In this document: one piece after another, positions 1 through 33,737 of the stretch | Numbering within the stretch: the first letter of the stretch is position 1 | Layout: each line of letters starts with the position of its first letter | NCBI GenBank assembly: GCA_013141015.1 | Contig: JABFRT010000058.1 | Coordinates: forward strand, 1-33,737 | Source of the DNA: Hyphomicrobium sp. | GTDB lineage: Bacteria > Pseudomonadota > Alphaproteobacteria > Rhizobiales > Hyphomicrobiaceae | Length of the DNA: 33,737 bases | Direction: 5' to 3' | Position numbers and translations under genes: made by a program | The notes under the pieces: generated by a model | Database searches by the model: none | Told to the model about the DNA's origin: nothing | Seen by the model: the letters and a program-made list of their open reading frames with translations, nothing else

Positions 1-684
<684 letters not shown>

Positions 685-900
685 AAAGATTTGATTCTGG
701 TTATTTGGCTTGGAGGTTAATCCAAGTATTCTACGTAACGGGCACCTTACACTGTAACGCTCACTCCAGTTGCCCGAAGCAATCGTCACGGTGATTGGTT
801 AGTGAAACGCAGAATATCCAGAGTATCTGTTTGACCCTCGATCTTGCGATCGAAAATCCGCCAGGACTCCGCCGTCTGCGTTTCCCTTCCTTCAAATTCA

Positions 901-914
901 ATTGTCAAAGAGCA
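901..914 (-). promoter_or_regulatory. boxA-like antitermination signal in rRNA leader
   Basis: On the minus strand this reads TGCTCTTTGACAAT, one mismatch from the rrn boxA core TGCTCTTTAACA bound by NusB/NusE. It lies about 220 nt upstream of the 16S 5' end, in the leader, where boxA is expected. It also contains a TTGACA hexamer, but no -10 box follows at proper spacing, so boxA is the better reading. Confidence 0.7.
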
Positions 915-925
915 AATTCGAGAAC

Positions 926-960
926 AAAAAACCGCCCGGCGGTGTTGCCACCGGTTTTTT
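926..960 (-). terminator. Terminator-like hairpin in rRNA leader
   Basis: An inverted repeat with A6CC at 926-933 and GGT6 at 953-960, enclosing an inner GGTG/CACC stem. In the minus direction the stem is followed by a T run, so it resembles an intrinsic terminator placed between the candidate rrn promoter and boxA. The stem is imperfect, with a seven-base bulge. It could act as a leader attenuator overridden by antitermination, or simply be leader secondary structure. Confidence 0.4.
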
Positions 961-1066
961 CGAGACGACTGAGTTCTTGCCGGTTGACCCGGTTTCGAAC
1001 CCAAGGGTTTCGAGGTTGAATGCCCTGCGAGGGCGGTGAAGCAGTGATGCTCACCAGCGAGACCCG

Positions 1067-1095
1067 TTTAAACAACATTGGGCCTTCGGTGTCAA
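1067..1095 (-). promoter_or_regulatory. Candidate rrn promoter
   Basis: Minus strand: a perfect -35 TTGACA (1095-1090), a 17-nt spacer, and -10 TTTAAA (1072-1067, two mismatches from TATAAT). Just upstream is an A/T-rich tract (TTTTTTAAAT, about 1103-1112) that could serve as an UP element. Transcription would start near 1060 and run through the boxA into 16S. This is the best -35/-10 pair I found upstream of 16S. Confidence 0.55.
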
Positions 1096-1112
1096 CAGCG
1101 GATTTAAAAAAT

Positions 1113-1587
1113 CTTTGCCATGTCGGGAAGCACGCAGAAACACCAATAAATACCGGGGTTTTTGCTGTCTTTTGGAGGGCGCTTGGGCTGCCGTTCGCGA
1201 TATTATTCACCGCGACAAGTTGGCATCGACAGAAGTCGTTTTCCGAGTTTTGGGCGCGAGGCCCCAGAAACCGGGCTTTTGGTGAACAGGGGGAGCCTGG
1301 TTCCAGCATCCGAACTGTCAGGGCTGCCTTTCATGCGGGCCCGGCCGCTGATTGGGCCACGGATACCGCCGCTTTCCACGCGCATGTGCATCGCCCGCCT
1401 AAGCCTATGGCGCTCACGCCAGAAATCAGCGTAGCTCTAACAAGAATACGCCGTTTTGCTGGGCTAGGGCCTTTAGCGTGACGGCCAAAGGTGCTCGTCC
1501 GGGTGGCTTGCGCCGCTGGCGGACCGGTTTACCGCGGTGCTTTGAAGGGGTGTGGGCCACGACTGGCCCAGGGGGAGACGACTGCAC
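1113..1587. other. Intergenic region, no gene recognised
   Basis: Region between the candidate rrn promoter (minus) and the M23 peptidase (plus). Open frames here overlap each other on both strands and show no family features. It presumably holds the promoter for the peptidase and further upstream rrn elements, but I could not pick a convincing plus-strand -35/-10 pair. Confidence 0.4.
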
Positions 1588-3654
1588 GTGCTGCTCCGGC
1601 GGAGAAAATTTCTGCGCGCGACCGAAGGGGCGATCTCGCTCGGCTCGGACAAGCGCGCGCTGCCGGGAGCATATGGCGGGCGCGGCGGCAGCTTCTTCAA
1701 CGATATTTACGATGCCGATCACTCGGAAGCCCGCCAGGGCGGCCGCTTCCGCTGGATGCTCAGCACTTGCTTGGCAGCAACCGTTGGCGCGATTGCTATT
1801 CTTGTCGTCGTCTATGGATCGTCCGATCCCAACAGCGGTAACGACGGACTGCTGCCGGCGCTGATCTCTATCCGCGACGGAACCATGCCCCAGCAGCATT
1901 CGCCAACACCGAAGAATGCCGATGGCTTGAAGTGGGTCTCGCCAAAATCCGACCGGTTACAGTTAACAACGGGATCGCTCTCGACCCGCTATATCATTCA
2001 CGAATCCACCAAAAGCCGGCGCGACGGCCGCGAGTATGTGCGCCAGAAGCCTTACGCGCGGATCGTTGCGCGATTGGCGCCAGTGCCGCCCAACGCCGCC
2101 GATGCTATCCCGGCATTCAATCCCTTCAAGCTGTACGCCAACAGCCAACCGGTATCTTCCAACGATGATTCCGACAACAAAGCCGGTAGTGGCCTGTCGC
2201 GCACCGACGTATCGGTCAAAGTCGTCGAACTTCTCGGCGGCATCCTACCGGGCGAAGACGGCCAAGAACTCGACAGCCAAGAAGCGCAAGAGCTGGTCGA
2301 ACATTCAACAGGTATTCAAACACCCGACGCCGGTGCTCCGCTCGACGGCGTCGGCGTAACCGCCGATCCGGCCGGCGCACCTGATCAGTCAGCAGCGCCC
2401 GACAGCCAGATCGCCTGGCAACCGCGTGCTGAAATTTCCCAGCGAACAAACACAACCGACATCGCCAAAAGCCCAGATACGCCGGATGATCCTGGCGACG
2501 ATTTCGAAGGCGGCGAGGTTAGCGTTGTGACCGTCGGGCGGACCGATACGTTGGCCAAAATAATCGCCGCTGCTGGTGCCGAACCCTGGCAGGTGCGCGC
2601 CATGATCGACGCCGCCCATAGCACTTTCCCTGAGACGGCCTTGGTGCCGGGCCAAGAGGTCCGCATCACGCTCGTTCCATCTCTCACGCAAGCCGACAAG
2701 AAAGAACCGGCACGCTTTTCAGTCTTCTCTGACGGCCACGATCACCTTGTTACCGTGACGCGCAACGCCGCCGGTGAGTTCGTTGCGTCCACACAATCGC
2801 TGATCTCGGAGGAGTTGCAGAAGGCGGGCGCCGATGGCGAAGGCGGTGCTGCGTCCACGCTCTACTCAAGCATCTATCATGCGGGCCAGATGCAGAGCTT
2901 GGCGCCCGACACCATCCAGCAAATCATGCGCGTCAACGCCTTCGATACAGACTTCCGCCGCCGCGTGCGTCCCGGCGATACGATCGAACTTTTCTTCGAT
3001 ATGAAGGATGAGCAGTCAACCGATGGTCCGCCGGGAGAATTGCTCTACAGCGCCGTCAATAGCGGCGGATCGGTCTACCGGTTCTATCGCTTCCGCACGC
3101 CAGATGGCGTCATCGATTACTACGACGAAGAGGGCAACAACTCGAAGAAGTTCCTTATGCGCAAGCCCGTGCGCGGTGACGACGTGCGCCTGACATCAGG
3201 CTTTGGCGTGCGCTTCCACCCGCTGCTCAACGTGCGGAAAATGCACACCGGCGTCGATTGGGCGTCCGCGCCCGGCACACCGATACTGGCGTCCGGCACC
3301 GGCATCGTCGAAGAAGCTGGACACAAGGGATATAACGGCAATTACGTGCGTATCCGCCACGCCAACGGTTATCACACCGCCTACAGCCACATGTCGCGGT
3401 TTGCCAGCGGCATGGAACCGGGCGTGAAGGTGCGCCAGGGCCAAGTGATCGGTTTTGTCGGCACAACGGGCCTATCGTCCGGCCCGCATTTGCACTTTGA
3501 AGTGCTGGTCAACAGCCGTTTTGTTGACCCGATGTCGATCCAGGTTCCGCGCGAACGCAAGCTTGAAGGCAAGGACCTCGCAGAGTTCCAAAAGGAACGC
3601 GCCCGCATTGAAGAACTGATGCGCCGCGCACCTGTGATGACCGCGAATAAGTAA
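1588..3654 (+). CDS. M23 family metallopeptidase, membrane-anchored
   Basis: Predicted zinc peptidase acting on peptidoglycan cross-links in the periplasm, or a LytM-type regulator of amidases. About 688 residues. A basic cytoplasmic stretch precedes one membrane segment (about 57-76), followed by a long Ser/Asp/Pro-rich region. A LysM/OapA-like segment lies at about 313-365 and the M23 domain at about 536-654. The zinc and catalytic residues are present: HTGVD (H553, D557) and HLHFE (H634, H636), so it should be catalytically competent. I chose GTG 1588 because GGGGGAG lies 10 nt upstream. The alternative GTG at 1552 adds 12 residues but has its purine tract almost touching the start, and a stop in frame at 1543 limits further extension. 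It stands alone, converging on clpB. Confidence 0.88.
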   Translation: MLLRRRKFLRATEGAISLGSDKRALPGAYGGRGGSFFNDIYDADHSEARQGGRFRWMLSTCLAATVGAIAILVVVYGSSDPNSGNDGLLPALISIRDGTMPQQHSPTPKNADGLKWVSPKSDRLQLTTGSLSTRYIIHESTKSRRDGREYVRQKPYARIVARLAPVPPNAADAIPAFNPFKLYANSQPVSSNDDSDNKAGSGLSRTDVSVKVVELLGGILPGEDGQELDSQEAQELVEHSTGIQTPDAGAPLDGVGVTADPAGAPDQSAAPDSQIAWQPRAEISQRTNTTDIAKSPDTPDDPGDDFEGGEVSVVTVGRTDTLAKIIAAAGAEPWQVRAMIDAAHSTFPETALVPGQEVRITLVPSLTQADKKEPARFSVFSDGHDHLVTVTRNAAGEFVASTQSLISEELQKAGADGEGGAASTLYSSIYHAGQMQSLAPDTIQQIMRVNAFDTDFRRRVRPGDTIELFFDMKDEQSTDGPPGELLYSAVNSGGSVYRFYRFRTPDGVIDYYDEEGNNSKKFLMRKPVRGDDVRLTSGFGVRFHPLLNVRKMHTGVDWASAPGTPILASGTGIVEEAGHKGYNGNYVRIRHANGYHTAYSHMSRFASGMEPGVKVRQGQVIGFVGTTGLSSGPHLHFEVLVNSRFVDPMSIQVPRERKLEGKDLAEFQKERARIEELMRRAPVMTANK

Positions 3655-3664
3655 GACGTGAAGA

Positions 3665-3687
3665 AGTTGGGAAAGCCAATCCCAACT
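3665..3687. terminator. Hairpin between convergent M23 gene and clpB
   Basis: Perfect 8-bp inverted repeat, AGTTGGGA at 3665-3672 and TCCCAACT at 3680-3687, with a 7-nt loop. It sits between two convergent genes, a usual place for a bidirectional terminator. There is no clear T tract on the plus side; on the minus side a loosely T-rich stretch follows. Stem strength and position support termination, but the weak T tract leaves it uncertain. Confidence 0.45.
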
Positions 3688-3699
3688 CCATTCTCCCAT

Positions 3700-5976
3700 C
3701 TATCCCGCCTTCACCGGCCAACCATTGACCGTCAACACGCCATCGCGCACCGACACGGCAACCGCGTCACCGTCTTTGACGCCGCCCGCCAAGATCTGCT
3801 CGGCAAGAGGGTCCTGCACTTGCCGCTGGATCACGCGTTTCAAGGGCCGCGCACCGTAGGCAGCATCATAGCCGCGATTGGCCAGCCACGTCCGCGCCGC
3901 ATCGTCCAGCGTGATCGTGATCTTGCGATCAGCGAGCAGTTTGGTGAGGCGGCCCATCTGGATATCGACGATCTTGGTCATGTCCACGCGCTGCAAGCGG
4001 TGGAACAGGATGATCTCATCGAGCCGGTTCAGGAATTCAGGGCGGAACCGCGCGCGCACTTCGGCCATCACCACATCGCGCACCGCCTCGCTATCCTCGC
4101 CTTCCTTCTGCTCGACAAGATACTGCGCGCCGATGTTCGACGTCAGAATGATCAGCGTGTTCTTGAAATCGACGGTGCGGCCCTGGCCGTCTGTCAGGCG
4201 TCCATCATCAAGCACCTGAAGGAGCACGTTGAACACGTCCGGATGCGCTTTCTCAATCTCGTCGAACAGAATGATCTGATATGGCCGGCGGCGCACGGCT
4301 TCGGTCAACGCGCCACCTTCTTCATAACCGACGTATCCAGGCGGCGCGCCGATCAGCCGGGCAACCGAATGCTTCTCCATGTATTCCGACATGTCGATGC
4401 GTTGCAGAGCTGTGTCGTCGTCGAACATGAACCCGGCCAGCGCCTTGGTCAGCTCGGTTTTACCGACGCCTGTCGGCCCTAAAAACATAAACGAGCCTAT
4501 CGGCCTATTCGGATCCTGCAATCCAGCACGCGCGCGCCTGACGGCCGTTGAAACAGCAATGACCGCCTCTTTCTGGCCAATGACGCGTTTCGCCAATGCC
4601 TCTTCCATCTTGAGCAGCTTGTCGCGTTCGCCTTCAAGCATCTTGTCGACTGGCACGCCGGTCCAGCGCGAAACGATCTGCGCAATCTGATCGGGCGTGA
4701 CGGCTTCTTCCAGCATCGCGCTCTTGCCGTCCTGGCTTTCGATGGTTGCGATCTTCTTTTCCAGCGCGTCGATCACGCTGTACTTCAACTCGCCCGCGCG
4801 GTTGTAGTCGCCGCGCCGCTGCGCTTGTTCAAGTTCGATACGCGCCGCCTCCAACTGCTCTTTCAGCTTCTGGGCCGAGCCGAGCTTCTGCTTTTCCGAT
4901 TCCCAGCGCTGCGTCAGTGACTTTGACGATTCCTGCAAACCGGCAATCGAACGCTCAAGCGATTTCAACCGGTCTTTCGATGCGGCATCGGTTTCTTTGC
5001 GCAAAGCTTCGCGCTCGATCATCATTTGCATGAGATCGCGATCAATGACGTCGAGTTCTTCCGGCTTGCTATCGACTTGCATTCTCAGGCGCGACGAGGC
5101 TTCGTCCATCAGGTCGATAGCTTTGTCCGGCAAAAAGCGGCCGGTAATGTAGCGATGCGATAACGTTGCCGCAGCCACGAGCGCGCTATCGGTGATGCGC
5201 ACGCCGTGATGCAGCTCATACTTTTCCTTCAATCCGCGCAGAATGGAAATGGTGTCTTCCACCGTCGGCTCGTTGACGAACACAGGCTGAAAACGCCGGG
5301 CAAGTGCCGCGTCCTTTTCAATGTGCTTGCGGTATTCATCGAGCGTGGTCGCGCCGACGCAGTGCAACTCTCCGCGGGCCAGCGCTGGCTTCAGCAGATT
5401 TCCGGCATCCATCGCGCCTTCGGATTTGCCCGCGCCGACAATGGTGTGCAATTCATCGATAAACAAAATCACGCCGCCGGCTTCCGACTGTACTTCCGAC
5501 AACACGGATTTGAGACGCTCTTCAAATTCGCCACGATATTTAGCGCCCGCGATCAAGGACCCCATGTCGAGCGATAAGAGCTTTTTGTCTTTCAGGCTTT
5601 CCGGCACGTCGCCTTGAACGATGCGTAGCGCCAAGCCCTCGGCAATCGCCGTCTTGCCGACGCCGGGTTCGCCGATCAGAACGGGGTTGTTCTTGGTGCG
5701 CCGTGAGAGGACCTGGATTGTGCGGCGGATTTCTTCGTCGCGGCCGATCACCGGATCAAGCTTGCCGCTGGCCGCCGCTTCGGTCAGGTCGCGCGTGTAT
5801 TTCTTTAACGCCTCATAGGACTGCTCGGCGCCCGCGCTGTCGGCGGTGCGGCCTTTGCGGATATCGTTGATCGCGGTGTTGAGTTTGTCCGCCGTTACGC
5901 CCGCGTCTTTCAACGCACGTCCGGCGTCGGTCGCAGTATCGACCGCAATCGCCAGCAACAAGCGTTCGGCTGTCAC
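3700..5976 (-). CDS. clpB: ClpB disaggregase, large C-terminal ORF (after in-frame stop)
   Basis: Hsp100 AAA+ chaperone that, with DnaK, extracts polypeptides from aggregates. This 758-residue frame carries all of NBD1 (Walker A GEPGVGKT at 102-109, Walker B LFIDE at 171-175), the coiled-coil M domain (about 300-420), NBD2 (Walker A GPTGVGKT at 500-507, Walker B ILFDE at 569-573) and the C-terminal domain. It lacks about the first 106 residues of a normal ClpB; those are encoded just upstream in the SAME reading frame, separated only by a TAA at 5994-5992. The listed start is a GTG without a recognisable Shine-Dalgarno sequence, so independent translation is doubtful. Without the stop the protein would be 864 residues, the normal family length. 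Options are a nonsense mutation, a sequencing error, readthrough, or an internally initiated N-domain-less form. Confidence 0.9.
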
Positions 5977-5991
5977 AAATTTATCGGAGGC

Positions 5992-6294
5992 TTAGTCGGC
6001 CGCCTTTTCGGCTGCGTCGAATACGCGCGCCGTCTCGGGGCTGAGGTAGACTTGGCCGCCGCCGCTGCCTGAAACCTTGGGCCGCTTGCCGAGGGACTTC
6101 TCGACGGCCGCAAGCGCCGCGCGCCCATCACCACCGGCCCGCTGAATGAGCCCGCTTGCCAACCCCTCAGTATCGTCAAGAAGCACCTTCAGTAGGTGTT
6201 CCGGCGAAAAATGCTGGTGATTTTCTCTCAGCGCCAGCGATTGTCCAGATTGCACAAAACCCTTGGCGCGGTCGGTGTACCGTTCAAAATTCAT
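5992..6294 (-). CDS. clpB: ClpB N-terminal fragment, ends at premature TAA
   Basis: Encodes 100 residues of the ClpB N-domain: MNFERYTDRAKGF at the start, the Clp_N repeat (FSPEHLLKVLL), and the conserved VYLSPETARVFDAAEKAAD just before the stop. In ClpB homologues the residue at the stop position is usually Lys (for example the QKRGD stretch of E. coli ClpB), so AAA to TAA is a one-base explanation. The five codons between this stop and the next GTG (GCC TCC GAT AAA TTT) continue the ClpB sequence in frame. Start: ATG 6294 is preceded by GAGGG with 9-nt spacing; the ATG at 6303 abuts that same GAGGG and is less likely. The gene is divergent from the MOSC gene. Confidence 0.85.
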   Translation of the reverse strand: MNFERYTDRAKGFVQSGQSLALRENHQHFSPEHLLKVLLDDTEGLASGLIQRAGGDGRAALAAVEKSLGKRPKVSGSGGGQVYLSPETARVFDAAEKAAD

Positions 6295-6488
6295 AATGAT
6301 CATCCCTCAGCGCGCTTTTCCCGCCCAAACGGCGCGGGACCAAGCGCCGTTAATCAGGCGCAGTGCCAACGCCACAGCCAGAACCCCAAATCGGGCATTC
6401 CGGGCCTTGCGGCGTCACTCTGGATATAGTGCTGTACTGTCCGAGAAAAAGGGGCGGGCAGCGCTCCGCTTCCGAGGAATTTCGTGCA

Positions 6489-7271
6489 ATGTCAGACTTC
6501 ACTACCGGAACCGTCGCCGCGTTGTATCGCTATCCCATTAAAGGGCTCACACCCGAGGCAATGCCCCGCGTGACGCTGGAGGAAGGGGCGGCACTGCCCT
6601 TCGACCGGGCATACGCCATTGAAAACGGGCCAGGCCCCTTCGATCCCGAGAACCCGAAACATCTGCCGAAAATTCATTTCGTCATGCTGATGCGTAACGA
6701 GCAGCTCGCGACTATCGAATCTGCGTTTATTGACGCCACGCACACCCTGACGTTGTCAAAAGGCGGCAATGAACTGGCCCGCGGCGATCTGCGCTTAAGT
6801 GATGGCCGCGCCGCAATCGAAAAAGCCATCGCCGCGCTTGTGGGCAGCGGAATGCGCGGCCCGGCCCGTGTGGTGGCAGCCAGCGGCCATAGCTTTTCAG
6901 ACGTCGCCGCCAAGTGCCTGCACATCATCAATCTTGAAAGCGTGCGCGCGCTTGAGGCGGCAATTGGTCAGAAAATCGATCCGCTGCGCTTTCGCCCCAA
7001 CGTCATCATAGACGGCTGGCCTGCGTGGTCGGAGTTCGAACTCGTTGGCCATGCGCTGAACGCGGGCGCTGCCACGCTGGACGTCTTCAAGCGCACGGAG
7101 CGCTGTGCAGCGACCAACGTCGATCCCGCGACAGGCGCGCGCGATCTCAAAATTCCGTCGTTCCTGTCGCGCACCTATGGCCACACGGACTTTGGTGTTT
7201 ACGCGCGCGCGGTTTCTGGTGGATTGGTCCAGACCGGCGACGCAATTGCCCGCGCGGGCCACCCTGCCTAA
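6489..7271 (+). CDS. MOSC domain-containing protein
   Basis: 260 residues with a MOSC_N beta-barrel start (ALYRYPIKGL at about 11-20, LPFDRAYAI at about 36-44) and a C-terminal MOSC domain holding the conserved cysteine in RTERCAATNVDP (C206). MOSC proteins bind the molybdenum cofactor or carry sulfur for it; relatives include mARC and YcbX, which reduce N-hydroxylated compounds. The substrate cannot be told from sequence. ATG 6489 is preceded by GAGGA at 6474-6478 with 10-nt spacing, which favours it over an in-frame start at 6363. It is a single-gene unit closed by the terminator at 7286-7314. Confidence 0.88.
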   Translation: MSDFTTGTVAALYRYPIKGLTPEAMPRVTLEEGAALPFDRAYAIENGPGPFDPENPKHLPKIHFVMLMRNEQLATIESAFIDATHTLTLSKGGNELARGDLRLSDGRAAIEKAIAALVGSGMRGPARVVAASGHSFSDVAAKCLHIINLESVRALEAAIGQKIDPLRFRPNVIIDGWPAWSEFELVGHALNAGAATLDVFKRTERCAATNVDPATGARDLKIPSFLSRTYGHTDFGVYARAVSGGLVQTGDAIARAGHPA

Positions 7272-7285
7272 GCGCCCGCACATAA

Positions 7286-7314
7286 AAAAGCCGCCAGCTT
7301 TCGCGGCGGCTTTT
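7286..7314. terminator. Bidirectional rho-independent terminator
   Basis: Perfect 10-bp stem: AAAAGCCGCC (7286-7295) and GGCGGCTTTT (7305-7314), 9-nt loop, flanked by an A run on the left and T-rich sequence on the right. It lies between the convergent MOSC gene (plus) and DUF4167 gene (minus) and can serve both. Confidence 0.9.
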
Positions 7315-7345
7315 CTTCAAGTCTCAATCGATCGATTTCTTGACC

Positions 7346-8494
7346 TCAATCCTGATCTTCCGTCACAGGCGCGCGGGGCGCAGGTGCTGGAGCCGCTGCA
7401 GCGGCTTCGCTGTCATCGCGGCGCGGACGGCGCACGGGGCGGCGCAAGAAGGCTGGCTGTTCCGCTGCTTCCATGGCAGCGGGCGGCGGCTGAGGAGCCG
7501 CTTGAACCGGTGGCATTGGCGCAACCGGTGGCAACGGCGGCTGCACCGCGAAGGCCGGCGGCTGACGGTCAGCATTGGAGTTTACGAGGTTCGGGAACCG
7601 GTCGCGGCGGCGATGCCCATTGCCACCGCCGTGGCCTTCGTCCTGCGCAGGCGCTTGACCGCCAGCCGGGGCGTCAGCAAACGACGGTTGCGGTCCGCGA
7701 TCTTCGCGGAATTCGCGTGGTTCGCGCGGTTCACGATCCTGGCGGTTGTCGTTGCGGTTGAAGCCGCGTTGCGCGCCACGGTTATCGTTGCGGTCGCCGC
7801 GGTCATGCCGGTCATTCCGGTCAAATCGATTGCCGTCGCGATCTTGGTTCCGGTCTTGGTTCCGATCTGGGCCACGATCTGGGCCACGATCTGGGCCACG
7901 ATCTGGGCCACGATCTGGGCGCGGTTGATTGTTCTGCCGGTATTCACCGCGATTGTCGTGACGCTGTGGACGGTTGTCGTAGCGCGGCGGTCCATCGAAG
8001 GACCGCTGTGGCTGCATTCCGCCGCTTGGGACGCCGCTTTGGCCGCCACCTTGCGGCTGGCCTTCGCCTTGGCTGAACTGCGGCTGCACATTGCCGCTGT
8101 TCTCATCGCCGTCTTCGTCACCGAACTCTTCGCCGTCCATCGGATCTTGTGCGTTGAACGTCTGCGCGCGCGGCAACCCACCCTGAAACTCGCCGCCCTG
8201 GCTCATCTGCTGTTCGCGATAGGTCAGGATGATGCGATTGTAGTGCTCGGCGTGCTGCAAATAGTTTTCAGCCAACACCCGGTCGCCGGACGACAGCGCA
8301 TCCCGGGCCAGCGCGATATATTTCTCAGCCACGTGCGACGGCGTTCCGCGAACTTTGACATCGGGACCCGTGCTCTCAAAACTGCGCGTCAGCGGGTTTT
8401 GCGATTTGCGGTTGTTATTGTTGCCGCTGTTGTTGTTGTTATTATTATTATTGTTGCGGCCGCGGCCGCGACGATTTTGCTGTCCTTGCCTCAT
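7346..8494 (-). CDS. DUF4167 domain-containing protein
   Basis: 382 residues. The N-terminus (MRQGQQNRRGRGR, two Asn runs, then NPLTRSFESTGPDVKVRG, AEKYIALARDAL and ENYLQHAEHYNRI) is the DUF4167 signature of Alphaproteobacteria. The rest is low complexity: Gln/Gly-rich, then Arg/Asp-rich with tandem DRGP units, then Pro/Ala-rich, ending in RRPRRDDSEAAAAAPAPAP. The composition suggests a largely disordered, basic, possibly RNA-binding protein, but no function is established. ATG 8494 follows GGGAG closely and matches the family start; an in-frame upstream start (8530) would add an atypical dozen residues. It lies downstream of prfA-prmC, its usual neighbours. Confidence 0.9.
   Translation of the reverse strand: MRQGQQNRRGRGRNNNNNNNNNSGNNNNRKSQNPLTRSFESTGPDVKVRGTPSHVAEKYIALARDALSSGDRVLAENYLQHAEHYNRIILTYREQQMSQGGEFQGGLPRAQTFNAQDPMDGEEFGDEDGDENSGNVQPQFSQGEGQPQGGGQSGVPSGGMQPQRSFDGPPRYDNRPQRHDNRGEYRQNNQPRPDRGPDRGPDRGPDRGPDRNQDRNQDRDGNRFDRNDRHDRGDRNDNRGAQRGFNRNDNRQDREPREPREFREDRGPQPSFADAPAGGQAPAQDEGHGGGNGHRRRDRFPNLVNSNADRQPPAFAVQPPLPPVAPMPPVQAAPQPPPAAMEAAEQPAFLRRPVRRPRRDDSEAAAAAPAPAPRAPVTEDQD
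7840..7920. repeat. 12-bp tandem repeat inside DUF4167 gene
   Basis: Plus strand: two related units (GATCTTGGTTCC, GGTCTTGGTTCC at 7840-7863), then four identical GATCTGGGCCAC units (7864-7911) and a 9-base partial unit to 7920. In the encoded protein (minus strand) these give successive DRGP and DRNQ units. Such repeats change copy number readily by slippage, always keeping frame because the unit is 12 bases. Confidence 0.9.
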
Positions 8495-9100
8495 GGGCTC
8501 CCGTTCACATTTGTTTTGGTTGTGCGCCAACCCGCCTCATCGTGGACGGGTATCTGTCTTGAGGACCGCTTCAGGTCCGAATTCCTTAAACTCGTTTCGC
8601 CTCAGGTCGTTTCGCCAAAAGGTGATCCTGCGCCGGGACCTCTGCGTCCCAAGGACAGTTTGCCTCACAAGGCGTTCGATTTCGTCAAGCGTTTCCCTAA
8701 AGCGAACAATCAAGGCACGTCCCAACACGCGCCTGCTTTCGCTTGCTCAGTTTCCCCACCCGCCTCGACCGGCCTTTAGAAGATCCCTTTTTGTCTGCGC
8801 CAACGCCATGATGCCGGGCCCATTACCCATGCCTGCTGGCAGCTGCGACCCGCTGATAAAGGTTTCTCTGCGCGCTAACGCAATAAGGCCGATACAAAAC
8901 TCCGGTTTGGCCTGATGCAGGCCGCTCGCTATCGGACTTCAAAGGGTCCAAGCCGGCGGCGCTTGCAGTGTAAATCGGGGGCCAGTAACCGCCGGAGAGG
9001 CTTTTCGCTCAATCCAGCTATCTTTGCGGCCCGTGATCAAATCTTACCAAGACATATTATCGCGGAAACGACGGCACGCCAACCTATTTCGCGCGTTAGG
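8495..9100. other. Intergenic region upstream of DUF4167 gene
   Basis: About 600 bases between prmC and the DUF4167 gene, both on the minus strand. I see no convincing protein gene or tRNA. A 63-codon minus frame (8728-8537) lacks a ribosome binding site and family features. A short inverted repeat (AACCTA 9081-9086, TAGGTT 9097-9102) overlaps the prmC stop codon but has no T tract. The region probably holds the promoter and a long 5' leader of the DUF4167 gene. Confidence 0.4.
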
Positions 9101-9991
9101 TTAGCGTTGTATCTCCAGCGCAACAACCCGGACATGACCGCCAAGGTCGCGGCGGCGTTGGCACGGGCGCGCTCCGATCGCCGAAAATATCGCCTCCACG
9201 TCATCCGCCTGCCCGGCGCCGATTTCCAGAATAGCCTGCGTGTTCGACTCTAGCTCGCTGATGTGGCACGCAATTTCCCGATAAATCGCAAGCCCGTCAG
9301 GGCCGCCATCCAGCGCCAAATGCGGATCATAGAGAACGACGTCCGGGTCAAGACCCGCAATGTCGCCGGCTGGAATATAGGGCGGATTGGAGACCACAAA
9401 ATCCGGGGATAGTGAAACGCCCAAAAGACCGCGCGTGTTGATCAATGTCAGACGGCCCAAAACGCCGAGCCGCTCGGCATTCTGCCGCGCAACCGCCAAA
9501 GCCGCATCCGACACATCGGTTGCAATACCACGGGCATTCGGCAATTCGGCCAGCAGGGTGACGATGATCGCGCCCGAGCCAGTGCCGATATCGGCAATTG
9601 TCAGCGGATCGGCCTGGCGCCCGGCGCCACGGACCAACTCCAGCACAACCTCAATCAACGTCTCAGTATCGGCACGCGGATCGAGCACGTCCGGTGTCAC
9701 ATTAAAATCGCGGCCATAGAACGCGCGTGTTCCAAGTATGCGCGAAACCGGTTCACGCGCCACCCGCCGCGCGACGGCGTTTAGCAGCAACGGCGCCTTG
9801 GCGCCGGTGACCCTGTCGGGATCGCGGATCAGCGCTGCGGCATCGGCTCCCAGAACACCTTGCAACAGCAAGCGGGCGTCGGTTGCCGCGTTGGCAATTC
9901 CGGCATCGTCCAACGCCGCCGTCATCGCCACCAACGCCGCGCGCACTGTGTCTGTTTCTGTGATGGCCAGCATATCGCGAATATCCAGCAC
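9101..9991 (-). CDS. prmC: Peptide chain release factor N(5)-glutamine methyltransferase
   Basis: Methylates the Gln of the GGQ motif in release factors, using S-adenosylmethionine, in the cytoplasm. 296 residues. The N-terminal helical domain is followed by the PRADTE motif (105-110), the SAM-binding DIGTGSG (134-140) and the NPPY catalytic motif (202-205) that positions the substrate glutamine. It starts three bases after the prfA stop, so the enzyme and its substrate are encoded in one operon, the common bacterial arrangement. The start is GTG 9991; an ATG at 9973 is an alternative with no better ribosome binding site. Confidence 0.95.
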   Translation of the reverse strand: MLDIRDMLAITETDTVRAALVAMTAALDDAGIANAATDARLLLQGVLGADAAALIRDPDRVTGAKAPLLLNAVARRVAREPVSRILGTRAFYGRDFNVTPDVLDPRADTETLIEVVLELVRGAGRQADPLTIADIGTGSGAIIVTLLAELPNARGIATDVSDAALAVARQNAERLGVLGRLTLINTRGLLGVSLSPDFVVSNPPYIPAGDIAGLDPDVVLYDPHLALDGGPDGLAIYREIACHISELESNTQAILEIGAGQADDVEAIFSAIGARPCQRRRDLGGHVRVVALEIQR

Positions 9992-9994
9992 GCT

Positions 9995-11074
9995 TTACGC
10001 CGCGGTCATCTCAGCCAGAAGACCAGCTTGATGATCTGTGATCAACGCGTCGATCAACTGGTCGAGCGCATTTCCGGTCAACACTTCATCGAGATTATAC
10101 AGCGTCAAGTTGATGCGATGATCGGTGACGCGCCCTTGCGGAAAGTTATAGGTGCGGATGCGTTGTGAGCGGTCGCCGGAGCCGACTTGGGCTTTGCGCG
10201 CGTCTGAGCGTTCATTAGCAAGCTTATCGCGCTGCATTTCATAGAGTTTGGACTTCAAAACAGCCATCGCCAAGCGGCGGTTCTGATGTTGCGATTTTTC
10301 AGCCGAAACCACGATGATGCCGGTTGGAATGTGCAGCATGCGCACGGCGCTGTCGGTTTTATTGACGTGCTGACCACCGGCGCCACTGGCCCGCATCGTG
10401 TCAATTCGCACGTCTTCGGGGCGGATATCGATATCGACGTCTTCGGCCTCAGGAAGCACAGCAACGGTTGCAGCAGACGTGTGAATACGGCCGCCGCTTT
10501 CGGTTGCGGGAATCCGCTGCACGCGATGCACGCCCGATTCAAACTTCAGCCGCGCGAACACACCCGAACCCGTCACGGACGCTACGATTTCCTTATAGCC
10601 ACCAAGATCACTTTCCGACATTGAGATGATTTCGGTCTTCCAGCCGTGGATGTCGGCATAGCGCTGGTACATGCGGAACAGATCGGCTGCGAACAAGGCT
10701 GCCTCATCGCCGCCGGTTCCGGCGCGAACTTCAAGAATCGCGCTTTTCTCGTCGGCTGCGTCCTTCGGCAACAGCGCAATCCGCACGTCATGTTCCAGCG
10801 CCTCAATCGCCGGCACAAGCGTGGCGCGCTCGGCGTACGCCATGTCGATCATTTCCTTGTCGGCGCCCGGATCGGCGATCATCACGTCAAGATCCGCAAT
10901 CTCGGCTTCGGCTTTGCGCAAGCTCTGGATTTTGCCGACGACCGGCGTCAGGTCGGAGAATTCCTTGTTGAGCTTGGCGAACACCGCCTGCGGAACACCG
11001 TGATTGAGCTCGTCCTGGATCGCGTTCCAGCGGTCCAACAAGCGGTTGAGCTTTTCTTGAGGAATGGAGGTCAT
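9995..11074 (-). CDS. prfA: Peptide chain release factor 1
   Basis: Recognises UAA and UAG in the ribosomal A site and triggers release of the finished protein. 359 residues, standard RF1 length. The stop-codon-reading tripeptide PAT is at 189-191 in [14 protein letters not shown], the RF1 version rather than the SPF of RF2. The GGQ motif is at 233-235 in [10 protein letters not shown]. It is cotranscribed with prmC, which methylates that Gln. Confidence 0.97.
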
Positions 11075-11142
11075 AGGGCTTCGTTGCGCGCTTTCAGGAA
11101 TTGGCGATAAGGGCCGGCGCGCATCTAAGCCAATTGGTGCCC

Positions 11143-11871
11143 TTAACGCAATTTATCGCCACGGCGGCGGCGCGGGTCATCCACCTCAATCCAGCGCATG
11201 CCCTCGCGCACGGGCGCAAATTGTTCCTGGAAAAACTGCCGCACGTCCTGGGCCATGCGGGTGATGGGGCGCGGCACGTGGTCAAACGCTGCCTGCAGCG
11301 CCGACGTGTTGAGCAGCAACAGCACGATGCCAAGCGGCAGCGAAACCGCATAGAGCGCCCGCTCAGGGCGTTCGCGCACCTGCTTTAAGGCGTCTGCTGG
11401 CAAGCGGATTGCGCCGTGCGCCAGCGCACTTCCGGCTTGCCGCAACCGGTCAACGGGAAAATGATGATGCCCTTGCGCTGGCAAAGCCGCCTGCGGCGCT
11501 GCGGGCTGAGATGCCGCACTTTCCCGCAAAACCTCAGCCAGCGCTGCCAGCACCGGGCGCCCGTCGATACCGGCCAGCGCCGTGTAGGCCATGACGATGC
11601 GCGCGGCTTCCGGCCAATGTGGCATCGCTTCAAAATGACCGGTTTCGAGTGCGAGCACAGTCTCTGGCCGCGTCATCAACTGGGCGGCGGCCTGCTGCGG
11701 CGTGGCCTGCAGCGCGGCGCGCAAATCAAAAAACAGCCGGGCGATGTTAGCGCGTGATTGAGCAGAAGCCGCGGGCGGCGCGGCCGCATGAACAGGCGCA
11801 CGTACCCCGCCACCAGGGCGATCACTACGGCCGGATTGTTGCGGAAAACCCGCCCCTACGCCCTGACGCAT
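11143..11871 (-). CDS. Small HTH-like membrane protein, function unknown
   Basis: 242 residues. The N-terminus is Gly/Pro/Ala-rich. Residues about 45-80 resemble a Cro/RodZ-type helix-turn-helix ([18 protein letters not shown]). A Pro/Ala linker follows, then a single membrane segment at about 173-190 ([18 protein letters not shown]), and a short C-terminal part ending in basic residues. This layout (cytoplasmic HTH, then one TM) recalls RodZ-like proteins, but it is shorter and I do not claim that function. It sits between ptsP and prfA on the same strand. The start at ATG 11871 has only a weak GTGAG nearby. Confidence 0.7.
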
Positions 11872-11881
11872 TACTCACAAA

Positions 11882-11913
11882 CCGGCACCCCTGCCGGCCC
11901 CCTCACATGAGGG
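11882..11913. terminator. Two adjacent hairpins downstream of ptsP
   Basis: CCGGCA/TGCCGG (11882-11887, 11892-11897) and CCCTCA/TGAGGG (11100-type spacing: 11900-11905, 11908-11913) stand side by side between the ptsP stop and the next gene start on the minus strand. Neither is followed by a T run. They may slow or partly terminate ptsP transcription, or shape the leader of the small membrane protein gene. Confidence 0.35.
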
Positions 11914-11971
11914 TATAGTCACTAAAACCGGAACGTTGTCAAAGGCTCGAATCAAACACAACGGCTGTGCG

Positions 11972-14269
11972 TCAGGTATCGATATCGACGCCTTCTTTTT
12001 CGGCAAACTGCTGCAATTGCAAGCGCACGTCCTTGGCGCCGTCCTTCAAAATCGTGTCAACGCAGTCGGTTAGTTTTTCGACGTTGAGAGAGAGGATCAT
12101 TGCTTTAACAGGACCGATGGACGCCGGCGCCATCGACACGGACCTGAGGCCAAGACCGATCAACGTCATGGCTTCAATCGGCCGGCCCGCCATTTCGCCG
12201 CACACTGTCAGCGGCACTCTATATTTCTTCGCGGCCTTGACCAAAATCTTCAGAGCGCGAAGCGGCGCGGGCGACAGCACGTCAAAACGGCTGGCGACGC
12301 GGGCGTTGGTGCGATCAGACGCAAACAGAAACTGCACCAGATCGTTGGAGCCGACCGACACAAAATCAACCCGCGGCAAAAACGCATCGAGCTCAAACAG
12401 CAGCGCCGGAACTTCGAGCATCGCCCCGAGCAGGATGTTCTTCGGCAGCTTGTAGCCGTGCTTTGTGAGGAACGCCTTCTCCTTTTCGACAAGTGCGCGG
12501 ATCGCGCCCATCTCGAAGGCGGCGCTGACCATAGGAATCATGATCCGCAACTCTTGCCCTTCGGCGGCCTTCATCATGGCGCGGACTTGAAGGCGGAAAA
12601 CTTCAGGGCGATCCAGCGCCATGCGGATGGCGCGCCAGCCCATCGCCGGATTTTCTTCCGACGGCTGGCGCAGATACGGCAGCACCTTGTCGCCGCCGAT
12701 ATCAAGCGTGCGGAATATAACCGGCTTGCCAGCGGCTTCCTTCAAAACGCCGCGATAGAGCTGGGTCTGTTTGTCGAGCCGCGGAAAACTGTCCGACAAC
12801 ATGAATTGAAGCTCGGTGCGGTAGAGACCGACACCATCCGCGCCCGATTCCGCCAGATGCGGCATATCGACGAGCAGGCCTGCATTCATATGCACGCCAA
12901 TCCGCACGCCGTCCTTGGTCACGGCTGGGCGGTCGCGCAGTGCCTGATAGCGCTTTTGCTTGCGCGCGCGGAAGCGGACCTTGTCCGAATAGGCAGCGAT
13001 CACATCCGGGCTGGGGCGCAAATGCACTTCGCCCGTGACCGCGTCGACAATCGCTGCATCACCCGAATTAACGCGCTCCACAACACCGGCTGCCTGACCG
13101 ATGGCGGCTATACCCAGCGCCTTGGCGACAACCGCGACGTGGCTCTGGCTCGATCCATCCTCCACCACAAGACCGCGCAGCTTGGTGCGGTCATAGTCGA
13201 GCAGTTCGGCCGGCCCCATCGTACGAGCCACCAAAATTGTATCGGACGGCATCGCGCTATGATCGGCAGCGCTGGTCAAGCGTCCGGCGAGCACGCGCAT
13301 CAGGCGGTCGGAGAGATCGTCGAGATCGCGCTGGCGTTCGCGCCAATAATTGTCGTGCTGACGCAGCATGCGATTGCGCATGGCGTTCTGCACGCGCTCG
13401 ACCGCGGCTTCCGCCGTCAACCCGCCTTCGACTGCTTCACGCAGGCGGCGATGCCAGCCCTTGTCATGCGCAAACATGCGGTAAGCTTCAAGCACATCGC
13501 GATGTTCACCGGCCGCCGAGAGATGCTCATGTTCGAACATCTCGTCGATGTTTTCTTGCAGCTTGTCGAGGGCCCGGTCCAGCCGCTCGATTTCAAGCGC
13601 CGGATTGTCGGACATCAATTGCGTCACGACGATGCGCGGTTCGTGCAGCACGATATGGCCGAGCGCGATGCCATCCGACAGCGGCTCGCCTTCAATCACC
13701 ATCGGCTGCGACTTTGAGACTTCGATGGCCGGGCCAGCGCCTGCAACCGCACCTGAGACGAGGTTCTCGGCAATGACCATCGCGGTCGCCTGTAGAACCT
13801 CGACATCTTCGTCGGAATATTCTTTTGACGCGCGGTTTTGAATGTCGAGCACGCCGAGGATCTGGCCCGAGCGTTCAATCGGCACCGCCAGCAGTGAATG
13901 ATAAACGTCTTCTCCGGTTTCCGGTCGATAGGAAAATGCTGGATGGCTGGAGGCTTCCGGCTCGTTCACAGTCACGCCCAGTTCGGCGCATCGGCCAACA
14001 AGACCTTCGCCGCGCTTGAGGCGGGTGGTGTGAACCGCGTCCTGGTTCAACCCTTCGCTGGCAAACAGCTCCAGTGAGCCGTCCTGGCGTTTCAGGTAAA
14101 TGGAGCAGACTTCGGCGACCATCACGCCGGCGATCTGGCGGACGATGCGGTCAAGCTTGGCCTGTCCGTCGCTATCCTCGCCCATGATTTCGCGCAGGCG
14201 GCGCATGATCACGCGCAGCGAGGTCTCGCCGGGGAGTGGTCTTGGATCTTCGCCGCGCCGCCCAACCAT
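11972..14269 (-). CDS. ptsP: Phosphoenolpyruvate-protein phosphotransferase PtsP (EI-Ntr)
   Basis: First enzyme of the nitrogen-related phosphotransferase chain: it takes phosphate from PEP and passes it to NPr, then to EIIA-Ntr, a regulatory rather than sugar-transport route. 765 residues. An N-terminal GAF sensor domain (about 35-170) distinguishes it from sugar-PTS EI. The swivelling phospho-His domain carries H377 in GSSQSHVAVVAKALG, and the C-terminal PEP-binding barrel has the active-site Cys in VCGEMAGRP. The GAF domain is the likely site for glutamine or 2-oxoglutarate sensing, as known for this family. It lies downstream of lysC, the usual order in many Alphaproteobacteria. Confidence 0.96.
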   Translation of the reverse strand: MVGRRGEDPRPLPGETSLRVIMRRLREIMGEDSDGQAKLDRIVRQIAGVMVAEVCSIYLKRQDGSLELFASEGLNQDAVHTTRLKRGEGLVGRCAELGVTVNEPEASSHPAFSYRPETGEDVYHSLLAVPIERSGQILGVLDIQNRASKEYSDEDVEVLQATAMVIAENLVSGAVAGAGPAIEVSKSQPMVIEGEPLSDGIALGHIVLHEPRIVVTQLMSDNPALEIERLDRALDKLQENIDEMFEHEHLSAAGEHRDVLEAYRMFAHDKGWHRRLREAVEGGLTAEAAVERVQNAMRNRMLRQHDNYWRERQRDLDDLSDRLMRVLAGRLTSAADHSAMPSDTILVARTMGPAELLDYDRTKLRGLVVEDGSSQSHVAVVAKALGIAAIGQAAGVVERVNSGDAAIVDAVTGEVHLRPSPDVIAAYSDKVRFRARKQKRYQALRDRPAVTKDGVRIGVHMNAGLLVDMPHLAESGADGVGLYRTELQFMLSDSFPRLDKQTQLYRGVLKEAAGKPVIFRTLDIGGDKVLPYLRQPSEENPAMGWRAIRMALDRPEVFRLQVRAMMKAAEGQELRIMIPMVSAAFEMGAIRALVEKEKAFLTKHGYKLPKNILLGAMLEVPALLFELDAFLPRVDFVSVGSNDLVQFLFASDRTNARVASRFDVLSPAPLRALKILVKAAKKYRVPLTVCGEMAGRPIEAMTLIGLGLRSVSMAPASIGPVKAMILSLNVEKLTDCVDTILKDGAKDVRLQLQQFAEKEGVDIDT

Positions 14270-14358
14270 CGTGCTGCCGCCTCATTCGCCCATGCTGGCG
14301 CCTGCCCTGGCGAAGTCCTCTGAACCCATAAAAAGGGTGGCTGTGGCGCGCCGCCCTG

Positions 14359-15627
14359 TCAGTCGCTATCGAGGCCGTAAGCCGTGTGCAGCGAGCGCAC
14401 GGCCAGCTCAGCATAAGCTGCGTCGATCAAAACGCTTATCTTAATTTCAGACGTCGATATCGCGTGAATGTTGATGCCCTTTTCCGACAGCGTCTTGAAC
14501 ATTTGCGCGGCAACGCCTGCGTGGCTGCGCATACCAACGCCAATCACTGAGACCTTGACCACGTCCGCTGAGCTTTTGACGTCGAAGTGGCCGATGTCAG
14601 CCTTGGCCTTTTTGAGAACATCGAGGGCGCGCGGCAGCTCAGACGCCTGCACGGTGAACGTCATGTCGGTGCGCTTGCCATCCGGTGCGATGTTCTGGAC
14701 GATCATATCGACGTTGATGTTCGCGTCGGCGAGGGGACCAAAAATCCGGGCGGCAACGCCCGGCTTGTCATCCACATTGAGCATGGTGACCTTGGCCTCG
14801 TCTTTCGCATACGCAATGCCGCTTACGACTTGCTGTTCCACGATTTCATCCTCGTCGCAAACAATGGTTCCGATGTCTTCAATGTGATTGATGTCGAAGG
14901 CCTTCATGGCGTCAGGTGCAACAAAGCTCGACAAAACGCGGGTCCGCATTTTGTAGACCATGCCAAGTTCAACCGAGCGCGTCTGCAAAACCTTGGAGCC
15001 GAGCGACGCCATTTCCAGCATCTCTTCGTATGAAATTTTCGGCAGGCGCTTGGCCTTGGGTACGATGCGCGGGTCGGTGGTGTAGACGCCATCTACGTCG
15101 GTGTAGATATCACAAACGTCAGCTTTCAGCGCGACGGCCATCGCCACAGCACTGGTATCCGATCCGCCGCGGCCGAGCGTTGCAACGCGGTTGGAAGCAG
15201 GCTCAATGCCTTGGAAACCGGTGACGACCGCCACTTCGCCGGTGTCGATGTGGGCGCGCATTTCGTCGCCCGGAATGTTGAGGATGCGCGCAGAACCGTG
15301 CGCGGTGCTGGTTTCAATCGGGATCTGCCATCCGGTCCAAGAGCGCGACTTGAGGCCCATCGCCTGCAACGCAATGGCCAGCAGTCCGGCCGTGACCTGC
15401 TCACCGGTCGCAACGACTGCGTCGTATTCTTTGCTGTCATAAAAGCGCTGATCAGCGGCGTCCTTGACCCAGGCAACCAACTGATTGGTGACGCCCGACA
15501 TGGCCGAAACGACGACGGCAACTTTATTGCCCGCATCAACCTCGCGCTTGACGTGCCGCGCAACGTTTTGGATGCGTTCGATATTGGCGACCGAGGTGCC
15601 GCCGAATTTCATCACAACAACCGCCAT
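14359..15627 (-). CDS. lysC: Aspartate kinase
   Basis: Phosphorylates aspartate, the first step toward lysine, threonine, methionine and diaminopimelate. 422 residues, the usual length for the monofunctional class with two C-terminal ACT domains. The kinase N-terminus MKFGGTSV (residues 6-13) and VVSAMSGVTNQL are clear. The ACT part (from about 265) includes VTMLNVDDKPGVAARIF and the second repeat KVSVIGVGMRSHAGVAAQMF, where lysine or threonine feedback is expected. It is divergent from ubiG with a 220-bp shared intergenic region. Confidence 0.97.
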   Translation of the reverse strand: MAVVVMKFGGTSVANIERIQNVARHVKREVDAGNKVAVVVSAMSGVTNQLVAWVKDAADQRFYDSKEYDAVVATGEQVTAGLLAIALQAMGLKSRSWTGWQIPIETSTAHGSARILNIPGDEMRAHIDTGEVAVVTGFQGIEPASNRVATLGRGGSDTSAVAMAVALKADVCDIYTDVDGVYTTDPRIVPKAKRLPKISYEEMLEMASLGSKVLQTRSVELGMVYKMRTRVLSSFVAPDAMKAFDINHIEDIGTIVCDEDEIVEQQVVSGIAYAKDEAKVTMLNVDDKPGVAARIFGPLADANINVDMIVQNIAPDGKRTDMTFTVQASELPRALDVLKKAKADIGHFDVKSSADVVKVSVIGVGMRSHAGVAAQMFKTLSEKGINIHAISTSEIKISVLIDAAYAELAVRSLHTAYGLDSD

Positions 15628-15848
15628 CGCCCTGTCACTTCCCGCCGTCTTTGCGCCGGCCGGCCCAGAAAGCCGCCGTCAACGCCTGACCTAAATCGTT
15701 TGAGATGCAGCTTCTTAACCGCATCGGCGGGCGCCCGCAACACCGCCGCCCTGGCTTTCGGCCAAAGGCCTATCGGGATCAGGGTTTTGCGCCGCCTTGA
15801 CAATCCACCATGCCCGGATGCGAGTACAAGGACCAAGGAGACCGCGCC

Positions 15849-16631
15849 ATGACTGCCGCTCACACAGCCGCCGGGGCTTCGGCCCACAACCAAGCCAGCG
15901 ACGCCACCCTGGATGCCGAAGAAGTGCGCCGCTTCTCACGGATTGCCGCGGAGTGGTGGGATCCACTTGGTAAATTCCGCCCGCTTCATCAAATCGGCCC
16001 GCCGCGCTTGAGTTTTATCCGCAATGCGGCCGTGACCCATTTCGGCCGGGATGCAGCGGCGCTCCGGCCTCTCGCGGGCCTGACCGTGCTCGATATCGGC
16101 TGCGGCGGGGGCCTCGTCTCCGAGCCGCTCAGCCGGATGGGCGCTGCCGTCACCGGCATCGACCCGTCGGAACGCAATATCGCCATCGCCAAAGCACACG
16201 CTGAACCCCAGAACCTCGCCATTGATTATCGCGCAGTCAGGGTCGAAGACCTCGCCGCGCGTGGAGAAACCTTCGACATCGTCGCCTGCCTCGAAGTGGT
16301 CGAACACGTACCGGATGTCAGAAAATTCATGGCCGAGTGCGCGACCCTAGTGAAGCCCGGCGGGTTGGCTGTCTTCTCAACATTGAACCGCACGTTGAAG
16401 TCTTGGGCGCTGGCCATCGTCGGCGCTGAATATGTGCTTGGCTGGTTGCCGCGCGGAACGCACCAGTGGGACCGCTTCGTCACTCCCGATGAAATGGCCG
16501 GCTATGCAGCCGCGAGCGGTCTCGCAGCGCCGCGCTTTGAAGGCATCACGTACAGCCCGTTCCAGGACGTGTGGTCGCTCGCCAGCGATACAGACGTCAA
16601 CTATCTGGCCGCAATGACGAAGCCTGTCTAA
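15849..16631 (+). CDS. ubiG: Ubiquinone biosynthesis O-methyltransferase UbiG
   Basis: Carries out both O-methylations of the ubiquinone ring using S-adenosylmethionine at the inner membrane. 260 residues. [15 protein letters not shown] near the N-terminus and [16 protein letters not shown] are UbiG signatures, followed by SAM motif [15 protein letters not shown] and the conserved [11 protein letters not shown] 15849 is chosen because AAGGAG (15835-15840) sits 8 nt upstream; a longer frame starts at 15810 without such a site. The next gene starts seven bases after the stop. Confidence 0.96.
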
Positions 16632-16638
16632 CCGCGCA

Positions 16639-16791
16639 ATGCCCGCACCCAAGAGCCCAAAAAAATCCGACCTGCCGCAAAAAATCTGCGCCACCTGCGG
16701 GCGGCCATTTACGTGGCGCAAGAAGTGGCAAAAGGTCTGGGACCAGGTCAAGTATTGCTCTGACAAGTGCCGCGCTGCTCGCGGGCAATAG
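16639..16791 (+). CDS. DUF2256 family small zinc-ribbon-like protein
   Basis: Fifty residues beginning [17 protein letters not shown] and ending in KCRAARGQ. Four cysteines in two pairs (C17, C20 and C40, C44) with [12 protein letters not shown] and VKYCSDKC between and around them match the DUF2256 pattern, probably a zinc-binding fold. The function is unknown. It begins seven bases after the ubiG stop, so it is probably cotranscribed. It is easily missed because of its length. Confidence 0.88.
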
Positions 16792-16959
16792 CCGGCAGAC
16801 GATGCGCAAAGCCTCCAGCATCAAAACACGCATTCGACAATTCGCGAAGAGAGTTCTGCCAAAAGAGCGGCAATGGCAGACGGCACATTAAGCGGCCGTT
16901 CATCGGCCAAAGATATTTCTTGAGCGCAGATTTGTTGCGCTCCAGGAGAGACGATAACC

Positions 16960-17199
16960 GTGTCACGCCGCGTTGCAGCCGAGACTCTTTTTGCCAACAT
17001 GATGGCGCTTTTCATGATCGCCTTGATGGCGACCGGATGCGGCATCCAAAACACCAAGTCAGAGCGTCCGGACTGGAGCCTGAACGGCCCAAACCGGCCT
17101 GCGCCTCAGACTAAGCAACAAAATGAAGCCAGCGAACGTTATGGTGATTGGAACGGCCCAGGCGCGCCCAAGCCGCTGATGGAAAACGTGCAGCGATAG
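16960..17199 (+). CDS. Small predicted lipoprotein
   Basis: 79 residues. The N-terminus is basic (MSRR), followed by a hydrophobic stretch (LFANMMALFMIALMA) ending in TGC, with C27 as a plausible lipidation site. The box MATGC fits loosely, since position -3 is Ala rather than Leu. The mature part is polar, with repeated WSLNGPN/DWNGPG-like pieces. GTG 16960 is preceded by AGGAG (16944-16948) at 11-nt spacing. I do not recognise the family. It may be the last gene of the ubiG unit or have its own promoter in the 170-bp gap. Confidence 0.6.
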   Translation: MSRRVAAETLFANMMALFMIALMATGCGIQNTKSERPDWSLNGPNRPAPQTKQQNEASERYGDWNGPGAPKPLMENVQR

Positions 17200-17214
17200 C
17201 GGGGGCCGCCCGCC

Positions 17215-18276
17215 CTACTTAGCACCTTCCGGCAGAAGTCCAAGGCGCGTGCCCGAATAGACTTTTGAGCGCAAAGGCTGCCACCACGCCTCGTTGTCCA
17301 GATACCATTGCACGGTTTTGGCGATGCCGGTCGCGAAGGTTTCGCCGCGCGTCCACCCCAGCTCTGTCTCGATCTTCGTCGGATCGATCGCATAGCGCCG
17401 GTCATGACCCGGGCGGTCAGCGACGTAGGTGATCAAGCTGCGGCGCGGTGATTTCCCTGGCCGCAACACATCGAGCGCGTCGCAGATCGTTTGAACAACC
17501 GCAATGTTTTCCATCGGCGCGCGGCCACCGACATTGTACGTCTCGCCGACGCGGCCACGCTCAACAGCCAGCGCCAGTGCCTTGACGTGATCATCAACGT
17601 ACAGCCAATCGCGCACCTGCCGCCCGTCGCCGTAAACCGGCAGCGGTTTGCCTTCGAGCGCATTCAAAATGACAAGCGGGATCAGCTTTTCCGGGAAATG
17701 GTTGGGCCCATAGTTATTCGAACAATTGGTGATCAGCGTCGGCAGGCCATAGGTCTCGCGCCACGCGCTGACAAGATGATCGGACGAGGCTTTGCTGGCC
17801 GAATACGGCGAGCGTGGATCGTAAGGTGTCGTCTCGAGGAAGTACCCATCGGGGGGAAGCGAGCCATACACTTCGTCGGTTGAGACATGCAAAAAGCGGA
17901 ACGCGGCTTTCGGGTTCTCGTCGAGGCTGTTCCAATAGCGCCGTGCTGCTTCCAAAAGCGTGAACGTGCCGAGGATGTTGGTCGAGATAAATTCAGCAGC
18001 GCCCGTAATCGACCGGTCAACATGGCTTTCAGCTGCCAGATGCATCACCGCTTCGGGTTTGGCCTCGCTGAACACTTTGTCCATGGCCGCGGCATCGCAA
18101 ATGTCGGCTTTGACAAAGCGATAGCCGCTATTGCCCGAGACGGAATCGAGTGACGCCAAATTGGCGGCATACGTCAGCTTGTCGACGTTTGTGACGTCCC
18201 AGCCTCGCGTGCCGACCAAATAGCGGACCAATGCGGATCCAATGAAACCTGCACCGCCCGTCACTATCACTCGCAT
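17215..18276 (-). CDS. rfbB: dTDP-glucose 4,6-dehydratase
   Basis: Converts dTDP-glucose to dTDP-4-keto-6-deoxyglucose with bound NAD+, the branch point to dTDP-rhamnose and other deoxysugars. 353 residues. The Rossmann motif TGGAGFIGS (6-14), the catalytic TDE (133-135, in STDEVYGSL) and YSASK (158-162) are all present, as is [13 protein letters not shown]. It is the last gene of the minus-strand polysaccharide unit, 49 bases after the polymerase gene. The partner genes rmlA, rmlC and rmlD are not in this window, so the final sugar cannot be assigned here. Confidence 0.95.
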
Positions 18277-18325
18277 CGTCCGCCCTCTTGCACTACGCGC
18301 CCCTTCTACCGATAGAGGGCAGCAT

Positions 18326-19657
18326 CTAAACTGATCTCTTGGATAATACGTGTCGCAGCCGTTCGGGAAGCCAGATTTTGGAAAATGCCGCCGATAGGCC
18401 TGCAGCTTGATCGGTCACCACACGGTTTCCCAGCATCAAGATGCAGAAAGACATCATAAACATGCTCTGGATCCATTCATGCCACAGGTTCCAGGTTGCC
18501 ATCGATTGAACGGCCGCCATTGCTAGGGTTGCAAATCCGAAAGATATTGCCGAGGGATGCAAGCGCCCCACGCCCGTCACAGACAACGCCGCTGCTGCTA
18601 TCAAGAGTGCCGCGCCAGCGGCTCCGAGTTCCAACCAGATCTGCAGAACCATATTGTGCGGGTGGTGTGACGGCCAGGTACGGTTTGAGGGCTTCAGCTT
18701 TTGCGTGTGCTCTATCGTCGTGTTGTTCGCGCCGATGCCGAGAACGGGTGCCTTCCAAACATTCTCCGAAACGTTCCCCCAAATCTTGAATCGTTCCTTC
18801 AATGTAAATTGAGCCCAAGCCGCGTTTTGCAGCTCCAGACGGCTATAGGCAATCTGCGCCAACGGCACCACGCTCAGAACCAACGCGACGATAGTCAAAA
18901 TCGCGGCAGACCGTGTTTTGGCACCTGCGCGCAACGAAATTGCGAACACAACTGCACTTAAGCCAACGGCGATTTTAGACGTCTCATGATCCGACGTAAA
19001 CGTGACGGCCAGCGACACAGCAATCAGAGCGAGGCACGCGGCAACACGCCAGCGCCGCGCCACGGCGGCAGACAATATCAGCAGCGATGGCCACGTGAGC
19101 AGGTTCAACCCTGCAACACTCCAATTGGCGAACGCACGATGGATCAGATTAACGTCTTGCCCCTTGACAACAATCATTGAATTTTTCGGCGGCCTGATAT
19201 CGGGAAATGTCGCCATCGCCCAGCGAAAAATACCGAAATTTGAATAGAGTTCGGCAAACAGCAACAGGCAGCCGCCAACAAGACCGATCACGAACCAGCC
19301 TGCGACAAGCATCGCGCCGTGCGGCGACAGCCGGTCAAGCCCCAAGCGCAATACGCAGCCCAGAATAATGACCATGCCGAGCAGCGCGCCGGACTTTAGC
19401 GCAGCATCAGGGGCATGCGCCCAAAGTGCACTCGATGCGGACAGGGTGGCGAAGGCCAGAAACAGGGCGACTGGAACAGACGGCGCCAAGAGATCTGCCC
19501 ACAACCTTGTCCAGTCCGAGCGCTGCCGGATCACGCATGCCAACATGATGACGGCCCAAATGGCGAGAACGATGGCCGCCGCCTTGCTGCCGACCACCAT
19601 TGCCCCTGCAGCAAAGCAACCGGTCATTGCTGCTATGCGGTCTTTCACCGTAACCAC
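18326..19657 (-). CDS. O-antigen ligase/polymerase family (Wzy_C) membrane protein
   Basis: 443 residues with about ten hydrophobic segments. The large central loop and the motif [19 protein letters not shown] at about 325-345 are the Wzy_C signature shared by WaaL O-antigen ligases, Wzy polymerases and related protein glycosyl ligases. It would act on lipid-linked glycan at the periplasmic face of the inner membrane. Ligase versus polymerase cannot be decided from sequence. It starts at GTG 19657 with GGGA upstream. It lies between the epimerase and RmlB genes on the same strand. Confidence 0.85.
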
Positions 19658-19708
19658 TGCAAGGTTCCCGCTTCAAAAATTCAACGTCCGGCTAGGCACA
19701 GCATTGCA

Positions 19709-20665
19709 TCACGACAACCCCGGGCTACTATCCGGCAGATACCATTCGGCGGTCGCGCGGAGGTCTTTGTCCATGCTGGCCGGTGGGGCCCAATTGAGCC
19801 GTTCCCGCGTTTCTCTATCATCTATTTCCAGTGATGACAGTAGACTGTCTACCATGACTTGGCGGCCCGTAACTGCCCCTGCAAATCGCAACACAGACGG
19901 CGGCAAAGGAAAAAGTCGCGCATTCTTGCCCAAAGATGCGGCAACACGCTGATAGAGCCCTGCGGAGGAAACGGTTTCGCCATCGCGCGCCAGAAAAGTC
20001 CTGCTGGAATGAGAAGGCTGCTCTACGCAGGTCGCGATCAAATCCGCCAACAATCTGACCGACAAGAGGTCGCGGCGATTGGCAATGCAGCTGACGGGCA
20101 ATGGAACGCCACGTGCCGCGAGGTTGTATAGCATCAGCATACTGCCTTTCACATGCGGCCCATAGAGCAGAGGCGGCCGGATAAGGGTCGCGCGCAGACC
20201 TGGAATTGCCAGGAGTGCACCTTCCGCTGCAAGCTTTGAGCGGCCGTAGGGATCGGCCGGTGCCGGCACCGAGGCCGCGTGAAATGGAACGTTGTCTGTC
20301 CGGTCGCCCACGGCCTTAATCGAGCTGACGAACAGAAACTGGCCAACGCCGCTTTGCATTGCGGTTTGACCGAGCTTCGCCGTTGCCCCGACGTTCACCG
20401 CGTCAATATATCCGGGCGTCAGACCCCGGGTGGCAGCACCCGACCAGTTGGCTGTATGAACCACCGCATCAGCACCGGTAAAAGCGGCTGCCAGGTCCGG
20501 TCCATGCTCCAGTGGCCCGGTATAGACAACATCATTGCAGTCCAATCCGGTTACGGATTTCTGGTCGCGCACGCACCCAACAACCTGATGCCCCCGGGCC
20601 GTCAACGCCGCCGTGACAGCGCGGCCGACAAATCCATTGGCCCCCGTAACGACAACCCGCAGCAC
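19709..20665 (-). CDS. NAD-dependent epimerase/reductase, sugar-nucleotide type
   Basis: Extended SDR of 318 residues: Rossmann motif VVVTGANGFVG near the N-terminus, SSIKAVGD (catalytic Ser region) and YGRSK (Tyr/Lys pair). It resembles WbpV/WreQ-type enzymes, which act on UDP-GlcNAc derivatives and usually stand next to an initiating sugar transferase, as here. A role as UDP-4-keto-6-deoxy-GlcNAc reductase (UDP-QuiNAc formation) or as a 4-epimerase is inference. GTG 20665 is preferred because GAGGG lies 9 nt upstream; the TTG at 20671 is only 3 nt from it. Confidence 0.82.
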   Translation of the reverse strand: MLRVVVTGANGFVGRAVTAALTARGHQVVGCVRDQKSVTGLDCNDVVYTGPLEHGPDLAAAFTGADAVVHTANWSGAATRGLTPGYIDAVNVGATAKLGQTAMQSGVGQFLFVSSIKAVGDRTDNVPFHAASVPAPADPYGRSKLAAEGALLAIPGLRATLIRPPLLYGPHVKGSMLMLYNLAARGVPLPVSCIANRRDLLSVRLLADLIATCVEQPSHSSRTFLARDGETVSSAGLYQRVAASLGKNARLFPLPPSVLRFAGAVTGRQVMVDSLLSSLEIDDRETRERLNWAPPASMDKDLRATAEWYLPDSSPGLS

Positions 20666-20716
20666 GCCCAAATTCCCTCACCCAGCCTTATCGAAAGTCG
20701 AGGCATTTGCTGGACC

Positions 20717-21262
20717 TCAGACCCCAATCAGGCGATTGCCAACGATTGTCGCGCAAAGGATTCTGAAATCCAACCCGATAGACGTTCTGCCAGCGTAGTC
20801 TGCATCGATTTTCGCCAGCCGTTCATGATCCGACATATCGACGCCACGCACTTGAGCAAGTCCGGTGATCCCCGGCAGATGGTGCATCACGCCGCGCATG
20901 CGCCGGGCTTCGATCAACGGCGTTTGTGACGGCAGGCACGGGCGAGGTCCAACGAGGCTCATCTCGCCGCGCACGACATTATAAAGCTGGGGCAGTTCAT
21001 CGAGCTTCGTCGCACGAAGAAAGCGGCCGACGCGGGTAACGTCCGCCTTGGTCATTTGATGGGTCGGGACTTCAGCTGTGCCGGTTTCCATCGTCCGGAA
21101 TTTGTAGCAGCGGAACACCCGTTCACTCCGGCCGACCCGGGTCTGCGCAAAAATTACCGGTCCGCGCGACTCCAATTTTATCAGCAGCGCAATGACAGGT
21201 GCGATGAGCGCGAACACCAGCAGCCCCAACAGCCCAATCGACAGATCAACCGCGCGTTTCAT
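20717..21262 (-). CDS. Initiating undecaprenyl-phosphate sugar phosphotransferase
   Basis: 181 residues of the bacterial sugar transferase family (WbaP/WcaJ C-terminal catalytic type). One N-terminal hydrophobic segment (LSIGLLGLLVFALIAPVIALLI) is followed by the conserved GPVIFAQTRVG, KFRTM, LRATKLDELPQLYNVVRGEMSLVGPRP and PGITGLAQV. It transfers a sugar-1-phosphate from a nucleotide sugar to the lipid carrier, the first committed step. It is the short form without the extra N-terminal membrane domain. ATG 21262 (MKRAVDLSIG) has GGAG five bases upstream; ATG 21280 is an alternative. The start overlaps the end of the upstream glycosyltransferase gene, so the two are likely translationally coupled. 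Confidence 0.92.
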   Translation of the reverse strand: MKRAVDLSIGLLGLLVFALIAPVIALLIKLESRGPVIFAQTRVGRSERVFRCYKFRTMETGTAEVPTHQMTKADVTRVGRFLRATKLDELPQLYNVVRGEMSLVGPRPCLPSQTPLIEARRMRGVMHHLPGITGLAQVRGVDMSDHERLAKIDADYAGRTSIGLDFRILCATIVGNRLIGV

Positions 21263-22418
21263 GACCGCTCCGCTCGACATGATCTGAGCTCTGCGCCTGC
21301 ACGCCGGACAATTCGCTGTAGAACCGTTGCGACAGCTCCCATAGCTTGTCTTGGGTGTAGTTCGCAGCAACGGCGCTGCGCGCCGCAGCACCACGTTGAC
21401 TGAGATCTTTGGTGGCCGCTATCGCCAGCAATGCCGCAGCCAATGCTTGCGCATCATCTGGCGGCACACACCATCCGTCAGTGGCAACGGCAAATTCACG
21501 GCATCCGGGCACGTCGGTCGTTAGAACGGGGCGGCCACATGCGGCGGCCTCGATCAAGGCCTTCGGGATGCCTTCGCCACCGCGCGATGGCAAAACGGCG
21601 ATATGCTGGGTGGCCCAGAATCCATTGATATCCGCTATCCGCCCGAGCCACCGCACGCCCGGTTGGCTCGTGAATTGCCGCATGTCATCCGGTGTTAAGC
21701 TGCGCGGATTATCGGGATCGAGCGGGCCTGCAAGCGACAATTCAACATCGAGCCCTCGCGCACGGGCAAGTCCAACGGCTGCAACAGCAACGTCAACGCC
21801 TTTTGACCAGATCATACGGGCGACAAGCGCACACTTCAGCGGAGGGCTGAGCGGAAGCGGGGTCGCGTCAAGGACTTGCAGATCGACACCCGCGCCGCCA
21901 GCTACGGCCGTTCGTCCCTCCGCCATTGCCGCGTTGAGCCGGCAGCTGAACAAATCCGCCTTGTTTTCTGCAAACCATCGGGTCGATGAGCTATCGGCAA
22001 TTGAGCTACAGAAGAGGCCAGACACCAAGCGTATCAGCTTCGCGCTCAACGATTGAGAAACCGCCGAATAGCCGCGCCCCGTGATCGTGAACACGCGTTT
22101 TCGCACGCCCGAACGCAGCCCTGCAACAGTGCCAACCAGAATTCCAAACAAGCCGAAGCCATGCAAAATCGTATCTGGCGAGCGCTGCAAATTTTTAGCG
22201 ACGATGCCGGCCGCGCCGAACAACCCGAGTGGCAAAACCCCACCGCGCCGCACCGGCAAATCGATGACGTCAAAACCTTCGTCGATCAGCCGTTGGCGTG
22301 CCGCGCCCATGTTGGCCGCGATCGCAACTTCCCAGCCTTGCTGGCGGGCTCGTTGAGCCAGATGCAGAAAATGCGAAACGAAGAACCAGTCGACGTTCGC
22401 CAGGTAGACAATGCGCAT
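21246..22418 (-). CDS. Glycosyltransferase family 4 protein
   Basis: 390 residues from ATG 22418 (MRIVYLANVDWFF). The GT-B fold is visible: an N-terminal acceptor half with GFGLFGILVGTVAG and TGRGYSA, and a C-terminal donor half with ALVARMIWSKGVDVAVAA and the GT4 signature PSRGGEGIPKALIEAAACGRPVL. It transfers a sugar from a nucleotide donor to the growing lipid-linked glycan in the cytoplasm. The open frame extends upstream to 22688, but that part has no family features and overlaps the divergent promoter region. It is the first gene of the minus-strand unit ending at RmlB. Confidence 0.9.
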   Translation of the reverse strand: MRIVYLANVDWFFVSHFLHLAQRARQQGWEVAIAANMGAARQRLIDEGFDVIDLPVRRGGVLPLGLFGAAGIVAKNLQRSPDTILHGFGLFGILVGTVAGLRSGVRKRVFTITGRGYSAVSQSLSAKLIRLVSGLFCSSIADSSSTRWFAENKADLFSCRLNAAMAEGRTAVAGGAGVDLQVLDATPLPLSPPLKCALVARMIWSKGVDVAVAAVGLARARGLDVELSLAGPLDPDNPRSLTPDDMRQFTSQPGVRWLGRIADINGFWATQHIAVLPSRGGEGIPKALIEAAACGRPVLTTDVPGCREFAVATDGWCVPPDDAQALAAALLAIAATKDLSQRGAAARSAVAANYTQDKLWELSQRFYSELSGVQAQSSDHVERSGHETRG

Positions 22419-22673
22419 GCGGGGGCCCCGATCGACGAAGCGCAGATGTACCGGCCGGGCGGCGGCAATGCAAATGCCCGATGGCGAAAGGCCCAGATAT
22501 CTGGACTGCCGGCCCATTGCGCACCTTGAAAGCCAAACACCCAGCACCTCGGCGTAATGCAGTCGCACCAACATCAAACTTGCAGCTTGCCCCCCGGCTG
22601 ACCTAGGGTCCGGCCAGGCTACCGGGGCCGGACCGCTTACGCACGGCTGATCAAGTTCCTGCGAACAGGATGA

Positions 22674-23597
22674 ATGCGAGCTTTGCAACTTTCGACGGGT
22701 ACAAACGAGTTGAGCGTGGGTGTGATCATTCCGGCCTACAACAGGCCGGATGATGTGGGTAAAGCCGTAGCCTCAGTTCTAGCTCAGACGCGGCTGCCCG
22801 AACGCATCGTCCTGATCGACGATGGCTCAGATGAACCCCTGACACCGGACCCCATCTGGCGTTCGGCCACAACCATCGACATTATAAGGCTGCCCACAAA
22901 CAGCGGTGCCGCCGCTGCGCGTCAGGCCGGTCTTGATGTTCTCGACACGACCCACGTGGCGTTCCTCGATGCCGACGACGCATGGTTGCCTGCCAAACTT
23001 GCCCGTCAGGTTGACCATATCAACAGCCTCGCCAACCCCGGACAAACAGCGCTTGCCTGCGGCTGGATATCAACAGCCGGCGACGGCACAACGCTGGGGC
23101 GGCGCATGCCGCGTCCGAGCCGTTCCCTTGCCGATTTTTGCAGCGGGTGCTGGTATTGCCCAGGCTCAACCGTTTTAATGCCGCGCGCGCCACTGGTAGC
23201 CATTGGCGGCTATGACCCGCGTTTGCGCCGCCTCGAAGACCTGGACTTGTTCCTGCGTTTAGCACTTTCCGGCTGTGTCATCGCCGTTACACCGGTCTTT
23301 GGTGCCAGTATTCGCCAGGGCCAGAACGCGCGGCGGCGCGATGTCGATCCTGCCGCCGCCCTGCTCAGGACGAAATTCCTGTCAGCCGGGTCTCGTGATG
23401 TCATCGACCCTGACATGCAGCGCAAGCTTGACAGCTGGCTGTGCGTCGAAGAAGCAGCCGCCGCTTACAACGAGGCGCACTACACCCGCGCGATTAACCG
23501 TATGCTGTGCTCATTGCGGCGCGTGCCGCGGCTCTCTATCCAACTTAGCGATTGGTGGCATCAACCGGCAAATGTTGCGGTTACATATGATCCTTAA
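22674..23597 (+). CDS. Glycosyltransferase family 2 protein
   Basis: 307 residues with a GT-A fold. VGVIIPAYNRPDDV (15-28) is the nucleotide-binding start, VLIDDGS at 46-52, and the metal-binding DADD at 99-102 in AFLDADDAW. The C-terminal part includes GGYDPRLRRLEDLDLFLRLA, the usual acceptor-side ED motif. There are no membrane segments, so it acts in the cytoplasm, probably adding one sugar of the repeat unit. ATG 22674 has AGGA close upstream. It is divergent from the GT4 gene and leads a short plus-strand unit. Confidence 0.92.
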   Translation: MRALQLSTGTNELSVGVIIPAYNRPDDVGKAVASVLAQTRLPERIVLIDDGSDEPLTPDPIWRSATTIDIIRLPTNSGAAAARQAGLDVLDTTHVAFLDADDAWLPAKLARQVDHINSLANPGQTALACGWISTAGDGTTLGRRMPRPSRSLADFCSGCWYCPGSTVLMPRAPLVAIGGYDPRLRRLEDLDLFLRLALSGCVIAVTPVFGASIRQGQNARRRDVDPAAALLRTKFLSAGSRDVIDPDMQRKLDSWLCVEEAAAAYNEAHYTRAINRMLCSLRRVPRLSIQLSDWWHQPANVAVTYDP

Positions 23598-23708
23598 GCA
23601 TAGTGCGCGGCCTCTTGTATCCTTAATTGCTGGCACCGTCCGTTGACCAAGTTACAATTGCACTGTCGTTCCATTGAATTCGCAAGAGCATTGTACACCG
23701 CGTAGCCA

Positions 23709-23737
23709 TTGACCGTGTCTACCAGGAGCGCGATAAA
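23709..23737 (+). promoter_or_regulatory. Candidate promoter for zinc-ribbon methyltransferase gene
   Basis: TTGACC (23709-23714, one mismatch from TTGACA), a 17-nt spacer and GATAAA (23732-23737, two mismatches from TATAAT). The start site would be near 23744, giving a leader of about 38 bases. Spacing is ideal and the region is A/T-richer than its surroundings, but the hexamers are only moderate. Confidence 0.4.
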
Positions 23738-23781
23738 CAAACATGCAGCCATCAGATCAGCGTGAGTTTTAGGTATTTCCT

Positions 23782-24549
23782 ATGGGTGAAATTACGACCA
23801 AGGCGCCTTTCATGGCCGCCCCGCGATGCAGGTTCTGCAACAGCGAATACACGACTTACTTTCGCGATATTCCGCTTCGGCGCATAAAGCAGAATGCGCC
23901 TCTATATTTCTGCATGGTCTGCGAATGCATGTGGCATCCGCAAGATTGCGTCGAACCCGACGATCAGCTTAAACGTGATGCCGAATGGCACATCTCCGTT
24001 GAAGACCGCAACACGCCTTGGATCAACAACTTCCTGAACGCCGCTGTGGCGCGAAAGCCGATTAAATCATTCATCGAAATTGGTTGCGGCACCAGCACAA
24101 TGCGATCCATCGGCCGTGAGCGCGGTATGGATGTGATTGGTTACGACACGAACCCCGTGGCTGCTCCAATTGCCCTTGCCCGGCACAACATCGAAATCCA
24201 GCCGTGCTTATGGGGGCACGACACCTTGTCGAAGAAATACGACTTGGTCGTATGCATTTCGACACTCGAGCACGTTCCAGACCCCAACGGCCTGATCCAC
24301 GAGATTGCGACATACTGCAAACGGCATGGCTCAGCTGCTTTTGTTTCGGTGCCCTTCACGTGTGAACGCAGCCAATGGCATTTCCTGCTTGAGCCTGTCC
24401 CCAAAGACATCAGCAATCCGTATTATTTGTCGGACGTTCACATCAATCACTTTTCACGCCACGGCTTTGAGCAGATGTGCTGGCGGCACGGCGCAACCAA
24501 GGTTGACTTTTTTCCGCGCGGATGGATCGGGTACTGGCTGGAATTCTAA
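23782..24549 (+). CDS. Class I SAM-dependent methyltransferase with N-terminal zinc ribbon
   Basis: 255 residues. Two CxxC pairs (C16/C19 and C44/C47) form a probable zinc ribbon before the methyltransferase core: SAM motif FIEIGCGTSTMRSI, the acidic residue in VIGYDTNP, and LVVCISTLEHVPDP. The layout recalls sugar C- and O-methyltransferases of polysaccharide clusters. The C-terminus (HINHFSRHGFEQMCW) is typical of the broad SAM-methyltransferase group around glycan loci. An alternative start is ATG 23812 (MAAPRCRFC), with AAGGCG before it. The acceptor is unknown. Confidence 0.85.
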   Translation: MGEITTKAPFMAAPRCRFCNSEYTTYFRDIPLRRIKQNAPLYFCMVCECMWHPQDCVEPDDQLKRDAEWHISVEDRNTPWINNFLNAAVARKPIKSFIEIGCGTSTMRSIGRERGMDVIGYDTNPVAAPIALARHNIEIQPCLWGHDTLSKKYDLVVCISTLEHVPDPNGLIHEIATYCKRHGSAAFVSVPFTCERSQWHFLLEPVPKDISNPYYLSDVHINHFSRHGFEQMCWRHGATKVDFFPRGWIGYWLEF

Positions 24550-24662
24550 TACCGCGCATCGTCCGTTTCCCGTTTCGAAATTGCGGCCGATACTAAAAGA
24601 CGGAAGGCATTGCTGAGCTCAGATCGCCGGCAGCCTCCAAGAGCTGATGTGATCGCGATCCA

Positions 24663-24694
24663 TAAAAAATAAAAGCGCTGCATTTGAATGCAGC
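24663..24694 (-). terminator. Rho-independent terminator of the multidomain gene
   Basis: On the minus strand, GCTGCATT (24694-24687) pairs with AATGCAGC (24684-24677), followed by GCTTTTATTTTTT. It begins seven bases after the stop codon of the large glycosyl/methyltransferase gene. A strong stem plus T tract makes this a clear intrinsic terminator. Confidence 0.88.
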
Positions 24695-24700
24695 TTGAGA

Positions 24701-27700
24701 TCAGCTGGCTGGGTTCGTTTCATCATTTTCTGCACGCCGCGTGACGCGAAACACAGCTGTCCGGAATTCGTTGCCGACATGGGCCAGCCAGCCGCAATTG
24801 CTGATCTCCCTGTCGACATAACCCTTGATGTCCGGCCAGTCGGGTGAATCATAGTCGTCGAATATGATGAAGCCGCCGAGGCGGACCATCTTGCCGTAAT
24901 TCTCGAAGTCCGCCTTCACACCTGACAAGCTGTGGTCGCCGTCGATAATCAATACATCGATCGGGCGGCGGCCAGCCTCTGTGATAGCCTCGTCATCGGT
25001 ACTGAAGCGCTTGATCAATGTCAGCTCATCATCGGCAATCGCAACGCGCGACAAGTTACGGAGTAATGTCTTTTCATTGACCAGCTGACCGGTTTGAATG
25101 TCGGGCTTGCCTTGTGAGTAATAGCCATCCAGCGGATCCAGCAGTGTCAAATGAACATGCTCGAACCGCTGCTTCAAGACGTCGTACATAATGGCAGCGC
25201 CAACACCGAAAAGCGTGCCGATTTCGACGATGTTGACTTCGCGCCGGTTGACGCCCATCGCAACCACCGTGCGCAGCAGGATCGTCTCTATGGACGTCGC
25301 CAACCGGCCGGTCATCATGGATTCCAGAGTACAGGCTTTGTGCGCCATATAGTGCAAGGTTTTGGAATCCAGCGGCACAGACAACGCACGCCCCCAAACA
25401 GTGGTAAGCGTCTCCGCATCTGCCTTGCGCAACATTCTGTTGAACGTCTGAAAGCCCAATGCGTTGTTGGCCGGTATTGTCCGCGCTACAGCGCGCGCCG
25501 CCTCCTGGGCTTGCTGCACTTGTACAGCCACATCGCTGGACCGCTCGATCGCTAATTTGGACAGCTGCTCTAGAGACTTGAGTTGCTTATCGACGTCAGT
25601 CCGGAATGCGATGAACGCAGCCATTTCGCCGGCCAACCGGCCAATCTGCGGATCAAAGGCCGTAACCTTGCCTTCAAGCGCCTTTGCCACCTGCTCTACC
25701 GAACTCAGCTGCCGGCCAACATCACTTTTCACTGCTGCGATTTCGCTGGCTAACCGGGAAATTTGCGGATCGATCATTGCAACTCTGCTTTCAACCGTTT
25801 CCGACCGCGCAGCGAGCATTGACAGGCGGGAGTTCGGCCCGCTTGTCTGTTCAATCAACGCCGCCAGCTTCGCGCCGGCGCTCTTTTCATGTGCTGTAAA
25901 TTCTGTCTGCTGAGCCGCCAAATCCCGTGTTAGCTTGGCGTTCGCCTGCTCAGCGATCAGCAGCTGGCGCCGCAAAGTCCCAATTTCAGATTGCAGAAGT
26001 GTCACGAGCTTCCCGCCCGTCCGCCGCGTATTGAAAAACGCAAAAGCAATTGCAATCGCGAACAGCGGCAGGGCTGTCATGAGGGTCATGAGGTTGGCAT
26101 CAAGGTCTAAGGCCGGGCGGTAACCTGCTAACTGCGGAAGCAAATATACCGCCACCAGCGATGCGAGTGCCGCCAGTGCCAGCAAACTCAGCGGCCAAAA
26201 GCGCCGTGCCAATCGCAAAAGCCGCATCGCAAAGCGCCCCAGAGAGAACAATATGGGACTGGTATTCTTGGCCCACAACGCTATCCGAGTGTAAAGCGGT
26301 AACCCGCTATCGCGGTGGACGTAAGGATGCCTCGCTGATGCTTTGGTGGCCGGAACGTGGGTCGCCGCAGTGGAGACGGCTTGAAGTTTCACGGCAGGTG
26401 GCGCCTTTGACTGAAGATCCGACGTCCGGGATGACGTTGTCGATGTGCTAGGAGACTTTGATTTATCTCCGGCTGTCACTGCCGGGGCGGAAGCCGCCAA
26501 CTCAGGCTTCCTGACTTTGGCCAGGGACGCAAACGCGCGCTCAACCTCTGCCAATCCCGGATCAGTCCTAAAGGCTAACAAATTGCCCCAGGCTTCGTCT
26601 GTAATCAAGCGATCAGGGTAGCGAATGACCCTGCACCAGTCATGCGGAATGCCATAGCGGATGATCGGATGCCATTCACTGAGGTAAACGGCATATCCCT
26701 TGTCTTGCAAATATTCACAGACCTCGCGATACGTGTGACCAAGTGGAACCGTCTTGGCGTCCTCAAATTCGGCTTCGATCACGTCCGGCTTGATCTGGTC
26801 CCAAGGGATGCCCTTCAGAACCGAGAAGTCATACCCTTCGACATCGATTTTCAAGAAATCGATTTTGCTCAAGTTGCGATCACGAACGATCTCGGCGACC
26901 GTTGTGACGTCCACACGCGCCGTTTGCTTATGTGTATCCCGGAACGAATGCAGGCCGCTAATTCCTGTGCTTTCCGAGGACGTGAAGAATGCCACCCCCA
27001 GAGCCGGCTTGTCACTCACCGCGCGTTGATCGATCGAAACCGTGCGGCTGCCGCCGAAACGCGCGACCAACTTCGCCCGGTTGCTTGGGTCTGGCTCAAA
27101 ACAATGGATGGTCCAGCCGAGCTTATCGAAATAGCCAGCCGACGTGCCGAAGTGTGCGCCGACATCGACCATAACGTGATTGCGGCCAACGCGGCCGGAA
27201 AGCATCGCCGCGACCACTTCGGTCTCATCGACACTCGCACCTGCGGCGCGGCTAATACCCGTCGATTGGCCCGACTTCCCAGCGCTCACGGCTTCGCCTT
27301 TCAATGCTGCTTCTAGGTCCATGCGCGGAAAAATTTCAAGCGCCCCACCAGCGGTCGCATTGATAATCTCCCGGCCCTCCTCTGCATAGGCGGTCTTCGC
27401 CAGCTGGTACATCTGTTCCATCATATCGACGTCCGCAGCCTGCCAAGTCTTGCCGCGGAAATATCGTGAATCGAAGTGGTTAGGATCTTCATTCGTGGTT
27501 AAAATGATATCGCCTTCTTTGACGTCACTGCTCTGTTTGTAGAAATGATCGAAGCCGATCATGATGACGCGCTTATATCCCAGGCCGAACGCCAGATGCA
27601 GATTGTAGAAGGTTACCGTATGACGCCATGACATGTTCTTGAACATGTCCTTACTGAACGCCGCGTGCCCGACCGCATCTACGAAGTAGGTGTCGTCATC

Positions 27701-30103
27701 TTCGTTCAGGCAATACGACATCCAATAGGGCAGGATTTTTGGAACGCCCTGAAGCCTGTTGATGTTTTGGCTGCTTTGCTCGGCAACGAGATAGTTTACG
27801 ACGGTATAATACTTGGCGCACTCTAGTAGTTTCGGCTCGAGAAACGCGTTATTCGATATGATAACGTCGTGCCCCTTCAGCAGGTCCAGATTGGAATTCT
27901 TGAGGCTCGGGCCATTGCCGACAATGACGCAAACGTCACTCGTCCGCTTCGCAATCTTGTCTCGCAAAAACGCATGCGATTTCTCGATTTGCTTCCGCTT
28001 CCATGCCGCATCGAATGCCCAGCGCTTCGGCCCGACCGTATAGCAAACGTGGCCCGGCTCTTGTGCCGTATCGAGGGCCGTCTGCTTGCAGGGCGTCGAT
28101 GCTTTCAAACCAAGGCGGCCGAGTTCGCGGAGGGTGTCACCATAGCCTTTTTCCGAAGGCTTTGATTTGAGCATCTCATAAGTCAAGGCGCCGGTATTGT
28201 AGGCCTTCATCAACTCAACGTAGTGCCGCTCAATCTCTGCCTCGTTCTTGACTGTGGTATTGGCGGCATGCGCCAGTACGCCGTCGAAACCTTCCGACAG
28301 AAATTCTGCATAGCGCCGCAACCAGTTGTGGTTCGCGTAACCGAAGTGGCTGACCAACATGTCGCAAACCTCAGCGTAGCTTTTGCCGCGCTGGCCGTAG
28401 GTTTTGTTGTTGGTGTGGTAGCGGGCGAGGGCCAGATTCTCGTCGAGATATGCGAACTTTATGCCCGCTTTCACGCAGCGGATCCAATACTCATAGTCCA
28501 TACAAAAGTGCAGGCCGCCGTTAATCTCGCCCACCGTCTCGATCACACTGCGGCGCATGAACAGAGCCGGCTGAAGAATGCCGTCCTCTTGCTGCAACCG
28601 CCACGGCAGCGTCTCAGGCTTCTTATTCAGATAGACGTCACGCAGGTGGCCACCGCGCTCGTCGATATAGATGCCTTTTCCGTAGACGATATCCGGACGG
28701 TCCGGCTGATTGAAGCGGTCGATGACGCGTTGGAAAACGCCAGGATCGGCGAAGACGTCATCGGAATTCAGCCACGCGATGACGTCGCCCTGCGCGGCGC
28801 GAAAACCCTTGTTGATTGCATCGGACTGGCCGTTATCCGGCTCGGTGAATAGCGTGACGTGCGCAAATTTGCGGGCGATATCGCGGCTGCCGTCTGTTGA
28901 GCCGGGATCATAAACAAAATGCTCGATCGGCTTGAGCGTCTGATCGGCGATGGAGCTGAGGCACTCGTCTAGGAACTCAGCCTGATTGAAGCTCGGGCTA
29001 ATCACCGAAACTGTCCGAACGTCGGCCGCATGCACGTTGCCGGCCAGGCCGTTCGACACTCTTACCACCTGATTCAAAAGCTCGTCCCCCTGCGCCTTTC
29101 CAAATCTCTGGCGCGCTATTTCTGTCAACTGTTGCTGGAGCTTGCCATCGAGCTCCAGTGACGCAAAGAACGTTATTGCACGCCGCCAATCCGCATCATC
29201 AAAATGGTCTGGATAGGCAGCGCTTTTCTGCACGCTATCGAGCAGGAAATGTATGAGCAGGCCGTTGATCACCGTGTTCTCCGGGATATTCCGGATGTCC
29301 TCAGGCTTGAAGGCACCAACGTCTTTGAGGCGCGACAACATGCGCACGAACGGGTGGCTGAAATATAGGGCGTTGCGCTTGTTGGTGTCGGCCATAAAGT
29401 CGGCCTCAGACCCCTTATTACCGAGTGCGGCGCGTTTTTCTTCTTGGGTCTGCGTGCGGTGACATACCGTCGGCTTACCGATAAGGCATACAGGCTTATC
29501 GTGGAAAGCTTCGAGCATCATGCCAAGCTGCGGGTACATCGACCCGAAATAAGGGGCAGGATTGACCTGCAAAAATGCCTGGCGCCGGAAAATATTGACG
29601 GAGATGAAGCCGATTACACTGATGAATCCGAAGTCGCGGCAAAAGGCCCGAAGCCCGGCATAATCCTTATCGACCGGCTCCAGCCGCATCCAATTCGGCG
29701 ACAATAGTTTTGACAGATCGGTATTGCGGCGCGTGCGATTGAGCACCAGCATGTCATAGCGATTTTGACGCAGCCTCGCGACGAGCTCGTCCATCGCCTG
29801 ATCGTGTTCGAGATAGTCGTCATCACCGAAAATCCAAAGATACTCGCCGGAAGCGCCCTCGGCCGCAGCGATCAAGCTGCGCTCAAGTCCGAGATTGTTG
29901 CTGCGGCGGCGAAACGTGATGAAGGCGTGCCGGGCAGCAAAATCTTCAACGGGCGCCAGCGAATTTCCGGGCGAGGCGTCGTCGGTTACAAGTATTTCGA
30001 TATCGCGATCATATTTGCCTGAAATCTGCCGGGCGAACGTCTCGAGCGCATGCAGCAATGAGTCCGGGCGGTCATAAGCCGGAATGACGATACTCAATAA
30101 CAT
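24701..30103 (-). CDS. Giant fusion: two GT2, MptE-like, FkbM methyltransferase, TM/coiled coil, methyltransferase
   Basis: 1800 residues from ATG 30103, fixed by GAGGAG six bases upstream. Domains: GT2-A about 1-225 (IVIPAYDRP 4-12, GDDD 93-96); GT2-B about 362-600 (VSVISPSFNQ 365-374, NSDD 446-449, DYEYW near 536-540); an MptE/DUF115-like Rossmann domain about 720-920 (VIVGNGPSLKN 726-736); FkbM methyltransferase about 975-1180 (VDVGAHFGTS, FLKIDVEGYD from 1083); a Ser/Thr/Ala-rich linker to about 1280; two membrane segments (about 1302-1323 and 1338-1357); a coiled coil about 1364-1541 with a duplicated unit; and a C-terminal Methyltransf_24-like domain (VEIGTLFGVG from 1626, LIIDGDHS 1718-1725). 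It probably extends and methylates a glycan at the membrane. It is the last gene of a three-gene minus unit. Each domain is confidently placed; the combination is unusual, and the substrates are unknown. Confidence 0.93.
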   Translation of the reverse strand: MLLSIVIPAYDRPDSLLHALETFARQISGKYDRDIEILVTDDASPGNSLAPVEDFAARHAFITFRRRSNNLGLERSLIAAAEGASGEYLWIFGDDDYLEHDQAMDELVARLRQNRYDMLVLNRTRRNTDLSKLLSPNWMRLEPVDKDYAGLRAFCRDFGFISVIGFISVNIFRRQAFLQVNPAPYFGSMYPQLGMMLEAFHDKPVCLIGKPTVCHRTQTQEEKRAALGNKGSEADFMADTNKRNALYFSHPFVRMLSRLKDVGAFKPEDIRNIPENTVINGLLIHFLLDSVQKSAAYPDHFDDADWRRAITFFASLELDGKLQQQLTEIARQRFGKAQGDELLNQVVRVSNGLAGNVHAADVRTVSVISPSFNQAEFLDECLSSIADQTLKPIEHFVYDPGSTDGSRDIARKFAHVTLFTEPDNGQSDAINKGFRAAQGDVIAWLNSDDVFADPGVFQRVIDRFNQPDRPDIVYGKGIYIDERGGHLRDVYLNKKPETLPWRLQQEDGILQPALFMRRSVIETVGEINGGLHFCMDYEYWIRCVKAGIKFAYLDENLALARYHTNNKTYGQRGKSYAEVCDMLVSHFGYANHNWLRRYAEFLSEGFDGVLAHAANTTVKNEAEIERHYVELMKAYNTGALTYEMLKSKPSEKGYGDTLRELGRLGLKASTPCKQTALDTAQEPGHVCYTVGPKRWAFDAAWKRKQIEKSHAFLRDKIAKRTSDVCVIVGNGPSLKNSNLDLLKGHDVIISNNAFLEPKLLECAKYYTVVNYLVAEQSSQNINRLQGVPKILPYWMSYCLNEDDDTYFVDAVGHAAFSKDMFKNMSWRHTVTFYNLHLAFGLGYKRVIMIGFDHFYKQSSDVKEGDIILTTNEDPNHFDSRYFRGKTWQAADVDMMEQMYQLAKTAYAEEGREIINATAGGALEIFPRMDLEAALKGEAVSAGKSGQSTGISRAAGASVDETEVVAAMLSGRVGRNHVMVDVGAHFGTSAGYFDKLGWTIHCFEPDPSNRAKLVARFGGSRTVSIDQRAVSDKPALGVAFFTSSESTGISGLHSFRDTHKQTARVDVTTVAEIVRDRNLSKIDFLKIDVEGYDFSVLKGIPWDQIKPDVIEAEFEDAKTVPLGHTYREVCEYLQDKGYAVYLSEWHPIIRYGIPHDWCRVIRYPDRLITDEAWGNLLAFRTDPGLAEVERAFASLAKVRKPELAASAPAVTAGDKSKSPSTSTTSSRTSDLQSKAPPAVKLQAVSTAATHVPATKASARHPYVHRDSGLPLYTRIALWAKNTSPILFSLGRFAMRLLRLARRFWPLSLLALAALASLVAVYLLPQLAGYRPALDLDANLMTLMTALPLFAIAIAFAFFNTRRTGGKLVTLLQSEIGTLRRQLLIAEQANAKLTRDLAAQQTEFTAHEKSAGAKLAALIEQTSGPNSRLSMLAARSETVESRVAMIDPQISRLASEIAAVKSDVGRQLSSVEQVAKALEGKVTAFDPQIGRLAGEMAAFIAFRTDVDKQLKSLEQLSKLAIERSSDVAVQVQQAQEAARAVARTIPANNALGFQTFNRMLRKADAETLTTVWGRALSVPLDSKTLHYMAHKACTLESMMTGRLATSIETILLRTVVAMGVNRREVNIVEIGTLFGVGAAIMYDVLKQRFEHVHLTLLDPLDGYYSQGKPDIQTGQLVNEKTLLRNLSRVAIADDELTLIKRFSTDDEAITEAGRRPIDVLIIDGDHSLSGVKADFENYGKMVRLGGFIIFDDYDSPDWPDIKGYVDREISNCGWLAHVGNEFRTAVFRVTRRAENDETNPAS

Positions 30104-30109
30104 GTCGCA

Positions 30110-30115
30110 CTCCTC
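30110..30115 (-). promoter_or_regulatory. Shine-Dalgarno deciding the start of the giant gene
   Basis: GAGGAG on the minus strand, six bases before ATG 30103. It selects this ATG (MLLSIVIPAY, the natural start of a GT2 fold) over the in-frame upstream start at 30160. Confidence 0.8.
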
Positions 30116-30196
30116 GCGCCGGCGGCACTCAATGGTCTCGCTGGACAAACGCCCCTGCACATCCGGGCCTGCCGCTTACCCCCAACACCAGCCAGG

Positions 30197-31063
30197 TCAG
30201 ACCGCTTCTTTTGGACAGCCTGCCTTGTCGAGGCCAGCATTGAATTCTTCGAGAAATCCTTGACGTACCAACAAGAGATCGGTCCAGATATATCCTTTGG
30301 CCGGACGCCAATCCGTCATGAATTTAGCAAGCTGGCCGGAACGTCTCGGCAAGCCGGCAATCTCACCACGAATTGCGGTGGAACCATTCGATAGCGGCAA
30401 CTGATGATAACCTGCACGGAACCCCAGTTTATCGGGCTCAACGCCAACAGGTATGGCATTGTATTCGGTATCGAAAATTGCATAGCCGTGGCTGGCGGCA
30501 AATTCGACAACGTCTTCCTCGCCCTGGAATTCGACAAACATCATGTCAATCAGCCCGCGATCAATCAGCTTGCTTGCACCGCGCAGAACCGCTCCCTCAC
30601 CGCCCTGAACGTCGATTTTCAGGAACCTAACGCGTTCGTCAACGCATGAGTCGAGCGAGCAGACATCAACGTTAAAAACCTTCTCTCCTGGCTTTCCCGC
30701 GGCTTCAGCGGCGGGAATGAGCATTCCGGTGGATGAGTACCCGGGCCGTTTGCCCCAACCGCGCTCGTGACCTTGCACAACGCTCGGCACGAAGAAGACT
30801 CCGGGGCCGTCAAAGTCTGCAACAGCCTTTTCGACCAGAGATATTCCAGAGATGCCCTCGGTGATCTCGCGGAAATAGGGCAGATTGCCTTGCCAAGGCT
30901 CGAAGCAAATGGTCCGGCCTGATGGGCTCGCTTGCTGCAGCTGCCGGGCCACCGTCCCCATTGCCGCGCCAACATCGAGACTAAGACAGGGTGGGAACTG
31001 GCTAACCAAACTGAAGACGAATTCCGGACTGGCGTGTGCAAGCCGACTCGAGACCGTGATCAT
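30197..31063 (-). CDS. FkbM family methyltransferase
   Basis: About 288 residues from ATG 31063. SAM motif LSLDVGAAMGTVA (about 27-39), the acidic residue in CFEPWQGN, and the family signature RFLKIDVQGGEGAVLRGA (about 146-163) are present. FkbM enzymes O-methylate sugars or polyketides; in a polysaccharide locus a sugar hydroxyl is the likely acceptor. The start is uncertain: the frame is open to 31141 and no good Shine-Dalgarno precedes ATG 31063. It lies 93 bases before the giant gene, which carries a second FkbM domain with a different sequence. Confidence 0.88.
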   Translation of the reverse strand: MITVSSRLAHASPEFVFSLVSQFPPCLSLDVGAAMGTVARQLQQASPSGRTICFEPWQGNLPYFREITEGISGISLVEKAVADFDGPGVFFVPSVVQGHERGWGKRPGYSSTGMLIPAAEAAGKPGEKVFNVDVCSLDSCVDERVRFLKIDVQGGEGAVLRGASKLIDRGLIDMMFVEFQGEEDVVEFAASHGYAIFDTEYNAIPVGVEPDKLGFRAGYHQLPLSNGSTAIRGEIAGLPRRSGQLAKFMTDWRPAKGYIWTDLLLVRQGFLEEFNAGLDKAGCPKEAV

Positions 31064-31180
31064 TGGGAAGGATTCCAGTTGAAATACGCTATTAGGGGAA
31101 CGCCGCATCCGACTGCAAAGCCGATGCTTTACACTGACCAATCCATTAAAGTCGGTCTTACAACGCAGCCAACGACACCG

Positions 31181-31888
31181 TCAAGTTGCCAGGGTTTTAC
31201 GCGCGGCGATTTTCAAGGATACGCTTTGCGCATGCTGACGCAGCTCATCCAAAGCCGGTGATATCGTCTTCCAGCCATGCATGATGTTGTCGGGGTTCGA
31301 GGCGATGTCCGGCGTAAACACCAATCCGCCCGCGAACACATCTCCGACGGGCGTGACGTCGGGCCGCTTTGATATCGCATTCCGGTACATTTCAAAGCGG
31401 TCACGCCAGAACGCTGTTGGGTTGCCGGAAATATACATGTCTACCGCGTGATACATGACGCCGCCAGGCTTCAACACGCGAACACAGTCGTCGAAGAAGG
31501 CCTGAAACTCTGTGTCCGGCACGTGCTCGACAACCGAAATCGAAAATAGAATATCAAAGGTCGCATCTGCGATCTGACCGTTGCTCTTGCCGATTTCCGT
31601 TCTGATATTCGTCACACCCGGCAAAACGACCTCGCTCTTGGGCCCATTGTCGGCGCCTTGAAACGGCTCGATATTGTAGCAGGAATTGCTCCGGCTGAAT
31701 TGCGGCAATACGCGAGACGCCCCGCCGCCTATCTCGCCGATCACCTTGCCGGTGGTTCCTGACAACTCTTGCAACACAAACAAGTCCTGCATCGTCTTCA
31801 ACTGGAACGACAATTTATGCGGATTGTCTTTGAGGAGGCCCGCGTCCAGCGCCTTCCAGATTTCCGGCTTGCGAATAAAGTCGAACAT
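31181..31888 (-). CDS. Class I SAM-dependent methyltransferase
   Basis: 235 residues from ATG 31888 (MFDFIRKPEIW), with GGGGG just upstream; the open frame reaches 31942 but adds no family sequence. SAM motif VIGEIGGGASRVL, the acidic region NIEPFQG, and ILFSISVVEHVPDTEF followed by VRVLKPGGVMYHAVD mark the Methyltransf_11-type core. It probably methylates a sugar or other polysaccharide substituent. It is the first gene of the minus unit that continues with the FkbM and giant genes, and is divergent from gmd across 225 bases. Confidence 0.86.
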   Translation of the reverse strand: MFDFIRKPEIWKALDAGLLKDNPHKLSFQLKTMQDLFVLQELSGTTGKVIGEIGGGASRVLPQFSRSNSCYNIEPFQGADNGPKSEVVLPGVTNIRTEIGKSNGQIADATFDILFSISVVEHVPDTEFQAFFDDCVRVLKPGGVMYHAVDMYISGNPTAFWRDRFEMYRNAISKRPDVTPVGDVFAGGLVFTPDIASNPDNIMHGWKTISPALDELRQHAQSVSLKIAARKTLAT

Positions 31889-32113
31889 CGTGCCCCCAAC
31901 CTTATGTATTTGACCCGCAGTAGGTGCTTCTTCCGGCCGCAACGCCGCGTCTATCTGCTTGCCACGCCGCTATCCACGTCTTTCGCACCCATATCGGCGC
32001 GGATTGCACACCCGCCGCAGGGCCGTAACCTTGCGAGGCTTGCCGTTCTTGGCTATGGCCTATGGCTTGCCTGAATTGAATGGCATCTCGCTGATTTCTC
32101 AACCGGTATCGAC

Positions 32114-33187
32114 ATGACAAGCCCAAAAACTGCACTGATCACTGGCGTCACCGGACAGGACGGTGCTTACCTTGCCCGCTTGCTCCTTGGCAAGGGCTAC
32201 ATCGTCCACGGCGTCAAGCGCCGGTCTTCGTCATTCAATACCGAGCGAATTGACGCGCTTTACGAAGACCCGCACGAGCATAAAACGTCGTTCTTCTTGC
32301 ACTATGGAGACCTGACCGACTCGACCAATCTCATTCGCTTGGTCCAAGAAGCGCAGCCCGACGAAATCTACAACCTCGCGGCCCAAAGCCACGTGCAGGT
32401 GAGTTTTGAAACGCCGGAATATACAGCCAACTCGGATGCGATTGGCACCCTGCGTCTGCTGGAAGCCATTCGCATTCTGAAGATGGGCGACAAGGTTCGT
32501 TTCTATCAGGCATCGACTTCCGAACTTTACGGGAAGGTTCAGGAAATCCCGCAGAAGGAAACGACACCTTTCTACCCGCGCTCGCCCTATGCAGCGGCAA
32601 AACTCTACGCTTACTGGATCACAGTCAATTACCGTGAAGCCTACGGCATGCATGCGTCGAACGGTATTTTGTTCAATCATGAAAGCCCGGTCCGCGGCGA
32701 AACATTCGTGACGCGGAAAATCACGCGCGCCGTTGTGCGCATCGAAGCCGGCCTGCAGAAGACGCTGTTTCTCGGCAACCTCGACGCCAAGCGCGACTGG
32801 GGCCATGCCAAAGACTACGTCGAAGGCATGTGGATGATGATGCAACAGGAACAAGCTGACGACTACGTACTGGCAACAGGGGAAACCCACTCGGTTCGCG
32901 AGTTTGTCGAACTGTCGTTTGCTGAAATCGGCCGGTCCATTTCGTGGAAGGGCAAGGGCGTCGATGAAGTCGGTTACGACGCGCAGTCAGGCGCCGAGTT
33001 GGTCCGCATCGATCCCCGCTATTTCCGGCCGACCGAGGTCGATTTGCTGCTCGGCGACCCAACCAAGGCGCGTGAAAAATTGGGCTGGACTCACAGCACG
33101 CCGTTCAAGCAACTGGTCAAGGAAATGATCGAGGCTGACAAAAAGCTGCTTAAGCGTGAGGCTTGGCGCAACTCGCTGACCGAGTAG
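32114..33187 (+). CDS. gmd: GDP-mannose 4,6-dehydratase
   Basis: Converts GDP-mannose to GDP-4-keto-6-deoxymannose with NADP(H), the entry to GDP-L-fucose, GDP-rhamnose and related sugars. 357 residues. The dinucleotide motif [13 protein letters not shown] is near the N-terminus, followed by YNLAAQSHV, the catalytic [18 protein letters not shown] (Tyr/Lys pair), and the family-specific [16 protein letters not shown] and [21 protein letters not shown]. Full length. It is followed 43 bases later by fcl, so the pair forms the usual GDP-fucose operon. Confidence 0.97.
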
Positions 33188-33230
33188 CTGCCACGCCGCG
33201 CCGAAGCCCCGCCCACTAACGGAGTGCCTC

Positions 33231-33737
33231 ATGAGCTTTTCGCTGGCCAACAAGCGCGTCTTCGTCGCCGGGCACCGAGGCATGGTCGGCGCAGCAATCG
33301 TTCGCCGGCTTGCCAGCGAGAATTGTGAAATCCTCACCATTGGCCGCACCGGCGTCGATCTTAGAACGGTAAGCGTCCGCACGGTTTTGAGCGGGAACGG
33401 CCGGAGGCCGTCATTCTGGCTGCGGCCAAAGTTGGCGGCATCCTGGCCAACGCCACCTATCCTGCGGAATTCCTCTACGACAACTTGGCCATCGAGACCA
33501 ACGTCGTGCATTCAGCCTATGCGACCGGGTGCGCCAAGCTGCTGTTCCTCGGCTCCTCGTGCATCTATCCGAAGTTTGCGCCTCAACCCATCCCCGAAGA
33601 CGCCCTGTTGACCGGGCCGCTTGAGCCAACCAACGAATGGTATGCGATTGCAAAAATCGCCGGCTTGAAGCTGTGCGAAGCCTACCGCCGCCAATACGGC
33701 GTCGACTTCATCGCAGCCATGCCGACCAATCTCTACG
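33231..33737 (+). pseudogene. fcl: GDP-L-fucose synthase, frameshifted and cut by window edge
   Basis: Reduces and epimerises GDP-4-keto-6-deoxymannose to GDP-L-fucose. The start (MSFSLANKRVFVAGHRGMVG, ending near VDLRT) is in frame from ATG 33231. From about 33386 the family sequence continues in another frame: [18 protein letters not shown], then [38 protein letters not shown] and MPTNLY up to the edge. The shift lies between about 33366 and 33386. Against the expected spacing of these motifs roughly four bases are missing, so this is not simply one base lost from the TTTT run at 33385-33388. All later catalytic motifs look intact in the second frame. This may be a recent mutation or a sequence error; the 3' end lies outside the window. 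Confidence 0.85.

Follow-up and report, generated by a model that had tools for sequence, protein, structure and literature searches.

A mosaic multi-domain glycan protein with a predicted membrane hairpin and coiled-coil spacer in Hyphomicrobium sp.

The window analysed here is a stretch of 33,737 nucleotides from Hyphomicrobium sp. Its minus strand encodes a protein of 1800 residues, the megaprotein, amid glycan genes (Table 1). The frame starts with the ATG at 30103, ends with the stop codon at 24703-24701 and has no internal stop, which confirms the single uninterrupted frame of the preliminary description, where no strand had been named. That description also spoke of a clear terminator: a stem with a T-rich tail does follow the stop codon, but terminator-like sites are not commoner in the whole scanned region than expected by chance (4 against a shuffle mean of 6.9). 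The megaprotein gene is flanked on one side by two methyltransferase genes, gmd and an interrupted frame that is putatively fcl, and on the other by further glycan genes. No ABC exporter is encoded on the window contig.

Table 1. Features of the window and modules of the megaprotein (residue numbers refer to the megaprotein).
Feature	Position	Strand	Evidence
Glycan genes, including epimerases	17215..24549	.	Pfam
Wzy_C-type protein	18326-19657		
Bac_transf (initiator)	20717-21394		
GT4	21246-22688		
GT2, separate gene	22674-23597		
Methyltransferase, separate gene	23782-24549		
Intrinsic-terminator-like hairpin, T-rich tail	24677..24694	-	Directly 3' of megaprotein stop codon
Megaprotein gene, 1800 aa	24701..30103	-	Single uninterrupted frame
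Distal Methyltransf_24 O-methyltransferase-like module, residues 1548-1790	24734..25462	-	Pfam; profile/fold matches
Coiled-coil spacer (~190 residues), residues 1358-1547	25463..26032	-	Heptad test; long helices, low-confidence model
Two-helix membrane hairpin, ~11-residue loop, positive flanks, residues 1300-1357	26033..26206	-	Hydropathy
Low-confidence linker, residues 1206-1299	26207..26488	-	Predicted structure, pLDDT mostly ~25-55
FkbM methyltransferase, rare subtype, residues 950-1205	26489..27256	-	Pfam; TIGRFAM-type model
MptE/DUF115-like, GT42-like module, residues 690-940	27284..28036	-	Profile; fold comparison
GT2 module 2, residues 364-605	28289..29014	-	Pfam
GT2 module 1, residues 1-330	29114..30103	-	Pfam; 336-aa frame in G049 51% identical
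Shine-Dalgarno-like GAGGAG	30110..30115	-	5' of ATG 30103, read from sequence
Separate FkbM-family methyltransferase	30197..31141	-	Pfam/profile
Class I methyltransferase	31181..31942	-	Pfam
GDP-mannose 4,6-dehydratase (gmd)	32114..33187	+	Pfam
5' part of putative GDP-fucose synthase-like gene (fcl), frame interrupted, cut by contig end	33231..33737	+	

The observation of a multi-domain megaprotein is confirmed: the five catalytic-type domains, the membrane segments between two methyltransferases and the coiled coil are all recovered by Pfam, profile and fold comparison, hydropathy and a heptad test. Two stretches match Glycos_transf_2 (PF00535), the better one at residues 366-523, and the whole protein scores 174.3 bits against a cut-off of 23.3; Glyco_tranf_2_2 also matches the first GT2 region (5-129) at 25.0, just under its cut-off of 27.3. 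The FkbM domain (980-1137) scores 81.4 with PF05050 (cut-off 22.7) and 76.7 with TIGR01444 (cut-off 37.7), and Methyltransf_24 (1626-1751) scores 53.8 (cut-off 26.3). Hydropathy peaks at residues 1304-1322 and 1338-1356. The heptad periodicity of residues 1366-1540 lies above all 300 shuffles (z 5.5), and the region is modelled as long helices at low confidence in structure predictions made for residues 601-1800 and for the MptE-like domain. The predicted hairpin with its positive flanks suggests membrane association near the polymerase modules, and in the domain order the candidate terminator lies beyond the coiled coil, far from the glycosyltransferases and the membrane.

The MptE-like Pfam match of the third module (713-752) reaches 24.9 bits, under the cut-off of 34.6. 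The MptE/DUF115-like domain of the preliminary description is real despite this score because profile and fold evidence bear it out, and its identity can be refined: GT42 sialyltransferases are its closest likeness, and a pterin kinase comes next. CstII is the best profile match (E 1.5e-9) and the top Foldseek hit (E 5.7e-4, TM-score 0.46, 18% identity), followed by the HPPK of M. jannaschii; CstI/CstII and the MptE pterin kinases are the nearest known proteins. The likeness to CstII stops short of its catalytic histidine, His188: the aligned place holds R, R, K, K, K and A, and no histidine, in the six sequences compared. The same domain brings in another reading, a Maf/DUF115-type enzyme that glycosylates a protein such as flagellin and has methyltransferases fused to it, since its Pfam family also holds motility-associated Maf proteins, and FkbM enzymes occur in glycosylation islands. 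Of the 20 window proteins scanned none is flagellar, exporter genes and gmd/fcl lie near relatives, and the protein has a membrane hairpin; this reading is highly improbable.

The closest solved folds of the 601-1800 model, according to Foldseek, are MeT1 and the macrolide sugar O-methyltransferases MycE, MycF and SpnK. The comparison does not show which part is matched, and the assignment to the distal module rests on its profile, which weakly matches MeT1, MycE and MycF chains (E 0.017-0.053). These are stand-alone enzymes, and MeT1 adds a methyl group to the 1-OH of the methylmannose precursors of mycobacteria, according to excerpts of PMC9883506. The likeness to sugar O-methyltransferases speaks for a capping role, but the best fold match acts on the reducing end of its oligomannoside, a point against capping at the growing end. 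No WbdD chain is found among the 12 PDB sequences matched by the Methyltransf_24 profile (E up to 5) or among the 15 matched by the whole protein (E up to 0.001).

The megaprotein belongs to a rare family. The 17 relatives found have frames of 778-2309 aa and are mosaics with differing front ends. Beyond the hairpin, Methyltransf_24 is present in the window protein and five relatives, a sulfotransferase in three (L027, L041 and L057), and no enzyme in nine. The hairpin recurs in 15 of the 18 proteins (window plus relatives), a count made partly by eye: two hydropathy peaks are seen in 11, L040, L057, L082 and L083 have one peak and a manually placed second helix, and L024, L060 and L061 have none. 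FkbM is likewise present in 15 of 18, in most before the hairpin, and is missing from L038, L082 and L083. The domain order had been called unusual. No relative shows exactly this order from end to end, and the architecture belongs to a shuffled family and not to one fixed order.

The absence of an exact full-length match, in a draft genome of 69 contigs, could also point to an assembly chimera of separate genes, a possibility already named in the preliminary description. This is rejected on the strength of two overlapping relatives and has next to no probability. L024 aligns colinearly with residues 2-1212 at 58% identity. L040, encoded on a complete Mesorhizobium chromosome, aligns with 941-1788 at 43%; the two overlap through FkbM and together cover residues 2-1788.

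The surveys of the two methyltransferase subtypes are samples with differing thresholds, and the own genome is included in every count. The Methyltransf_24 subtype occurs in 1 of 385 genomes of the class (E 1e-40), 2 of 388 of the phylum (E 1e-30) and 3 of 342 of the order (E 1e-30), and the FkbM subtype in 4 of 385 of the class (E 1e-60) and 7 of 397 of the order (E 1e-50). Some match is present in 55 of 60 related genomes, where the matches listed are mostly single GT2 or FkbM stretches; the family member of only one of these genomes, G049, was followed. In one survey, 11 of 17 loci matched the GT2 region only (L028-L037, L039) and are not counted as family. Also excluded were L063, a free-standing FkbM frame of 367 aa, and L058, a 429-aa frame that matches FkbM weakly (E 1e-28). 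The relatives are few, partly related to each other and in some cases on short contigs (9.5 kb for L062). Where named, they are mostly alphaproteobacterial. Plasmid, phage and viral origins were rejected: no plasmid match extends over more than 15% of the query (2 records, E up to 1e-30), phage matches are confined to the GT2 region (4 records), and none of the 16 pattern matches of a viral_contigs scan with the Methyltransf_24 alignment is a relative.

The loops of the hairpin measure ~3-12 residues, with helix ends set from the hydropathy peaks. Of 12 usable rows, 11 carry a net positive charge ahead of the hairpin and 10 do so behind it. Given this positive charge on either side, both flanks are probably cytoplasmic, which would make every enzyme module and also the coiled coil cytoplasmic. 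A periplasmic coiled coil of the Wzz kind was rejected in view of the short loops and the mostly positive flanks.

L082 and L083, from two species of one genus, are 79% identical over their hairpin/coiled-coil/methyltransferase halves, and their N-terminal halves give no BLAST match at E 1e-8. The C-terminal halves align with a single gap, a 57-residue block within the coiled coil. Of nine spacers tested, eight show significant heptad periodicity. L057 was left out of the charge and heptad comparison owing to a misplaced second helix, and its hairpin end was later set by eye. Against L025 or L040, the window protein is 64% identical in FkbM, 48-56% in Methyltransf_24 and just 20-31% in the spacer. 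Such poor conservation would suit a scaffold: the coiled coil, as coiled coils commonly do, would drive oligomerisation of the complex and would bring its enzymes face to face, and its length would not matter for that of the chain. The short spacer of L057 (~67 residues), the L040 spacer, whose heptad score is reached by 210 of 300 shuffles, and the ~235-residue tail of L026, which follows the hairpin and ends without an enzyme, agree with the same arrangement. Against a scaffold speaks the single 57-residue block between the sister halves, and insertions and truncations in the coiled coil of WbdD shift the modal chain length, as parts of PMC5082667 report. We consider a pure scaffold quite unlikely.

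Export genes bear on the pathway. A Wzm/Wzt-like ABC exporter pair lies within 5 kb in five of the eight relatives with a distal enzyme and in none of the nine without (Fisher p 0.009). The contrast holds at one count per genus (p 0.007). It weakens when the window is counted as lacking the pair (p 0.03), and also at 10 kb (5/8 against 1/9, p 0.05, and p 0.13 once the window is included). The three distal-enzyme relatives without a pair within 5 kb are L041, L057 and L083, the last with no ABC pair in its examined stretch and the nearest ABC2_membrane match ~19 kb off. A Wzt_C domain was not seen in the ATPases adjoining L038, L027 and L082. In the own genome, the edge of contig C45 carries a Wzm (49% identical to the Mesorhizobium Wzm over 275 residues) together with the N-terminal ~110 residues of a Wzt, 59% identical to its Mesorhizobium counterpart. 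No continuation of this Wzt was found in the window, so a join of the two contigs is only hypothetical.

The Wzy_C-type protein and the Bac_transf initiator that adjoin the megaprotein gene fit a Wzy-type pathway and count against capping. The megaprotein could then be a decorating enzyme: its glycosyltransferases would assemble repeat units on a lipid carrier, in each repeat residues would be O-methylated by the two methyltransferases, and the coiled coil would only tether the enzymes. The several separate methyltransferases of the locus, the lack of an exporter on the window contig and the case of L083 are in keeping with such a role. Wzy_C, however, also covers the O-antigen ligases used by ABC systems. 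The exporter pairs near five of the eight distal-enzyme relatives and the exporter of the same type in the own genome argue against decoration, which also leaves the distal enzyme beyond a length-variable spacer unexplained. We regard it as unlikely.

The preliminary description had proposed capping and a coiled-coil ruler in the manner of WbdD/WbdA. This idea is supported by the coiled coil between hairpin and distal enzyme, by the exchange of the distal enzyme and the glycosyltransferase front end among relatives, by the single coiled-coil difference between L082 and L083 and by the nearby ABC genes, and the evidence favours it without proving it. Further points in favour are the heptad periodicity kept by spacers of divergent sequence, the topology signals of the hairpin and the exporter type present in the own genome. 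Counting against it, besides the Wzy-type genes and the lack of an exporter on the window contig, are the L040 and L057 spacers, the low-confidence model of the coiled coil, the ATPases without a Wzt_C domain and the small number of relatives. We hold it somewhat more likely than not that the megaprotein is a single-chain polymerase and terminator with a cytoplasmic coiled-coil ruler, a hairpin anchor and exchangeable caps, its own cap being C-terminal, and that it works like WbdD, WbbB and ORF6-O7. The product would be a surface polysaccharide that is assembled on a lipid carrier and leaves the cytoplasm through an ABC transporter. The GT2-GT2-GT42-like modules would extend the chain, held at the inner membrane face by the two-helix hairpin, and FkbM would O-methylate a residue during growth. 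The coiled coil would run into the cytoplasm with Methyltransf_24 at its far end, and only chains that reach this module would be O-methylated at the growing end, which would stop growth and license export. We infer the enzyme activities, the end that is methylated, the ruler action and the use of the exporter on the other contig by the window glycan.

The part swapping among relatives suggests, beyond this, a plug-in machine for making a surface sugar chain and controlling how long it grows. It is possible, and we propose it tentatively, that the family combines a hairpin/coiled-coil chassis with swappable polymerase front ends and swappable O-methyl or sulfate terminators. If so, evolution would change polymer chemistry, cap and length independently, and new surface polysaccharides would be seen to arise by domain exchange. 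In L082 and L083 nature would have varied the length of the ruler, the family would supply length variants on which the ruler model can be tested, and such proteins could guide the making of glycans whose length and end group are set in advance. Members with a sulfotransferase tail would cap chains with sulfate. No sulfate chain terminator was met in the literature searched, which did not cover the 2019 Glycobiology terminator survey. The nearest literature case is Aeromonas, where a separate sulfotransferase gene lies between Wzt and WbbB and no sulfate was found in that O antigen, according to portions of PMC4483657. FkbM is mentioned in none of the listed papers in which it was looked for.

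Length control by a coiled-coil ruler has been worked out mainly for enterobacterial O antigens, and the terminator of WbbB is a Kdo transferase. WbbB (Klebsiella pneumoniae O12) resembles the megaprotein as a single-chain polymerase and terminator with a coiled-coil ruler (excerpts of PMC11231755), whereas the candidate terminator of the megaprotein is O-methyltransferase-like and that of some relatives a sulfotransferase. In WbdD/WbdA (E. coli O9a, K. pneumoniae O3) a coiled coil likewise separates a polymerase site near the membrane from a distal terminator that adds methyl groups (parts of PMC3482155 and PMC5082667), but the system consists of two proteins with an amphipathic membrane helix, as against one chain with a hairpin, and no sequence kinship was found. 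ORF6-O7 (K. pneumoniae O7; methyltransferase-kinase, coiled coil, GT2, GT2) also joins a GT2 polymerase and a methyl-adding terminator in one chain with a coiled coil between them, and works in an ABC-transporter pathway, as sections of PMC11231755 describe. Unlike ORF6-O7, the megaprotein has no kinase family among its Pfam matches; its order is reversed, with the candidate terminator C-terminal, and it adds a membrane hairpin, an FkbM domain and a GT42-like module.

The megaprotein gene of the window was described as one uninterrupted frame, which is borne out (table). The start is preceded by a good ribosome-binding site, read in the sequence, and the expected terminator is represented by a terminator-like hairpin immediately 3' of the stop codon. 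Curated Pfam cut-offs are exceeded by both GT2 stretches, by the FkbM methyltransferase and by the Methyltransf_24 domain at the C-terminus. The MptE-like domain of the preliminary description also stands, but only with a sub-threshold Pfam match, and is GT42-like by profile and fold. A relative in a Hyphomicrobiales MAG (L024) covers residues 2-1212 of the window protein in the same order with 58% identity, and one on the complete chromosome of Mesorhizobium sp. L-8-3 (L040) covers residues 941-1788 with 43% identity. Since the two matches overlap across FkbM, an assembly chimera is rejected. In the glycan part (24000-33000) the G+C content is 54-57%, compared with 58-65% for 1001-9000 and 55-63% for 9001-24000, which hints weakly at acquired DNA.

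Coordinates of the megaprotein gene, its central segments and associated loci
Feature	Location	Position	Strand	Remarks
Megaprotein gene	window	ATG 30103, stop 24701-24703	minus	1800 residues
Membrane hairpin	window protein	residues 1304-1322 and 1338-1356		hydropathy peaks
Coiled coil	window protein	residues 1366-1540		
Partial 16S rRNA	window	1-684	minus	contig start; ~91% identical to the top plasmid-collection records listed (Phyllobacterium, Methylosinus, Ensifer), hence host probably a Hyphomicrobiales-type alphaproteobacterium
fcl-like gene	window	33231-33737		cut by contig end; frame interrupted near 33360
CTP_transf_3 and D-2-hydroxyacid dehydrogenase pair	L082; L083; L043	11066-12726; 5353-7136; 2073-3742		recurrent
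Second glycan locus	own genome, contig C45 (L043)	1-11200		contig edge; truncated Wzt, Wzm, short-chain dehydrogenase, 2-hydroxyacid dehydrogenase, CMP-sugar synthetase, GT2, gluconolactonase-like, AlgX-like, MBOAT, stand-alone MptE-like protein
Two adjacent family members	L058, one genome	4388-7864; 9312-12782		both without distal enzyme
Stand-alone sulfotransferase genes near megagene	L064; L083; L026	15338-16081; 11985-12794; 10892-12640		

The family comprises, besides the window protein, 17 relatives of 778-2309 residues (L024, L025, L026, L027, L038, L040, L041, L056, L057, two in L058, L059, L060, L061, L062, L082 and L083). Not included are loci matching the GT2 region alone (11 of 17 in one search) and the stand-alone FkbM gene of L063. 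Family members are rare among the sampled genomes. With the own genome counted each time and thresholds of E 1e-30 to 1e-60, the FkbM subtype occurs in 4/385 genomes of the class and 7/397 of the order, and the Methyltransf_24 subtype in 1/385 (class), 3/342 (order) and 2/388 (phylum). The relatives are mosaics. Among their front ends are GT2, GT4-type and MptE-like modules in variable order. FkbM is present in 15 of the 18 proteins (missing from L038, L082 and L083), as is the hairpin (missing from L024, L060 and L061), the latter count including four proteins with one helix by hydropathy and the second placed by eye. The distal enzyme, located beyond the hairpin and spacer, is Methyltransf_24 in the window, L025, L038, L040, L082 and L083, and a sulfotransferase in L027, L041 and L057 (~60% identity among the three); it is absent from the other nine. 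Separate sulfotransferase genes near megagenes indicate that the fused tails have stand-alone counterparts.

The two membrane segments proposed for the window protein are confirmed as hydropathy peaks separated by a loop of ~11 residues (~3-12 across the proteins). The net charge is positive before the hairpin in 11/12 usable rows and after it in 10/12; the L057 row, with a wrongly set helix, was dropped, and L082 and L083 are not among the rows. By the positive-inside rule, both flanks would be cytoplasmic. Enzymes using SAM and nucleotide sugars need this location. The stretch after the hairpin, to the enzyme or the end, exceeds 100 residues in the window, L025, L026, L027, L038, L040, L041, L082 and L083, and is ~67 residues in L057; the L056, L058, L059 and L062 proteins end 15-82 residues past the hairpin. 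The long coiled coil previously recognized agrees with the heptad periodicity, which no shuffle reaches in the window, L025, L026, L027, L038 (0/300 each), L082 or L083 (0/200) and few reach in L041 (3/300). The periodicity is not significant in the L040 spacer (210/300 shuffles reach it), and the L057 spacer is too short for the test. In the window protein this segment is modelled as long helices with low confidence. Among the window, L025 and L040, identity is 62-64% in FkbM, 47-56% in Methyltransf_24 and 15-31% in the spacer.

The cleanest case in the family is L082 and L083, which belong to two species within one genus. They share 79% identity over the hairpin/coiled-coil/methyltransferase half, and their N-terminal halves give no BLAST match at E 1e-8. 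Alignment of the similar halves (602 and 659 residues) leaves a single gap, of 57 residues, within the coiled coil; front end and coiled-coil length have thus changed while this chassis was kept.

For the distal methyltransferase, Foldseek with the model of residues 601-1800 returns MeT1 first, followed by the sugar O-methyltransferases MycE, MycF and SpnK; with MycE, MycF and MeT1 chains the module's profile gives weak matches (E 0.017-0.053). This supports a putative sugar O-methyltransferase. According to an excerpt of PMC9883506, MeT1 blocks the 1-OH of the methylmannose polysaccharide precursor. Because this target is the reducing end, the match favours the activity and not the choice of end.

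By profile, the MptE-like domain matches two GT42 sialyltransferases, CstII and CstI, with a best E of 1.5e-9. When the domain is modelled separately (pLDDT 84), the fold ranked first is that of CstII (E 5.7e-4, TM 0.46), ahead of M. jannaschii HPPK and human sialyltransferases. The CstII catalytic histidine, His188, is not conserved in the domain, and the module is therefore named GT42-like and not a GT42 member. CTP_transf_3 (CMP-sugar synthetase) and 2-hydroxyacid dehydrogenase genes immediately precede the megagenes of L082 and L083 and, in the own genome, adjoin the exporter on contig C45; among the matches listed, homologues of the latter pair occur in L061, L068 and L069 as well as near L038 (in L064). 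These neighbours make a CMP-sugar donor plausible for the GT42-like module, and the recurrent pair possibly provides an unusual CMP-activated sugar acid.

An ABC2_membrane and ABC_tran pair (Wzm/Wzt-like) is located <2 kb from the megagenes of L038 (in the stretch L064), L040 (L065), L025 (L066) and L027, and ~3.6 kb from that of L082. Within 5 kb, the pair accompanies 5/8 relatives with a distal enzyme and 0/9 without (Fisher p 0.009; p 0.007 counted once per genus; p 0.03 with the window entered as a distal-enzyme member without the pair). At 10 kb the contrast is 5/8 to 1/9 (L024, ~7 kb), giving p 0.05, and p 0.13 once the window is entered. The nearest ABC2_membrane gene is ~13 kb from L057 and ~19 kb from L083, and none was found near L041. 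A missing exporter near some members is weak evidence, because their contigs are short (L062, 9.5 kb). Wzt_C recognises chain ends in known systems; it was found above its cut-off beside L040 and under it beside L025, and not in the ATPases adjoining L038, L027 and L082. Exporter genes are absent from the window contig. At the edge of C45 lie genes for a Wzm that shares 49% identity with the one beside L040, and for an incomplete Wzt (59% identity over 111 residues). The window locus, which contains a Wzy_C-type protein and a Bac_transf initiator, also allows a Wzy-type pathway. A gmd gene lies 2 kb upstream of the megagene, followed by the fcl-like gene, presumably forming the GDP-fucose pathway. 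Among the best four matches per query, gmd homologues (71-80% identical) are near L040, L025, L027 and L059, and fcl homologues near L040, L025, L059 and L041. The interruption of the fcl-like frame reflects either an error in the sequence or a gene that is broken.

The best explanation of the whole, which we hold with moderate confidence, is a single-chain glycan polymerase and terminator with a coiled-coil ruler and ABC export. The coiled coil would measure chain length, and the distal methyltransferase would place a methyl group on the chain end. Confidence is limited by the Wzy_C-type and Bac_transf proteins, the three distal-enzyme relatives without a nearby exporter, the weakly modelled coiled coil and the missing sequence kinship to WbdD, which neither profile nor whole-protein matches to PDB sequences revealed.

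A literature search found no publication on these fusions; the 2019 Glycobiology survey, the likeliest source on such tails, lay outside it. The nearest lead found on sulfate is Aeromonas salmonicida, where, in the excerpted text of PMC4483657, a separate sulfotransferase gene lies between Wzt and WbbB and the O antigen has no such residue. Excerpts of PMC11231755 describe a coiled-coil protein as a characteristic marker of the Klebsiella and E. coli O-antigen assembly strategy; the terminator occupies the distal end in every case reviewed. According to PMC5082667, coiled-coil insertions or truncations shift the modal chain length. The window family fits this polymerase/terminator logic. The window protein may work like WbdD, WbbB and ORF6-O7, but by sequence is not a WbdD family member, and its module order is reversed relative to ORF6-O7. 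Compared with the Klebsiella and E. coli systems, the new features are the membrane hairpin, the GT42-like module, the FkbM decorator and the exchangeable distal enzymes.
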